DNA of 64,000 nucleotides, from NCBI GenBank assembly GCA_028689735.1, contig JAQVCP010000005.1:1-64000 (forward strand), given 5' to 3'. This document shows positions 1 through 64,000 of the stretch, piece after piece. This stretch comes from Hespellia sp. Its GTDB lineage: Bacteria > Bacillota > Clostridia > Lachnospirales > Lachnospiraceae. The translations under genes were made by a program, and so were the position numbers. Under the pieces are notes generated by a model that worked only from the letters and a program-made list of their open reading frames with translations, made no database searches and was not told the DNA's origin. Numbering within the stretch: the first letter of the stretch is position 1; each line of letters starts with the position of its first letter.

Positions 1-127
1 GGCCTCCAGACAGATGTCAATCCTGCTAAGCAGCGGCTGACTGATTTTTCCCAGATAATTTTCGATCTGAGACGCCGTACAAGTACACTTTTCATAATCC
101 GGATAATATCCGCAGGGACAGGGATTC
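1..127 (-). pseudogene. comM: ComM/YifB C-terminal portion, separated from its N-terminal part by the prophage
   Basis: Reverse strand reads ...[42 protein letters not shown], the continuation of the Mg-chelatase domain after FAAMN at the other junction. Confidence 0.9.
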
Positions 128-151
128 CAAAGTATATAGTAGTTGATACAA
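125..151. other. Left attachment junction (att core TTC plus phage arm GATACAA)
   Basis: comM reading frame ends at 125-127; GATACAA at 145-151 mirrors TTGTATC at the right end. Confidence 0.8.
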
Positions 152-358
152 AATAACGATGAACCCTCTTTTTGAACCCTCTTATTTATTATAGGAAGAA
201 AGTCATTTTTTCATCAAACAATTATCTGTATGTGATATGCCCTTTACATATGTTCATATCCTGACAACAACTTTTTTGTTATTATGCTTCAGACCGCAAA
301 TAAACGCATATTAGCTGCAGTCAAATTTTCAAATATTTATACAAAGGAGAAATTAGTA

Positions 359-1351
359 ATGAAAGGTGAAATTATTGACATTGTAAAATCAGAGATGTTG
401 AACTATCTCAACGCTCAACAAATGGACAGACTAGACAAAGTACTAGAACACGTTCTATGGGACGTGGAAGTATCAAAAGAAAGCAAGGCTCCTCTTTTAT
501 CAATTTATTCAAACAAGGAACTTTTGTCCATCTTCTTAGCATCTAAGCAACTGGAAGGATGCAGCCCCAAAACCATCAAGTATTACAGAGGAACAATTAG
601 TAAAATGTTCTCTTGCATCAACAAATCAGCTGTCGCTATTACAACGGAAGATATACGAAAATATCTATCTGACTATCAAAAAATCAATGATTGCAGCAAA
701 TCCAACTTAGATAACATCCGCCGTATTCTCTCCAGCTTCTTTATGTGGCTGGAAAATGAAAATTATATCCTTAAAAGCCCTGTTCGTCGGATACATAAAA
801 TTCGCACCACAAAACCCGTCAAAGAAACAATCGCAGATGAATCTATGGAGATTATGCGTGATAATGTTTCACACCCTAGGGATTTAGCTATTATTGATAT
901 GCTGGCATCTACAGGAATAAGAGTTGGAGAACTTTGTAAACTCAATCGAAATGATATTGATTTTGAAAATCAGGAATGCATAGTATTAGGAAAAGGCGAT
1001 AAAGAACGTGTTGTTTATTTCGATGCTCGTGCTAAGGTCCATCTGCGAAATTATCTCGACAGTAGAGATGATGATAATCCGGCACTTTTTGTTTCTTTGC
1101 TCAAACCGCACAAACGATTAGAAATTTCCGGGGTAGAATCTCGACTTCGTATATTAGGAAGGGAATTAAATATTAACAAGATACACCCTCATAAGTTCCG
1201 TAGAACTCTGGCCACGAAAGCTATTGATAAGGGTATGCCTGTTGAACAGCTTCAGACTTTACTCGGACATTCCCAGATCAACACAACAATGGAATATGCT
1301 ATTGTCAATCAGACGAACGTCAAAACCTCACATAAAAAATACATTGCATAA
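359..1351 (+). CDS. Tyrosine recombinase / phage-type integrase
   Basis: C-terminal R...HxxR...H...Y pattern (STGIRVGELCKL, HPHKFRRTLAT, LLGHSQINTTMEYA); RBS AAAGGAG before ATG at 359. Confidence 0.93.
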   Translation: MKGEIIDIVKSEMLNYLNAQQMDRLDKVLEHVLWDVEVSKESKAPLLSIYSNKELLSIFLASKQLEGCSPKTIKYYRGTISKMFSCINKSAVAITTEDIRKYLSDYQKINDCSKSNLDNIRRILSSFFMWLENENYILKSPVRRIHKIRTTKPVKETIADESMEIMRDNVSHPRDLAIIDMLASTGIRVGELCKLNRNDIDFENQECIVLGKGDKERVVYFDARAKVHLRNYLDSRDDDNPALFVSLLKPHKRLEISGVESRLRILGRELNINKIHPHKFRRTLATKAIDKGMPVEQLQTLLGHSQINTTMEYAIVNQTNVKTSHKKYIA

Positions 1352-1352
1352 A

Positions 1353-1380
1353 AAAGCAGGGGTACGCTATGTACCCCTAC
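1353..1380 (-). terminator. Intrinsic terminator of the GNAT/Lnu/ABC-F operon
   Basis: Minus strand GGGGTAC-atagc-GTACCCC followed by TGCTTTTTT. Confidence 0.75.
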
Positions 1381-1414
1381 GCTATTACCATCTCTTAGAT
1401 AAATTGGAATTTGT

Positions 1415-1843
1415 CTATCGGCTCCAAGCCATAACCAACTCTTTTTCGTTGGTATTATCATCCGTGTTTTCTGATTGAACTACAAATTGTTCTCTCTGAT
1501 AAAATTGAATTGCACGGATATTCTTATTATAAACGCTCAAATACATATTGGATTTAATGCCTTTTGCATAATTCAATAGTTGTTTCCCAATGCCTTTCGA
1601 CTGCATATCTTCTTTTACGAATAATCCCGCAATATAATTATCTGTCAATCCAATAAAGCCTTCTATTTCTTTTGTGCCATTGTTTTCATACACATATATT
1701 TCTGCTTGTGGAAGAATCTTTTTTACCATATCATAATTATCCATCCAATAGTGCTTTGATATGAAACTATGTGCTTTAATGTTTATATCAAGCCATATCT
1801 GCATAACAGCAGATAAATCATTTTCCTTGACTGCTCTTATCAT
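1415..1843 (-). CDS. GNAT family N-acetyltransferase
   Basis: MIRAVKENDLSAVMQIWLDIN..., GLFVKEDMQSKGIGKQLLNYAK (acetyl-CoA motif). Confidence 0.88.
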   Translation of the reverse strand: MIRAVKENDLSAVMQIWLDINIKAHSFISKHYWMDNYDMVKKILPQAEIYVYENNGTKEIEGFIGLTDNYIAGLFVKEDMQSKGIGKQLLNYAKGIKSNMYLSVYNKNIRAIQFYQREQFVVQSENTDDNTNEKELVMAWSR

Positions 1844-1873
1844 AATATAACCTCTACAAATTTGAATTTACAG

Positions 1874-2368
1874 TTATCTATACTCATTTGGAATTTCGAT
1901 ATGAAATGTCTCACACAATAGCTTCACATCATGTACATCATTTTCATCAAATTCATATCCCAAATGGAACATTACTTGACTATATGGTTCAATACAAGAA
2001 ACCTCTATCTCCTCAATTTTTCCTTTACCAGAAAAAGTTTCTACCGGAAAGTTATCCCCCTCATAAAGAATTTCACCTTCGCCCGTATATTCAAAACAAT
2101 GCAAATCAACAATCCTGTTTTTCGCATCTTTCCATACAGTATGGTTCAATGTTGTATATTCCATCTTAATCTCATAAAAGTCATTATCTTTCATTATCTC
2201 TATAAAGTTCTGATAATCTTTCTTTTCTACAAAAATATCAATATCGTTATGGACTCTTGACTGATGTCCAAGCAACGCATCTACCCCCCAGCCACCATCA
2301 AGAAAGACTTTAATCTCGGCATCTATCGCGAGTTGAAGAATCTGTTTTACATCTGTAATATTGACCAT
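1874..2368 (-). CDS. Lincosamide nucleotidyltransferase, Lnu(C)/Lnu(P)-like
   Basis: FLDGGWGVDALLGHQSRVHNDIDIFV nucleotidyltransferase motif; ~164 aa, ending DVKLLCETFHIEIPNEYR as in the Lnu(C) family. Confidence 0.85.
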   Translation of the reverse strand: MVNITDVKQILQLAIDAEIKVFLDGGWGVDALLGHQSRVHNDIDIFVEKKDYQNFIEIMKDNDFYEIKMEYTTLNHTVWKDAKNRIVDLHCFEYTGEGEILYEGDNFPVETFSGKGKIEEIEVSCIEPYSQVMFHLGYEFDENDVHDVKLLCETFHIEIPNEYR

Positions 2369-2383
2369 CTTATCCTCCATTCA

Positions 2384-3922
2384 TTACAAATTTCTTAATC
2401 CACTATAATCTAACTCGTATATTTTATCACATACCTCATCAATATACTTTCTATCGTGAGAAATACTGATAATAGCTCCCGGGAACTCTCTAAGCATTTT
2501 TCTGATTACAGGTCCCGATAAGGGCGAAAAGTTTCTTGTTGGTTCATCTAAAATAAGTACATTTGCTCCGCTCAAACTCATACTTAAAAGAAGCACCTTG
2601 GCCTTTTGCCCTCCGGACAGTTCCCTTATAGGATGTTCCATTTCATCCGCAGTATATTTAAGGGAACCAAGATATGTTCTAATTCTTGTTCTTTCTTCCT
2701 TGTCTCCGGATTTATCAAGAAAATCAACAGGAGTCATATCCAAATCAAGTATCTCTTCATAGTTTTGCGGCATATACTCTGCCTTAATATCATCTCGCTG
2801 CGAAAGTTCTTCCGCTATTTTTCTTAAAAGAGTCGTTTTTCCCACTCCATTAGCGCCAATAATACATATTTTCTCCGAGCCTCTTATTTTCAAGTTAATG
2901 TCTTCAGCCAAAACCCTTTCCTCATCCTTAGTCGTAAGTTTTGCAAGAGTATACTCTATAACTGTTTTTCCTGCCGGAATAGATGAATCTTTGTCTCCCA
3001 GTTTAAAGAAAATAGCCTCCTCCTGTTCCGGCATCTCCGTCATGTTTTCATCTTCCTTTTCAAATCTTCGTTCCATAGACTTAACTGCGTGCATTTTATC
3101 TTTTAAGTTTTTGGCTTCGGCTGGTGACTGTCTGGAACAGTTCCCTAATGCGTTCTGAACACTTTGCATGATTTTTCTGTATTTTTCATCACGAATCTTT
3201 TTTTCTTTTCGATCATTTAATGCTTGTCTTTCCTGGCTCTCAAATTTATGAAATCTTTCTTCTAAATATTTTCTGTAAGGAATTTTTGCGACTGTATATC
3301 TGGTCTTTGTTTTTCGCACAATCTGTTCAATATGAATTACCATATTCGCTGTATTTTCTATCAAAGTTTCATCATGAGAAATGAAAAGTACTATGTGCTC
3401 CCAGTCATTTATTATTTTTTCAAGGATTTCCAGCGTATTGATATCTATATCATTTGAAGGTTCATCCAACAAAAGCACAGTCACATCCTGAATAATAAGT
3501 CTCATTAGGTGTGCCTTAACTTTTTCTCCACCCGAAAGACTTCCCATTTTCTGGTCACTATAGAAAAATTCACTTGTCATTCCGAATTTTCCGGTAATTT
3601 CAGATAACTCTTTCGGTGTTCTATTCCAAAACATTTCTTCTGCAGAAAAGAACTCATAAATAGTTTTTTCTTTATCTTCTTCAGATATTTCCTGTGGAAG
3701 ATAACCGAGTATTTCTTTTCCGACCAACCTTTCTCCTTCAGCTTCTATATAATTATCAATAAGTAATGGATTGTAAATCCACTTCATCAATGTTGATTTT
3801 CCATTTCCTTCTTCACCAATGATTACCGCCTTATCACCTTTATTTAGTACAAGGTTAAATTCACTAAGTATGACTCTTAAATCCTTTTTATGTGTTAAAT
3901 TTAAATTTTTTATCTGTAACAT
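2384..3922 (-). CDS. ABC-F ATPase, likely antibiotic-resistance ribosomal protection type
   Basis: Two ATPase domains (GEEGNGKST, LSGGEKVKAHL, LLLDEPSND; GANGVGKTT, LSGGQKAKVLL, LILDEPT), no TM segments; RBS AAAGGAGG before ATG at 3922. Confidence 0.9.
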   Translation of the reverse strand: MLQIKNLNLTHKKDLRVILSEFNLVLNKGDKAVIIGEEGNGKSTLMKWIYNPLLIDNYIEAEGERLVGKEILGYLPQEISEEDKEKTIYEFFSAEEMFWNRTPKELSEITGKFGMTSEFFYSDQKMGSLSGGEKVKAHLMRLIIQDVTVLLLDEPSNDIDINTLEILEKIINDWEHIVLFISHDETLIENTANMVIHIEQIVRKTKTRYTVAKIPYRKYLEERFHKFESQERQALNDRKEKKIRDEKYRKIMQSVQNALGNCSRQSPAEAKNLKDKMHAVKSMERRFEKEDENMTEMPEQEEAIFFKLGDKDSSIPAGKTVIEYTLAKLTTKDEERVLAEDINLKIRGSEKICIIGANGVGKTTLLRKIAEELSQRDDIKAEYMPQNYEEILDLDMTPVDFLDKSGDKEERTRIRTYLGSLKYTADEMEHPIRELSGGQKAKVLLLSMSLSGANVLILDEPTRNFSPLSGPVIRKMLREFPGAIISISHDRKYIDEVCDKIYELDYSGLRNL

Positions 3923-3954
3923 ATTGGTTCCTCCTTTCGCCTGTGTGCAAAAGT

Positions 3955-4095
3955 AAAAAACGAGCCTTTTTTGCATACACAAAAAGACCCGCCAAATAAA
4001 CCTTTATATATTCTCACAAATGAAAACAAAGGAAAATCTCTTGCGATAATCTAATTCAAGCGTACACAAAAACAAGCCTGTGTACCACAGGGCTT
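3955..4095 (-). promoter_or_regulatory. Attenuator-like leader upstream of the ABC-F gene
   Basis: Hairpin AAGCCCTGTG-gta-CACAGGCTT + GTTTTTG (4095-4067) and hairpin GGGTCTTTTTGTG..CAAAAAAGGCTCG + TTTTTT (3993-3955) upstream of the RBS. Confidence 0.6.
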
Positions 4096-4343
4096 AAATC
4101 ATATATGTCTTGCTCAAACCAAATTATCTGTTATACATCTCCTCACCTTTCACTTCATGTGCCTTTCTTTTTTCTGTTAATCATACTAACACATTGTTAC
4201 GTAATTGTATATAGTTTTTATTATCCACCTCTGCAAGCCTATCTGCAGTATAAGAAATCATTGTCTAATATAATTCATTTATCTCACCGCCAAATTCAAG
4301 TTTTTCTAATTCTATTATATCATACGAAATTCAAATTTTCACC

Positions 4344-4973
4344 TTATATGCTCATAATTGGCTTTCTTTTCATACCATCAACGATTTGTTTGACTGCCAA
4401 CTCATAATCCGATTTTATTTTCTGAATCTCACTATATTCCAATGAAATACTATACTTTGCATCTTCTGGCAAATCAAAGTGTTCACTACTTTCAATCTTA
4501 CCATCCGGGAAACTAAGTGTACCTATCGTAAGGCTTTTAAGTTCAAAAGTACGCTCTTCGTATTCACAAGCCATCATATAAACTGTGCATCTAATAATCT
4601 TCTCTACTAATTCATCAGGAAAATATTGCAGAAAGGCAGCAATCAACAAATTCCCTTCAAAAACAATTCCATGACATTCTACATTACAGTCATTTAACTT
4701 TTTAGTCTTTGTCTGAAGGCGCAATTTGATTATAAATGGAAGATTAAATTCCTCCTTATACTTATCAATCATTTTACTAACCTTCTTACGGAAGGCTTCC
4801 TTTGCGTTCTTCTGTTTATCATGTGCCGTGGTACCAAGACCCATTATATGCTTAATAATCTCCTTATCATCACAGTTCTTTGGTGCCACTACTTCCAAGA
4901 GACCACTCTCATTCTGTGATGAACTCATTTCTTGGCAATCTTCTTTTATTACACTAAAAAATAAGCTATCCAT
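4344..4973 (-). CDS. Hypothetical protein
   Basis: 209 aa ORF; no family recognised. Confidence 0.6.
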   Translation of the reverse strand: MDSLFFSVIKEDCQEMSSSQNESGLLEVVAPKNCDDKEIIKHIMGLGTTAHDKQKNAKEAFRKKVSKMIDKYKEEFNLPFIIKLRLQTKTKKLNDCNVECHGIVFEGNLLIAAFLQYFPDELVEKIIRCTVYMMACEYEERTFELKSLTIGTLSFPDGKIESSEHFDLPEDAKYSISLEYSEIQKIKSDYELAVKQIVDGMKRKPIMSI

Positions 4974-5020
4974 AAAAACAACCCCATTCTTATCTAATCA
5001 ATTACATTATACCACATTCA

Positions 5021-5224
5021 TTATTTCCCGGATACAAGATATTCGTGATATGCCTGCTCAAATTCCTCGGCGCTAAGATTATCTAATGCCTCCTGACATT
5101 CAAAAAACACCTCGGCTTTTCTGTGTTTATTATAGCCGCAGTTTTGAAGTGCTACTGTAACAACACCCATCACGATTCGATTGAAACTTCCGGTATCAAA
5201 AATTGCATTAATATCTTTTCCCAT
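5021..5224 (-). CDS. Hypothetical small protein
   Basis: MGKDINAIFDTGSFNRIVMGVV... with upstream AAGGAGAA RBS. Confidence 0.55.
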   Translation of the reverse strand: MGKDINAIFDTGSFNRIVMGVVTVALQNCGYNKHRKAEVFFECQEALDNLSAEEFEQAYHEYLVSGK

Positions 5225-5234
5225 ACTTTTCTCC

Positions 5235-5501
5235 TTAAATAAAAATCCTATCATCTAAAATATTCATTACAAAGTTTTTCTCTTCAATCGACCATGATTC
5301 ATAGGTTTCTTCTATTATCTGACTTTCTTCCCATCTAATTTCATGAACCAACCCTTTATGCATATAATAATAGCTACCATATCTTTTTCCGAAGAGTGTG
5401 ATGTCATTCTCGGATTCCAGTTGTTTCAAATATTCATTTACGAAATCATCGTACTTTTCCTTTCCTATATTATCTGCAATTATCTTCATTTCCTTAGCCA
5501 T
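5235..5501 (-). CDS. Hypothetical small protein
   Basis: 88 aa ORF in operon with the preceding gene. Confidence 0.5.
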   Translation of the reverse strand: MAKEMKIIADNIGKEKYDDFVNEYLKQLESENDITLFGKRYGSYYYMHKGLVHEIRWEESQIIEETYESWSIEEKNFVMNILDDRIFI

Positions 5502-5569
5502 CTTAACACTCTCCCTTCTGTGCTAATAATTTTTCATCATTTTAACACCTAACAGTTGTTATGTAAACC

Positions 5570-5599
5570 AAAAACCGACTGGATCCACTCCAGCCGGCT
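5570..5599 (-). terminator. Intrinsic terminator after the serine recombinase operon
   Basis: Minus strand CCGGCTGGA-gtgga-TCCAGTCGG-TTTTTGG. Confidence 0.7.
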
Positions 5600-5611
5600 G
5601 CACAGTCTCTT

Positions 5612-7189
5612 CTACGCTGGTACTTCCGTTCCATCCTTAAAGGTTACTCTTACATCTCCTTTGGCATAAACTGTGATGAAATCTACCAATCCATTCCATA
5701 GGCCGCTGTCGAATTCCGTCAACACTTCGTCCTGTTCTGCCAAGCGTTCAATGTAGGCTTTGATTACACCACCCTTTAAAGTTCTCTCCTCAATCAGTTC
5801 TTTGAGATTGCCTTCTTCCTCTCTTAAGGTTTCATAGCGTTCAACCATACTATCGTATCGTGTTTTATACTCAGTTTGGTCTAATTCCTCATGGGCATTC
5901 TGGCTTACCAGTTCTTGTGTCATTTGAATTACAAGCGTGATTTCGTTCTGGACCTCGGCTAATTTCTGCTCAAGTTCTGTGGTATCACAGGCCGTCTGAA
6001 TGATGATATCCATGTTATCAACCAACTCGTCTTTTTCCTCCATCACTTGATTAAAAGCGGAGATAAATGCATCTTGAATCTGCTTTTCATAAAGGTGGGG
6101 TGTCTTGCAACGGTAGTCCTTTTTAAACTTGTTATTGCATTGGTACACGATTCTGCGGTACTTATCGTTGGAATGCCATACCTTTGCCCCGTAGATGCCG
6201 CCACAATTCCCACATCGAATTTTAGCGTAATATATGCCGCTGCCTTTATAATTCGTACCAAGGTTCTTTCTTCTGATGATTTCTGCCTTTACCAAATCGA
6301 ATGTTTCCGGCGAGATAATTGCTTCGTGATGACCTTCCACATAATACTGTGGAATTTCTCCCTGATTCTTCTTTTTCTTTTTTGTTAAAAAGTCCGTGGT
6401 GTACTCTTTCTGCAAAAGTGCATCCCCTTTATACTTTTCATTCGTAAGGATATTAAGAACCGTACTGCACCACCATTTATCCTTCCCCATCGGGGTCGGT
6501 ATTCCAAGTTCGGTCAGTTTCTTTGCTATTACAAAGTGTGAATCCCCTTCAAGGAACCATTTGTAAATCATTTTCACAACCTTTGCCTGCTCCTCGTTTA
6601 TAACAAATTCCCCATTAGGTCCTTTATCGTAGCCAAGGAAGTTTGAATAAGCCAAGCTGACTTTCCCATCTGCAAAGGCTTTTCTCTTACCCCAAGTGGT
6701 GTTCTCCGAAATGCTGCGTGACTCTTCCTGTGCCAAGGAACTCATAATCGTAATGAGCAGTTCCCCTTTGGCATCCAATGTCCAAATATTCTCTTTTTCA
6801 AAATATATCTCTACACCGATTTCTTTCAATTTACGCACCGTCACAAGAGAATCCACCGTATTTCTCGCAAATCGGCTGACCGACTTTGTGATGATGAGGT
6901 CTATCTTTCCATCAAGTGCATCCTGCACCATCTCGTTAAAACCGTCTCGCCTGTTCGTGTTTGTTGCTGATATACCTTCGTCCGTGTAAACCTTTACAAA
7001 TTCCCAATCTTCACGGCTTTTTATGTAGGTGGTGTAGTAATCCACCTGCGCCTCGTAGCTTGTTGCCTGTTCTTCTGTATCCGTTGAAACACGAGCATAT
7101 CCTGCAACTCTTCGTCTTCTGATTGATGCTATCGGCTGAAAATCAAAACGATTGATAGTTGCAGGAATCACCGTTACTTTCTTTGCCAT
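5612..7189 (-). CDS. Large serine recombinase (with zinc ribbon and coiled-coil C-terminal region)
   Basis: VAGYARVSTDTEEQATSYEAQ, KSVSRFARNTVD, recombinase domain, IRCGNCGGIYGAKVWH zinc ribbon, helical coiled-coil tail. Confidence 0.95.
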   Translation of the reverse strand: MAKKVTVIPATINRFDFQPIASIRRRRVAGYARVSTDTEEQATSYEAQVDYYTTYIKSREDWEFVKVYTDEGISATNTNRRDGFNEMVQDALDGKIDLIITKSVSRFARNTVDSLVTVRKLKEIGVEIYFEKENIWTLDAKGELLITIMSSLAQEESRSISENTTWGKRKAFADGKVSLAYSNFLGYDKGPNGEFVINEEQAKVVKMIYKWFLEGDSHFVIAKKLTELGIPTPMGKDKWWCSTVLNILTNEKYKGDALLQKEYTTDFLTKKKKKNQGEIPQYYVEGHHEAIISPETFDLVKAEIIRRKNLGTNYKGSGIYYAKIRCGNCGGIYGAKVWHSNDKYRRIVYQCNNKFKKDYRCKTPHLYEKQIQDAFISAFNQVMEEKDELVDNMDIIIQTACDTTELEQKLAEVQNEITLVIQMTQELVSQNAHEELDQTEYKTRYDSMVERYETLREEEGNLKELIEERTLKGGVIKAYIERLAEQDEVLTEFDSGLWNGLVDFITVYAKGDVRVTFKDGTEVPA

Positions 7190-8679
7190 ACGCTCTTTTT
7201 CCTTTCTTTGTCGTTGAATTCAAATCTGTCATCAAAAACCACCATGTCATCAATGGTGCCTGCAAATAGAGGTTCGTAATCCTTACTTTGCAAAATCTCC
7301 TGTGCTGCCAGTCTCACTTCATCATCCAAGACCCTTTTGGCAGAACAGCCCTTGCAGTTCCAAACCTTTACCTTTTCTTTCTGCCCGGCAGGTCCCATTT
7401 TCCAAGTATCGCTCTCCAACTTACTGCCACAACAACCGCAGGTCAGTTTTCCTGAAAAACCGCTGTAGCCTTTCTTGTAGGCTCGCATAACCTTTTTCAC
7501 ACTTCCGTTGTTTAATAGAAACTCAATCCTGTCCAAATGAATGGTTATCTGCTCCACCTTTCTGCTGACTTCATCATCGTTAAAGGTTTCTACTTCCAAA
7601 GCGGTCACGGCAGCATCCATAAGTTCTGTCTCATAGATTGGTCGAAGTTCACACACGCCTTTGCCCTTACGCTCTCTGGTGTTGCAGTTCCACTTCTTTC
7701 CGTACTTGGTGGTTCTTCTGCTTACGGAACACCCACAACAACCGCATTTGACCATTCTTGAAAAGGCTGTTTTCTTGTAGTCCTTATTGGGCATTGACTC
7801 TGCCCTCTCTTCTTTTATCTGTTGTGCCTTTATAAATTCCTCCACGGTCACCAAAGGTTCGAACATCTCTTCAACCGCATATTGTGGCAACTCACCCTTG
7901 TTGTACTTTCTTACATGGTTTTCATTGATGTAGTTTTTCTGTAAAATCATTGTTCCCGTGTAAGAAAAACTCGTTAGGATATTCTTAATTGTGGAATCAT
8001 CCATCGGAACTCCGCTTTGCCCCACCACTCCATCAGCCGCTAATCCTTTGGCTATGGAATATGCAGGCTCACCTGCCAAGTAACGTCTGTAGATGTCCTT
8101 TACCACTTTTCCTTGTTCAGAAATGATGCGGAACATCTCTCCATCCCACTTGTAGCCGTATGGAGCCTTATGACCGTTTGGAATTCCTTGTTGGAAACGC
8201 TTGCGAATTGCCCATTTGATATTCTCTGAAATACTGCGTGACTCTTCCTGTGCAAAGGAAGCAAGAAGTGTAAGAAGAAGCTCACCCTCATCTGACATGG
8301 AGTGGATTCGCTCTCTCTCAAAATAAACATCGATGCCTAATTCCTTAAGACGTCTTGTTACCTGCAAGGTATCAACGGTGTCTCTTGCAAATCGGCTGAT
8401 GGACTTTACAAGCACCAGATCTATAAGTCCGGCTTCGCAATCTTCCACCAGTCGGTTGAAGTCATCACGCTTTTTTCTGCTTGTACCTGTGATGGCTTCA
8501 TCTGCATAAACACCTGCATATTCCCATTCTGGATTGCTTTGAATATAGGAACTAAAGTAACTGACCTGTGCCGATAAAGAATGTAATAATTCATCGTCCG
8601 AAACACGGGCATAAGCAGCAACTCTTAATCTTCTTTTTACACTTGGCAATGTCGCATGAATCCTCGTAATTACTGGCAT
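7174..8679 (-). CDS. Large serine recombinase (two zinc-ribbon motifs, no obvious coiled coil)
   Basis: RVAAYARVSDDELLHSLSAQ, KSISRFARDTVD, VKCGCCGCSVSRR and LTCGCCGSKLESD; overlaps the next recombinase by 16 bp. Confidence 0.94.
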   Translation of the reverse strand: MPVITRIHATLPSVKRRLRVAAYARVSDDELLHSLSAQVSYFSSYIQSNPEWEYAGVYADEAITGTSRKKRDDFNRLVEDCEAGLIDLVLVKSISRFARDTVDTLQVTRRLKELGIDVYFERERIHSMSDEGELLLTLLASFAQEESRSISENIKWAIRKRFQQGIPNGHKAPYGYKWDGEMFRIISEQGKVVKDIYRRYLAGEPAYSIAKGLAADGVVGQSGVPMDDSTIKNILTSFSYTGTMILQKNYINENHVRKYNKGELPQYAVEEMFEPLVTVEEFIKAQQIKEERAESMPNKDYKKTAFSRMVKCGCCGCSVSRRTTKYGKKWNCNTRERKGKGVCELRPIYETELMDAAVTALEVETFNDDEVSRKVEQITIHLDRIEFLLNNGSVKKVMRAYKKGYSGFSGKLTCGCCGSKLESDTWKMGPAGQKEKVKVWNCKGCSAKRVLDDEVRLAAQEILQSKDYEPLFAGTIDDMVVFDDRFEFNDKERKKSVWQRK

Positions 8680-8702
8680 ATTGACCCTCCTTTCCATGTG
8701 AC

Positions 8703-8731
8703 ATATTCCCGTACTATTCGGTTTGTATCAA
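8703..8731 (-). promoter_or_regulatory. Promoter-like element TTGATA-N8-ATAGTACGG-GAATAT before the serine recombinase pair
   Basis: Exact 17 bp spacer; same arrangement at 28391, 30210 and 31224. Confidence 0.6.
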
Positions 8732-8899
8732 GTCAATGTCGAACAATAAACTACCCAAAATCGGGTGGTATTTATTGCGAAAAATTGTATCAATTTGCCC
8801 ATACTCTTCTTTGCTGATAATCCCTTGATTTAAGAGGTTTTTCACTCTGCTCATTGTGGTCTGATAAAGCCTTTCGTTTCTAAACTGCTCCTTAGTCAT
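8714..8899 (-). CDS. SHOCT-domain small protein
   Basis: MTKEQFRNERLYQTTMSRVKNLLNQGIISKEEYGQIDTIF... short C-terminal oligomerisation-type motif. Confidence 0.65.
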   Translation of the reverse strand: MTKEQFRNERLYQTTMSRVKNLLNQGIISKEEYGQIDTIFRNKYHPILGSLLFDIDLIQTE

Positions 8900-9308
8900 C
8901 AATGCCACCTCCAAATCTGTCTGCGATATAGCATTCGTGGCTGCAATACTTACGATTTGCATTGCCGTATGCCGTGAATGGCTTTTTACAATATGGACAC
9001 TCAAATTCGTACACCGCTTTACGATTAACCTTATCCAAGTGAGCGTTCCACCATTTGTTTCTGCATTTATCCGAACAGAACTTCTTTTTCTTTCTTCCGG
9101 GGTTCTGCTTTACGGCCACACCACAACACAGGCACACATCCTTATCAGCAACTCCCTGCTGTGCCAAATTTCCACCAAGTCCGTGTCTGCGACAATATGT
9201 TTTGACGGTGTTCTCCGACAACTCCATCTGTTCTGCGATTTTCTTATATCCCAATCCGGCTTCTCTTAAATTTCCAATCTGAATCTTCTGTGCGTCTGTC
9301 ATAGCCAC
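8892..9308 (-). CDS. HTH (sigma-70 r4-like) plus zinc-ribbon protein associated with the recombinase operon
   Basis: YKKIAEQMELSENTVKTYCRRHGL HTH; CLCCGVAVKQ..KFCSDKCRNKWW and CPYCKKPF..KYCSHECY zinc ribbons. Confidence 0.8.
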   Translation of the reverse strand: MAMTDAQKIQIGNLREAGLGYKKIAEQMELSENTVKTYCRRHGLGGNLAQQGVADKDVCLCCGVAVKQNPGRKKKKFCSDKCRNKWWNAHLDKVNRKAVYEFECPYCKKPFTAYGNANRKYCSHECYIADRFGGGIDD

Positions 9309-9356
9309 ACCTCCACAAGTTATTGAAGGAACGTGCCATCGTTACGAAGTTTTCCC

Positions 9357-9394
9357 TTCACTATCCTTGGGTCACGAAAATCCATTTTGAACGG
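9357..9394 (-). promoter_or_regulatory. Promoter-like repeat motif CCGTTCAAA..TGACCCAAGGATAGTGAAG (copy 1 of 6)
   Basis: Same ~38 bp motif as the 42.2-42.6 kb copies, located just upstream of the 9308 start codon. Confidence 0.65.
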
Positions 9395-9455
9395 ATTTAT
9401 TTTTATCCTTCTAGTGGCTATGTAAACGAAACGCCCCTTTTTCCCCTTTTTGAGC

Positions 9456-9507
9456 AAAAAAATAAGCCTGCAGACTCCAAACGGAATCCACAGGCCTACT
9501 GTGTCAC
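9456..9507 (-). terminator. Terminator after the lysis module
   Basis: Minus strand AGGCCTGTGGATTCC-gttt-GGAGTCTGCAGGCTT-ATTTTTTT. Confidence 0.7.
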
Positions 9508-10974
9508 TTATACTCTTTTTACATAATCAAGGGAAATCCATCCTGCACCGGACTTTAATTTACCCCATTTGGTTGCACCCTTACCATCGGACTCTTCCAC
9601 AATGGTATATACTCCCTTTGGAATATACTTCGTTCTTGCATAGTTCGTTCCTGGACCCTTACGGATATTAAGGTCAGAGATGCTGACCTTTACAAGATAA
9701 GGTTCAAATGCTGTGTTTGAATACACCACTTTCCCGGACTCATCAAACACGGAATAACCCTTATTCTTATCAGCACACTTCTTTGCATATTCCAAATTGT
9801 GATATGCCCCCTTCTGTGATGCCGCATCCGCCCATGTCTTACGCACACGATACCATACTTCTTTTTCTTCTACAGGCTTTTCAACCTTAGTACCGATAAT
9901 GGCATTAAGGATAGTAAGAATCTTACCACCATAGCCTTTACCTGTTGCCCAGCCTTTTCCGTTCGGATTTTCCTTTTGACCGAGCCAATCCACATATTCT
10001 GCACTTCCTCTTGTAACATATTTGAATCGTGGGTCTACACATTCATTCACAAGAGCATCTGCACAGGCATAAGCCTTTAAGTGCTGAATCTGTGCCCTGA
10101 TACCAAGCTGTGCTGTATCAAAAGAATTTCCCGTTTTACCTTTAGAAGTTACACCCATACCACAGAAGTTGTTCTGTGTAAGTGTTACGGCAGTCCCTTC
10201 AAATTTGAAATTACCTGTTTCAAGACAAGACTGTGCAAATGCAATATCTCCTCTTACTCCCTCTGCCTTTCCTTCTGATAAATAAAGCGGAATCATATCA
10301 ATTACCGATTGAGCCACAGATGGGTTCTTTGCTTTAATGTAAGATGCCATCTGCTCTGCTGTTGCAACTGCTGTTCCCATAATCTTCGTATAGGAACTTG
10401 TATCCTCTGTAACCATTGCAGCTTTTACATCCTTACGGAATCCATCCATTGTGTAGCCCATGCCAAGCTGAGTCCACAAATGCTCTGGGTCTGCATGGTT
10501 ACTTGCCACACCACAAGCATGACCTTCCTTATGGCTTATAATGACACCATCTGCTGTTGGGTCTAAGCAATACTCTGTACAGAGCATTGCAAACAACTCC
10601 ACAGCCGCCTCATAGGTTCTCTTGGCTACAGCTTTTGCCTCTTCCACGTTAGAACAGGTAAATGAAGAACCGCCTGTGTACTTGATGCAGGCAGGCTCAC
10701 ACATTTCTACACCAATATGGGTATTATTACTTGAGCCGCCACCGTGCCACCCTCTGTGATTCCAAGGAAGTGTCTGATACACCGTTCCATCATTACCATC
10801 AATAAATGCGTGGACACAGGCTCTGTCATAAGAAGATTTGTTCCACGAATTAATAAAGGCTAATGCCTTCGGTTGGGAACACCCAACCGAATGAAGCATC
10901 AGCCCTAAGACAGTAATTTTCTTCCCTGCCTTATAGCAGGGATTGTTTGTCATAATAGATTCAATTAACTTCAT
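9508..10974 (-). CDS. Endolysin: N-acetylmuramoyl-L-alanine amidase plus glucosaminidase-like and SH3 domains
   Basis: Amidase_2-like HSVG..HGGGSSNNTHIGVEMCEP; glucosaminidase-like FAQSCLETGNFKFEG..NNFCGMG; C-terminal SH3 LNIRKGPGTNYARTKYIPKG. Confidence 0.92.
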   Translation of the reverse strand: MKLIESIMTNNPCYKAGKKITVLGLMLHSVGCSQPKALAFINSWNKSSYDRACVHAFIDGNDGTVYQTLPWNHRGWHGGGSSNNTHIGVEMCEPACIKYTGGSSFTCSNVEEAKAVAKRTYEAAVELFAMLCTEYCLDPTADGVIISHKEGHACGVASNHADPEHLWTQLGMGYTMDGFRKDVKAAMVTEDTSSYTKIMGTAVATAEQMASYIKAKNPSVAQSVIDMIPLYLSEGKAEGVRGDIAFAQSCLETGNFKFEGTAVTLTQNNFCGMGVTSKGKTGNSFDTAQLGIRAQIQHLKAYACADALVNECVDPRFKYVTRGSAEYVDWLGQKENPNGKGWATGKGYGGKILTILNAIIGTKVEKPVEEKEVWYRVRKTWADAASQKGAYHNLEYAKKCADKNKGYSVFDESGKVVYSNTAFEPYLVKVSISDLNIRKGPGTNYARTKYIPKGVYTIVEESDGKGATKWGKLKSGAGWISLDYVKRV

Positions 10975-10975
10975 G

Positions 10976-11386
10976 CTACTCCTCGCTTTCTGCATCTTCA
11001 TGCAACTGCTTCAATACAAGTTTCAGTTTTTCAGGAATTGGCAGACCTAAAATCCCGGCATTCTCTAAAAGTGATACACCTTCGTTAGAAAGGTAAAAGA
11101 AAATGACCGCTGTTCTAAGTACGCTGCCTGTCCCAATCACCTGCACATCCAGAATGTTTGACATTCCCACAAGGATGAATATCAACACCTTACGGCAGAT
11201 ACCTCTGAAACCTACTTCGCTAGAGAGTGTTTTGTTGGAAATTGCACACATCACACCAGTCACATAATCAGCGACCACAAACACGACAAGTGCAATCAAC
11301 AGTCCGTCACAACCTCCAAGGAAGTATCCGAGCCATCCACCAATGACCGTAATTACAGCCTGAATTCCATTCCAAAATGCTTTCAT
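10976..11386 (-). CDS. Phage holin (toxin secretion/phage lysis holin family)
   Basis: Short multi-TM protein upstream of the endolysin; ATG 11386 with GGAGG. Confidence 0.9.
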   Translation of the reverse strand: MKAFWNGIQAVITVIGGWLGYFLGGCDGLLIALVVFVVADYVTGVMCAISNKTLSSEVGFRGICRKVLIFILVGMSNILDVQVIGTGSVLRTAVIFFYLSNEGVSLLENAGILGLPIPEKLKLVLKQLHEDAESEE

Positions 11387-11459
11387 GGTTTTGTCCTCCT
11401 TTAAATTTTTGTATAAAAAAAGCAACCACCCTTCCGAGCAATTGCTAATTTCCATATAC

Positions 11460-13931
11460 CTATATCTGCTTTGGTAACCATTCCCACAGTCTCATATCTT
11501 CCTGTCCTAAAGACCACATACAAGTGCCTCTTAACTTCCACCGATATGCTGCTTGGTTAATCCAATACACAAGACTGTCCACATCTTGGTAATACAGAAT
11601 AGAAAAACCATCTGCATCTCCAAGGAAAAGCCTTGAAATCCATATATTTATATCCTTGGGGATAATCTTAACTGAGTAATCATTCCCACAGGATAACGAC
11701 TCCATCGTATGTGAATGGTAAAAATCATATTCAAGTGATATTTCCTCACTTCGTGTAGCAGATTCCTCCACATCACTTGTAAGCGTAAATACTTGAAACT
11801 CATCATTCCATACACAGTTCGTTCTTGTAATTCTGCCAAAGGATGATGTCTTACCATCCGGCATAACCACATCAAAGCGTTCATACGGCTCGTAAGTCCA
11901 TGCATCACCCAAACGTAGCAATTCGCAAATGGATGTGTTGTCAGAACGATACCCTGCATAACCTCCCGTAAATCCGCTCACGTTTGCCGTAAAACGAAGA
12001 ACAGAAGAAGAACCGGAATAAACCCTTACCTTTCCATTTCTGATTCGCATTTCTACGGTATAAACGCTTGGATCCGTTCGTAAGGATGCATCCGTATTTC
12101 TTGCAATCTCCGTAGCATAACTTCCAATCAATGTCGAACCATTGTACAGTTCTACTGCCTGATTAGAGATATTAAGACAACAATATAGACTGCCACAAAA
12201 TACACCAGCTCTGCCACTACCGTTCTTTGGAAAACCAAGTCGCGCTCTAATGTGTATGTCCTTAAAGCCTGAATAGTCCCACATAAGGTCTCCATATCCT
12301 TCAATCTGCGAGTAGACTCTTTCTGTCGAATACTCATCTTCTCGCCATATACTCCATTTCCCATTATCGGTTTTCCAGAACCCTGTTTCAAGCACACCAC
12401 TATCTCTGAAATCTTCATACCAAACAAGTGCCGAGTCTGGCTTTCTTCTAAGCATTTCAAGTGTCAGCTTAAAACCTTTGTCGGGTCCAACCATATTGCC
12501 ATCCACATCTTTAAACTTTCTCGGAGCAACCACATAGGTGGCATCTCCTGCTGATGGATACTCATTGAATGATGAGCAGACCCTAAAGCCATAAAACTGT
12601 ACCCCTTTTACATCAACAGATACTTTTATCGTATGTGTTCCCGCAGACAAAGCCACACCTTTTACAAGTGTTTTCCAGAAGGTTGTTCTCCAATACGGCC
12701 ACCACAATCGGCTCTCATAGAAATGTACTTCTGCCCCATCAATGCTTATATAAACACCGTTCTTATCCCAAAACGGATAACACAGCCTTACTGCAATATC
12801 ATAAGTACCGGACGATGCAACCGTAAAGTTGTATGTTGCCGTTCCTTCATCACCTAAAGAAACCATGCTGTCTGATACCGAAACAACACCTGTGTATTTG
12901 TCAGGAGTACCGCCACCCCGGTCAACATAGATAGTTCCAAACTCTGCCTTCTGCTCTTTACTATAGGCTGTCAGATACTTTCTTCCGTTATAGGAACTCG
13001 CTATCTGTGGCTGTGATCGGGAAATGGCATCCTGCCCCTCCATGTAGTCATACACCTGTGGCAATGCCCACGGTACTTTATTGTCATCATCCCAATAAGA
13101 TAAAATCGGAATAAAAGGCTGTGGTGGAGCATCTCCCGTGAAGTTATACTTCCCTTTCATCCAGTTCTGTGCAGCATAATAAGTATTGGAAGTACCTCTG
13201 TATGTCTTTCCGATATTTGCCGGGTCATCGTAAATCTGCCAGTTCCATCCATAAGTCGGCATTCCAAGAAACACCTTCTTTGGATTCATAACCTTAGAGG
13301 CATAATCATAAATTCCCTCAAGCCAACTCCTCGGAGATACGGGTCCAGGAGCAGAACCTGCCCACGCCATACCATAACTCATGATGGATGCTGTATCGCA
13401 GTATTTATCCAAATCGGCATACACGCACCAGTTCTCTCCACCAACCGAACCATTCACGGAAGTCATGCCCGGCAGACAGATATTCATGTGTTTGGATGAA
13501 TCATATCCCTTTACTGTGTTATAAATATTGGCAAACATCTGTGTAGATGCCTTGTGAGTGGAATATCCGTCTCCTTTTTCCAAGTCAATGTCAATTCCGT
13601 CACACCAAGAATATTTTTTCATAATTCTTACAATCTCAGAAAGAAACATATCCTGTGCACCATCTGTATTATCCCTAAGTGCTTTAAAAATACTGTTGCT
13701 ACCATCGTTTGCTACTGTAAGCAGCCACTTGATATGAGGCCACTTGTTGATGTAGGTAAGCATATTGGAAATGGCAACACCAGACTCATAAATCTCTCCC
13801 GTTGCTTTTACCTTAAAAGAAAAAAGACCAATCTGACTGATTCGGTCTCCATAATCCCTAAGTGCCTGATACATTCGGGTATTTCCCATGAATGTCCACA
13901 CCATTACTTGTCTTCCTTCAAGCGTATTCAT
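11460..13931 (-). CDS. Tail-associated GH18-family glycoside hydrolase with beta-sandwich carbohydrate-binding-like region
   Basis: DGIDIDLEKG = GH18 DxxDxDxE catalytic motif; beta-sandwich YNFTVASSGTYDIAVRL... Confidence 0.88.
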   Translation of the reverse strand: MNTLEGRQVMVWTFMGNTRMYQALRDYGDRISQIGLFSFKVKATGEIYESGVAISNMLTYINKWPHIKWLLTVANDGSNSIFKALRDNTDGAQDMFLSEIVRIMKKYSWCDGIDIDLEKGDGYSTHKASTQMFANIYNTVKGYDSSKHMNICLPGMTSVNGSVGGENWCVYADLDKYCDTASIMSYGMAWAGSAPGPVSPRSWLEGIYDYASKVMNPKKVFLGMPTYGWNWQIYDDPANIGKTYRGTSNTYYAAQNWMKGKYNFTGDAPPQPFIPILSYWDDDNKVPWALPQVYDYMEGQDAISRSQPQIASSYNGRKYLTAYSKEQKAEFGTIYVDRGGGTPDKYTGVVSVSDSMVSLGDEGTATYNFTVASSGTYDIAVRLCYPFWDKNGVYISIDGAEVHFYESRLWWPYWRTTFWKTLVKGVALSAGTHTIKVSVDVKGVQFYGFRVCSSFNEYPSAGDATYVVAPRKFKDVDGNMVGPDKGFKLTLEMLRRKPDSALVWYEDFRDSGVLETGFWKTDNGKWSIWREDEYSTERVYSQIEGYGDLMWDYSGFKDIHIRARLGFPKNGSGRAGVFCGSLYCCLNISNQAVELYNGSTLIGSYATEIARNTDASLRTDPSVYTVEMRIRNGKVRVYSGSSSVLRFTANVSGFTGGYAGYRSDNTSICELLRLGDAWTYEPYERFDVVMPDGKTSSFGRITRTNCVWNDEFQVFTLTSDVEESATRSEEISLEYDFYHSHTMESLSCGNDYSVKIIPKDINIWISRLFLGDADGFSILYYQDVDSLVYWINQAAYRWKLRGTCMWSLGQEDMRLWEWLPKQI

Positions 13932-14536
13932 TACAAAAGCTCACCTCCATCTTCCATTTCCTGCAGTTCAAACAGTACCCTTGCCGATTTTCCTTTTTCC
14001 ACCTTTACGATGTGTTTGGAATCCCACGCTGCACTATACTGATAAAAGCCTTCTTTCTTTTCCGCTGCTCCATTTTTAAGGCACTCCCTTGTGGATGCCA
14101 AAAGCTGTATTTCATCGTCCGCTTTCATCGCAGATGGAAACCTTACCCTTTGACCTCCGACACCTTGTGCCAGTTCTATGGAATCAGATGCCATATCTGA
14201 CTTTGGATATACACTGATATCCAGTCCAGCCGATGTGCCACCAAGGTTGCATACAATAACTGTTTCCTTGGAACGAACCACTCCATTAAACCAAACTGGC
14301 TCTCTATCCACTCCATCATCTTGGCTTTTTGCCAGCAATTTTTCTGTATGTGGTGCATAGCCTGTAAGTGCCGAACCTTCCTGTAGCTGAAGGTCTGTAA
14401 AATAAATCGTGCCGGAGCAATCGGAAATGATAGGACTGACCGATATGCTTGTGACACGCTTATCCTGTTTCTTATTGATGACCTCTGCAAGTCGAATAAA
14501 TGCAACATTACCCATCTTGCGACCACTTAATCTCAC
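13931..14536 (-). CDS. Phage tail/structural protein
   Basis: Position between tail fibre and GH18; FTDLQLQEGSALTGYAPHTEKLL. Confidence 0.6.
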   Translation of the reverse strand: MRLSGRKMGNVAFIRLAEVINKKQDKRVTSISVSPIISDCSGTIYFTDLQLQEGSALTGYAPHTEKLLAKSQDDGVDREPVWFNGVVRSKETVIVCNLGGTSAGLDISVYPKSDMASDSIELAQGVGGQRVRFPSAMKADDEIQLLASTRECLKNGAAEKKEGFYQYSAAWDSKHIVKVEKGKSARVLFELQEMEDGGELL

Positions 14537-14705
14537 ATGGGTGTCCTATCCACCCCGTTGCTACCGAGCCACCCTGCAAAAGTAAATCCGTTACATACAA
14601 AGTTCCTGTACAATTCGTAATGCACACCCTTACAGTAATGGACTTTACTCGCTCTCCATAGTTTTTTGGTGTGACCCTAGCAGATGTTGCGGAAAAATAT
14701 GCCAC
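14508..14705 (-). CDS. Small tail protein paralogous to the N-terminus of the downstream ORF
   Basis: VKSITVRVCITNCTGTLYVTDLLLQGGSVATGW parallels VTSISVSPIISDCSGTIYFTDLQLQEGSALTGY. Confidence 0.6.
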   Translation of the reverse strand: MAYFSATSARVTPKNYGERVKSITVRVCITNCTGTLYVTDLLLQGGSVATGWIGHPCEIKWSQDG

Positions 14706-14719
14706 TTCTCACACCTCCA

Positions 14720-17245
14720 TCAATATAAATCAATAAACCTTGTTTCTGTCGTTCCATCTTCATACTCAATGACAACCTCAATCCCTACCTGCGAAGAATC
14801 GGATAGTTTCTTAAGGTTCTCCGAGCCAATCTGTGCCGACAGCGTATAACTGGAACGATTCGCAGGATACACGGTCTGTGAAAGACTCTTTGTCATTCCA
14901 CTTACACCTTCTGCTTTAAAAGATGCTGTACCACTCGCTCCGTTCTCTCCGTCAGCTTCAAAACCGGAACTAACCCAATATGCCAGTCCGTCATCGGCTC
15001 TTGAATTTCGCAGCAGATTAAATGGAACCATTTCACGAATATCATCGTTAGTGACCATGCTCGTTCCTTCGAGTGTGTCAGCCACGCTATCCCATTGTGT
15101 TGCTGATGAGCCTAAGTTCTTTAATGTGGTCGATAACTCAAGCACCGTATTCCAAGGCTCCTGCAAGTTATACTCTCTTCGGATAATTCTTGTTGTGATG
15201 GAAAGACCAAGTTCCCTATCTTCCACTCTTACATAATCACCAAGTTCCCAAGCCTCATGCTCGTAACCTGTCAGCACCGATAAGTCCATAGCATTCAGCA
15301 CATAGGAAATGGACGGTTTACAGTATTCTGCCAATCTCATATTGGTGTACTCAAGCATCTGGTACGGATTGGTAAATGAAGAACAGTCAAGTGTGGTAAT
15401 GCGGACATCCTTTGTAAAAGAGAAATCTTCTACATAAGGTTTCCCACCATTGATGTCTGCAAAGGTTAATCCTTCTGCACCTACCGCATAAAGCCTCGTT
15501 ACAAGACTTCTGGTATCCACCACTCGTTTAATACTTTTCATGTTCTTTTTATACGCAAACAAGGCTCCGCTGTCCTTGCCATTAACTGTAAGTAAATGAA
15601 CCAGTCGGTTCGGACAGTCAAATACCAGATCACCGCCATGCAGGTCTGCGATATTACGAAGAATGGAAAGAGCATTTTTTTCTTTACTCGTCCATGTTCG
15701 TTTTGTCTTTACTTCTACCGTTCCGACACTCCACTCCGTATCAGCAAGTGCATACTGCATTGCCACTTCCGGGAGTTCTGCATCAAAGGTACGTTCCTCT
15801 TTTCTTACGGAAAAGGTCAAATCATAGAACTCTGCCTCTGCATACACTTCCGTAACTGTTGTACCATCGGTAGCCTTTGTATCTGTAACGGTTCTGACCT
15901 TATAGACATCATCTACAATCTGTATTTTCTTCTCGCTGTCTACATATTTTCGTTTTGCATCTCTGTATGGAATTTTGAATGTCAGCGTATCTTCTCCGTT
16001 GATTTCTCCCGTAACAATAATGTCATAGGCATTTTCAAGTACAGACTCCCACGCTCCATTCTCATCCAAAACAACAGGACGGGCATATCCAATCTTCCCG
16101 TATGGTGCTTTCGGAATATCATACAGTCTGATATCCACCACCTTCGGTGTTTTGGAAGTATCCGTTGTAGAAAGTGTCATTCTAAAACGAATGTACTCCC
16201 TGTTCGGAGACTGCAATTTGCCATCTGTGGAGATTGCCACCCAATCGCTCCACTCCACCAAATCATCACTTGTGGATGTTTCAATGTTAGAAACAGAGGT
16301 CGTACCAACCACATATTCACTTGTGACAGATACTTTTCCTGTTCCTGAAAGATTGCACTTTGCTGCAGCAGAGGTAAAGACAGCTTCTGTCGGATACACA
16401 CCGCTTGTAGCACGGAGAGTAACAACTCCCGGACTTGTCGTTCCGTCTATGTCACCCGTTGTATCTCCACCATTTGCCAAACAGGCCGAATGAAAATAAT
16501 CAACCAAATCCTCTGTTGTAAGTTCACTATCACAATCCAAAAACCAATCATCGAAACCACCTGCATACCAATAAGACATGGAGTGCATCCCCCAGATAAG
16601 GTCTGCTGTACAAGAGGTGTTCAAAACACCCGTAATACTCAAATCTTCGGAAATCCACGCTTCTCCTGTGGATTTATCCCCTACCACAATCCATGCTTTC
16701 TTATTGGATGGCTCAATAACTGCCGCTATAAAATACCAACTACCATTAGAAAAAGAAATGGTCGGTGACACGGACTTATCTAAAATCAATGTCCCCGAAG
16801 AGTTATACAGCATCAGTCTTGGCTTTCCTCTAATCAAAGAAAGATAAAAAATCGGCTGTCCCGGACCATAGCGGGTATTAAGGATTGGTGTATATGTATT
16901 CCCGATGGAATACGTTGTCGGCTGCATCCACCCGCCACATATAATTCTCTCTCCGATATTTGCAAAAAGAGAACCATCATTTGTTACCTTAAGGTAGGTC
17001 TGCTCTGTGGCTGGGTTGTTTATGTTCATTCGAAAATAATTGCCGAAGATACCTGCTCGAAGTGATGCCGTAGTTCCCGACCACTTATTGATATACGCAT
17101 TTCTTCCCATGCCGGATGAATCAGCTAATTCCGTATTTCCATCTGGAGCAGACTCACTAAAACGCCACAATCCGTCTTTAGCATATTCTGATGGAAACTC
17201 GCCTGTAAAATCTGTCTGCTTATTCAAAACTGTTTTTAATGACAT
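14720..17245 (-). CDS. Phage tail protein (LamG-like N-terminus, tail-associated endopeptidase-like region)
   Basis: LamG-like beta-sandwich; YDIIVTGEINGEDTLTFKIPYRDAKRKYVDSEKKIQI typical of phage minor tail proteins. Confidence 0.82.
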   Translation of the reverse strand: MSLKTVLNKQTDFTGEFPSEYAKDGLWRFSESAPDGNTELADSSGMGRNAYINKWSGTTASLRAGIFGNYFRMNINNPATEQTYLKVTNDGSLFANIGERIICGGWMQPTTYSIGNTYTPILNTRYGPGQPIFYLSLIRGKPRLMLYNSSGTLILDKSVSPTISFSNGSWYFIAAVIEPSNKKAWIVVGDKSTGEAWISEDLSITGVLNTSCTADLIWGMHSMSYWYAGGFDDWFLDCDSELTTEDLVDYFHSACLANGGDTTGDIDGTTSPGVVTLRATSGVYPTEAVFTSAAAKCNLSGTGKVSVTSEYVVGTTSVSNIETSTSDDLVEWSDWVAISTDGKLQSPNREYIRFRMTLSTTDTSKTPKVVDIRLYDIPKAPYGKIGYARPVVLDENGAWESVLENAYDIIVTGEINGEDTLTFKIPYRDAKRKYVDSEKKIQIVDDVYKVRTVTDTKATDGTTVTEVYAEAEFYDLTFSVRKEERTFDAELPEVAMQYALADTEWSVGTVEVKTKRTWTSKEKNALSILRNIADLHGGDLVFDCPNRLVHLLTVNGKDSGALFAYKKNMKSIKRVVDTRSLVTRLYAVGAEGLTFADINGGKPYVEDFSFTKDVRITTLDCSSFTNPYQMLEYTNMRLAEYCKPSISYVLNAMDLSVLTGYEHEAWELGDYVRVEDRELGLSITTRIIRREYNLQEPWNTVLELSTTLKNLGSSATQWDSVADTLEGTSMVTNDDIREMVPFNLLRNSRADDGLAYWVSSGFEADGENGASGTASFKAEGVSGMTKSLSQTVYPANRSSYTLSAQIGSENLKKLSDSSQVGIEVVIEYEDGTTETRFIDLY

Positions 17246-17248
17246 ATC

Positions 17249-18025
17249 CTACCTCCATCTGCTTTTTGCCTGAATACCAAGGCTCGTAAAAGTGGCATTC
17301 TTTACCGATACGGAAATGCTGTTCTTTCCTACATAGAGGGATGGGAAATTTAACTCCTGTAAATAAGGAAGTCCGTTTCTAACAATCACTCCATTCTCAT
17401 CCTCCACATAGGCTGTCATCTTATCCGTATCTACAACAAGTGTTTCTCCCTCTGAAAGTGTAGCATTCACAACCTTAAGTTCCTGTCCGTTAGTCGTTAT
17501 GCTGATATAATTACTTACACTTGGAGACAACACTCCTTTTATTTTATAAATGGGATTTGAATCCACATTTCCTTTTTCTCTTTTAATCTCATGTGTTCCT
17601 TCTGCATCAATGAAAAAAGTCTCATCATTGATTGCGTATCCGAATGGATCTGGGCAGAAAAACTTCAAAGAAAAATGCCCCGCAGAACGGAGCAATCTCT
17701 CACAATCAACCTTTTCGTCAATTCTTGCCATAAAGTATCGGTCTGGTACATCATCAAGAATTAACTCGCCCAATCCATCGGTTGGGTCAAGCCAGAGTGC
17801 AATGTCATCCAAAGCTAGGATTAACTCCCCAAAACTGCCTTTTGGAAAAATACTGCACTCCAGTTTAATCTCCCTTGCATCAAGGTCAGCACCGAAATCT
17901 GCTACTCCGTATTTCCCCGGAACTGTAGTTGTGTAGTTTCTAAGCTGACCGCTTACCTGCCATGAAGTAAGCCTTGCCCTCATACCCATACTTTTTGATG
18001 TAACACTATTGAATATAAAACCCAC
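17249..18025 (-). CDS. Distal tail protein (Dit)
   Basis: Located between tape measure and tail fibre; MGFIFNSVTSKSMGMRARLTSWQVSGQLRN.. Confidence 0.82.
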   Translation of the reverse strand: MGFIFNSVTSKSMGMRARLTSWQVSGQLRNYTTTVPGKYGVADFGADLDAREIKLECSIFPKGSFGELILALDDIALWLDPTDGLGELILDDVPDRYFMARIDEKVDCERLLRSAGHFSLKFFCPDPFGYAINDETFFIDAEGTHEIKREKGNVDSNPIYKIKGVLSPSVSNYISITTNGQELKVVNATLSEGETLVVDTDKMTAYVEDENGVIVRNGLPYLQELNFPSLYVGKNSISVSVKNATFTSLGIQAKSRWR

Positions 18026-18037
18026 ACAACCACCTCC

Positions 18038-20650
18038 TTATGCTGTAGAAAAACGTCCCTGTGCACGGGAACCTGTCTGAATCAAATTGTATAATTCCTG
18101 TGAAATCTTACGGATGTCCTCTTCACTTCTGACAATCATCTGTGAAATGGAAATAAGTGAACCATAAGAAGCTCCACTTCCTACTCCGTTCATTCCACTT
18201 GCAACCGAAGCTACTGTTGCATTTGCATCAAGATTAAAGTTCGTAGGAACAGCCGACTTCATATCTCCGGCTAGTCCATTCATTACATCCATAATGCCTG
18301 CATTCATATCCTCTGCCGCTGTAATTGCAGATTTGGCTGTATCTCCAATACCTCCTGCCAAACCTTCTGTAAGCATTTCTCCGACCCAAGCCATCTCTCG
18401 TGATGGAGAATGGATACCAAAGAAATCCTTAATCTTGCCCATTAAATTAGAACAAAAACCGCTGACTTTATTCCAAAGCCATGATGCAGCATCTCCAATA
18501 CCATTCCAGATACCTTTGATAAGGTTAAGGCCTATAGATGCCATCTGAGATACACCACCAGCAAAGCCTTTCACGATTGCAGAAATAATCTGTGGTACTG
18601 CTTTTACAATCGACACGATAATCTGTGGCAGGTTCTTAATCAATGCAACTAAAAGCTGAACACCGACCATAATAATCTTGTCGATATTTCCAATCAGGGC
18701 ATTTACAATGCTTGTAATAATCTTTGGAATGGCATCCACAATCGTTGTAATAATTGTCGGAAGGCTCTCCACCAAAGAAATCAGTAACTTAATTCCTGCA
18801 TCAATGATAAGAGGAATGGACTCAATAACTGCCGTAATAATTCCATCAATAATCTGTGGAATCACAGTTACAATCGTTGTAATGATTTGTGGCAATGCCG
18901 TAACGAGTGATGATAAAAGCTGTATGCCTGCCTCGATAATCTGCGGGATTGCTGCCACAATAAACTCCACGATGGAAATGATTATCTGTGGCAATGCCTC
19001 AAGAAGCACAGGAATGGCTGCAATAATGCCTTGTGCCAATCCCATCACAAGCTGTAGGGCTGCATCAAGGAGCATTGGCAGATTGTCAATCAAACTCTGC
19101 ACAATCGTCACAAGTGCCTGTACTGCGGCAGGAATTAAAGTAGGCAGAGCCTCTGCAATTCCCTGTACCAAAGTTGAAATCATTTGAATGGCTGCGTTAA
19201 TAAGCAAAGGCAGATTTTCTATAATCGCATTCACGATTGTAATGACTGCTTGTACTGCCGCAGGAATCAGCGTTGGAATCAACTGTAAGATGGTATTTAA
19301 TACTTGTGAAAAAAGGTCTGTTACTGTTTGAAGTAAAGTAGGAAGTAACTGTGCAAATGCCTCAAGCAATGCACCCGTTACCGTTGGAAGAGCCGACACA
19401 ATATTCTCTATAACAGGAGTAATGTTTCTAACCACATCTTGGAATGCATCCACCACGTTATTACAGAGCATCGTCATGTCTGCATCCGCGTTTCCGAAAC
19501 CTACCACTAAGTTCTGCAACGCAGCCTGCATGGAGTTAATGGATCCAGAAATCGTGTTCTCTGCTTCTGCTGCCGTTGCTCCGGCAATTCCCATGTTTTC
19601 CTGAATAACATGGATTGCAGCCACCACATCGGCATAGGAAGAAATATCGTACTCAATACCGGAAATAGCCTGTGCATCTGCAAGCAGTCGTTCCATTTCC
19701 GTTTTTGTACCACCATAACCAAGTTTTAAGTTATCAAGCATCGTGTAGTTCTGCTTTGCAAAACCCTGATATGCGTTTTGGATAAGAGACATATCTGTAC
19801 CCATCTTATTGGCGTTATCAGACATATCCGTAATAGCCATATCCGCATACTCCACAGCTTTTTCTGTATCTCCACCCAAAGATGAAATCAGTGATGCAGA
19901 AAAGCCTGTGACGGTTTCCATATAATCATTTGCAGACATACCTGCTGTTTTATAAGCATTGGAAGCATAAGTTTGTAACTTGCCCGATGATTCCTTAAAT
20001 AAGGTGTCTACACCACCGACAAGCTGTTCATAGTCTGCATACGCAGACACCACTTCTTTGCCAAGGCTGATGGCTGCAGCCCCTGCCGCCGCCACTACGG
20101 TTCCCATAGCAACACCGATACCTTTTAGCGTACTTCCAAGAGCCTTAAACTTATCCTCGGATTTGTCCGCCTCGTCCCCGGCTTCCTTGATTTCATCACC
20201 CATATCATCTGCCGAGTCGGAAACCTCATCCATTCTACGGTCCATATCCTTAAGAGAATCTTCCGCATCATCATAATTGGCATTCGCTGTTTCAAGTGCA
20301 GTATTATTTGCTTTGAGTTCCTTCTCCATAGCAATAAGTGCTGCCTCTGCATTGTTAAGCTGAATCTGCCAGCTTTGTGTACGTCTGTCCGTTTCTCCAA
20401 AGGATGTGGATGCGTTCTGGAGGGCAGACCTTAAGGTTTCAATCTTGCTCTTCTGTGCATCGATTTCCTTGTTTAAGACTTTATTTCTTGCAGACAAAGC
20501 CTCAACCGAATTATCGTTTTTGTCGAATTGTGCCGATACCAGTTTCATTTCCGAACCCAATACCTTAAACGACTGATTGATATCTGCTAGTGCTTTCTTA
20601 AACTCTTTCTCACCTTCAACACCAATCTTCAGACCAAAATTATCAGCCAT
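18038..20650 (-). CDS. Tail tape measure protein
   Basis: 870 aa, long helical N-terminus, repeated hydrophobic IIxxIPxII segments, GIHSPSREMAWVGEML. Confidence 0.95.
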   Translation of the reverse strand: MADNFGLKIGVEGEKEFKKALADINQSFKVLGSEMKLVSAQFDKNDNSVEALSARNKVLNKEIDAQKSKIETLRSALQNASTSFGETDRRTQSWQIQLNNAEAALIAMEKELKANNTALETANANYDDAEDSLKDMDRRMDEVSDSADDMGDEIKEAGDEADKSEDKFKALGSTLKGIGVAMGTVVAAAGAAAISLGKEVVSAYADYEQLVGGVDTLFKESSGKLQTYASNAYKTAGMSANDYMETVTGFSASLISSLGGDTEKAVEYADMAITDMSDNANKMGTDMSLIQNAYQGFAKQNYTMLDNLKLGYGGTKTEMERLLADAQAISGIEYDISSYADVVAAIHVIQENMGIAGATAAEAENTISGSINSMQAALQNLVVGFGNADADMTMLCNNVVDAFQDVVRNITPVIENIVSALPTVTGALLEAFAQLLPTLLQTVTDLFSQVLNTILQLIPTLIPAAVQAVITIVNAIIENLPLLINAAIQMISTLVQGIAEALPTLIPAAVQALVTIVQSLIDNLPMLLDAALQLVMGLAQGIIAAIPVLLEALPQIIISIVEFIVAAIPQIIEAGIQLLSSLVTALPQIITTIVTVIPQIIDGIITAVIESIPLIIDAGIKLLISLVESLPTIITTIVDAIPKIITSIVNALIGNIDKIIMVGVQLLVALIKNLPQIIVSIVKAVPQIISAIVKGFAGGVSQMASIGLNLIKGIWNGIGDAASWLWNKVSGFCSNLMGKIKDFFGIHSPSREMAWVGEMLTEGLAGGIGDTAKSAITAAEDMNAGIMDVMNGLAGDMKSAVPTNFNLDANATVASVASGMNGVGSGASYGSLISISQMIVRSEEDIRKISQELYNLIQTGSRAQGRFSTA

Positions 20651-20670
20651 GTGTCTATACCTCCTTTCCG

Positions 20671-20876
20671 CTAAATTCCATAAGGAATTACATCATCAAT
20701 GGATAATTCCTGCTTTGGCTTGGAAATGCCGTTGTACTGTTTGTGGCACTCCCATAAATCCATAAATAAACCAAAAGGCATCAGCCAGAACTCATCCTGT
20801 GACAGATGAAGCTGACCGATGCCGTAATACAAAAGCCGGGTAAACAACTCATCATCGCTTACTCGGCCACTATGTT
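20671..20876 (-). CDS. -1 frame extension of the tail assembly chaperone (gpT-like), no ATG of its own
   Basis: Open reading HSGRVSDDELFTRLLYYGIGQLHLSQDEFWLMPFGLFMDLWECHKQYNGISKPKQELSIDDVIPYGI* entered from slippery A AAA AAC (20880-20874). Confidence 0.8.
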
Positions 20877-21239
20877 TTTTCCTTCTGATTCACTTTCCAC
20901 GTTACGCTTTGTACCTTTATACATCGCATCCATGATTGCATCCTTATAATCCGTAAGTTCCATTGGTGAAGTAAGAAGTTCCACCTCATCTGCTGTGAGT
21001 TCCGGTTTCTTCTCATTTGGATTTTTAAGGTTGTGAATAAGGATAGGCTGATTACACAAAAGGGTAATAAGCCAGATAATCTCATCAAGAGCCATCTCGA
21101 AGTTCTCAGACTTCATGAGTTTCTCTCCGAGGTTCTCCAAACCGCCGTATCGTCCTGCGATTTCCTTTGTCGCACGGGTAGTAAGGAGCATTTCATACTC
21201 TGTACCACCAATATTTACAACTGCTGTTCTTTCATCCAT
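20859..21239 (-). CDS. Tail assembly chaperone (gpG-like)
   Basis: 126 aa immediately upstream of the tape measure; slippery heptamer near its 3' end. Confidence 0.85.
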   Translation of the reverse strand: MDERTAVVNIGGTEYEMLLTTRATKEIAGRYGGLENLGEKLMKSENFEMALDEIIWLITLLCNQPILIHNLKNPNEKKPELTADEVELLTSPMELTDYKDAIMDAMYKGTKRNVESESEGKNIVAE

Positions 21240-21258
21240 ATCTGATATCCTCCACTAA

Positions 21259-21858
21259 TTATTCTGTAGTGCCTGTAGTTGTATATGTTGGCTCATATAC
21301 ATCGTCATACCAATTCTTGATAACTGTAGCACTAACGCCTGTATCATCTTCGGACACTTCTGCTTTCCAAGGATGCTTGCCAAGACCGTCCACCTTGTTT
21401 CTACGAAGAACCGTTCCTTCGATAGATGGGGTTGAAAACTCAATGCTCTCTCCCTTTGTGGTAAGGTTTGTCGCAGGAATACCAAATTTTACACGGTATA
21501 ACCAGAAGTAACGGTATTTTCCGTTTGCTTTCTTTGCACGGAATCCAATCGCAACAGGTGTACCACCATCTTCGGATGTTGAAATCAACACATGGTTCTT
21601 ATCAATGGTTGCTCCTGTAAGGTCACCCGCTACAGATGCACCAATGTCATCAATACCAAGTGTAAGTGTTCCGCTCTGAAACTCTTTTACGATTTCAGCA
21701 GCACCGTCATCGGCATACAGCGTAGCCTCTGCCAGTTCCACGGATAATTCCGCAGACATAGCCTTTGCCAAAGACACAGGAGTTGCGTAGGTTTCGTTTC
21801 CGTCTGCATCTTCTGTGATTTTCGAATAAAATAATTTATCAAGACCAATCGTAGCCAT
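21259..21858 (-). CDS. Major tail protein
   Basis: MATIGLDKLFYSKITEDADGNETYATPVSLAKAMSAELSVELAEATLYADDGA: phi13-type major tail. Confidence 0.92.
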   Translation of the reverse strand: MATIGLDKLFYSKITEDADGNETYATPVSLAKAMSAELSVELAEATLYADDGAAEIVKEFQSGTLTLGIDDIGASVAGDLTGATIDKNHVLISTSEDGGTPVAIGFRAKKANGKYRYFWLYRVKFGIPATNLTTKGESIEFSTPSIEGTVLRRNKVDGLGKHPWKAEVSEDDTGVSATVIKNWYDDVYEPTYTTTGTTE

Positions 21859-21860
21859 AA

Positions 21861-22202
21861 TTATTCCTCCATTTCATAATGTTTTGCCACATCAATGGCA
21901 TAGTGATGGAAGTCCGTATCGTTCTCGTGACCGATGTATCTTCCATCCGTTATCGTGAAATCCCTATCAAGTAGTTCTTTCATAAGTTTCTTTTTCTGTG
22001 TGGTGTAATTCCCTTTCACAAACAGGGACAGCCTTGCCTCTTCAATCTCATAACCCGGACGGTTATCCGCATGAACTTCCAAGGAATCACCCATAGGTGT
22101 TACCACCACATATTCATTTGGTGCTTTTCCTTTGAACACACCCGTTTCCACAGGCAGACCACAGGATGTAACCACACCTTTAATCTCTGATAGAAAACTC
22201 AT
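21861..22202 (-). CDS. Tail completion / head-tail protein
   Basis: Position and size in the siphovirus neck module. Confidence 0.65.
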   Translation of the reverse strand: MSFLSEIKGVVTSCGLPVETGVFKGKAPNEYVVVTPMGDSLEVHADNRPGYEIEEARLSLFVKGNYTTQKKKLMKELLDRDFTITDGRYIGHENDTDFHHYAIDVAKHYEMEE

Positions 22203-22630
22203 ACCCTTTTAATCTCCTCTTCCAGTTTTTCTTTCATCGCACTAATGGCGGCTGATTTACTCGCACTTTTCGCAGGTTTCATAAAAGGTTTTGCAGGCTG
22301 ACCACTCTTCCCATACTCAAGAATAGAAGCCAACATCGCATTGCTCTCCCCATCCGGACGTGGTTCAGAAAATCCAACTTTAATGTTAAAATCTCCGTTC
22401 TTATCCTGTAGGGGTTGCGAAGTTCCAAGGGCATCCAAAAGCTGACCCGTACTTCGTGACTTATACTTTGTGTCTTTACCAACCACAGACTGTAAATTGG
22501 AACGTACCTTTGCTTCCACAACCTCTGCCCCTGCTTCAAGCACCTTCGGTAAAATGACATCCGTTTTCTCTCCAAGCCTTGATACCTTCATCAGAAAGTC
22601 ATCCGGCATCTTCCAAGATACTTTAGCCAC
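22199..22630 (-). CDS. HK97-gp10 family protein
   Basis: KVLEAGAEVVEAKVRSNLQ...PAKPFMKPA motif of HK97 gp10. Confidence 0.85.
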   Translation of the reverse strand: MAKVSWKMPDDFLMKVSRLGEKTDVILPKVLEAGAEVVEAKVRSNLQSVVGKDTKYKSRSTGQLLDALGTSQPLQDKNGDFNIKVGFSEPRPDGESNAMLASILEYGKSGQPAKPFMKPAKSASKSAAISAMKEKLEEEIKRV

Positions 22631-22955
22631 TACTCGTCACCTCCTGCACAAGTGCCTCCAAATACATCCCTCTGCCTTTTACATTCTCAATGGATGTAAT
22701 CTCAAATTCCTGATCACCGCAGATAATCTTCATATCCGTTGTTACAGTTACATTAGGAATCACACGGAAACGGAACAACTCTGTAGCAGTGGAAAACACC
22801 GCCACATTTGCCCATTTCTCACTCCCATGCCTTCCCTCTCTGTATGCCCGGACAGATGCGATAACCACATCTTTTTCAATAGAAAAGCCTTCATCATCCG
22901 TTGTGAGTTGTTTCTCCACAATGTCGATAAAGGCTGTCATCTTTCCAAAACTCAT
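22623..22955 (-). CDS. Phage head-tail adaptor / head closure protein
   Basis: Size, position, beta-barrel-like sequence. Confidence 0.72.
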   Translation of the reverse strand: MSFGKMTAFIDIVEKQLTTDDEGFSIEKDVVIASVRAYREGRHGSEKWANVAVFSTATELFRFRVIPNVTVTTDMKIICGDQEFEITSIENVKGRGMYLEALVQEVTSSG

Positions 22956-22956
22956 A

Positions 22957-23277
22957 CTACACCTTCCATTCCCGGTCTAACCTAAGAAGAAGATTGACTG
23001 TGTTCCATACCTGCTGTCCTGCCTGAACATTGTCGGCAAAAAAGCCACCTGTCGAACCATCCCTACTTTCATAGAAATGGCTCGCAAGCATTATGACTGC
23101 CTGCTCTGTTGTGGCAGGCATTGTGTTTTTAGAGTAAAACCCTTCGTCTAAATGTTGGTAGCTTTCAGCATAGGCTGTTGCAGCAGTCAGGAACTGCTCC
23201 AAAAGAGTATCATCTGCGGAATGCTCCAATATCAGATTGGTTTTAACCTTTTCAAGCAATTCACTCACTATCTGCAC
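22957..23277 (-). CDS. Head-tail connector (gp6-like)
   Basis: LLEKVKTNLILEHSADDTLLEQFLTAATAYAESY... typical phage gp6. Confidence 0.85.
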   Translation of the reverse strand: MQIVSELLEKVKTNLILEHSADDTLLEQFLTAATAYAESYQHLDEGFYSKNTMPATTEQAVIMLASHFYESRDGSTGGFFADNVQAGQQVWNTVNLLLRLDREWKV

Positions 23278-23285
23278 CCCCTGTC

Positions 23286-24464
23286 TTATTCAGACTTAAG
23301 TTTCAAAATCTGCACAGCTTCAGGAAGGATTAACTTTCCATCCACACGCTCTTTTGCAACATAACCAATCATACCGTTACCTGCAAAGAGTTCACGAAGT
23401 TCTGCAAATGAACGAGAACCTCTGTCACCGATGTTGTAATAGCTGTAGTCACCGAATGCAATCGCATCTTCCGGTGCATATGCAGATGTGTGTACCGCAT
23501 AACCCAACAATCTATCAGGCTCTCCCGCCTGATAAGAAGGCTGCCAGATATAAGCACCGTTGTTGTCCTTCAACTTTCTAAGAACAGCAAGGTTCTTGTC
23601 GTTGATAATGAAAGAAGCATTCTTTCTATATGGACGCTTAAGGGCATACACAAGATTGATGATGTCATCTGCCTTGATTGCTGCTGTAAGTGTTTCAGCT
23701 ACAGTACCACCACCGTTTTCTGCAAACAAACCGAGTGGTCTGCCTACACCATCACCATTAAGGAAAGCATCCTCTTCTGCATTAGCAAGTGCCTTACCAA
23801 ACTGTTCGATGATGTATTTCTCAAGGTTGAATGCACTGTCATATAACAACTCTTCTGTTACCTTAATAGCAACATGAAGTTTGTGTGCATCCAAAAGAAT
23901 CTGAGAGAATGTTGCATCACCAAAAGTTAAAGCGCCACCCTCTTCAATCCAGGATGCCGCCGGTTTGGTTGCTGCAATATTGATTTTATGCTCACCACTT
24001 GTTGTAATGGTGTGTCCGAGTCTTCGCATGATGTTTTCTTCTGTAAGTACATCAATCATTCTGCTGTCGTATTCTTCCGGTACTAAGTAGCCACCGTCTG
24101 CATCGACACCTTCCTGTAACACATTGTTTACACGCTTAAAGTTTGAACGTAATGCATCAAGCATAGCGTCCTTATACTCATTGGATGCCTTGCCAGTCTT
24201 TTTCTCTTCTGCACCCATCTTTGCCATTCCCGGCTTAGTTGTAAGAGGTGTGTTTACTGGCTTATTAAGTTCTGCCTCCATCTGTTCCTGACGTTCCAAA
24301 CGTCTGATTTCATTACTTAATGCGTTGATTTCCTCTTCCATACGATTGTATGTAGCATCGTCTTCTGCATTAAGGGTACCTTTATCGGTACGATGTGATT
24401 CTAAAAATGCCTTTGCAGCATTCCACGCAGTATTGCGTTTTTCTCTTAACTCCTGAATAGTCAT
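23286..24464 (-). CDS. HK97-fold major capsid protein
   Basis: N-terminal helical delta domain; LDAHKLHVAIKVTEELLYDSAFNLEKYI..NGDGVGRPLGLF. Confidence 0.96.
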   Translation of the reverse strand: MTIQELREKRNTAWNAAKAFLESHRTDKGTLNAEDDATYNRMEEEINALSNEIRRLERQEQMEAELNKPVNTPLTTKPGMAKMGAEEKKTGKASNEYKDAMLDALRSNFKRVNNVLQEGVDADGGYLVPEEYDSRMIDVLTEENIMRRLGHTITTSGEHKINIAATKPAASWIEEGGALTFGDATFSQILLDAHKLHVAIKVTEELLYDSAFNLEKYIIEQFGKALANAEEDAFLNGDGVGRPLGLFAENGGGTVAETLTAAIKADDIINLVYALKRPYRKNASFIINDKNLAVLRKLKDNNGAYIWQPSYQAGEPDRLLGYAVHTSAYAPEDAIAFGDYSYYNIGDRGSRSFAELRELFAGNGMIGYVAKERVDGKLILPEAVQILKLKSE

Positions 24465-24476
24465 GATTAAATCCTC

Positions 24477-25250
24477 CTAAATATGATTTTTGATAATGTC
24501 CAAACGCTCCAAAAGGGCATCCACATTTCGTTCATTGGTTTCCGGTGCAGGGATTTCTGACTGTTGCACCACAGTCTGTTTCTGCTTGCCATACTTGGCA
24601 GAAATCTTATTCTGCAAAGCGTTATTCACGGCTCTGCTTGAAAACATCACCGCTTCCACAGCATCTTCCATGTTGCTGTTTTCTGCCCCACCATTATCAC
24701 GGGTAAGCGTTCCATCGGCGAATCCAAGTTCTACCGCCTTATTGGCATTCATCCATGTTTCAGAATCCATAAGGTGTGACAGCTTGGCTCTTGAAAGACC
24801 CGTCTTTAACACGTAAGCGTTGATAATGGACTCTTTGACTTCGGCAAGCATATCAATGGCTTTCTGCATTTCTGCATGGTCACCCATTGCGATGGTCATA
24901 GGGTTATGAATCATAAGCATGGAAACAGGTGACATAAGCACTTCTTTTCCTGCCATAGCAATCACCGATGCCGCACTTGCTGCAATACCATCAATCTTGA
25001 CTGTGACCTTGCCTTTGTAATTGGAAAGCATATTGTAGATTTGTGCCGCAGCTACACAATCACCACCGGGACTGTTAATCCACACCGTGATATCGCCTTC
25101 CCCTGCATTGAGTTCATCTTTGAAAAGCTGTGGTGTGACATCGTCATCGAACCAGCTTTCCTCTGCGATTGTTCCGTTCAGAAACAGCGTTCTCTCCGCC
25201 GGACTGTTCTCCGTCTGAGCCTGATTCTTCCAATTCCAGAACTTCTTCAT
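24477..25250 (-). CDS. ClpP-like head maturation protease
   Basis: INSPGGDCVAAAQIYNML, GIAASAASVIAMAG, MLMIHNPMTIAMGDHAEM. Confidence 0.95.
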   Translation of the reverse strand: MKKFWNWKNQAQTENSPAERTLFLNGTIAEESWFDDDVTPQLFKDELNAGEGDITVWINSPGGDCVAAAQIYNMLSNYKGKVTVKIDGIAASAASVIAMAGKEVLMSPVSMLMIHNPMTIAMGDHAEMQKAIDMLAEVKESIINAYVLKTGLSRAKLSHLMDSETWMNANKAVELGFADGTLTRDNGGAENSNMEDAVEAVMFSSRAVNNALQNKISAKYGKQKQTVVQQSEIPAPETNERNVDALLERLDIIKNHI

Positions 25251-26505
25251 GGTTTTCCTCCTCTCCACCTTCCGAGCCTTTCGCAAAAAGACCTGCATCC
25301 TGTAACTTGGTCATGTTTCCATTGATGAGATACAAATCTCCACCAAGTTCAGCAGGAATTTTGTCGAGGTTTTCTAACTCACGGATATCGTTTGCACTCA
25401 TCCAACCGTTCTGTCTGCCAATGGCATAACCATTCATACGGCTCTGGTAGTCACCTCGAAGAAGCCCGTCCATGTTAAATTTTATAAAATACTTCTTTTT
25501 TTCTTGAGCCGTCAGTAAGGAACGCACCATAGCCTGCTCCCACCTTGAAATCCAAGGGTCAAGCGTGTATTTCACGAACTCCAATGACTGTTGCTCAATA
25601 TTAGAAAAGCTCGACTTCTCAAGGTCCCCTACCATATGTGGTGGGACTCTGAAAATTCGAGCAATTTCATTGATTTGGAACTTCCTCGTTTCGAGGAATT
25701 GTGCCTGTTCTGGGCTGATGGAAATCGGTGTGTACTTCATTCCTTCTTCCAAAACAGCTACTTTATTTGCGTTGGAACTTCCACCAAAGGTCTGTGTCCA
25801 ACTCTCCCTTACCCTAGACGGGTCTTTAATAGTGCCGGGATGTTCAAGTACACCACTTGGTGCAGCACCGTTAGCAAAGAACTTGGCTCCATACTCCTCA
25901 CAGGCAATTGCCATGCCGATAGCATTTTTAGCCATAGCAATCGGACTGTATCCTACAAGTCCGTCAAAGCCTAATCCCGGAATATGAAGTACATCTGTTG
26001 CTGCAAGGGTTACCCATTTTCCTTGATTGGTTGGTGCATCATCTACCGTCATGTAATACTGGTAGTAGATTTTTCCCTTATCATCTCTGTCCACGGTCAT
26101 GCGATCAGGCATAAGCGGATACAGAGCAACAACCTCTCCCTTACCATTTCTGATAATCTGTGCATAAGCATTGCCCCACAGCAAAAGGTGGGTCATAAGC
26201 ACTTCACGAAAGGTATAGGATGACATCTCCGGATTTGGTTCATCATGCAATAAAAAATACAGTGGATGGTCGGTAGCTTTTGCTTTGCTGCCGTCTCCCC
26301 TGTACTCATAAAAATGAAGTGGCAGGCTTGCTACCGCTTCTGATAAAATCCTCACGCACGAATAGACTGCTGTCATCTGCATCGCACTTCGTTCATTTAC
26401 CTTTTTACCGCTTGTTGAACTTCCCAAGAAAAATCCATATGCGCTTCCTGCTGTTCTGTTTGTAGGTTTATCCCTCGACTTGAATATTCCTGACAAAATA
26501 CCCAT
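25144..26505 (-). CDS. Phage portal protein
   Basis: AMQMTAVYSCVRILSEAVASLPLHFYE; RVPPHMVGDLEKSSFSNIEQQSLEFVKYTLDPW. Confidence 0.96.
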   Translation of the reverse strand: MGILSGIFKSRDKPTNRTAGSAYGFFLGSSTSGKKVNERSAMQMTAVYSCVRILSEAVASLPLHFYEYRGDGSKAKATDHPLYFLLHDEPNPEMSSYTFREVLMTHLLLWGNAYAQIIRNGKGEVVALYPLMPDRMTVDRDDKGKIYYQYYMTVDDAPTNQGKWVTLAATDVLHIPGLGFDGLVGYSPIAMAKNAIGMAIACEEYGAKFFANGAAPSGVLEHPGTIKDPSRVRESWTQTFGGSSNANKVAVLEEGMKYTPISISPEQAQFLETRKFQINEIARIFRVPPHMVGDLEKSSFSNIEQQSLEFVKYTLDPWISRWEQAMVRSLLTAQEKKKYFIKFNMDGLLRGDYQSRMNGYAIGRQNGWMSANDIRELENLDKIPAELGGDLYLINGNMTKLQDAGLFAKGSEGGEEENHEEVLELEESGSDGEQSGGENAVSERNNRRGKLVR

Positions 26506-26523
26506 TTTCTAATCCTCACTTTC

Positions 26524-28125
26524 TTAAAAAACAAGCAACCCTCGTGTATCGTAGACACTTTCACTCGTGTCATTACCACATCGGATTGCCCTGTCAAGTG
26601 CCATGATTGTTGCAATAGCACCGTCAATCTTTTCTGTTGATTTTGCTTTATCGGCCTTAATGTTTCCCGCCGGGTCGTTTCGGATATAAATGTTATCCAT
26701 GTTCCAACGGAGAACCGGATGCCCATTATGAGCCAGTTTCTTTTCCAAGGTCAGTTTCATAAGTTCCTTTGTTGGAGGAGACATGGATGCAAATCCCTGT
26801 CCCATAGGAACAACCGTAAATCCCATACCCTCTAAGTTCTGTACCATCTGTACTGCTCCCCATCGGTCAAATGCAATTTCACGGATGTTGTATTTCTCCC
26901 CAAGCTGCTCGATGAACTTCTCTATAAAGCCGTAGTGAACCACGTTACCTTCCGTGGTCTGCAAATAACCATCTCTCTCCCAAATGTCATAGGGGACATG
27001 GTCTCTTCGCACTCGAAGGTCAAGTGTGTCCTCTGGAACCCAAAAATACGGAAGAACTATATACTTGTCATCCGCATCGAGTGGTGGAAATACAAGCACG
27101 AAGGATGTAAGGTCGGTGGTGCTTGATAAGTCTAAGCCACCATAACAAACTCTTCCTTCCAGATCTTCTTCCCGTATGGTTTCTGCACACGCATCCCATT
27201 TGTCCATTGGCATCCAACGGACTGCCTGTTTTACCCATTGGTTCAAACGAAGCTGTCGAAAGGCATTCTCTTCTCCCGGATTCTGCTTTGCACTATCACA
27301 GGCGGCTTGCACCTTATCAATGCCAATCGTAATATCCAAACTCGGATTTGCTTTTCTCCAAACTTCCGGGTCTGTCCAGTCATCCTCTTGGTCTGCACCA
27401 TAAATGACAGGGTAAAATGTAGGGTCAACCTTTCTGCCCTCTAAAATATCCACAGCCTTCTGATGCAACTCATAGCAGATGCTGTTCGTATCATTTCCCG
27501 CTGTTGTGATAATAAAGTGCAGAGGATTTCTTCTTGCATCCGATGTACCCTTTGTCATCATGTCAAAGAACTTACGGTCTTTCTGAACCCACAATTCATC
27601 AAACACAAGGCAACTTACGTTTACACCGGATTTACCTGCAACATCTGCTGACAATGCCTTATAGGAACTGTTTGTGGGACCGAAACCGATAGTCTTTCTA
27701 CTTGGTCTTAAGTCACATCTTTTCATAAGAGCCGGACTAAGACGAACCATGTCACACGCCACATCAAATACAAGCGAGGCTTGGTCTCTGTCAGCAGCAC
27801 AACCGTACACTTCGGCTCTCTGCTCCCCATCGGCACAAAGCATATATAGTGCAATGGCAGCCGCAAGTTCCGACTTTCCACATTTCTTCGGTACTTCGAT
27901 GTACGCTGTCGTAAATTGTCGATACCCGTCGGGTTTTAATGTTCCAAAAATATCTCTGATTATCTGTTCCTGCCAATCTATAAGTTCGAATGGCTGATTA
28001 TAGAACTCGCCCTTTGTATGTTTAAGCTGTTCAATAAAGGCAACCACAAAATCAGCCGCCTCCTTGTCATAGATGGAGTCCTTGGCTTTAAACTTGGTAG
28101 GAACATACTTTTTTAGTTTTCTCAA
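26524..28125 (-). CDS. Terminase large subunit
   Basis: VPKKCGKSELAAAIALYML Walker-like, VLFDELWVQ Walker B, nuclease GGLDLSSTTDLT; TTG start at 28125 after GGAGGTGG. Confidence 0.96.
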   Translation of the reverse strand: MRKLKKYVPTKFKAKDSIYDKEAADFVVAFIEQLKHTKGEFYNQPFELIDWQEQIIRDIFGTLKPDGYRQFTTAYIEVPKKCGKSELAAAIALYMLCADGEQRAEVYGCAADRDQASLVFDVACDMVRLSPALMKRCDLRPSRKTIGFGPTNSSYKALSADVAGKSGVNVSCLVFDELWVQKDRKFFDMMTKGTSDARRNPLHFIITTAGNDTNSICYELHQKAVDILEGRKVDPTFYPVIYGADQEDDWTDPEVWRKANPSLDITIGIDKVQAACDSAKQNPGEENAFRQLRLNQWVKQAVRWMPMDKWDACAETIREEDLEGRVCYGGLDLSSTTDLTSFVLVFPPLDADDKYIVLPYFWVPEDTLDLRVRRDHVPYDIWERDGYLQTTEGNVVHYGFIEKFIEQLGEKYNIREIAFDRWGAVQMVQNLEGMGFTVVPMGQGFASMSPPTKELMKLTLEKKLAHNGHPVLRWNMDNIYIRNDPAGNIKADKAKSTEKIDGAIATIMALDRAIRCGNDTSESVYDTRGLLVF

Positions 28126-28149
28126 TTCTCCACCTCCAAAAATGGACAG

Positions 28150-28176
28150 CAAAAAAGACCCCTTTCGGAGTCTTCT
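28150..28176 (-). terminator. Intrinsic terminator between the 56-aa ORF and terminase
   Basis: Minus strand AGACTCC-GAAA-GGGGTCT-TTTTT. Confidence 0.7.
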
Positions 28177-28189
28177 GCAAAATTTACTT

Positions 28190-28360
28190 TTATTCTTTGA
28201 TGGCTACAAATCCAAACTGGTCAAATAAGGCATGAGGGTCGATTTGGTAAATCTTCCAACCATCCATCTCTCCAATGTATCTCTCTCCCCCAAGAAGTGC
28301 TGCAACCTTTAATGCGTGGCATCTTGTTTTGTTGTAGGAAAAAATAATCTCGTTTGTCAT
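28190..28360 (-). CDS. Small phage protein (56 aa), absent from the ORF track
   Basis: MTNEIIFSYNKTRCHALKVAALLGGERYIGEMDGWKIYQIDPHALFDQFGFVAIKE*, preceded by a GGAGG-like RBS. Confidence 0.75.
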   Translation of the reverse strand: MTNEIIFSYNKTRCHALKVAALLGGERYIGEMDGWKIYQIDPHALFDQFGFVAIKE

Positions 28361-28390
28361 GGCGTTTGCCTCCTTCGTTTTCGTTATGTG

Positions 28391-28419
28391 TACATTACCG
28401 TACTATCACACATATTGGA
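28391..28419 (-). promoter_or_regulatory. Promoter-like element TTCCAA-N8-ATAGTACGG-TAATGT
   Basis: Weaker member of the ATAGTACGG promoter family. Confidence 0.5.
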
Positions 28420-28461
28420 ATACGACTATCCACCAGAGTTGTTGCCACATAATTGTGTATA

Positions 28462-28671
28462 TTATAATCCGCGCTGTTCGCACTGATGTATTGTCTGAAT
28501 TATGGAATCCTGTTCTTCTTTGGAAACCCCTATGCTTTCAAGTGCCTCTCTCGTTCCACAGTCGGGGCAAATCGGCGTTTTACCATCCTTCCTCGAAGTA
28601 GCAGGCACTCCTCGGTATGAATTGCCACAGAAGGGGCAAATTTGAATTCTTGCAATGTTGTTTGTTTTCAT
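28462..28671 (-). CDS. Zinc-ribbon small protein
   Basis: CPFCGNSY...CPDCGTREALESIGVSKEEQDSIIQTI. Confidence 0.75.
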   Translation of the reverse strand: MKTNNIARIQICPFCGNSYRGVPATSRKDGKTPICPDCGTREALESIGVSKEEQDSIIQTIHQCEQRGL

Positions 28672-29135
28672 TATATTCCAAGCTCCTTTCTGCTTTTTCT
28701 GATTGCGTTCATCAGAAGGCTTTGGTCGAATTTAAAGGTGTTATATCCTGTGATGCAGGTCTGCACATAATTCCATGTTGGAATCCCAAATGGTCTGTCC
28801 TCGTGCATGATGTAAACAAAAGCGTCTCTCAATCGTTCTTTTTTACTTTTAATGCCTGTCACCACAATCTGCATTTCCTTTTTATAATAAAAGGTTGGGA
28901 ATCCTTCGTATCGGTCAAGTGCAGCCTCATCCTCTTCTTCCACCGACCAAACTGCAACAGGTACTTTCGCACCTTCCTTTGGTTCAATCGTAAGGTAAGA
29001 ACCGGACTTGCTACCCTTAAATAAAAGTTCGTAATCCTCGATTACTGCTGTTCCAACCACCCTTGCTGTTGGGCATCGAAATCGCATCTGTGTTACATTC
29101 AAGTTGCTGCCGTAGGCTAAATAATATCGTTTCAT
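28671..29135 (-). CDS. Gamma-glutamylcyclotransferase (AIG2/GGCT)-like protein
   Basis: YYLAYGSNLNVTQM...RCPTARVVGTAVIEDYELLFKG...YEGFPTFYYKK. Confidence 0.88.
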   Translation of the reverse strand: MKRYYLAYGSNLNVTQMRFRCPTARVVGTAVIEDYELLFKGSKSGSYLTIEPKEGAKVPVAVWSVEEEDEAALDRYEGFPTFYYKKEMQIVVTGIKSKKERLRDAFVYIMHEDRPFGIPTWNYVQTCITGYNTFKFDQSLLMNAIRKSRKELGI

Positions 29136-29220
29136 CCGCTTTCCTTCCTTTCTAGGGCTATACCCTTCTACCACCTTAAGACCGCCGTGGCGGTCAAAGG
29201 CAGGCCTGTGGCTATTCTCT

Positions 29221-30168
29221 TCAAGCCACTCGACCTCTTCGGAAAGCTGTGTCTCCGTCAAGTCTCTTCGTATAAAGGTCTCTTGCTGTTTTGAACTCAT
29301 CCCCAATGAATCCAAGGCGAAGGAGCCAAGTTCTCATTGCGTATTTTGGATTTTCGGTCTGCTGTGGCTTTGCACTTGCTGACCTTACTTCCTTTGCCAA
29401 TTGGCTAAGTGCGAGGCAAAGCTGAATGTAGGCTTTAAGCTGTCCTGCGTGTAAGCCGTTCTGCTTTCCGTTTGCAGGTGCTTCGAATTGGAAAAGTCTG
29501 AATTCAACCGTTCCCTTTGTGAAAGTTGCGTGAAGGTTTAACATATGGTATCGGCTGTCGTTGTAATGGTGGTTTCTGCCGTAACCTGCGTTTTGGCTGT
29601 TGTACCAAATGTCTGCCAATGCAGACATGGTTTTTGGTTTTCTTCTGTTAAGCTGTTCCAAAAATCGTGGGTCAACCGTTCTGCAATATCTGTTCATTCT
29701 GCCTCGGTCAAGTTTTAAGGCATCTGCTAAAAGGCTTTCGTGGCTCGCCATAATGTTTGCCAAGTTTCTAAGGCTCTGTGGTGTGTGTCCGTTTGCTCCG
29801 ATGTGGATGTGAACTCCGCATCCTCTTGTGGCATCGCTCTTTGCTCCAGCCTTTCTTAAAATTCGGATGAGTTCCTGCAATTTTTCAATGTCTGCGTAGG
29901 TAAGGATTGGCGTTACCAATTCGCATTTCTCGCTGTCTGCTCCTGCAATGCTTACGTCTCTTTGGAATTTCCATTCTCTTCCCTGCTCGTCCCAAGCTGA
30001 CCAAGTGTAGTATCCGTTTCTGCCATCTGTGTATTCGAATCGGTTGGTTCCGAAAAATCCGGCTGCAAGTTTTGCTGCCTTTTCTCTTTTAATGCTGTTC
30101 ATCTCAACCTCAACCCCGATGGTCTGTTTTTTCATTTCTTCAATCTGCTTTGCAATTTTTTCGTTCAT
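29221..30168 (-). CDS. Amidoligase family protein (Amidoligase_2)
   Basis: GVEVEMNSIKREKAAK; GCGVHIHIGANGHTPQSLRNLANIM; NLHATFTKGTVEFRLF. Confidence 0.9.
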   Translation of the reverse strand: MNEKIAKQIEEMKKQTIGVEVEMNSIKREKAAKLAAGFFGTNRFEYTDGRNGYYTWSAWDEQGREWKFQRDVSIAGADSEKCELVTPILTYADIEKLQELIRILRKAGAKSDATRGCGVHIHIGANGHTPQSLRNLANIMASHESLLADALKLDRGRMNRYCRTVDPRFLEQLNRRKPKTMSALADIWYNSQNAGYGRNHHYNDSRYHMLNLHATFTKGTVEFRLFQFEAPANGKQNGLHAGQLKAYIQLCLALSQLAKEVRSASAKPQQTENPKYAMRTWLLRLGFIGDEFKTARDLYTKRLDGDTAFRRGRVA

Positions 30169-30209
30169 TGTCTGCCTCCGTTTTATGCGTTTTCCCTTTC
30201 GGTGTACAC

Positions 30210-30238
30210 ATATTCCCGTACTATGCAGATATTATCAA
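30210..30238 (-). promoter_or_regulatory. Promoter-like element TTGATA-N8-ATAGTACGG-GAATAT upstream of the amidoligase
   Basis: Exact 17 bp spacing. Confidence 0.6.
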
Positions 30239-30289
30239 TACGACTACTACACAAAGATACACACATTAAATTGTGTACATTATGGCATC

Positions 30290-30514
30290 TTATTCCTCGA
30301 TTTTTCTGCAGGAATCCTCACCATAAACCACATTCAATCTGCTACCGTTATCCCAAGAAACCATAATGGATGCCGTATCATCGACACCCCTTACCGTTCC
30401 CTTCGTTCCAATCGGTGGTGCTTGGAAATCATCCATCTGCACCAGCTCCACTCTTGTACCTACTGGATATTCTTTTCTAACCTGTTCTACAATTTCTCTG
30501 CTTGGAAATCTCAT
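30290..30514 (-). CDS. DUF4314-like protein
   Basis: YPVGTRVELVQMDDFQAPPIGTKGTVRGVDDTASIMVSWDNGSRLNVVYGED. Confidence 0.8.
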   Translation of the reverse strand: MRFPSREIVEQVRKEYPVGTRVELVQMDDFQAPPIGTKGTVRGVDDTASIMVSWDNGSRLNVVYGEDSCRKIEE

Positions 30515-31191
30515 GCTTCCTGCTCCTCCTTTTTCGTTTTGAATGCTGATGAACCGTCGAGGTTCTCAAGTAAAATTTTCCTGTCTGCCTTAAATTCATC
30601 ACCGATGAATCCAAGTCTCAAAAGGAAACAGCGGAATGCGTATTTCTCGTTTTCATCTTCTCTTGGTTTTGCCGTGATTCTCTTTTGATTCTTTGCCATC
30701 TCACAAATGGCTGTAATGAACTTTGTGTATGTCTCCACCTTTTGCGGATCCAATTCCGAAAACCAAGGAAACTCTATTTTGTCATCCATTACATGAATCA
30801 TGAGGCTCTGCTTTTTGAATGCACTGCTGAACAATCTTCCCTTGCTCTCAAGGATTCTAAAAAGATTGTCGATTGCCTCCTCCGTAAAACCATCCTTCGA
30901 AACTGAAATCGTAAGGGCATCCGTTTCTTGGTTTTCATCCCACTCTGTAGGGGAGTTGCCTGTTTCCATCACACAAGCATCAACCACTCTGCTGCTCTTT
31001 TCAATTCCGGCTGGGTCTGCATCGTTTAAGTCTTCCCATGAAAGTGTGCCGTCCTTTTCGACTGTAAAAATGTCGATTTGGTATGCACAAGATGGAACTC
31101 CAAGATACTTGGCTTTGACACCCAGTTCTTTTTCAATGGCTTTGACCATTTTCTTGCGGGCATCCCCGCTTACATTAAAATATAATACCAT
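30511..31191 (-). CDS. Phage accessory protein sharing its C-terminal module with the amidoligase
   Basis: NEKYAFRCFLLRLGFIGDEFKADRKILLENLDGSSAFK vs amidoligase NPKYAMRTWLLRLGFIGDEFKTARDLYTKRLDGDTAFR. Confidence 0.75.
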   Translation of the reverse strand: MVLYFNVSGDARKKMVKAIEKELGVKAKYLGVPSCAYQIDIFTVEKDGTLSWEDLNDADPAGIEKSSRVVDACVMETGNSPTEWDENQETDALTISVSKDGFTEEAIDNLFRILESKGRLFSSAFKKQSLMIHVMDDKIEFPWFSELDPQKVETYTKFITAICEMAKNQKRITAKPREDENEKYAFRCFLLRLGFIGDEFKADRKILLENLDGSSAFKTKKEEQEA

Positions 31192-31223
31192 GTTGCGTAC
31201 CTCCTATTCTTTTGGTAGTACAC

Positions 31224-31252
31224 ATATTCCCGTACTATCGGTGTAATAGCAA
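31224..31252 (-). promoter_or_regulatory. Promoter-like element TTGCTA-N8-ATAGTACGG-GAATAT
   Basis: Exact 17 bp spacing. Confidence 0.58.
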
Positions 31253-31327
31253 CGTATATTTCAGATAAAACGTGTAGAATACCACACGAATAATTCCTAC
31301 ACTATTTGTGCATAGTACATAGGGAAT

Positions 31328-31364
31328 ATGTGAAAAACGGAAGTGGAAAACTCCACTCCCGTCT
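31328..31364 (-). terminator. Intrinsic terminator after the 31.4 kb ORF
   Basis: Minus strand ACGGGAGTGGA-gttt-TCCACTTCCGT-TTTTC. Confidence 0.8.
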
Positions 31365-31377
31365 ACTCATTTAAGGC

Positions 31378-31926
31378 TTACGCTTTTCTTAAAAGAATGC
31401 TACCAACATTTACCCATCTGCCGCCGTAGGTTAAGTCGATGAAACCACAGCCCTGGAAAGTATAAGTCTTTCCTGCTTTGGTCTGAACCTTCTCTACAGC
31501 ACAGTAGTTCTTGTTGCTCTGTCCTCTTGTACAGTTTGATGTTAACCATACATAAGAACCTGCTGGTAAGTCACAGCACTTAGAACCGTCAGCATAATAT
31601 GCTCTTGTCGCATACTGTACTTTACGCTTTCTTGTGCTTACAGCCACCCAAGAAGTACCATTAGAAGCGTAGTCTGCAAAATCACCAAACTCACATCCCC
31701 AATACTCTTCTGGGAAAACACCCATAACCATATTGTGATTAGCGTCAAGAATTACTGCTGGAGCATCGACGCCTTCCCATCCTGTTCCCGGAACTGTACC
31801 TTCCACGAAACATTCATTCTTTGTAATATTTCCAATCTTTGTAGAACTACAACTTCCGTTATCGTTCATTTTATAAATTGGAATCTTCTGTCCAGACAGG
31901 TTTACCTGCCATCCACTAACTGCCAT
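31378..31926 (-). CDS. Hypothetical phage protein (SH3-like repeats?)
   Basis: 182 aa ORF, MAVSGWQVNLSGQKIPIYKMND... Confidence 0.65.
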   Translation of the reverse strand: MAVSGWQVNLSGQKIPIYKMNDNGSCSSTKIGNITKNECFVEGTVPGTGWEGVDAPAVILDANHNMVMGVFPEEYWGCEFGDFADYASNGTSWVAVSTRKRKVQYATRAYYADGSKCCDLPAGSYVWLTSNCTRGQSNKNYCAVEKVQTKAGKTYTFQGCGFIDLTYGGRWVNVGSILLRKA

Positions 31927-31956
31927 TTTCTTTTCCTCCATAATAAATTATTTTTC

Positions 31957-33693
31957 CTACTCACATTTGGCATAATAATTTATGCCCGACAAAACGAATA
32001 CCACATTCGGCAGGGCTACACCGTTACCCCACATCTTATATTCCGCAGAATCGGAATGTGGATTCTTAAGCCATTTGATAATCTGGCTGTCTGTTTTCGG
32101 TTTTATCTTCTTGCCCATTGCTTTCGCATGAACAGAAAATACATTCTTCCACCAAGCAATCTCCTCTTTAGTCGGATTCTCTGTTTCCAGATCATCGCAC
32201 CACCAATCAGGAAATCCTTGTAATCTCGCACACTCTGTTGGAGTGAGCCTTCTGACAATATACTCAGGCTCAACGATATGATAGTCACCGCTGAAAGCCT
32301 CTTGATTGCCGAGCCATTGTTTCTCTCCCATACTCGCAGCAAGGGTTCCAAATACATCCTTGCCCGATGCCGTTTTGACATCATTTATAATCGGCGGGTC
32401 TTTATAATCTGTAGCCACTAATGTGTTTGCCAGCTCTTCCTCTGCATTCGTAAAGAATGATGCTTTACTTGAACTAAAGGTAGGAACTGCTACTGCACTT
32501 GGTCCCTGTGCATTTAATGTGGAATTAATCCCATCATCCGTAATGCCCGGAACTCTTGCAAAATTCTGACCACAGTTAAAAGCCTCTCTGTCAATGGCAT
32601 AAACAACTGCGTGTTTATCAACTGTATTTAATGTGAATGAGACATCCTCACTGATTCCATCACCCTGTGGACCGTTCTCATCCTTCCTTCCAATCATGGA
32701 GCCCTGTAATGAAACCACAGCCATACCACCTTGATTGCACGATGGATTTCCTCCATTGGCATCCAAGCAACGTGCTGTATCAGCTTCATAAAATCCACTG
32801 TTCGGATTATTCGATTTCATGGAATTACTCTCTTTGGCACAGATGCCATACACCTTTGGTGTCTCAACCACAAATGGCTGATTATTACCACCAGTTCCAT
32901 AAGTAGACGAAACTGTCTGTGCTACTTCCAAGGGACCGGTGTATCTCGTGTCCTGACTGTGATTCTCAAACATCAAGCGGTCTGTGCCTGTTTCTCCAAT
33001 GCCTTCTGAAGTATCTCCGGCAGCTTTTTCCCACGGCTTTCTGCTCTTCGCAGAATACCCAGACACGCTTTCTGACTCAAATAGTATTTTTCCTGCACAC
33101 CCACCTGCAAAATCTGCGACAAGGTAGATACGCTTTCTTCGTTGGGGTACTCCCCAAAACTGTGCATCGAATAATCTCCATGCGACTGAGTAACCATCTC
33201 CCAAGATTTCTCCTGCGTTTTCCCACTTTGAAGGTCTAGGAACAGACACTTGCTCGTCTTTGACTTTGCAGATTTCTTCGAGGACTGCACGGAAGTCATC
33301 TCCTTTGTTACTGGAGAATGCTCCTGGGACATTTTCCCAGACGATAAATCTTGGATATTTTCCATTGGTTGCCTCCCTCATTTCTTTAATGATTCTGATT
33401 GCTTCATAAAAAAGACTTGAGCGTGAACCACCCAAGCCGTCTCTTTTCCCTGCCACGGACATATCCTGACATGGGCTTCCAAAAGTTATAATATCTACGG
33501 GAGCAAGGGTACTACCATTTAAGGTAGTAATGTCTCCCAAATGTTCCACCTGTGGCAGTCTCTTTGTTGTGACACGAACAGGAAAAGGCTCAATCTCCGA
33601 TGCCCACAAAGGGGTAATACCGGAAATCAAGCCTCCTAAAGGAAATCCCGCCGAGCCATCAAAAAGACTGCCAAGCGTTAAAGTTCTACTCAT
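31957..33693 (-). CDS. DNA (cytosine-5) methyltransferase with repetitive target-recognition region
   Basis: LFDGSAGFPLGG, FGSPCQDMSVAG, IVWENVPGAFSS, RRLTPTECARLQGFPDWW. Confidence 0.95.
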   Translation of the reverse strand: MSRTLTLGSLFDGSAGFPLGGLISGITPLWASEIEPFPVRVTTKRLPQVEHLGDITTLNGSTLAPVDIITFGSPCQDMSVAGKRDGLGGSRSSLFYEAIRIIKEMREATNGKYPRFIVWENVPGAFSSNKGDDFRAVLEEICKVKDEQVSVPRPSKWENAGEILGDGYSVAWRLFDAQFWGVPQRRKRIYLVADFAGGCAGKILFESESVSGYSAKSRKPWEKAAGDTSEGIGETGTDRLMFENHSQDTRYTGPLEVAQTVSSTYGTGGNNQPFVVETPKVYGICAKESNSMKSNNPNSGFYEADTARCLDANGGNPSCNQGGMAVVSLQGSMIGRKDENGPQGDGISEDVSFTLNTVDKHAVVYAIDREAFNCGQNFARVPGITDDGINSTLNAQGPSAVAVPTFSSSKASFFTNAEEELANTLVATDYKDPPIINDVKTASGKDVFGTLAASMGEKQWLGNQEAFSGDYHIVEPEYIVRRLTPTECARLQGFPDWWCDDLETENPTKEEIAWWKNVFSVHAKAMGKKIKPKTDSQIIKWLKNPHSDSAEYKMWGNGVALPNVVFVLSGINYYAKCE

Positions 33694-34942
33694 TGTTGCC
33701 CTCCACTTCTACTACCAATGCAGAATATGGAATCTGCTCTCCATCTCGAATGACATACACATTGTCTGCATCTCCTGTGTCCTCCACATATCTGCGGAGA
33801 ATAACAGATGCGTACTTTTCATCCAGTTCCATCGTATGACAGATACGATTTGTCTGCTCACAAGCCATAAGCGTTGAACCACTACCCCCAAAGGTATCTA
33901 CTACAATTCCATTTGCCTGACTCGAATTACCAATAGGGTATGCAAGCAAATCAAGTGGTTTTGAAGTAGGATGGTTTTTATTTCTCTTTGGCTTATCGAA
34001 GTTCCAAATGGTTGTCTGCGAACGGTCGGAATACCACGGATGTTTACCATTCTGTAAAAATCCGTAAAGCACAGGTTCGTGCTGCCATTGATAATCAGAA
34101 CGCCCAAGAACTAAGGAGTTCTTAACCCAAATGCAACAGCCTGCCAAATGAAATCCTGCATCCTGAAATGCCCTACGGAAATTCAAGCCTTCTGTATCTG
34201 CGTGAAAAATATAAGCAGCTCCACCTTTTTCAAGATGTGCTGCCATGTTCTTAAATGCCTGTAACAGGAAGTTATAAAATTCCTCGCCTTTGATACTGTC
34301 GTTCTGAATAGTAAGGCCATCGGAACTTTGGAAAGATACACCGTATGGTGGGTCTGATACGATAAGGTTTGCTTTCTTACCATCCATCAGCGTTGCCACA
34401 TCTTCCTCACTTGTGGCATCTCCACACATGAGTCTGTGTCTGCCAACCTGCCAGACATCTCCTCTTTTTACGAAGGCAGCCTTTTCAAGTGCATCGTTTA
34501 AATCGAAATCATCATCTTCGACTTTGTCATCTTCCGTACCAAAAAGGTCTGCAATTTCCTGTTCCTCAAAACCTGTAAGTCCGATATCGAAAGCCTCTGC
34601 CTGTAAGGCTTCAATTTCAATACGCAAGAGTTCTTCATCCCAGCCTGCATCCTGTGCCATTCTGTTGTCGGCAATGATATATGCTTTCTTCTGTGCCGGG
34701 GTAAGATGGTCAGCTAAAACACACGGAACTTCCTCAATATGCTCCTCTTTGGCTGCCATCACTCTTCCGTGACCTGCAATAATATTGTAATCCCCATCAA
34801 TGATGACAGGGTTGATGAACCCGAACTCACGGAGCGAAGCACGAAGTTTATTTATCTGCTCTGCATTATGGGTACGGGCATTATTCACATAAGGTATCAA
34901 TTTGTCAATTGATACAAGTTTCATTTCTGTTGTAGTCTGCAT
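33686..34942 (-). CDS. ParB-like domain plus DNA N4/N6 methyltransferase fusion
   Basis: N-terminal INPVIIDGDYNIIAGHGRVMAAKE ParB-like; IVSDPPYGVSF and DTFGGSGSTLMACE methylase motifs. Confidence 0.94.
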   Translation of the reverse strand: MQTTTEMKLVSIDKLIPYVNNARTHNAEQINKLRASLREFGFINPVIIDGDYNIIAGHGRVMAAKEEHIEEVPCVLADHLTPAQKKAYIIADNRMAQDAGWDEELLRIEIEALQAEAFDIGLTGFEEQEIADLFGTEDDKVEDDDFDLNDALEKAAFVKRGDVWQVGRHRLMCGDATSEEDVATLMDGKKANLIVSDPPYGVSFQSSDGLTIQNDSIKGEEFYNFLLQAFKNMAAHLEKGGAAYIFHADTEGLNFRRAFQDAGFHLAGCCIWVKNSLVLGRSDYQWQHEPVLYGFLQNGKHPWYSDRSQTTIWNFDKPKRNKNHPTSKPLDLLAYPIGNSSQANGIVVDTFGGSGSTLMACEQTNRICHTMELDEKYASVILRRYVEDTGDADNVYVIRDGEQIPYSALVVEVEGNNE

Positions 34943-34951
34943 ACTCCACCT

Positions 34952-35734
34952 CTAATACAATCCCCATTCGGCAAACTTCTCAAAGCCACCGATGGAACGA
35001 ATAAATGCTCTCGCTTCTTCTACGATTTCTGCATAAGGAATGCCGCCAATCATCACATCACCAATTGCACAGCAGATTTCCACAGGCTTTCCCGTTTTCT
35101 GTGCTTTCAAGAATGCATGAATGTTTAAAGACACATCTGCTTTCGACAAATCCTTACCATGTAAACCACCACCCGTTACTGCATCAGCCATATCAGAGCC
35201 TAGCTTTCGATTGGTAGCACCTGTATCTACATCCGTACCACCAGTCCAATCACCGATAGGGTTTACTTCGGCAAATCCGTATTTCTGTTCTAATGCTTTT
35301 CTGTCTGCATTACTCTGACAGATAATAAGTCTGCTGCCATCAAGGATGTATTTACCATCGGTCGGATACTCCTCATAAACCTCACGGGCAATTTCAGACA
35401 GAGTTCTCTGTTCCTTTGTAAGAGGCATTCCTTTGAAGATACCATTATCTCCACAACGAACCTCTACCGACTGATTATGTGAAAGATGCACATCCTGTGG
35501 AACAATCACAATATCCGTTTTCATTTCTCCTGCAATACGCTTGATTGCCTGTTTCACTACTTCCTCATCAATATGAGCAGAGGTTTCGATAATCGCATGG
35601 CACACACCATGTCCAATTAAGACCTCAACTGCAATCTTAGGATTTTCTTCTGTTTCATAAGCCAAATCAACAATGGCTCCTGCTATTCTGTCAGCCACCT
35701 TGTCCGGATGGCTTGGATTTACTTTTTCAATCAT
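34952..35734 (-). CDS. Compact S-adenosylmethionine synthetase (MetK-like, ~260 aa)
   Basis: SHPDKVADRIAGAIVD; VLIGHGVCHAIIET; DTGATNRKLGSDMADAVTGGGLHGKDLSKADVS. Confidence 0.85.
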   Translation of the reverse strand: MIEKVNPSHPDKVADRIAGAIVDLAYETEENPKIAVEVLIGHGVCHAIIETSAHIDEEVVKQAIKRIAGEMKTDIVIVPQDVHLSHNQSVEVRCGDNGIFKGMPLTKEQRTLSEIAREVYEEYPTDGKYILDGSRLIICQSNADRKALEQKYGFAEVNPIGDWTGGTDVDTGATNRKLGSDMADAVTGGGLHGKDLSKADVSLNIHAFLKAQKTGKPVEICCAIGDVMIGGIPYAEIVEEARAFIRSIGGFEKFAEWGLY

Positions 35735-35735
35735 G

Positions 35736-36275
35736 TTATATTCCTTTCCGTGTACGAAGGAGTCTTTCCATCACATCGTCCTGTGGTGTTGCCCCGGAAA
35801 ATTCCACCGAGCAGTTCTCCTTTACCACTTGAAAAATCTGATACCAAATCTGGTTCACTTGTTTCATGTACTGCTGCGACATCGCAACATACGGACTGGC
35901 TATGGCATTTCCGGTAGTTGGGTGCTTTGCAAGGAAGCCAAATTCACTTATGCATTCCTCACATTGGATCCAACGGGACACGCTCATCGCATACTGTTCT
36001 ATAAGCTGTATGTTGACGAGTCTTTCACAGCCTCTCTCTTTCAGCCAGTTCCAAGTTTCCTTATACACCTCTGCTGCACAGAGGTCTTTGCCAGCTTTCT
36101 GTTTGGATGTTAAATAATCTTTGATTGGCGGAACATCCTCGCCTGTGAATGTAGGCGGGTCTGGTAATGAAATAACGGTAGCTGACTGTCCATCGTTCAT
36201 TTTGTCGACCAAAGCCTTGGACTTTCGACCTGCTCCTACACGGGCACCGCCACGGTTTGTTCCGTCTTTTGCCAT
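35736..36275 (-). CDS. Terminase small subunit (P27 family-like)
   Basis: MAKDGTNRGGARVGAGRKSKALVDKM...; position in packaging module. Confidence 0.8.
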   Translation of the reverse strand: MAKDGTNRGGARVGAGRKSKALVDKMNDGQSATVISLPDPPTFTGEDVPPIKDYLTSKQKAGKDLCAAEVYKETWNWLKERGCERLVNIQLIEQYAMSVSRWIQCEECISEFGFLAKHPTTGNAIASPYVAMSQQYMKQVNQIWYQIFQVVKENCSVEFSGATPQDDVMERLLRTRKGI

Positions 36276-36390
36276 ATTTTCCTCACTTTCTAACGATTGG
36301 GGGTTTAATACCCTGTTTGATTTCCATAAAATGCGCGTGTGACCCCCACCCCGTTGCACGATATATTAGCTGTAGAGATTTGCACCGCCC

Positions 36391-36768
36391 CTACCCGCTG
36401 TTCTTATGCCAACGGTCTCCTCGTTCTGCGTGGATTCTTGAATGGCAAGACTTACATAAAGAAATAAGGTTACTTCTGTCATGTGTTCCACCTTCTGCCA
36501 AAGGTTTGATGTGGTGTACTTCTTCCACAGGAACGTACAATCCTTTCTCCAAACACTTCTCACACATTGGGTGGCTCTTCACATAAGAGTCCCTTATCCT
36601 TTTCCACACTCGTCCGTACCTACGGTTTACAGCAGCCTTGTCTCTGTCGTAAGTCTCGTAGCGTTTGTTCTCTTCCTTTTGATGTTGCTCACAGAACCTT
36701 CCGTATGTAAGGTTGGGACATCCCGGCTTGGAACACGGACGCTTTGGCTTCTTGGGCATCCTACTCAC
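36391..36768 (-). CDS. HNH endonuclease
   Basis: CEKCLEKGLYVPVEEVHHIKPLAEGGTHDRSNLISLCKSCHSRIHAE. Confidence 0.95.
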   Translation of the reverse strand: MSRMPKKPKRPCSKPGCPNLTYGRFCEQHQKEENKRYETYDRDKAAVNRRYGRVWKRIRDSYVKSHPMCEKCLEKGLYVPVEEVHHIKPLAEGGTHDRSNLISLCKSCHSRIHAERGDRWHKNSG

Positions 36769-36866
36769 CTCCTATTTTTAGGCATAAAGAAAGCCCTCAC
36801 AGTGGGGCTGCCACCATGAAGGCTGTTCTGTTATCCATTTTGCTATGATAACAATATCACATATGG

Positions 36867-36906
36867 GAGTCGGACATTGCTGGACATTTACGGACATTTA
36901 CGGACA
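36867..36906. repeat. Four tandem ~10 bp GGACATTTAC-type repeats upstream of the late operon
   Basis: ggacattgct ggacatttac ggacatttac ggaca between the activator gene stop and the HNH gene promoter region (boundaries approximate). Confidence 0.7.
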
Positions 36907-37305
36907 ACTTATTTTATTTATTGCCCTATCGTGCCATCTTCTAATGGTTCTTTCATCAGCGTGAAGGACATCCCCAATCTGCGACCACGTATAATTCTTG
37001 ATATAACGGTAGGTCAGAACTATCTGTTCATCGTGGTTCTCCAATGTACCGATAACCTCCATGATTTCCTTCTTCGTAACAAGGAGGCTTTCCAACTTCT
37101 CCATATACTCCCTTTCGTACTCATCAATCTTAAGCAGGGTCTTGATATATGGGGCATCTGTATTTTTAGTCGCATTATAATGTTCTTCAAGACCAGGACT
37201 TCCAACCGATGATGCCAGTTCTCTTAATGTATCAATCTCCTCTTTCAAAAGAGCGATTCTTTGTTCCAAACGATAGGCTTGGCTTAAATATTCTCTTACT
37301 GTCAT
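36898..37305 (-). CDS. DUF1492/ArpU-like sigma-region-4 phage transcriptional regulator
   Basis: DEQIVLTYRYIKNYTWSQIGDVLHADERTIRRWHDRAINKI. Confidence 0.8.
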   Translation of the reverse strand: MTVREYLSQAYRLEQRIALLKEEIDTLRELASSVGSPGLEEHYNATKNTDAPYIKTLLKIDEYEREYMEKLESLLVTKKEIMEVIGTLENHDEQIVLTYRYIKNYTWSQIGDVLHADERTIRRWHDRAINKISCP

Positions 37306-37538
37306 GCTCCAACCTCCTCATCCAATTTGCGAATCAGCATTTCGGGGTCGATTTCTGTAAGAACACCAAACCAATCGGAACGAAAGAAGTTTAATATTTC
37401 CTGTTTCTTTATTTCCGCATCTTTGTTTGCCCTTCCACGGGATAATTTCTTAAGGGCATCTCTGTAATCCTTCACAGCCTGCAATATAATCGCATTCGCA
37501 AGTCCTGTGTATGGATCCTCTGTTTTACTTCCTTGCAT
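37302..37538 (-). CDS. Small phage protein
   Basis: 78 aa, ANAIILQAVKDYRDALKKLSRGRANKDAEIKKQEILNFFRSDWF. Confidence 0.7.
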   Translation of the reverse strand: MQGSKTEDPYTGLANAIILQAVKDYRDALKKLSRGRANKDAEIKKQEILNFFRSDWFGVLTEIDPEMLIRKLDEEVGA

Positions 37539-37597
37539 TCATCAATACCTCCGAAAATTTTTATTTCCCTTGGATTGACTCTGATTGTCTTTGATTG

Positions 37598-38968
37598 TCA
37601 TTGATTTAGGTCAGCTTTAACCGCATCGATTAAAGCCGCCTGTGTATTGTCTTTATCAGACAACGCTTTTACGATTCGTTCATCTATCGTACCCTTGGAT
37701 ATAAGGTGGATGATTTTTACACAACTTGCCGTCTGACCTTGTCTATACAGACGGGCATTTGTCTGTTGGTATAATTCCAACGACCATGTGATTCCGAACC
37801 ACACAAGAGTTGAACCACCACTTTGTAGATTAAGGCCGTGCCCTGCTGATGCCGGATGCACAAGTGCCACAGGAAGTTCTCCCCTGTTCCATTTTTCAAT
37901 GGATGCATCTGTATCCAACTTCTGATACTTCACTCCTAAAGCATCCAGTCTTTTTTCAATTCTGGTAAAGTCGTGCTTGTACCAATAGGCAACCATAAGT
38001 GGCTGTCCGTTTGCCGCTTCGATAATATCTTCCAAAGCATCGAGCTTCTTATCATGGAATTCGATGTAGCTTTCATCATCTGTATAAACTGCACCGTTAG
38101 CCATCTGCGACAGCTTTCCTGAAAGTGATGCAGCATTGGATGCTGTAATTTCTCCTCCCGGAAGATTTAAGACAAGGTCTTTTTTCATTTCTTCGTATGT
38201 ATCCAGTTCACTTGCACTAAGGTACACTGGATATTCCGTACTGATAAGTTCTGGCATTTCCAAGTAGTCAGTTGCTTTCATGGAAATTGTGATGTCATCA
38301 ATCTTCTCATAAATCTGCTGCTCGGCTCCCGGTAACAGCTTGTAGGAATACACAATAGGTCCATTAACCCTGTCCGGCTTAAAGTAGTTAAGCCTGTACT
38401 GACCTATGAATCTTCCAAGTCTTGCTCCCATATCAAGCACCTTATATTCTGCAAACAAGTCCATCATGCCATTGGATGATGGTGTTCCGGTAAGACCAAC
38501 CATTCTCTTAACCATCGGTCTTACTTTCATAAGGGAACGGAATCGTTTGGACTGCCAGTTCTTAAAAGAAGAAAGTTCATCAATTACAACCATGTCATAA
38601 TCAAATGGCATTCCACTTTGCTCAATCAGCCACGGTACATTTTCACGGTTGATGATGTAAACATCTGCATCCTTCTGTAATGCTTTCTTTCGTTGTGCTA
38701 CTGTTCCAACCACTATGGAATAACGTAATCCTTTGAGATGTTCCCACTTCTCTATCTCTCCGCTCCATGTATGCTTTGCTACACGAAGGGGTGCAATGAT
38801 GAGAACCTTGGAAACCTCAAAGCTGTCATACATTAGTTCCATGATGGCAGTAAGGGTAATACTGCTCTTTCCCATACCCATATCAAGCAGGATTGCTGCT
38901 ATGGGATTTTTCTTTATAAACTCAATCGCATACTCTTGGTACGCATGAGGCTTATAGCATAATCTCAT
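37598..38968 (-). CDS. SNF2-family DEAD/DEAH helicase
   Basis: ILLDMGMGKSSITL, VVIDELSSFKNWQSKRFRSL, LTGTPSSNGMMDL, ARLYRQGQTASCVKIIHL. Confidence 0.95.
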   Translation of the reverse strand: MRLCYKPHAYQEYAIEFIKKNPIAAILLDMGMGKSSITLTAIMELMYDSFEVSKVLIIAPLRVAKHTWSGEIEKWEHLKGLRYSIVVGTVAQRKKALQKDADVYIINRENVPWLIEQSGMPFDYDMVVIDELSSFKNWQSKRFRSLMKVRPMVKRMVGLTGTPSSNGMMDLFAEYKVLDMGARLGRFIGQYRLNYFKPDRVNGPIVYSYKLLPGAEQQIYEKIDDITISMKATDYLEMPELISTEYPVYLSASELDTYEEMKKDLVLNLPGGEITASNAASLSGKLSQMANGAVYTDDESYIEFHDKKLDALEDIIEAANGQPLMVAYWYKHDFTRIEKRLDALGVKYQKLDTDASIEKWNRGELPVALVHPASAGHGLNLQSGGSTLVWFGITWSLELYQQTNARLYRQGQTASCVKIIHLISKGTIDERIVKALSDKDNTQAALIDAVKADLNQ

Positions 38969-39230
38969 CTAATATTCCTCCAATCTGGCTCATCTCGTCC
39001 AACACATACACACGGAAACCTAATCTGCGTAGCAACTTGTGTCTTGAAACCTGTAAGGGTCTTGGCTTTTCCCCCGGAGCCTTAACTTCCACAAAGGCAA
39101 ACTTCCCACGAGGTAATAAGACAATGCGGTCTGGAACCCCATCAAATCCTGGGGACACCCACTTAGGACAAATGCCACCACGCTTTTTCACTTCCGTGAT
39201 TAACTTCTTTTCTATCTGTTTTTCTCGCAT
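38952..39230 (-). CDS. VRR-NUC domain nuclease
   Basis: GGICPKWVSPGFDGVPDRIVLLPRGKFAFVEVKAPGEKPRPLQ. Confidence 0.93.
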   Translation of the reverse strand: MREKQIEKKLITEVKKRGGICPKWVSPGFDGVPDRIVLLPRGKFAFVEVKAPGEKPRPLQVSRHKLLRRLGFRVYVLDEMSQIGGILDEIML

Positions 39231-39319
39231 CGCATTCCTCCATCAAATTTTGAAAAGTGAAGGTCGGTGACGGTCATTGTATAAACTCTTCCTATACGCA
39301 TTTTTTGACCTTATTTTTG

Positions 39320-39493
39320 CTATAGAATAGTTTTATATAGAGAGGTTCACCGACCTGCACTTTCCCATAAAATAAGGGTTTGTAGGACTTCTCTCTTTTC
39401 AAGAAAAGTTTAGGAATTGACCTTCACTGACCTGCACCTTGGCTTTTAATCTTGAAAAAGTTTAGGAAAAGACCTACACCGACCTGCACCTTA
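39320..39493. repeat. Three degenerate direct repeats ending ACYGACCTGCACYTT (candidate iterons)
   Basis: Copies ending near 39363, 39440 and 39492 with shared gaaaa(a)gtttaggaawwgacc flanks in the last two; inverted aaggtcggtgacggtc at ~39262. Confidence 0.7.
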
Positions 39494-41758
39494 GTCCAAG
39501 AAGTCTGAACCTGCTTTAAGCTGCAAGCCACGAACAATGACACCCTTATTGGATTTCTTTCTTTCATACCCAGCCTTCTCCATAGCGGAGTAAAAGTCTG
39601 TGGTACTTCTTGTGTACTCTCCGTTCTGAATGCAGTACGCACGATACTGCTGATAGATTTCCCCGGACTTCTCCGTATAGGTAGGGTCTGTTTCACAGCA
39701 TTCTGCAATGAAGTGACCAAGCCAGTCGTTATCCTCGCGGTAGGCCTGAATCGCATCTGACACACACTTTGGAAGTGGAGTCTTAAATCCTGCATCAATT
39801 GCTTTCTTGGCTCCTTCAATAATCCATGTGAGGATTGCCCCACCTGCATTTTCAAATAAGTAATCCGTGTAGTTCTTAATATCCGAACTTCCCGTAATGT
39901 GGGCATTAAACGGAATTACAATCAGACGTCTCCACGTTCCATCATCATTGGCTGACACACGAGGGAGATGGTTCGTATAAAGAACCAAGGTATGGCTCGG
40001 AATAAATTTGAATGGATCCTTGTACTTCTTCTCCGCAAAAACCTCATCAGTCGAGCAAAGCTGTTTTACAACTGCTGTGTTTAAACGCATCCCTTCTTCC
40101 ATCTCCGATGCAATGATTAAGCGTTTTCCCTTAAGTTCCGCCATCTCTGGTTTTACATTTCTCTTGCACCCAACCGTCAAAGTCTCAGCTGACAACTTAC
40201 CGCTGTATGTACCGAGAACTCTTGAGATAGTGTTCCAAAACGTAGACTTACCGTTGGCACCGCCACCATAAGCAATGATCAGGTGTTCCTGATACACTTT
40301 TCCGATTGCAGCCATTCCGACTACCATCTGTACATAATTGATGAGGTCTGCATCACCACAGAAGAAAAGCTGTAAGGCATCTTCCCAAATCTGCATACCG
40401 TCCTGTGATGGGGAGCATTCCGTAATTTTGGTAATAAGGTCTCTTGGGTCATGTGGTTGTTCTCCTGCAATGCCAAGCGTCAGATTGTAGGTAGCGTATG
40501 GTGTATTCAGCAGGTTCTCGTTCTTATCAAGGTCGTTTACATCTGCCGACAGCATTGGTTTTGCTGCATTAAGAGCAGAAGTTACATATTTCATGTCTCT
40601 GCGTTTCATAACAAAGGCAAAATACTGCTGTGCCGCCAAGAGCATATAAAAGGCCGGCAACTGGTCTCCCGTTACTTCCTTTTCAATCTTCTTTGCACCA
40701 CCCTTTACTACTTCTTCTGGAACACCCTTTGCTACGAGTAGTTTCTTAGCACGTTCAATCTCATCCGTGGCATCCTGCAACTGTAAATCCAAGAACTCTT
40801 CCATTGCTCCAACCGCTAACTGCTTATTTTCAATCCACACCTCACCATCGAAACGAAGGTAATCTGTAGCATTGGTAAAAAGCAGTTCATCTCCATACTC
40901 ACGGGTCAGCACCTTTGCCTGTCCGATGTCAGAGTAATCAGAAGGTTTTAAGGATTTATCCTCGCCCCCGAAATCGTCGTTGTAATCATCCGGCGGAACA
41001 TATCCATCCTGCCCCTGTATCTTCTTTGCAAATTTCACAGCACTGTACCAGATGGTCTTAAGTTCCTCATCTGATAATGGCGGGTCACACTTTTCAGCTT
41101 CTTCGAGAAAAATCTCGTGTGCTTTGTCTGTGGCGCCGTAGCGTTTCACTACTCTGCCTGCAAAACGGGAAAGGGTATTGTTTCTTGTACCCGCTTGGAT
41201 AACTCCACCTGTGGATGTATCCTCTTCCTCATCTGCGATTTCCACTTCTTCATCAATGTTTACCCAGCCTTCATGCCACACAATCTCTGTGCAATCGGCA
41301 CCATAGATAAAGCGAGCAGCATCTAATGCGTTTCCATCGAATACCGGAAATGCTTTGTGGATGGCTCTCTTTAATGCTGCGTAATCCTCTGCGTTGGTAC
41401 ACACACTAATTGGGAAGTAAGCGTGGTACTTCGGTCTTGGGGTCTGACCGTCTTTTGCCAACATATGATGGCGGCTAGGTGCCAAAGCATAGGAAATGTC
41501 TGGCATCATCTCGTCCAACATATCTGCCATAACCCAATCAGCAGGATTATCTGAATGGTCGTTATCCAAATCCATGACCACTACATCCGACTGAATGAAG
41601 TTACTGACATTTCTGTAGTTCTTCTGATATTCAGCACAAACGTGGTCGAACTTTACTGCATCAATCAACTCCTCTGCACTCGTTACCACGCATTTCTGTG
41701 GGTAAGTGCAGTTCTTGGCATTGCCGACACAGGCTGCGTTAAAAATCGTTAACTGCAT
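39491..41758 (-). CDS. Phage/plasmid primase-helicase (P4 family, D5-like ATPase)
   Basis: DNDHSDNPADWV primase region; YGGGANGKSTFWNTISRVLGTYSG; SHTLVLYTNHLPRVSANDDGTWRRLIVIPF. Confidence 0.95.
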   Translation of the reverse strand: MQLTIFNAACVGNAKNCTYPQKCVVTSAEELIDAVKFDHVCAEYQKNYRNVSNFIQSDVVVMDLDNDHSDNPADWVMADMLDEMMPDISYALAPSRHHMLAKDGQTPRPKYHAYFPISVCTNAEDYAALKRAIHKAFPVFDGNALDAARFIYGADCTEIVWHEGWVNIDEEVEIADEEEDTSTGGVIQAGTRNNTLSRFAGRVVKRYGATDKAHEIFLEEAEKCDPPLSDEELKTIWYSAVKFAKKIQGQDGYVPPDDYNDDFGGEDKSLKPSDYSDIGQAKVLTREYGDELLFTNATDYLRFDGEVWIENKQLAVGAMEEFLDLQLQDATDEIERAKKLLVAKGVPEEVVKGGAKKIEKEVTGDQLPAFYMLLAAQQYFAFVMKRRDMKYVTSALNAAKPMLSADVNDLDKNENLLNTPYATYNLTLGIAGEQPHDPRDLITKITECSPSQDGMQIWEDALQLFFCGDADLINYVQMVVGMAAIGKVYQEHLIIAYGGGANGKSTFWNTISRVLGTYSGKLSAETLTVGCKRNVKPEMAELKGKRLIIASEMEEGMRLNTAVVKQLCSTDEVFAEKKYKDPFKFIPSHTLVLYTNHLPRVSANDDGTWRRLIVIPFNAHITGSSDIKNYTDYLFENAGGAILTWIIEGAKKAIDAGFKTPLPKCVSDAIQAYREDNDWLGHFIAECCETDPTYTEKSGEIYQQYRAYCIQNGEYTRSTTDFYSAMEKAGYERKKSNKGVIVRGLQLKAGSDFLD

Positions 41759-42174
41759 CTTTCTTCCTCCTTTAAATTCTCCGTGAAATAACGGATTTTC
41801 ATTCTTTTCTGTTTTGCTCTCGCAATTTCTGCTTCCATTCCTTCTGAAATAAAAGAACCGAATACCCAAATTTCTAAACAATGTGCAAGCAGAATCATGT
41901 CCATCTGCATTGCAAGGTCTCTTTCTGTCTTTTCATCCATGTATTGAGGAAGTAATAAATGCGGTGCTATCGGAATTGCACCTTGGTCTACAGCAAATCT
42001 GCTGTACTTTCGAGCCTTCATCGTGTTTCCATCTATGTCCCCGGAATATGGGGAGCAGATGTATACGATTGGACGAAACTTCTTCTCTTCCTTTTCCATA
42101 TTGGCTATTGCCTGAAAAGGTACTGGGTCGCTGTAGCCCTCTGCGTTTGTATAAGCTATCCCATCTGGTCTCAC
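41749..42174 (-). CDS. DUF4406-like (nucleoside deoxyribosyltransferase-like fold) protein
   Basis: RPIVYICSPYSGDIDGNTMKARKYSRFAVDQGAIPIAPHLLLPQYMDE; GTG start at 42174. Confidence 0.75.
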   Translation of the reverse strand: MRPDGIAYTNAEGYSDPVPFQAIANMEKEEKKFRPIVYICSPYSGDIDGNTMKARKYSRFAVDQGAIPIAPHLLLPQYMDEKTERDLAMQMDMILLAHCLEIWVFGSFISEGMEAEIARAKQKRMKIRYFTENLKEEERCS

Positions 42175-42205
42175 CCCTTTCGTTAAAAAATAATGAATTT
42201 TTCTC

Positions 42206-42243
42206 TTCACTATCCTTGGGTCACGAAACTGTGATTTGAACGG
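42206..42243 (-). promoter_or_regulatory. Promoter-like repeat motif (copy 2 of 6), facing the replication operon
   Basis: Minus strand CCGTTCAAATCACAGTTTCGTGACCCAAGGATAGTGAA. Confidence 0.65.
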
Positions 42244-42325
42244 AATTATTTTTAGAAAATCGAAAATTTTTGAGTTTCTTCCTTTTATATGCAAAAAACT
42301 GCTATGAAAAATTTTCAAAAAAGTC

Positions 42326-42626
42326 TCGTTCAAAACCGGATTTGCTGACCCAAGGATAGTGAAAGGCAATGAAGCCACAAAAAACTTCCTGAAAAAAAGT
42401 CAAAAAAAAATCCGTTCAAAACCGGATTTACTGACCCAAGGATAGTGAAAGGCAATGAAGCCACAAAAAACTTCCTGAAAAAAAAGTCAAAAATAATCCG
42501 TTCAAAACCGGATTTACTGACCCAAGGATAGTGAAAGGCAATGAAGCCACAAAAAACTTCCTGAAAAAAAAAGTCAAAAATAATCCGTTCAAAACCGGAT
42601 TTACTGACCCAAGGATAGTGAAAGGC
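42326..42626 (+). repeat. Tandem array of four 86-87 bp repeats, each containing the promoter-like motif (copies 3-6)
   Basis: gttcaaaaccggatttRctgacccaaggatagtgaaagg begins at 42328, 42414, 42500, 42587; inter-copy A-tracts of 7, 8 and 9. Confidence 0.95.
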
Positions 42627-42656
42627 AAAAGAGCTAATCAGAAAGGTGGTGTTGAA

Positions 42657-42818
42657 ATGGCAGCTGATAACAGGGAAACATTCATCGAAGCATCAATTGA
42701 TGAAGAACTCGCAGACGTGCTTATAGCCATCAGCGTAATAACCAAAAGGCTGGCACGAAAAATCACAGAAAATCATATGTCAAAAGGAGAAAAGCAATGC
42801 ACGAAAACAACGGACTAA
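42657..42818 (+). CDS. Small phage protein
   Basis: MAADNRETFIEASIDEELADVLIAISVITKRLARKI; RBS AAAGGTGG. Confidence 0.7.
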   Translation: MAADNRETFIEASIDEELADVLIAISVITKRLARKITENHMSKGEKQCTKTTD

Positions 42819-43045
42819 AAGGCAAGACAATCAATGTCAAACACAAACACGGTCACACCGATGCGTACCCTTGGAATGGAATCGCTGTTCCGGTTCTTAT
42901 TACGGAAGAACACACAAACTTCTATGTTGGTACTGTCCTTCCACATCACGCACCTGGGGGATTTGGAATATCCCAACCTTATAACGTGACTCTGGACAAG
43001 CATGACCTTAAGGTCGGAAATCTCATCATCGTAGGAGGAAAGTAA
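42797..43045 (+). CDS. Small phage protein
   Basis: 82 aa in the plus-strand operon. Confidence 0.7.
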   Translation: MHENNGLKGKTINVKHKHGHTDAYPWNGIAVPVLITEEHTNFYVGTVLPHHAPGGFGISQPYNVTLDKHDLKVGNLIIVGGK

Positions 43046-43047
43046 AA

Positions 43048-43452
43048 ATGGGAAAAATGAAGGAACTTTCAGCAATTTTGGACAGCATGGTCGAGTGTGG
43101 CAACGCATTAGTAACATCAGCCAATGCACTCAAAGACTTATGTGAAAACATCGTATCTTGTGGAAACACACTACAGAATGCGGCTAACGCACTTAAAGAT
43201 TTCTACTCTTCTGTTACAGAAGAAGAACCAAAAGCTGCACTTCCTAAAAAGGAAACCGCACCAAAGAAAGAAACTGAAAAGGTATACACCCTTGAGGAAG
43301 TCAGAGCAATCCTCTCAGCTAAATCCAAAGCCGGGTTCAGAGAGCAGGTCAAAGAAATGATTACCAAACGTGGTGTAGATAATCTCACAAAATTGGATCC
43401 ATCAGAGTATCCATCACTCGTAAAAGAAGTGGAGGGACTCACCAATGGCTAA
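43048..43452 (+). CDS. Phage protein, repeat-rich N-terminus
   Basis: 134 aa; VECGNALVTSANALKDLCENIVSCGNTLQNAANALKDF internal repeat. Confidence 0.75.
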   Translation: MGKMKELSAILDSMVECGNALVTSANALKDLCENIVSCGNTLQNAANALKDFYSSVTEEEPKAALPKKETAPKKETEKVYTLEEVRAILSAKSKAGFREQVKEMITKRGVDNLTKLDPSEYPSLVKEVEGLTNG

Positions 43453-44587
43453 ACACGCACTCTTATCAGCATCAGCCAGTCATCGTTGGATGAACTGTCC
43501 ACCAAGTGCAAAGCTGTGTGCTGTTGAAGAAAATAAATCCAGTCCATATGCCCAGCAAGGCACGGACGCACACGAACTCTGCCAGTACAAGGTAGAACAC
43601 GCATTAGGAAGAGATGTGTCTGACCCTACTGCAAACCTTGAGTTCTTTGATACGGAAATGGATTACTGCTCCGACCAATACTGCTCCTATGTTATGGAAC
43701 AGTTGGCGGCTGCCAAAGAACTCTGCAACGACCCTGAAATCCTAATCGAGCAACGCTTGGACTTCTCCAAGTGGGTGCCAGAAGGTTTCGGTACTGGAGA
43801 CTGTGTCATCGTAGCCGATAAAGAAATCCATGTAATCGACTACAAGCACGGACTTGGAGTTCTGGTATCGGCAGACAACAACTCCCAAATGCTGTGCTAT
43901 GCACTTGGAGCCTTGGAGTTGTTCGACGGAATCTATGATATTCAAACAGTTAAAATGACCATCTTCCAACCTCGTAGGGATAACGTAAGTACATACGAAA
44001 TCTCCAAGGAAGAATTACTAAAATGGGCAGATGAGGTTCTTGCCCCTACCGCACAGCTTGCCTTTAATGGCGAGGGAGAATTTAGTGCGGGAGAACATTG
44101 CCAGTTCTGTCGTGTCAAAGCGACCTGCCGTAAACGTGCAGAGGAAAACTTGAAACTGGCTCAGTATGATTTCGAGATGCCTATTAACCTTAATGATACA
44201 GAAATTGCCGCTATCCTTTCACAGGTGGACGAGCTGGTATCGTGGGCTAATGACATTAAAGAATATGCACTTCAACAGGCCTTAAGCGGAACAGAATATG
44301 AAGGCTTTAAGGTAGTCGAAGGAAGGTCAATCCGTAAGTACACCGATGAGGATGCTGTGGCTTTCATCGTAAAAGACCACGGATTTGACCCTTACGAGAA
44401 GAAACTTCTCGGTATCACAGCAATGACCTCGCTTCTCGGTAAGAAGAAGTTTGAGGAACTCTTAAGTGGACTAATTGCCAAGCCACCGGGCAAACCAACA
44501 CTCGTGCCAATCTCAGACAAACGACAGGCAATGAGTACAGCCAAAGAAGATTTCAAAGAAAATGAAGGAGGACAAGACAATGGCTAA
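43445..44587 (+). CDS. DUF2800 protein (RecB-like PD-(D/E)xK nuclease)
   Basis: HALLSASASHRWMNCPPSAKLCA..GTDAHELCQ..HVIDYKHGLGVLV; CQFCRVKATC. Confidence 0.93.
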   Translation: MAKHALLSASASHRWMNCPPSAKLCAVEENKSSPYAQQGTDAHELCQYKVEHALGRDVSDPTANLEFFDTEMDYCSDQYCSYVMEQLAAAKELCNDPEILIEQRLDFSKWVPEGFGTGDCVIVADKEIHVIDYKHGLGVLVSADNNSQMLCYALGALELFDGIYDIQTVKMTIFQPRRDNVSTYEISKEELLKWADEVLAPTAQLAFNGEGEFSAGEHCQFCRVKATCRKRAEENLKLAQYDFEMPINLNDTEIAAILSQVDELVSWANDIKEYALQQALSGTEYEGFKVVEGRSIRKYTDEDAVAFIVKDHGFDPYEKKLLGITAMTSLLGKKKFEELLSGLIAKPPGKPTLVPISDKRQAMSTAKEDFKENEGGQDNG

Positions 44588-45143
44588 TATGAGTATTCCT
44601 ACTAAGGTAATCACAGGCGTGAATACCAGATGGTCCTTTGTTAATGCATGGGAACCAAAATCAATCAATGGAGGTGCACCTAAATACAGCGTGTCCCTCA
44701 TCATCCCAAAGGATGATATTGCAACTATCAACAAGATTAAGGCAGCTATTCAGGCGGCTTACGAAGAGGGCGAGTCTAAACTTAAGGGTAATGGAAAGAC
44801 AGTTCCTGCTCTCTCCGTTCTTAAAACTCCACTTCGCGATGGCGATTTGGAACGTCCAGACGATGCGGCATATGCAAATGCATATTTCGTAAATGCTAAT
44901 TCCGCTACTGCTCCTGGTATCGTAGATGCAGACAGACAGCCTATCCTTGAACGTTCAGAGGTTTACTCTGGTGTATATGGTAGAGCATCTATCAACTTCT
45001 ACGCATTCAATTCAAATGGCAATAAAGGTATTGCCTGCGGATTGAATAACTTGCAGAAGATTCGTGACGGAGAGCCTTTAGGCGGCAAGTCTCGTGCAGA
45101 GGATGACTTCGCAACTTCTGATGAGGACGATTTCCTCTCATAA
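44580..45143 (+). CDS. DUF2815 protein (ssDNA-binding-like)
   Basis: PTKVITGVNTRWSFVNAWEPKSINGGAPKYSVSLIIPK. Confidence 0.92.
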   Translation: MANMSIPTKVITGVNTRWSFVNAWEPKSINGGAPKYSVSLIIPKDDIATINKIKAAIQAAYEEGESKLKGNGKTVPALSVLKTPLRDGDLERPDDAAYANAYFVNANSATAPGIVDADRQPILERSEVYSGVYGRASINFYAFNSNGNKGIACGLNNLQKIRDGEPLGGKSRAEDDFATSDEDDFLS

Positions 45144-45179
45144 ATAACTCGTAACCAACTGGTGGCACAATTGGTATCC

Positions 45180-45228
45180 ACGTGGTGGCAAGGCAAACCG
45201 CCTTGCTGCCACTATTTTTTTACAAGGA
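45180..45228 (+). terminator. Terminator/attenuator-like hairpin between DUF2815 and DNA polymerase genes
   Basis: GTGGCAAGGC-aaac-CGCCTTGCTGCCAC-TATTTTTTT. Confidence 0.65.
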
Positions 45229-45238
45229 AGGTGACAAA

Positions 45239-47230
45239 ATGCGTAAAATTGGGACTTTATCGATTGATATTGAAACTTATTCAAGTATAGATCTGGCAAA
45301 ATGTGGTGTATATAAATACAGTGAATCCTCGGATTCTGAGGTTTTACTCTTTGCATATTCTGTTGATGGCGGACCCGTTATTGTAATTGATGTAGCAAAC
45401 GGAGAATCCATACCGGATGAAATATTACAAGCACTTGTTGATGATTCCGTTATCAAATGGGCGTTCAATGCTGCATTCGAGAGAGTGTTCCTCTCCATTT
45501 GGCTAAAACGTAACTACCCGGAACTCTTCTGCTCTTACAGTATCCCGGAAGATTCCGTTGGAAACTATCTCGACCCATCTGCTTGGAGATGTTCCATGAT
45601 CTGGTCAGCATATATGGGACTCCCACTTTCGTTGGAAGGTGTCGGTGCTGTTCTTGGCTTAGAAGAACAGAAACTAAAGGAAGGCAAAGACCTCATTCGT
45701 TACTTCTGCAAGCCTTGTGCAGCAACCAAGGTCAATGGCGGCAGAACCCGTAATCTACCGGAACACGCACCCGATAAATGGGAATTATTCAAAGCGTATA
45801 ATAAAAGGGATGTTGAGGTTGAAATGAATATACAGAAGAAACTCTCCCACTATCCTGTTCCTGAGTTTGTATGGGAAGAATACCACCTCGACCAAGAAAT
45901 CAATGACAGAGGCATTGCTCTTGATATGGATGTTGTAGAAAATGCTATTAAGATTGATGCCATCAGCAAAGCAACTTTAATGGCTACAATGCAGGATTTA
46001 ACAGACCTTGAGAATCCAAACTCCGTAGCACAAATGAAAAGTTGGCTTGCTGCAAAAGGCATTGATACCGACTCTCTTGATAAAAAGGCTGTTGTAGAAT
46101 TACTTAAAACCGTACCAACCGATGTGGCTGATGTTCTTACACTTCGTCAGCAGCTCGCCAAATCATCTGTAAAGAAATACCAAGCCATGCAGAATGCTGT
46201 GTGTGATGATGGACGAGCAAGAGGTATGTTCCAGTTCTATGGTGCGAATAGATCAGGACGATGGGCAGGTCGTATCATTCAGTTACAGAACTTACCACAG
46301 AACCACATGGAAGATTTGGATGTTGCCCGTGAGCTGGTAAAAGATGGAGATTACGAAATCCTCAATATGTTCTATGACAATGTTCCGGGAGTTCTTTCCG
46401 AACTCATCCGTACAGCATTTATTCCAAGAGACGGGTATAAATTTGCAGTAGCAGACTTTAGTGCTATTGAAGCAAGAGTCCTCTCCCACCTTGCCAAAGA
46501 AAAATGGCGTTCAAAGGTCTTTGCAGACAATGGGGATATTTATTGTGCATCTGCATCTGCGATGTTCGGAGTTCCGGTAGAAAAACACGGCCAGAACTCT
46601 CATCTGCGTCAGAAAGGTAAAATCGCAGAATTAGCATTAGGTTACGGTGGCTCTGTCGGAGCATTGACCGCTATGGGAGCATTGGATATGGGAATTGCTG
46701 AAGAAGAACTCCAACCTCTTGTTGATGCTTGGAGAGCTGCCAACCCAAACATCGTACAGTTTTGGTGGGATGTTGACAATGCAGTAAAACGTGCTATTAA
46801 GGAGCGTACTGCTACAGAGACCCACGGCATCCGCTTCATCTACAAAAGTGCCATGCTCTTCATCGTTCTTCCATCCGGCAGACGATTGGCTTATGTGAAA
46901 CCTCGCATCGGAGAGAATAAGTTCGGCGGTGAGTCAGTCACTTACGAAGGTGTCGGCACAAATAAAAAATGGGAACGCATCGAATCATACGGTCCCAAAT
47001 TTGTCGAGAATATCGTGCAGGCAATCAGCCGTGACATTCTCTGCTATGCACTTCGCACCTTAAGTCATTGTTTCATTGTAGGTCATGTACACGATGAAGT
47101 TATCATCGAATGCAGACAGGATGCATCCTTGGAGGCTATCTGCGAACAGATGGGACGTGTTCCAGAATGGATTGAAGGCTTACTGCTCCGCGCTGATGGC
47201 TATGAAACACAATTTTATAAAAAGGATTAA
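45239..47230 (+). CDS. Family A phage DNA polymerase
   Basis: LSIDIETYSSIDL exonuclease; FAVADFSAIEARVLSHLAKE; FIVGHVHDEVIIE. Confidence 0.95.
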   Translation: MRKIGTLSIDIETYSSIDLAKCGVYKYSESSDSEVLLFAYSVDGGPVIVIDVANGESIPDEILQALVDDSVIKWAFNAAFERVFLSIWLKRNYPELFCSYSIPEDSVGNYLDPSAWRCSMIWSAYMGLPLSLEGVGAVLGLEEQKLKEGKDLIRYFCKPCAATKVNGGRTRNLPEHAPDKWELFKAYNKRDVEVEMNIQKKLSHYPVPEFVWEEYHLDQEINDRGIALDMDVVENAIKIDAISKATLMATMQDLTDLENPNSVAQMKSWLAAKGIDTDSLDKKAVVELLKTVPTDVADVLTLRQQLAKSSVKKYQAMQNAVCDDGRARGMFQFYGANRSGRWAGRIIQLQNLPQNHMEDLDVARELVKDGDYEILNMFYDNVPGVLSELIRTAFIPRDGYKFAVADFSAIEARVLSHLAKEKWRSKVFADNGDIYCASASAMFGVPVEKHGQNSHLRQKGKIAELALGYGGSVGALTAMGALDMGIAEEELQPLVDAWRAANPNIVQFWWDVDNAVKRAIKERTATETHGIRFIYKSAMLFIVLPSGRRLAYVKPRIGENKFGGESVTYEGVGTNKKWERIESYGPKFVENIVQAISRDILCYALRTLSHCFIVGHVHDEVIIECRQDASLEAICEQMGRVPEWIEGLLLRADGYETQFYKKD

Positions 47231-47233
47231 AGC

Positions 47234-47263
47234 AAAAGCCGGGCATCATACCCGGCTATCCTT
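47234..47263. terminator. Bidirectional terminator
   Basis: AAAGCCGGG-catcata-CCCGGCT-atcctttt. Confidence 0.7.
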
Positions 47264-47779
47264 TTAATCTAATTTCTTTTTCAATTCCTTAAGCAGCTTG
47301 TCCTTTCTGCCATGCAAAGTTGTCTGTGGAATTCCAAACTCTGCTGCCATCTCACGTTCCGTCTTTTCCTCTGCAATTCCCTTACAGATACGCTTCTTTT
47401 CATCTGTTAATTTCTCACATTCTGCAAGTAAATCTTTAACCAACATAAGGTCTGAAACTACATTAGCTGGGTCGTTTTCATCTGTTGCAGCATCATAGCC
47501 TTCTTCTACAAGTGCATCATAAGAAGTTTCATTTTCATTCTGTCTCTGCATCGCACGGATGTCTTTTCGTGCCATAGCACACAATCCATCTGTCATACGC
47601 TTAGCTTCACTCTGTGAGTCCCCTTCCATAATCGCATAATAACGACCTACACCGTGCATCACAATCCAACGAACTGGAATCCCTAGATTTTCATAATACT
47701 GAATTGTTCCGTAGTCTTCCTCAAGAATTGGAATGTAGATTGGATTGTTAATAGTTACTAAATTAGCCTTCTTTGTCAT
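47264..47779 (-). CDS. Sigma-70 region 4-like phage regulator
   Basis: C-terminal CEKLTDEKKRICKGIAEEKTEREMAAEFGIPQTTLHGRKDKLLKELKKK. Confidence 0.75.
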   Translation of the reverse strand: MTKKANLVTINNPIYIPILEEDYGTIQYYENLGIPVRWIVMHGVGRYYAIMEGDSQSEAKRMTDGLCAMARKDIRAMQRQNENETSYDALVEEGYDAATDENDPANVVSDLMLVKDLLAECEKLTDEKKRICKGIAEEKTEREMAAEFGIPQTTLHGRKDKLLKELKKKLD

Positions 47780-48100
47780 TGCTTGTCCTCTTTCCGCCCT
47801 GGCTACGCCACCAGACGAGGACACAAACAACCGCACGACAATTAAGCGGGGATTTATCAAACTCTACAAAGACCTTATGTCTTGTAGAATTCAATATGTA
47901 TCCTCGCCCGACGTCGCGCGCCGCTAGGCTATAAATATTTTTTATTTGAGCAAATGCTCAGTTCGACCATCACTTCGTGATGATTCAACTCAGAACTTGC
48001 TAAAATTCTTCTGGTATAATTCTAAAAAAAGTTGTATGATATAAGCAAAACTCATATTGTAATAGTTTTTCACATTTCATATACGGAAAGGGTATGTATT

Positions 48101-48727
48101 ATGAGTAATCTGAATATTGATATATTGAATCAAAATATCCAAACCTTAATGGAACAAGAAGGTCTTACTCAACAACAACTGGCAGTAAAGATTGATATGT
48201 CGCAGCCAAACTTTAGTCGTGCTTTCAACAATAAAGGTGGACAACGATTTACCTTAGAACAAATCTGCAAAATTGCTGACCATTTTCATGTTTCCGTAGA
48301 TTTTCTTCTTGGTTTTGAAAAGCCTACAAACAAACTATCCGAAAAAGAAATATGTACACTATTTACTTCTCTTTTGGAGCAACGTAAACTTGTAAAATTT
48401 GATATTTCTCGTGAAGAAGAAATCTATACACCGTACAAAACATTTGATGGTTATCCAGATTGTGATACTGAAAAAAAATGCATACAGTACAACGGCTTTC
48501 TTTTTCCTAGTTACTTTGACATTGGTCCTACTGACCGATACACTGAAGACCAGTTGGATGATTTTCAATCTGACATCCTCTATGGCGGAAACAGTGATGA
48601 ATCCAATAAACGTATAAATGCATTCTTTGATAGGTACTTCCAAATCTACGATATGTATTTGCATAATCAAATCACTAAAGAATTCTTCCACGAAATAGTT
48701 GATAAGTTCCTTGCCGACCTATCATAA
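48101..48727 (+). CDS. XRE-family phage repressor-like regulator
   Basis: QNIQTLMEQEGLTQQQLAVKIDMSQPNFSRAFNNKGGQRFTLEQICKIADHFHVSVDFLLG; extended -10 TGGTATAAT upstream. Confidence 0.88.
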   Translation: MSNLNIDILNQNIQTLMEQEGLTQQQLAVKIDMSQPNFSRAFNNKGGQRFTLEQICKIADHFHVSVDFLLGFEKPTNKLSEKEICTLFTSLLEQRKLVKFDISREEEIYTPYKTFDGYPDCDTEKKCIQYNGFLFPSYFDIGPTDRYTEDQLDDFQSDILYGGNSDESNKRINAFFDRYFQIYDMYLHNQITKEFFHEIVDKFLADLS

Positions 48728-48769
48728 TTATCTTTTTATTTTTATTATCGCACCGATTTTTCATTTGCC

Positions 48770-48788
48770 CATTAAGTGCCACTTAATG
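48770..48788. promoter_or_regulatory. Palindromic operator candidate 1
   Basis: CATTAAGTG-C-CACTTAATG perfect palindrome. Confidence 0.65.
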
Positions 48789-48811
48789 CTAAAGAACCGC
48801 ATAAAAAAAAG

Positions 48812-48856
48812 GACTTCTGCGATTATCTACCTTAGTAGTAATCACGGAAGTCCGTA
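48812..48856. terminator. Bidirectional terminator between repressor and metallopeptidase genes
   Basis: GGACTTCtgcGATTA...TAATCacgGAAGTCC flanked by A- and T-rich tracts. Confidence 0.8.
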
Positions 48857-48870
48857 TTTTATATATATAT

Positions 48871-48889
48871 CATTAAGTGCTACTTAACG
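48871..48889. promoter_or_regulatory. Palindromic operator candidate 2
   Basis: cATTAAGTGCTACTTAAcg; core TTAAGT-GCT-ACTTAA, 101 bp from operator 1. Confidence 0.6.
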
Positions 48890-48914
48890 AAAAAATTTAT
48901 TTTTTTTATTTATT

Positions 48915-50825
48915 TTATGCACAACCCGGAAGTTTGATTTTAATATTGGCATCTGTCAGCTTATCTTGCCATTGTTGTAAGGTATCATCTGGATGTTCAT
49001 CAATTACCCATCCTATCATAAAATTCTGCATACTTGGTACGCTTAAGTCATATCCTGCCTTTTTCATAAGGTCATGACTATAATGTTTCTCTAATTTTAA
49101 CCCGTTACATAATGCTACTGCTCTCTCTATTGTAATTTTAGGAGTAAGCGTATTTCTATATTCGCTAATAGACACCGTACTAATATTAGTTCTATATGAC
49201 AGTTCCTCATTTGTAATACCTTTACGATTCATGTGATAGTTTAAGGTACCAGAAAAACCACTTGGTATTTCAGTAGCTAATCTTCTCACTATGTCAGTCA
49301 CAGATTCCGATATTCTCTCTATCTCCTCTTTTCGTTGACTCTTGCTTTGGTTATCCTTATGATTAGGGTCATACTTTGCCTCGATAAAGGTTACTGAACT
49401 TACATCTCTACACAAGAAACACCTTCTGTAGAAAGAATCACTATATGTATCACTAGCATTAATCTTACGCTCAAACACATAACAACATTCGTGTACGTGC
49501 TCTAATGCATAATTTGTCAATATCGGAAGCCCTGTTTCGCTCTTCGTCACATACTTTGGAGCATTGATACATACCATACTGTTAGCGAATATCAATCTAC
49601 CCTCAAAATACATCGAGCGAAGTTCTTCCGACATAAAAATCTGAATCATGGCACTCTTTTCATCAATTACAAAAGTCTGATTAGGCTTTAACGTCCCTCT
49701 TGGGAAAGAGAACGGTGGAAGATATTTTCCATCTGAAAACACCTGCACACCATGTGCCTCATCATACCCCAATTCAATTACACGAATTTTAGCTGCAATC
49801 GCAGATACCATAAAGAAAGAAGCCAACTCTCCCACAGCTTGTTCCATCAATTCAGCATTTCGCATCATCGGATACTCAGCATGAAGTCTTCGCAAACATT
49901 CATCTAATTTTCTTTTGGTCATTTCTGCTGGCATAAGAATACGAGGTGCAAGCTGATTTGCCTGCCACTCCATCCACTTCAATGCAGGTGCATCCTCTGG
50001 AATTCCATCGTACACTTCCACTATTTCACATGAAATATGATTACATTCTCCTTGCAGAAGTTTTTGCAATTCAAACGGTTTACGATGTCTATCCCAATGT
50101 ACACACTCATGAATAATCGTGTTATTTGCTGTGCCAATATTATACATAAAATAGACATTTGGATTTATCAGCATTGTTCCAGGTTCTGTCACTATTTCGC
50201 AAGTTTCCTTGCGTAAAATATTAGTATATACAATGACCTTCTCGAATCCAAAATAAGTCTTACCAAATACACCTTCTTCCAATGGAGCAAAATATAGTTT
50301 CATCCCCATAGAAGATACAATCTCTTCTACAGGTAATGCCATTGGCTGCATAAGTGCCTTCGGATAATGTCTACGTAAGAAATCCTCTGCATGACGTTCT
50401 ACATCTTCTTCATACATATAAGGTACAAGATTTTGGCTAAGACTTCTATCTCGTTCATAACGACTTACATCATACTCTGAAACATTTGTAATTCTCACAT
50501 TATGAAGTCCGTTTTCTAATAATGCTCGGAAGAATATATTATAGCACTTGCAATCCTCAAATGTTTCATGTCCATATCTAGTTTTGCCTGCTACTTCTAT
50601 ATCAGCATCGACTGTGGCACGAATCTCCAGTTCATCATTTCCCATATCTTTAAAGGTAACTCCAGATACATGAATATCTTGTAAACTTACCCAAGTAACA
50701 TATGAAATTGCATCATTTTCAAAGCTATCCTTCGATTGCGTTGCAATATAGGAAGATAGCTTTGCCATCATATCATCTATAAAATTATCCTCTAGAAATG
50801 CTTTGAACGATTCGTATTTTGCCAA
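48915..50825 (-). CDS. ImmA/IrrE-like zinc metallopeptidase fused to C-terminal XRE-type HTH
   Basis: NTIIHECVHWDRHRKPFE (HExxH); C-terminal MNRKGITNEELSYRTNISTVSISEYRNTLTPKITIERAVALCNGL. Confidence 0.85.
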   Translation of the reverse strand: MAKYESFKAFLEDNFIDDMMAKLSSYIATQSKDSFENDAISYVTWVSLQDIHVSGVTFKDMGNDELEIRATVDADIEVAGKTRYGHETFEDCKCYNIFFRALLENGLHNVRITNVSEYDVSRYERDRSLSQNLVPYMYEEDVERHAEDFLRRHYPKALMQPMALPVEEIVSSMGMKLYFAPLEEGVFGKTYFGFEKVIVYTNILRKETCEIVTEPGTMLINPNVYFMYNIGTANNTIIHECVHWDRHRKPFELQKLLQGECNHISCEIVEVYDGIPEDAPALKWMEWQANQLAPRILMPAEMTKRKLDECLRRLHAEYPMMRNAELMEQAVGELASFFMVSAIAAKIRVIELGYDEAHGVQVFSDGKYLPPFSFPRGTLKPNQTFVIDEKSAMIQIFMSEELRSMYFEGRLIFANSMVCINAPKYVTKSETGLPILTNYALEHVHECCYVFERKINASDTYSDSFYRRCFLCRDVSSVTFIEAKYDPNHKDNQSKSQRKEEIERISESVTDIVRRLATEIPSGFSGTLNYHMNRKGITNEELSYRTNISTVSISEYRNTLTPKITIERAVALCNGLKLEKHYSHDLMKKAGYDLSVPSMQNFMIGWVIDEHPDDTLQQWQDKLTDANIKIKLPGCA

Positions 50826-50843
50826 TATGTAGTCCTCCTTACA

Positions 50844-52082
50844 CTATGTCAACACCTTCTTAAATTCAGCCAGAAAATTCTTCCATTTCAACATAAGCAT
50901 CAAATCGATGGTACGAATACTAAGCGGTCTCTTCCTTCCACTCAAATCTATAAAGCTATAATCATCTACAATGCTTTCCTTTGAAACAAGTGGATATAAT
51001 AATATTATCCTCTCCACATTCTTAATACTGGATGAATAAGCATTCATCTGATATGTATCAGCTTCCTTTGCGAAATTTTTAGGAATCTTCCACTTTGTAT
51101 CGATAATGTCCATCATACCTGAAGCTTTTTTTATTGTTATATCCGGTCTTAAGCCAACATACCTTTTTGCGTCAGAATCTCTCTCCAATAAATAATTACC
51201 CTTCATCTGATAAATAGCATTATTTCCAAAAACCATCTTCGATACACGGTATATAAACAATTCATACAAATCATTCATATTAAACAGCATCATACTTATT
51301 GAGGTGTTTCCGGCACTTAGTGTACTAAAAATATTATTCAAAAATAAGACACCGTACCTGTACGCTTCTTCTGCTCTATGATTTGTAGAATTGAAAACTA
51401 TAGGCTTTGAGAGCGCTTTTTCCTTTGTAACAGTGGCAATATCATCAAAGACAGGTAACAAATATTTGATACGTCTCTTATTTTGATTGTCATTACTTAC
51501 CTTATACATCTGAATAAGGCACAACTTCATAAATCTATTAATCTCGTTATCTGCCGTAAACTTTGAAAAACGGCACCAGAATTTTGTCGGATCCAGCACA
51601 TTTCTCGAAAACTGTTTTCCAAATAAAATCCTACCTTTTACTCGATTAATATTATGGTCTATCTTCTTATAAGAATGCTGCAATCCCTCTTTTATATACT
51701 TTTCTAACGAATTCAAAAAAGTATCAATCAACATCTCTATCAAAGAATTTTTTTGCATCTGTGCCATGCCGGGCATTTCACGAACAGATGGATTTTGATG
51801 TGAAACCGTTATCATTCTCATCAATACCATCCTTAAATCCTCGGTCGATACATATCCATACAACTTTGGCAATATCTCAATATTAAGGTCCTTTAAAGAA
51901 ATAGTTCCAACCCAATGTTGTGCAACCAATTTCTTATATCCCCACTTAAAAACCGGCTCATCATCCATAATTACCGTTTGAAGAGCCAATGCATCTTCTT
52001 TGGAGATTACATTACGTGAAACATCTCTTTTATCTCTTATATGAAGTTGGTCGAATTCTTTTACAATAATTGTATCTATCAT
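50844..52082 (-). CDS. McrC-like restriction component (PD-(D/E)xK nuclease)
   Basis: NRVKGRILFGKQFSRN; YVGLRPDITIKKASGMMDIIDTKWK. Confidence 0.92.
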   Translation of the reverse strand: MIDTIIVKEFDQLHIRDKRDVSRNVISKEDALALQTVIMDDEPVFKWGYKKLVAQHWVGTISLKDLNIEILPKLYGYVSTEDLRMVLMRMITVSHQNPSVREMPGMAQMQKNSLIEMLIDTFLNSLEKYIKEGLQHSYKKIDHNINRVKGRILFGKQFSRNVLDPTKFWCRFSKFTADNEINRFMKLCLIQMYKVSNDNQNKRRIKYLLPVFDDIATVTKEKALSKPIVFNSTNHRAEEAYRYGVLFLNNIFSTLSAGNTSISMMLFNMNDLYELFIYRVSKMVFGNNAIYQMKGNYLLERDSDAKRYVGLRPDITIKKASGMMDIIDTKWKIPKNFAKEADTYQMNAYSSSIKNVERIILLYPLVSKESIVDDYSFIDLSGRKRPLSIRTIDLMLMLKWKNFLAEFKKVLT

Positions 52083-53341
52083 ACGTATATCTGCTCTAAT
52101 GAATCTTTTGTAATATTCTCTGATACAGAAAAATGTTTCTTATCATCAATCATGTAATCCCCTGTATAAGAGAAATAGTCATCTGCCACTAAATCTGTAT
52201 GTTTGTATATAGCTGTTATACGCAAATCGCCATTATCATCCAAATCATTGAAAACCATCTGAATCTTTTGTACATCATCATAGAAATATTCTTCTAAAAG
52301 AGGTACTACTGAATTTCTAATTACATTTGCTATATCATCCAATGTTTTACAACCAATAAACAAAGCGTGTCCAAGCAAATGCTGTGAATCCAGTAAAATC
52401 TCGATTCTAGCATTCAAAGCATTAAACAATTTTATTAAATCAATACCACCAATATTATGCGCATCAATTCCCTGCAAATCCAATTCTTCCTCTATAACTT
52501 TTGCACTTGGCAACATTGGTCTGAATTTAAAACGTCTTCTCAATGCAATATCTATCTGGTCGATGGAACGGTCAGCAGTATTCATTGTTCCGTATACATT
52601 GATATTTGAAGGTACCGAGAAAGGTGTCTTTGAATAAGGCAGAACCACAGACAATGCACCCGTTTCTCCTTCTCTTTTATCAATTTCAATTAAACTTATT
52701 AACTCTCCAAAAATCTCTGATATATTTCCACGGTTTATTTCATCAATAAAAATTGCATAAGGCTTTTCCTTATGTCCAGCAGCCCTATCACACAGAGATT
52801 TGAAAACACCATCCTTTGGCGAATAATCAATACTCTTTGTTGCTGAAATATATTCTGGCCTGATTCCTTCTATAAAGTTTTCATAAGAGTATGATTGATG
52901 AAAAGTAACGAAATCATATCTTTTTGTTACCCCTGCTGTACTCAAAAACTTCTTGAAGAAATCTGCTCTTGCTTGTTGCACTCTGATTAAATCCACATAC
53001 CATTCACCTGGGTTTGTTGTAAAAAATATTCTTGGTTGTTCTCTTGTAACCCCTGGAATAGGTGGCTGTTCAATATTATGCTTATCTAACACAGCAGCGA
53101 CATTAATAGTTACTCCCAATCCTAAACTATCAACCTTGGTCTGAATATCCTTAGTCGGCATCTTACCTTGATTCTGCAAAAGCACCATAGTTATCAAAAT
53201 CCAGTCCTTTGATTCCAATGTGTAGGCACTACGAAGTTGTGCATCATTGATATCATAATCAATGTAATCGTTCATAAGTGACTGTAACAGATAAGTCTTT
53301 CCTGTTCCTGGAGGTCCATAAAAAATAATATTCTCTGCCAT
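52079..53341 (-). CDS. McrB-like AAA+ GTPase restriction component
   Basis: IIFYGPPGTGKTYLL; YSYENFIEGIRPE; AIFIDEINRGNISEIFGELISLIE; VYGTMNTADRSIDQID. Confidence 0.95.
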   Translation of the reverse strand: MAENIIFYGPPGTGKTYLLQSLMNDYIDYDINDAQLRSAYTLESKDWILITMVLLQNQGKMPTKDIQTKVDSLGLGVTINVAAVLDKHNIEQPPIPGVTREQPRIFFTTNPGEWYVDLIRVQQARADFFKKFLSTAGVTKRYDFVTFHQSYSYENFIEGIRPEYISATKSIDYSPKDGVFKSLCDRAAGHKEKPYAIFIDEINRGNISEIFGELISLIEIDKREGETGALSVVLPYSKTPFSVPSNINVYGTMNTADRSIDQIDIALRRRFKFRPMLPSAKVIEEELDLQGIDAHNIGGIDLIKLFNALNARIEILLDSQHLLGHALFIGCKTLDDIANVIRNSVVPLLEEYFYDDVQKIQMVFNDLDDNGDLRITAIYKHTDLVADDYFSYTGDYMIDDKKHFSVSENITKDSLEQIYV

Positions 53342-53346
53342 GTGTT

Positions 53347-54099
53347 TTATCCTTTCAAATATTTTAATCCTGCTAAAAATGCACTACCACTTGTAATAGT
53401 TGAATGACCATATTTTGCATCATACACCTGCTTAAGTTTACGAACCTTTGCTGGAGAAATATATCCTAAATGCTCCATATAATACTCAACATCTTTAATT
53501 CTCAACTGTGGCTTTCTAGGGTTTCCACCTTCTAAACGGTCTCGAGCAGTATTGTAATTTACATCCAATCCATAATGTATCATAACGTCAGATAGGAAAC
53601 TTCCTATGCTATTATTAGGACAATCTAAAGATAGATATCGAATCACCTGTTTAGCTGCACTAGCATCCGGTGTGCCCCTTCCATCAATTACACCAATAAT
53701 AAATGCTTTCTGAACATCCCGTGAAGAAGAAAAAAGTGCTGTTTTCAAATCTGGTATTTCTGCAAGCAAATCTACTAAACCTGTCGATTCAAAAAATGTG
53801 CTAAATCCCGGAAGTCTATTTTTGCCAGAATCAAGCGAGGTTCCTTTTATATTATCTTTCATTACTGTATAGCCATTGACTTTTGCAGAAATAGTACTTA
53901 CAAAATCAAAATGCTCTGCTGTCTCTGTGGATGTCGAATATGTAGGGTTGTACCTTACTGGTGCTGCCCAATATGTCTTTCCACTACTTATAACTTTCTC
54001 ATCGGCTGCATATATCCCACCAAGGAAGTAAGCAACCTCTTCTGTTAAATATCTAGTACCCGTGTTAATCTTTGCATCATAAACTACATATGTTGGCAT
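53347..54099 (-). CDS. LAGLIDADG-like protein in the restriction-modification operon
   Basis: Two motif-like helices: LTEEVAYFLGGIYAADE and KAFIIGVIDGRGT, followed by typical C-terminal YYMEHLGYISPAKVRKLKQV. Confidence 0.6.
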   Translation of the reverse strand: MPTYVVYDAKINTGTRYLTEEVAYFLGGIYAADEKVISSGKTYWAAPVRYNPTYSTSTETAEHFDFVSTISAKVNGYTVMKDNIKGTSLDSGKNRLPGFSTFFESTGLVDLLAEIPDLKTALFSSSRDVQKAFIIGVIDGRGTPDASAAKQVIRYLSLDCPNNSIGSFLSDVMIHYGLDVNYNTARDRLEGGNPRKPQLRIKDVEYYMEHLGYISPAKVRKLKQVYDAKYGHSTITSGSAFLAGLKYLKG

Positions 54100-54176
54100 A
54101 TTTTTGTCCTTTCTATACCAGCACAAGGCAAGGATACCCTTGCCCGGCTACTGATAGTTTGTCTTATTTTGTCATT

Positions 54177-55238
54177 TTATTTACTCATATCTTCAAGAAT
54201 TGCATCTGCAACTGCTTTTGCAAGTAAAGGTGGTACTGCATTCCCAACCTGTTTCATTTGTGATGTCTTGGTTCCAAAGAAATGAAATGAATCAGGAAAT
54301 GATTGTATTCTAGCGGCTTCTCTCACAGTGATAGCCCTATTCAAATACGGATGTGTAAATTTACCAGATGAAGGCGTATCAAATCGTGTTGTTATCGTAA
54401 CCGAAATATCCTCAGCATCCATTCTTTCCCATGTTCCGCTGTAAATGGATTTTGTTAAATGCTCTGGTGGAAGATACTCTTTTCCTCCTTTTGGAGGAAT
54501 CATTTCCAATCTTTCAAGTGCCACCTTCGAATGTTTCGTAGCAATGTGATTATAAACTTTGTCACTAGCACCTCTCATCATTCTTTGATAATCCGATTCC
54601 GGCTCTTTAATATAATCCGAAATTTCAGCACCTTCCCCCGAATTCAAATAAGCCAAATCACTAATTGCTTCCCAAATGGTTGTCCTTTTTTCTTTTTTCT
54701 TCGGCATTTCAACTTGAGTAACACCACGTTTGCCAATAATAAATGCTCTATGTCTATTCTGCGGCACTCCGTAATCTGCTGCACACAAAACCTGTGCATT
54801 AATCGTATATCCTAATTCTGTAAACATTTTTTCTAATTCCTGCTTAAAAAATCCTTTTTCAGCAGTTAGAAGATTAGGTACATTTTCCATTACAAAGTAC
54901 TCTGGCTGAACTTCTTTTACCACTTCCACAAAATATCTGAAGAGAAAATTTCTTGGGTCGTTAATTGTTTTCCTTTGACCTTTTTGAGAGTAGCCTTGGC
55001 AAGGTGGACCACCCACTACCAATGTGACTTGCCCCTTGAATTTTCCAAAAGTTTCATGAATTGGAAGTTTGGTAATATCATCAACAACCATATTTGCTCC
55101 TATACGGTTTTTTATATAGGCTTCCGCTATTGATGCATCATACTCATTTGCAATTAATGTTTCAAAACCAGCTTGTTCAAATCCTAATGAAAGTCCACCG
55201 ACACCTGCAAATAAGTCAATCATTTTCAATTTATTCAT
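54177..55238 (-). CDS. DNA (cytosine-5) methyltransferase
   Basis: MIDLFAGVGGLSLGFEQAG; VGGPPCQGYSQKGQR; FVMENVPNLL; REAARIQSFPDSFHFFG; QVGNAVPPLLA. Confidence 0.97.
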   Translation of the reverse strand: MNKLKMIDLFAGVGGLSLGFEQAGFETLIANEYDASIAEAYIKNRIGANMVVDDITKLPIHETFGKFKGQVTLVVGGPPCQGYSQKGQRKTINDPRNFLFRYFVEVVKEVQPEYFVMENVPNLLTAEKGFFKQELEKMFTELGYTINAQVLCAADYGVPQNRHRAFIIGKRGVTQVEMPKKKEKRTTIWEAISDLAYLNSGEGAEISDYIKEPESDYQRMMRGASDKVYNHIATKHSKVALERLEMIPPKGGKEYLPPEHLTKSIYSGTWERMDAEDISVTITTRFDTPSSGKFTHPYLNRAITVREAARIQSFPDSFHFFGTKTSQMKQVGNAVPPLLAKAVADAILEDMSK

Positions 55239-55965
55239 CTTTAATCACACTATCAAGCCTTTCTTTAGAATTTTGATAATATTCTTTGTCAATTTCTGAA
55301 CCGACAAATTTCCGGTTATGCATCAAAGCTGCAACTCCAGAACTTCCACTTCCTGAGAAAGGGTCAAAAATTACATCATTTTCATTTGTTAATATTGTCA
55401 CAAAATGTTCCAATAATTGTATAGGCTTTTGAGTCGGATGCTTTCCAAATGTTTTTTCACTCCCCGGCGTTACCGAAGTTTCAACAAAATCATGTATCGC
55501 TTTTCCACCATTATTAAATGTACCTGTGTGTGATTTATATGTAAAATAAATCCACGCTTCAGTAGAATTAATGAAATGTAAATTCATGTTTCTTGGCATT
55601 GGATTTCTTTTATGCCAAATCCCTGTGGTCTTATAATAAAATCCATGTTTCTCAGCCAGTTTGATTATTGATTCAACCTTAATAATTGACATAAACATTA
55701 TAACAGAACCTCTAGTTTTAATTACTCTTGCGAGTTCTGAAAACATTTCATCCATGTCTCTTTCCCATTCATCAAACTCCAAGTCATCCCATCCGGCAGC
55801 ACCGAAAAAATTATCACGCATTGCCTTAAGATTAGTTGCTCTATTCTTCATAAATAGTCCTAAGTTATATGGTGGATCCGTCAGAACTAAGTCTATCGAA
55901 TCATCAGCCATCTTTTTCATTGCATCCATACAACTTTCATTATACAGACAGTATTTTTCGTCCAT
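55231..55965 (-). CDS. DNA N4/N6 site-specific methyltransferase
   Basis: IDLVLTDPPYNLGLF; KHPTQKPIQLLEHFV; VIFDPFSGSGSSGVAALMHNRKFVGSEID. Confidence 0.96.
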   Translation of the reverse strand: MDEKYCLYNESCMDAMKKMADDSIDLVLTDPPYNLGLFMKNRATNLKAMRDNFFGAAGWDDLEFDEWERDMDEMFSELARVIKTRGSVIMFMSIIKVESIIKLAEKHGFYYKTTGIWHKRNPMPRNMNLHFINSTEAWIYFTYKSHTGTFNNGGKAIHDFVETSVTPGSEKTFGKHPTQKPIQLLEHFVTILTNENDVIFDPFSGSGSSGVAALMHNRKFVGSEIDKEYYQNSKERLDSVIKDE

Positions 55966-55993
55966 TGAGTTCCTCCATCTAAAATGCTCTTAA

Positions 55994-56188
55994 TTAATCT
56001 ATTGCACTTCTACCACTTTTTACCCATGCGTCAAGTTCAGAGCATTTGAATTTCCACTGTTTCCCGATTTTATGAGCAGGTATACCATTTCCCTTTCTTA
56101 TCCAATCACGGACAGTTCCTGGCTTAACACCTAAATAATCGGCAGCTTCATCTATGTTAATCCATTTTTCAACATTTAATGAGTCCAT
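55994..56188 (-). CDS. Excisionase-type helix-turn-helix (HTH_17) protein
   Basis: WINIDEAADYLGVKPGTVRDWIRKGNGIPAHKIGKQWKFKCSELDAWVKSG. Confidence 0.93.
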   Translation of the reverse strand: MDSLNVEKWINIDEAADYLGVKPGTVRDWIRKGNGIPAHKIGKQWKFKCSELDAWVKSGRSAID

Positions 56189-56234
56189 GTTTGTTCCTCC
56201 ACGTTTCTCTATAAACAATAATCCCTCGAATAGC

Positions 56235-56263
56235 ATTATACAACAAATCAAGTATATTATCAA
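56235..56263 (-). promoter_or_regulatory. Consensus-like sigma-A promoter TTGATA-17-TATAAT for the RM operon
   Basis: Minus strand TTGATAATATACTTGATTTGTTGTATAAT. Confidence 0.85.
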
Positions 56264-56266
56264 TCC

Positions 56267-56300
56267 GTTTGTTACGGTTTGTTATGGTTTGTTATGGTTT
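56267..56300. repeat. 10 bp iterons (GTTTGTTAYG x3 + partial) immediately upstream of the RM operon -35 box
   Basis: gtttgttacg gtttgttatg gtttgttatg gttt. Confidence 0.85.
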
Positions 56301-56504
56301 TTCAATGTGCATTTCAACATCCTCTTTAACCTTTATTTTAAGGCCTTCAAATAAAAAAAGTGAGAGTTATAAACTACTAGCTCCCACTTTTCAATGCTAT
56401 TTTTTATGCAAGGATTTTAACTTTTTTTTCTTGGCTACTCATAACTTCTTTATTTCAGCTTACTTATGTGATATACTTCATTTATCTATATTCGGAGGTT
56501 TTCT

Positions 56505-56804
56505 ATGCAACTTGAATTAGGATTATTTGATAAGGCTATCTATCTAATAGCTTTACAACTCAATCAGCCTTTCACCATTGATGAGTGGACTTCTGCTGTT
56601 CAAATAGAACACCCAACATGGACACAAAAAAACATTAAGGGGCGTACAAAAGAAATGCTACGTCAGAATATTCTTTCCAAACATTCACAGGGATTTAAAT
56701 GCTACTACTCCTGTTTGGTAAGCCGTGAAGATTTCCTTGCAGCAGAGTTTGTTTCTAACGGTTCATTTGATACACACAATAACCCATTCATATGCGGCAT
56801 GTAA
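56505..56804 (+). CDS. BlaI/MecI-like winged-helix regulator
   Basis: QPFTIDEWTSAVQIEHPTWTQKNIKGRTKEMLRQNILSKHSQGFKCYYSCLVSREDFLAAEF. Confidence 0.65.
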   Translation: MQLELGLFDKAIYLIALQLNQPFTIDEWTSAVQIEHPTWTQKNIKGRTKEMLRQNILSKHSQGFKCYYSCLVSREDFLAAEFVSNGSFDTHNNPFICGM

Positions 56805-56819
56805 CTTTATGCCGAAATC

Positions 56820-57800
56820 TTATTCCCTTGCATATGAAATATCTCGTGCCTCTGAAATCGTATCAGATGTAAGTAAAGTATCAAGCATCGCCCATACCCT
56901 TCCTGTCGGATACAACTTACCTGTTTTAACTATATGTGCAGGTTTAATCGCAGGTCCCAATTTATAAACAAAGTGGTCCATATCACACTCCACATCTGGC
57001 ATTTCCTCAAATTCCTCATGCAAATTACGAGTTACGATATAATCTTCAATATGATGAATAGACTGTAACTGTCCATAATACCTAAAACCTATGTAGTTTG
57101 GTGGTGTTTTAGGCCATCCTTTTCTTCCTCCCCCGATAGGATGAAAATATCTTCCGCGTTTTTCTACAAAATCTATCCATGTCAACTCACAGTTATCTGG
57201 ATGTCCTGTACCAACTGATACCACATATACCCAATTTGAATCTTTTGACTGCATTGTCATTATTCCTCCTAAGTATTCCATCAATTCTTTCAGTAAGTTC
57301 CGTTGTGCTATACTCGAACCTACTCTTGACTCATTTGCTAAATCATATATACGCGCCCATGACAAATGCAGCACAGGTATTCCATTCACTTCATGAAAAG
57401 GAAGATAGGATTTCGCATACTCTTTACTGCACTCTGACATAGATACAATGGCTTTCTGCTTTGCTCCACTTTGCACAATTGCTTTTCTTTCCGAATAAAG
57501 TGTCAGCTGCTCGGCATAGGGCAATATCCACCCTCTCTTTGCTTCAACTATGATGAAAAATGATTCATCATCAGTAATCTCTAAATCAGTTATTCCTTTG
57601 TCTTTTTCAAATTCCTGATAACCAATTCTTACCATTTCCGGATTAATATCAATATTCAAAACTTCTGCTATTATCTTTTTCATAAATACCGGACATTTGC
57701 ACAAAGCCCATGCAATACTCTTTGTAATATCGTTTTCGAGCGTTCCTATCAACTGAAATACGCTTGTAACTTCACTACCATGCGACATTAATTCACTCAT
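56820..57800 (-). CDS. PD-(D/E)xK-like nuclease of unknown family
   Basis: GYQEFEKDKGITDLEITDDESFFIIVEAKRGW: D-x(n)-ExK core. Confidence 0.65.
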   Translation of the reverse strand: MSELMSHGSEVTSVFQLIGTLENDITKSIAWALCKCPVFMKKIIAEVLNIDINPEMVRIGYQEFEKDKGITDLEITDDESFFIIVEAKRGWILPYAEQLTLYSERKAIVQSGAKQKAIVSMSECSKEYAKSYLPFHEVNGIPVLHLSWARIYDLANESRVGSSIAQRNLLKELMEYLGGIMTMQSKDSNWVYVVSVGTGHPDNCELTWIDFVEKRGRYFHPIGGGRKGWPKTPPNYIGFRYYGQLQSIHHIEDYIVTRNLHEEFEEMPDVECDMDHFVYKLGPAIKPAHIVKTGKLYPTGRVWAMLDTLLTSDTISEARDISYARE

Positions 57801-57983
57801 GTGACATCTCCATTCTTTTTTTTACTATTCCAATTATATCACATATATGTCTCTTTTTCTTCTAAATAAATTCTATCATCCTTGTTGTACCAAAAATGGA
57901 TCCAAACAGGCAATCTTGACTTTCTTCATTTTCCATGATATATTTCTATCGAACATTTGTTTGCATCTTCAAAGGAGGTATTT

Positions 57984-58250
57984 ATGGCTGCAATAATCTC
58001 ACACGGTCTACATGACTGTACACATTTAAAGATTGTATCCGTCATTTCATCATTTGACTGTGAAGGAAACATAATGCCCCTCTATGTACGAATCGGTGAA
58101 GAATCACTTAAAATCTATAATGCATACCAATCTGAGTCCACCTTTAATCTTCTCCACTTCAAATGCGAGGTCATGGACTGTGATCGGGTCAAACCAATCA
58201 AGCTGACATACCACATCAACGACCACAAATGGAGTATGCCTGTAAAATAA
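57984..58250 (+). CDS. Hypothetical protein
   Basis: 88 aa; AAAGGAGG RBS before ATG 57984. Confidence 0.65.
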   Translation: MAAIISHGLHDCTHLKIVSVISSFDCEGNIMPLYVRIGEESLKIYNAYQSESTFNLLHFKCEVMDCDRVKPIKLTYHINDHKWSMPVK

Positions 58251-58251
58251 A

Positions 58252-58284
58252 ACTGTTCCACAGTCGCAATGACCGTGGAACTTT
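58252..58284 (+). terminator. Intrinsic terminator
   Basis: GTTCCACaGTC...gaccGTGGAAC-TTTCCTTTTT. Confidence 0.75.
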
Positions 58285-58289
58285 CCTTT

Positions 58290-58484
58290 TTATTCCGCTG
58301 AAGCAAAAACTTCATCACGCTTGGTTATTATAAGTCTACCGCCTTCGCATTTAACCGTGATGGGTGTCCCCGGAAGAAACTCTAACTCACGCAGCCACTT
58401 CCCCTGTAATCGAATTTCAGGAACAACCTCCTGTTGTGCGTACTTCTCGTATACTTTCAAATCTCTATAATCCTTAAAAGCCAT
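58290..58484 (-). CDS. SymE-like toxin-family protein
   Basis: PEIRLQGKWLRELEFLPGTPITVKCEGGRLIITKRDE. Confidence 0.8.
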   Translation of the reverse strand: MAFKDYRDLKVYEKYAQQEVVPEIRLQGKWLRELEFLPGTPITVKCEGGRLIITKRDEVFASAE

Positions 58485-58626
58485 AAAACTCCTTTCGTAC
58501 CTTTTAACCTTTACTTGCTATCGTTAATAGGGTATTCACTTTCCCCTTTATTCTTTGCCCCTGTGTTGCGTTATCAGGAATCATACAGGCATAATTCCAC
58601 GTTTGAAAGCCTGAAAACGCCTTATT

Positions 58627-59748
58627 TTAAGCCACTTTTACACGAACCCTATCGTTGACTTGTATCGGCACTAACGTCCTTTTGTTCATAGCTGCAAACA
58701 ATAGAAAATCTGCTGGAAACCGGTAGGTTCCTCTCGTCCGGATAATCTGTATCTCTCTCTCCTCCAGCGGCTGGCGCAGAACCTCCAGCACTGTCTTTGG
58801 AAATTCTGCCAGCTCGTCCATCATCAGTACCCCACCGTGAGCAAGACTGATTTCTCCAGGCGATGGCACGATTCCGCCTCCGATCAGCGCCGCTTTGGTA
58901 GCCGTGTGGTGAATCTGCCGGAAGGGACGCTGTCTGATTCCCGCCTGTTCTCCCAATAGTCCTGCCACACTGTAAATCTTGGAAATCTCCAGCAGTTCCT
59001 CTTTGGACATCGGCGGAAGAATGGTGGAAATCCGCTTTGCAATCATCGTCTTACTGGCCCCCGGCGTCCCGATCATCAGAATATTATGCTGACCGGATAC
59101 CGCAATTTCTGCCGCTCTCTTTGCTGCATGCTGCCCCTGAATATCCGCAAAATCAGGTATTTCATTCCCACATAGCTGACTGCTTTCGTTTTCCAAACCA
59201 TCACGAATCCGCTGCTTCTGCTCTGCCAGATAAGATTCCTTGTCACTGAGAAAATCAAGGACATCCATCACCTTTCCCACCCCGATAATTTCCATATTAT
59301 CTACCAATTGACCTTCCATTACATTTTCCATCGGTACAAGACAAGCTGTGCACCCTCTGCGTTTTGCTTCCATCACAATCGGCAGAACTCCTGGAACCTT
59401 CAGCACCTCACCGTTGAGTCCAAGTTCTCCCACTGTCATGATGTTTTCCAGTTTTCCCTCCTCCAGATACGAAAATGTCTCCAGCAAGGCCAGCGCGATT
59501 GGCAGATCAAAAGATGACCCTCTCTTTTTCACGGTGGCCGGTGCCAGATTGATAATGATTTTCTTCGGTGGAACCGAAAAGCCAGAATTAATAAGTGCAG
59601 TCTTCACCCGCTCGCCGGCTTCCTTCACCTCCCCCGAGAGATACCCCACCATATGAAACATCGGCAGACCATTACTGACATCTGCCTCCACATGCACCAA
59701 CTCTACATTCATCCCGTCAAGTGCCGCAGATAATACTGTACTAAACAA
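58627..59748 (-). pseudogene. comM: ComM/YifB N-terminal portion interrupted by the prophage (chimeric 18-aa tail)
   Basis: MFSTVLSAALDGMNVELVHVEADVSNGLPMFHMVGYLSGEVKEAGERV...RFPADFLLFAAMN then phage-derived KRTLVPIQVNDRVRVKVA*. Confidence 0.95.
58660..58687. other. Right attachment junction (phage arm TTGTATC plus att core TTC)
   Basis: comM reading frame diverges after FAAMN; TTGTATC at 58660-58666. Confidence 0.8.
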
Positions 59749-60132
59749 TAAACAACACTCCTTTCCTGATATCTGATTGATATCTTGTCCGCTGACATTT
59801 TTACAGTTCACATCGCCACGCCGTCTGCTGAGTAAATAAGCCACCCGCCAATGTGTTCCTATGTCATTCTCACAAATTGGAATTCTCTGACTGATCCGCC
59901 AGAATCTTTGATACTCTGATACAATTTCAGGAAAAAGAATCTCCTGAGAAATGTGTAATTACTATAGCACACCATCCATCGATATGCAATTCTTTTTCAA
60001 AAGAATTCATCAGAGAGTTTTGCATATTTTCCGATTACTGTGTTCCATGCCATGCGCTTGCCACACTGGAATGGAGAAGATTCGGTTTTGGGAAAAGCAC
60101 AAAATTCACTGTTGCCACATAGACTATATCAA

Positions 60133-60771
60133 ATGGACTCTGAGGTGCCTTTTTTGAAGTCTTTTCCTCCTCCGCTTACGGAAGCCGAAGAAAAATATTA
60201 CTTGCAAAAGTATACAGAGGGAGATTTAACAGCCAAGCATCTTTTAATAGAGCACAATCTCCGCCTGGTAGCTCACATCATTAAAAAATATCAGAATCTG
60301 GGCGAAGAACAGGATGACTTGATTTCCATTGGCACAATCGGTCTAATCAAGGCAATTATGACATTCAACCCCGAGAAGAAAGTGCGTCTCGGCACCTACG
60401 CCGCGCGATGCATAGAAAATGAAATTCTGATGCTTCTTCGTTCCCGAAAAAAATCTTCCAAAGAAATTTCTCTCTATGAGCCCGTGGGCACAGATCGGGA
60501 GGGAAACGAAATCCGGCTCTATGATATCATGGAGACAAAGGAGGATTCTATTCATGACAAGGTCGACCTCAAGGAAGATATTTTGAAACTCTATCAAAGC
60601 CTTGAGCAAATCCTCTCTCCCAGAGAACGGCTTGTCCTGAAAATGCGTTATGGTCTGTATAATGAAGAAGAATATACGCAGCGGGAGATTGCCAAAGAGC
60701 TTGGGATCTCTCGTTCTTATGTTTCCCGCATAGAAAAAAGTGCGATAGAAAAACTTCGCACTTTCTTTTAA
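60133..60771 (+). CDS. sigK: RNA polymerase sporulation sigma factor (SigK-like)
   Basis: EHNLRLVAHIIKKYQNLGEEQDDLISIGTIGLIKAIMTFNPEKKVRLGTYAARCIENEILMLLRSRKK. Confidence 0.88.
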   Translation: MDSEVPFLKSFPPPLTEAEEKYYLQKYTEGDLTAKHLLIEHNLRLVAHIIKKYQNLGEEQDDLISIGTIGLIKAIMTFNPEKKVRLGTYAARCIENEILMLLRSRKKSSKEISLYEPVGTDREGNEIRLYDIMETKEDSIHDKVDLKEDILKLYQSLEQILSPRERLVLKMRYGLYNEEEYTQREIAKELGISRSYVSRIEKSAIEKLRTFF

Positions 60772-60834
60772 GTATCCCTATGTATTTTCCGGGCGGATAC
60801 CGCCTGTACTTCATGCTCCTCTGACCAGAGCTGC

Positions 60835-62079
60835 TTAAAGACATTCCTCTGCATTTTCTTCTCTTCTCCGGAGAATATCGTACTGGCTTGCCGGAGCATC
60901 CAGCTCAACCAGAAGTTTCTGCTTCGGATGGGGTGCGCTCTCCTGCGCTGCTCCATCTTCGTCGTAGATTGCCTTTACTGTGACCGGCGTATTTTCCCCG
61001 TCCGGCTTCATGATTTCAATCTGCTCACCCACTGAAAATTTATTGCGCTGTTCAATCTGATAAAGGCCATTCTGCTCAGCCTCAATGATTCCAAGATAAG
61101 TGTACCCCTTCACATAGGTATTGTTGTCATAAATCTGTGTCGTCTCATCCGGTTTTCCAAAGAAGAAACCTGTGGTAAACTGACGATAGGTACAGCTTGC
61201 AATCTGTTCCAGATACCATGGCATATTCTGCTCGTAGAGCTTCGGATCCTTCCGGTAATCATCGATTGCCTTACGATAGGTTCTTGCCACCGTTGCAACA
61301 TAGAGCGCCGTTTTCATCCGTCCCTCAATTTTCAGACTGTCAATCCCCGTATCTAGAAGCTCCGGAATATGCTCAATCATACAAAGGTCCTTGGAATTAA
61401 AGATGTAAGTTCCTCTCTCATTCTCATAGACTGGCATATATTCGCCCGGCCTGGTCTCCTCCACTACTGCGTACTTCCAGCGGCACGGATGCGTACAGGC
61501 TCCCTGGTTGGCATCCCGTCCGGTAAAGTAATTGCTCAGCAGGCATCTTCCCGAATAGGAAATGCACATGGCACCATGGACAAAGGTCTCAATTTCCAGA
61601 TCTGCCGGAATGTTCGCACGCAGCTCCTTTAACTCTGCCATCGAGAGCTCTCTTGCCGAAACCACACGGGAGGCGCCCTGCTTATACCAGAAATTATAGG
61701 TAGCATAATTCGTATTATTTGCCTGTGTACTCACATGGCGCTCAATTTCAGGGCAGATTTCCTTTGCAATCTCAAACACCCCAGGGTCGGCAATAATCAG
61801 TGCATCCGGTCCAATTTCCTTTAATTCGGTGAAATACTCGCGTACCCCCTCCAAATCATCGTTATGAGCCAGAATATTCGCTGTCACGTACACTTGCACA
61901 CCATGTGCATGGGCAAATGCGATTCCAGCCTTCATATCCTCCATAGAAAAGTTCTTTGCCTTTGCGCGAAGTCCAAAAGCCTCACCGCCAATATATACCG
62001 CATCGGCGCCAAATATAACTGCAGTCTTGAGCACCTCCAGGCTGCTTGCTGGAATTAATAATTCTGGATGTCTTGTCAT
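60835..62079 (-). CDS. U32 family peptidase
   Basis: PELLIPASSLEVLKTAVIFGADAVYIGGEAFGLRAKAKNF; FVHGAMCISYSGRCLLSNYFTGRDANQGACTHPCRW. Confidence 0.96.
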   Translation of the reverse strand: MTRHPELLIPASSLEVLKTAVIFGADAVYIGGEAFGLRAKAKNFSMEDMKAGIAFAHAHGVQVYVTANILAHNDDLEGVREYFTELKEIGPDALIIADPGVFEIAKEICPEIERHVSTQANNTNYATYNFWYKQGASRVVSARELSMAELKELRANIPADLEIETFVHGAMCISYSGRCLLSNYFTGRDANQGACTHPCRWKYAVVEETRPGEYMPVYENERGTYIFNSKDLCMIEHIPELLDTGIDSLKIEGRMKTALYVATVARTYRKAIDDYRKDPKLYEQNMPWYLEQIASCTYRQFTTGFFFGKPDETTQIYDNNTYVKGYTYLGIIEAEQNGLYQIEQRNKFSVGEQIEIMKPDGENTPVTVKAIYDEDGAAQESAPHPKQKLLVELDAPASQYDILRRREENAEECL

Positions 62080-62100
62080 TTTTTTATTTCCCTTTCATTT

Positions 62101-62742
62101 CTACTTTTTCACACTGACTGCCACGCCATCTCCAAGCGGAATCACCGAAGTCACAAGGCTCTCTTCATGCTTCAGCTCGTAGAGATATGCTCTCATACGG
62201 CGATGAATGGTCCGATTTCTCCGCTCCACTGCAAACCGTGACTCTATGATATCTCCATCCTGCAGTACATTGTCAGAGACGAGTACGCCCCCATGCTCCA
62301 GAAGACGAAGTACCTCCGGCATGTAATAGATATACTGTGCCTTTGCGGCATCCATAAAGATAAAATCATAAGAACCGGTAAGGCTCTTTAAAGTCTCCAG
62401 TGCATCGCCTTCTAAAAGCTCAATCTGCTCTTCTTTTCCGGCACGCCTGAAATTCTCCCTTGCAATAGGGATTCGTTTTTCATATTTTTCTATTGTTGTA
62501 ATCTTACAACCCTCAGAAACATTTTCACTCATCAATAACGCAGAGAAACCTACGGCAGTCCCGACTTCCAGGACGCGCATAGGTTTTTTCATGGCTAGGA
62601 GAACCTTCAGAAAGCTCTGCATCTCCTTGCGGATAATCGGCACATAATCTGCCAGAGCTTCCTGTTCTATGGTCTCAAGTACCTCACTGTTCTCTGTTTC
62701 TAAGGAGTTGATGAAGGTTACGATTCTTTCATCTACAATCAT
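62101..62742 (-). CDS. O-methyltransferase (TrmR/YrrM-like)
   Basis: VLEVGTAVGFSALLMSENV; YDFIFMDAAKAQYIYYMPEVLRLLEHGGVLVSDNVL. Confidence 0.92.
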   Translation of the reverse strand: MIVDERIVTFINSLETENSEVLETIEQEALADYVPIIRKEMQSFLKVLLAMKKPMRVLEVGTAVGFSALLMSENVSEGCKITTIEKYEKRIPIARENFRRAGKEEQIELLEGDALETLKSLTGSYDFIFMDAAKAQYIYYMPEVLRLLEHGGVLVSDNVLQDGDIIESRFAVERRNRTIHRRMRAYLYELKHEESLVTSVIPLGDGVAVSVKK

Positions 62743-62745
62743 ATC

Positions 62746-64000
62746 CTACACATCCATAATAATCGGAATTATCATCGGTCTCCTCTTTGTCTTTTTCCAA
62801 ATATAGTCATTCATGGTATCTCTGACAACTACTTTAATCTTATTCCAGTCCGCATTCTTATTCGCAAGACACTTATCGAGAGCTTCTGTCATGACTCTCT
62901 TTGCTTCATCCATCAGCACTTCTGACTCTCTCACATATACGAATCCTCTCGATACAATATCCGGACCTGCAAGCAGCTGATTGGTTCCCTTCTGAAGGGT
63001 GAGCACTACGATCAAGATACCGTCCTCCGCAAGATGCTGACGGTCACGAAGCACGATATTGCCCACATCACCGACACCAAGTCCATCCACCAGGATGCTT
63101 CCTGTATGAACCTTATCAACCACCTTCGCACTGTCATTATCCAGCTCCAGAACATCCCCTGTCTGCATCAGGAAAATATTTTCCTTTGGAATTCCGAGGT
63201 TCGCTGCAATGGCCGCATTCGCTTTGAGATGCTTATATTCTCCATGCACCGGCATCGCATACTTTGGCTTCACCAGTGAATAGATTAGTTTTAATTCTTC
63301 CTGGCAGGCATGTCCAGATACGTGGGTATCCTGGAAAATCACATCTGCGCCAAGGAAAGACAGTTCGTTGATAATCTTAGAGACTGACTTTTCATTTCCT
63401 GGAATCGGGCTGGAACTGAAAATAACCGTATCGGTAGGCTGAATCGTAATTTTACGATGAACTCCGGCTGCCATTCTAGAAAGAGCTGCCATGGACTCAC
63501 CCTGACTTCCTGTCGTAATCAGAACTGTCTTTTCCGGCGGATAATTCTTCAATTGGTCAATTTCAATCAGGGTGTTCTCTGGAATATCCAGACATCCAAG
63601 TTCCGAAGCGATTCCGATGATATTGACCATGCTTCGACCTTCCACGACTACCTTACGTCCATATTTGTAAGCAGAATTGATGATCTGCTGTACACGGTCT
63701 ACGTTGGATGCGAAGGTCGCGATAATCATCCTCGTATTCTGATGCTCTGCGAAAATGTGGTCAAATGTGATACCGACCGTCTTCTCCGACTGGGTGAATC
63801 CCGGACGTTCCGCGTTGGTACTGTCGGACATCAGGCACATAACACCTTTCTTTCCAATCTCTGCAAATCTCTGCAGATCAATGGCATCTCCGAATACGGG
63901 TGTGTAATCTACCTTAAAGTCTCCTGTGTGCACCACGATTCCTGCCGGTGAATAAATTGCAAGGGCAGAAGCATCCTGAATACTATGATTCGTCTTAATG
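62746..64000 (-). CDS. Ribonuclease J (5' end beyond window)
   Basis: VVHTGDFKVDYTPVFGDAIDLQRFAEIGKKGVMCLMSDSTNAERPGFTQSEKTVG; LIVVLTLQKGTNQLLAGPDIVSRGFVYVRES. Confidence 0.95.
   Translation of the reverse strand, partial: IKTNHSIQDASALAIYSPAGIVVHTGDFKVDYTPVFGDAIDLQRFAEIGKKGVMCLMSDSTNAERPGFTQSEKTVGITFDHIFAEHQNTRMIIATFASNVDRVQQIINSAYKYGRKVVVEGRSMVNIIGIASELGCLDIPENTLIEIDQLKNYPPEKTVLITTGSQGESMAALSRMAAGVHRKITIQPTDTVIFSSSPIPGNEKSVSKIINELSFLGADVIFQDTHVSGHACQEELKLIYSLVKPKYAMPVHGEYKHLKANAAIAANLGIPKENIFLMQTGDVLELDNDSAKVVDKVHTGSILVDGLGVGDVGNIVLRDRQHLAEDGILIVVLTLQKGTNQLLAGPDIVSRGFVYVRESEVLMDEAKRVMTEALDKCLANKNADWNKIKVVVRDTMNDYIWKKTKRRPMIIPIIMDV

What the first reader, a model, noticed from the sequence alone, without database searches (positions are those of the whole stretch)
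48915..56306. Prophage-borne hybrid restriction-modification operon: HTH_17 / N4-N6 MTase / C5 MTase / LAGLIDADG-like protein / McrB / McrC (+ ImmA-like HTH peptidase)
Seven co-directional genes with overlaps or short gaps (55231/55238, 53341/53347, 52079/52082, 50825/50844). McrBC homologues usually restrict methylated DNA, but here they sit with two methyltransferases of different chemistry. Known precedents for McrBC-type restriction with cognate methylases are LlaJI-like and possibly BsuMI-like systems. The added LAGLIDADG-like protein, the HTH_17 first gene and the trailing metallopeptidase-HTH gene make the gene set unusual, possibly an undescribed variant. One reading is that two different MTases protect the two strands of an asymmetric site while McrBC does the cutting.
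Basis: partly seen in the sequence, partly recalled or inferred. Interest (0 to 1): 0.85.

Follow-up and report, generated by a model that had tools for sequence, protein, structure and literature searches.

The report
McrBC restriction with LAGLIDADG-fold recognition subunit
A prophage in a gut Lachnospiraceae-like bacterium carries a conserved five-gene DNA-defence module in which a homing-endonuclease-like protein that has lost its cutting residues appears to act as the separate "site reader" for an McrBC cutting machine, while an adenine and a cytosine methylase mark the cell's own DNA as safe.

Summary
The operon is real. Its core is five genes: N6-adenine methyltransferase, C5-cytosine methyltransferase, LAGLIDADG-fold protein ("LAG"), McrB and McrC. 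LAG had no library hit alone. Relatives hit LAGLIDADG_3, an AlphaFold model (pLDDT 91.6) matches I-DmoI, PI-SceI and WhiA, and LAG lacks the catalytic acid of motif 2 (D to R in 14/14). I found 15 independent LAG loci, including a Gastranaerophilales MAG; all carry the methyltransferases (both in 14) and an McrB/McrC-like pair.

In 13 loci LAG lies directly upstream of an McrB lacking the usual N-terminal DNA-recognition domain. Related methyltransferase pairs without LAG accompany a LlaJI-type McrB with a different N-terminal domain (13 loci). So LAG most likely replaces that domain as a separate specificity subunit; MTases protect an asymmetric site, McrBC cuts unmodified DNA. In two loci LAG is instead fused to an HNH nuclease beside a long McrB.

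HTH_17 is a frequent companion, probably a regulator. The ImmA-like gene is a phage neighbour, absent from the other intact LAG loci.

McrBC-type restriction with an N6+C5 pair is not new (phage phiD12; LlaJI kinship). The LAG subunit seems undescribed. Its recognition role is inferred, untested. New variant of a known kind.

The parts
55994..56188 (-). HTH_17 / excisionase-like small DNA-binding protein (64 aa), probable operon regulator
   Evidence: PF12728 8.6e-18; MADS1-like; homologues head the operon in L028, L029, L030, L013 and in LAG-less relatives L063, L070, L086, L089
56245..56300 (-). promoter TTGATA-17-TATAAT preceded by three 10-bp direct repeats AACAAACCRT: candidate operator of the HTH_17 protein
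   Evidence: sequence; CAAATATAAT-like repeats also upstream of HTH_17 in L028 and L086; function inferred
55231..55965 (-). beta-class N6-adenine DNA methyltransferase (244 aa, DPPYN)
   Evidence: PF01555 2.4e-36; M1.HpyAVI 5hek 2.7e-35; aligned
54177..55238 (-). C5-cytosine DNA methyltransferase (353 aa, PCQ and ENV motifs)
   Evidence: PF00145 8.4e-79; catalytic motifs invariant in 10 sequences
53347..54099 (-). LAG: LAGLIDADG-fold protein (250 aa), catalytic acid of motif 2 replaced by Arg; proposed target-recognition subunit
   Evidence: co-occurrence
52079..53341 (-). short McrB-type AAA+ GTPase (420 aa): Walker A at residue 9, no N-terminal domain; about 100-aa insert between Walker A and FHQS motif
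   Evidence: AAA_5 4.6e-14, McrB NF008457 7.5e-40
50844..52082 (-). McrC nuclease subunit (412 aa) with PD...DTKWK catalytic motif
   Evidence: PF10117 7.6e-57; PD and D.KWK conserved in 11 sequences
48915..50825 (-). ImmA-like metallopeptidase-HTH phage protein (phrog_4031): neighbouring phage gene, not a core part
   Evidence: phrog_4031 3e-150; absent from the other intact LAG loci; next to some other R-M loci and in Streptococcus phages without R-M

Best explanation
A prophage-borne Type II-like restriction-modification system with an McrBC motor (LlaJI/HpyAVI-like). The N6-adenine and C5-cytosine methyltransferases modify the two strands of one short asymmetric site. LAG, a LAGLIDADG-fold protein that has lost homing-endonuclease catalysis, binds the unmodified site. 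It does the job normally done by the N-terminal domain of McrB or LlaJI.R1, and loads or activates the N-terminal-less McrB GTPase, whose McrC partner cuts the DNA. HTH_17 probably regulates the operon. Shown by sequence: the parts, their motifs, co-conservation of the five genes, the LAG fold and loss of the motif-2 catalytic acid, absence of McrB's N-terminal domain, and that related methyltransferase pairs without LAG have a long R1 instead. Inferred: that LAG reads the site, that it contacts McrB, that unmethylated DNA is the substrate, and that both MTases act on one site.
For: Co-conservation in 15 of 15 LAG loci, in three architectures and two gene orders. In the 13 loci with a short McrB/R1, LAG lies directly upstream of it (gap at most about 15 bp or overlap where one contig spans the junction; in one locus LAG is split over two contigs). 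All 13 loci with a related N6+C5 pair, an intact restriction part and no LAG have a long LlaJI-type R1 (584-798 aa) with an N-terminal domain, and that domain is not LAG-like: a non-homologous replacement. LAG fold: AlphaFold pLDDT 91.6, pTM 0.91; I-DmoI 9.6e-5; WhiA 3e-3. Catalytic loss: motif 2 DGR in 14/14, motif-1 acid is N/C/Y in 6/14. LAG is found with McrC-type and with RE_LlaJI-type nucleases, so it follows the methyltransferases rather than one nuclease type. R1.LlaJI is the specificity subunit of LlaJI, which acts on unmethylated DNA (PMC1459862).
Against: In L012 and L103 a LAG-HNH fusion coexists with a long R1, so LAG is not simply exchangeable with the N-terminal domain. L032 has no C5 methyltransferase locally or elsewhere in its MAG, so two-strand protection is not universal. 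No LAG-McrB fusion was found. McrB has a 100-aa insert of unknown function (also in LAG-less McrBs). Nothing shows DNA binding or sequence specificity directly. The LlaI-like cassette has a short McrB-like ATPase without any LAG.
Confidence: 0.6

Rival explanations
1. LAG is a transcriptional regulator (WhiA-like) or controller protein that times expression of mcrBC relative to the methyltransferases, and McrB has its own means of site recognition, for instance the 100-aa insert.
For: WhiA is a LAGLIDADG-fold transcription factor and a distant relative; in L012 and L103 LAG-HNH is divergent from the MTases, as controllers often are.
Against: An HTH_17 regulator with its own repeats and promoter is already there; LAG has no HTH tail unlike WhiA; it stays directly upstream of mcrB in both gene orders; fusion to HNH in two loci points to DNA cleavage; the insert also occurs in McrBs without LAG.
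Confidence: 0.12
2. LAG is itself a nuclease or nickase that cuts or marks the site, with McrBC acting downstream or in parallel.
For: LAGLIDADG fold; LAG fused to HNH in L012 and L103 and a second LAG-HNH protein in L013.
Against: The catalytic acid of motif 2 is Arg in 14/14 and the motif-1 acid is lost in 6/14; the window LAG has no HNH domain.
Confidence: 0.12
3. A Type IV system: McrBC cuts modified foreign DNA, and the MTases are merely co-carried or create a self-mark that McrBC must tolerate.
For: The McrC is PF10117 McrBC type; classical McrBC is methylation-dependent; MTase-associated McrBC branches are noted in PMC11090510.
Against: The five genes are co-conserved; the short McrB lacks a methyl-reading domain; the closest methyltransferase pairs sit with LlaJI-type enzymes, and LlaJI restricts unmethylated DNA (PMC1459862).
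Confidence: 0.06
4. LAG is a selfish homing endonuclease (or a relic) inserted between the methyltransferases and McrB.
For: LAGLIDADG fold; the gene is small and free-standing.
Against: Retained in 15 loci across genera and two phyla with conserved residues, tight linkage to mcrB and a degenerate active site; it interrupts no gene.
Confidence: 0.03

Closest known systems
LlaJI (Lactococcus plasmid pNP40; GACGC/GCGTC)
   Same: Two MTases for an asymmetric site plus an McrB-like and an McrC-like subunit restricting unmethylated DNA (PMC1459862; record).
   Different: LlaJI has two C5 MTases, specificity in R1 itself, RE_LlaJI nuclease, and no LAG.
phiD12-type systems (N6MT + C5MT + long LlaJI R1 + RE_LlaJI)
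   Same: Related methyltransferases (63% and 66% identical to the window's in phiD12) and in some relatives the same HTH_17 gene.
   Different: Long R1 with its own unrelated N-terminal domain; no LAG; RE_LlaJI instead of McrC.
HpyAVI (H. pylori)
   Same: Mixed N6 (GAGG) and C5 (CCTC) MTase pair (PMC5173035, PMC3411764); M1.HpyAVI is the nearest solved relative of the window N6MT and a close relative of the one in L013.
   Different: A LAG gene is not described; the restriction part is reported as defunct or only putative in those papers.
BsuMI and LlaI three-ORF cassettes
   Same: Short McrB-like subunit (343 and 337 aa) plus extra restriction ORFs (PMC1459862): a free-standing extra subunit has precedent.
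   Different: The extra protein upstream of McrB in the LlaI-like plasmid is not LAG-like; BsuMI could not be fetched.
Type IV McrBC (E. coli)
   Same: McrB GTPase and McrC PD-(D/E)xK nuclease.
   Different: McrB has an N-terminal reader of modified DNA; no cognate MTases.
WhiA and LAGLIDADG homing endonucleases
   Same: Fold; WhiA is a precedent for a non-nuclease LAGLIDADG DNA-binding protein.
   Different: LAG sits in an R-M operon, has no HTH tail and lacks the catalytic acid of motif 2.

Membership tests
LlaJI-type (McrBC-driven Type II) R-M | McrB-like AAA+ and McrC-like PD-(D/E)xK subunits | tested here: met
   PF10117 7.6e-57, McrB NF008457 7.5e-40; motifs conserved
LlaJI-type (McrBC-driven Type II) R-M | two cognate MTases in the operon | tested here: met
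   N6 and C5; conserved in 14 of 15 loci
LlaJI-type (McrBC-driven Type II) R-M | both MTases are C5 enzymes, as in LlaJI itself | tested here: not met
   one is beta-class with DPPYN, M1.HpyAVI-like
LlaJI-type (McrBC-driven Type II) R-M | specificity domain at the N-terminus of R1/McrB | tested here: not met
   Walker A at residue 9
LlaJI-type (McrBC-driven Type II) R-M | RE_LlaJI (PF09563) nuclease | tested here: not met
   window has PF10117; RE_LlaJI only in L012 and L013 by Pfam and in L103 by similarity
LlaJI-type (McrBC-driven Type II) R-M | restricts unmethylated DNA | not testable with these tools
   needs plating or in vitro assay
Type IV McrBC | N-terminal modified-base reader on McrB | tested here: not met
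   no N-terminal domain
Type IV McrBC | no cognate MTases | tested here: not met
   N6 and C5 MTases co-conserved
LAGLIDADG fold superfamily (LAG) | LAGLIDADG fold with two repeats | tested here: met
LAGLIDADG homing endonuclease (LAG) | catalytic acid at position 8 of both motifs | tested here: not met
   motif 2 Arg in 14/14; motif 1 N/C/Y in 6/14
MADS defence system | MAD1-like HTH plus the other MAD genes | tested here: not met
   only the HTH resembles MAD1 clearly, and below the cut-off

The most novel reading that the evidence does not exclude
A restriction-modification class in which a free-standing, catalytically dead LAGLIDADG protein is an exchangeable target-recognition subunit: it can direct an McrBC or LlaJI motor-nuclease, or, fused to HNH, its own nuclease, against the site protected by an N6/C5 methyltransferase pair.
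Probability: 0.45. Interest if true: 0.75.

Novelty: new variant of a known kind. Interest (0 to 1): 0.62.

Why it matters
If true, it shows a homing-endonuclease fold recruited as the site reader of an AAA+-driven restriction enzyme, detached from the motor. It would explain how McrB proteins without an N-terminal domain find their targets, offer a modular recognition subunit for engineering, and add a defence family that PADLOC and Pfam do not flag today.

Tried and rejected
Single-protein scans of viral contigs with the LAG-HNH proteins and with the L013 LAG found nothing. tblastn of LAG in plasmids and phages: no match. Weak profile hits L024-L027: the three checked are WhiA (L027 unchecked). 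Tested whether long R1s are LAG-McrB fusions: profile comparison 0.8% probability and no PDB fold match, although that model is weaker, pLDDT 77.8. ImmA-like gene considered as a core part and rejected. PD-(D/E)xK-like gene 56820-57800 considered and left out: only a fragment in L030. No paper linking LAGLIDADG with McrB or McrBC systems in this sense was found in the held library. BsuMI YdiR could not be compared because no sequence was at hand.

Full report
OBSERVATION. The window's - strand carries HTH_17 (56188-55994), N6MT (55965-55231), C5MT (55238-54177), a 250-aa protein here called LAG (54099-53347), McrB (53341-52079), McrC (52082-50844) and an ImmA-like gene (50825-48915). Pfam confirms HTH_17, N6_N4_Mtase, DNA_methylase, AAA_5 and McrBC. 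The stretch from about 48 to 58 kb is A+T-rich (32-38% GC) against about 43-45% in the phage body and flank. It lies between the phage DNA polymerase gene (45182-47230, by sequence) and a truncated yifB/comM-like gene (58627-59844). Two serine recombinases (5612-8697), terminase, portal, capsid and tail genes show a prophage.

LAG IS A LAGLIDADG-FOLD PROTEIN THAT HAS PROBABLY LOST CATALYSIS. LAG alone hits nothing in Pfam, PADLOC, NCBIfam or PHROGs. Of 11 family members, 5 hit LAGLIDADG_3 (best 9e-5) and 3 hit Hom_end. AlphaFold with an 11-sequence alignment gives pLDDT 91.6 and pTM 0.91 with two repeats. The 28 PDB matches with E below 0.001 are all I-DmoI, PI-SceI/VMA1 or a related intein; WhiA follows. 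Weak genome hits that were checked proved to be WhiA. In homing endonucleases the next-to-last residue of each LAGLIDADG motif is the catalytic acid (established knowledge). In LAG, motif 2 reads [FIM]DGR, i.e. Arg there, in all 14 sequences compared; the motif-1 acid is D or E in 8 and N, C or Y in 6.

CO-CONSERVATION. Class I, 12 loci: LAG, short McrB and McrC with the MTases: window, L016/L023 (split over contigs), L028-L037. Two gene orders occur, N6-C5-LAG-B-C and LAG-B-C-N6-C5, yet LAG stays next to McrB. Class II, 1 locus: L013, LAG plus a 354-aa LlaJI-type R1 and RE_LlaJI, with a second LAG-HNH protein. Class III, 2 loci: L012 and L103, LAG fused to HNH, divergent from N6MT-C5MT-long R1-RE_LlaJI. 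Both MTases are present in 14; L032 keeps only N6MT and its MAG has no related C5MT. Hosts named in the records are mainly Clostridia, plus a Candidatus Gastranaerophilales MAG (L036). L103 came from a scan made after the pattern had been noted, so it is a small independent check.

WHAT LAG REPLACES. In classes I and II McrB begins almost at Walker A (residue 8-12 in class I; 354 aa in all in L013), whereas other McrBs found in viral contigs mostly carry N-terminal regions of about 100-560 residues. MTase pairs of the same family (54-66% identity for N6MT where measured) occur without LAG in 13 loci with an intact restriction part, and each has a long LlaJI-type R1 (584-798 aa) with an N-terminal domain opening with an LGIKSS-like motif. 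This domain is not LAG-like: profile comparison 0.8%, AlphaFold pLDDT 77.8 with no PDB match below 0.001. In LlaJI itself R1 is the specificity subunit, with the unique N-terminal half proposed as the DNA-binding part, and unmethylated DNA is restricted (PMC1459862). The same paper notes that BsuMI and LlaI have short McrB-like subunits in three-ORF cassettes. The simplest reading is that LAG is a free-standing target-recognition subunit that replaces the N-terminal domain. Class III warns against overstatement: there LAG-HNH coexists with a long R1, so it may be a second nuclease aimed at the same site.

METHYLTRANSFERASES. The window N6MT is closest among solved structures to M1.HpyAVI (5hek, 2.7e-35); that of L013 is far closer (2e-93). 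HpyAVI has an N6MT on GAGG and a C5MT on CCTC (PMC5173035, PMC3411764), a precedent for two chemistries on two strands of one site. The window's own site is unknown; GAGG/CCTC should not be assumed for it at 34% identity to the L013 enzyme.

COMPANIONS. HTH_17 is found by similarity in window, L028, L029, L030 and L013, and in LAG-less L063, L070, L086 and L089. In the window it is preceded by three 10-bp direct repeats and a TTGATA-17-TATAAT promoter. The ImmA-like phrog_4031 gene is absent from the other intact LAG loci examined. It follows R-M genes in L065 (LlaI-like), L070 and in L080/L081, decayed relatives of the window system in which LAG and McrB are missing and C5MT and McrC are truncated. 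It also occurs in Streptococcus phages with no annotated McrBC nearby. It is best seen as a phage or cargo neighbour.

MECHANISM AND LIMITS. Proposed: HTH_17 controls the operon, N6MT and C5MT modify the two strands of an asymmetric site, LAG binds unmodified sites and loads McrB, McrB translocates with GTP, McrC cuts. The parts and their linkage are shown; binding, loading and substrate are inferred. The held literature has MTase-associated McrBC branches announced for later description (PMC11090510) but no LAGLIDADG link was found. REBASE could not be searched, so an uncurated entry may exist.

VERDICT. A real, conserved, apparently undescribed variant of McrBC-driven Type II restriction. 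Its interest lies in the LAGLIDADG-fold subunit, not in the mixed MTase pair.

Noticed in passing
window 5612-8697 and 58627-59844: Two adjacent serine recombinases at one end and a truncated yifB/comM-like Mg-chelatase gene at the other suggest a prophage integrated in yifB.
   Followed up: partly
window 284-3982: Low-GC stretch next to the prophage with a tyrosine integrase, GNAT, an aminoglycoside-2''-adenylyltransferase-like gene and a duplicated-ABC (ABC-F-like) ATPase: possible resistance cargo of another element.
   Followed up: no
window 31957-33693: A second C5 methyltransferase-like gene (578 aa, phrog_38038/phrog_116) inside the phage body.
   Followed up: no
window 56820-57800: 326-aa protein with a D...EAK stretch that looks like a PD-(D/E)xK nuclease by eye; no Pfam hit; a fragment lies at the same place in L030.
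   Followed up: partly
window 54100-54177: Hairpin GGCAAGG-GTAT-CCTTGCC between C5MT and LAG without a T run: possible attenuator between methyltransferase and restriction genes.
   Followed up: no
window 52922-53290: About 100-aa insert in McrB between Walker A and the FHQS motif, also in McrBs of L040, L041 and L046; no Pfam hit.
   Followed up: partly
L080 and L081: Decayed relatives of the window system: LAG and McrB missing, C5MT and McrC truncated, ImmA-like gene still following.
   Followed up: partly
L065:5034-5792: LlaI-like cassette with a free-standing 252-aa protein of unknown family upstream of a short McrB-like ATPase: candidate for a parallel separate specificity subunit.
   Followed up: partly
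L013:5287-6624 and 10396-11346: Second LAG-like protein fused to HNH, and a 316-aa protein that looks PD-(D/E)xK-like by eye, in the same R-M locus.
   Followed up: partly
L033:14423-17526: A second, long McrB plus McrC pair directly downstream of the LAG system.
   Followed up: no
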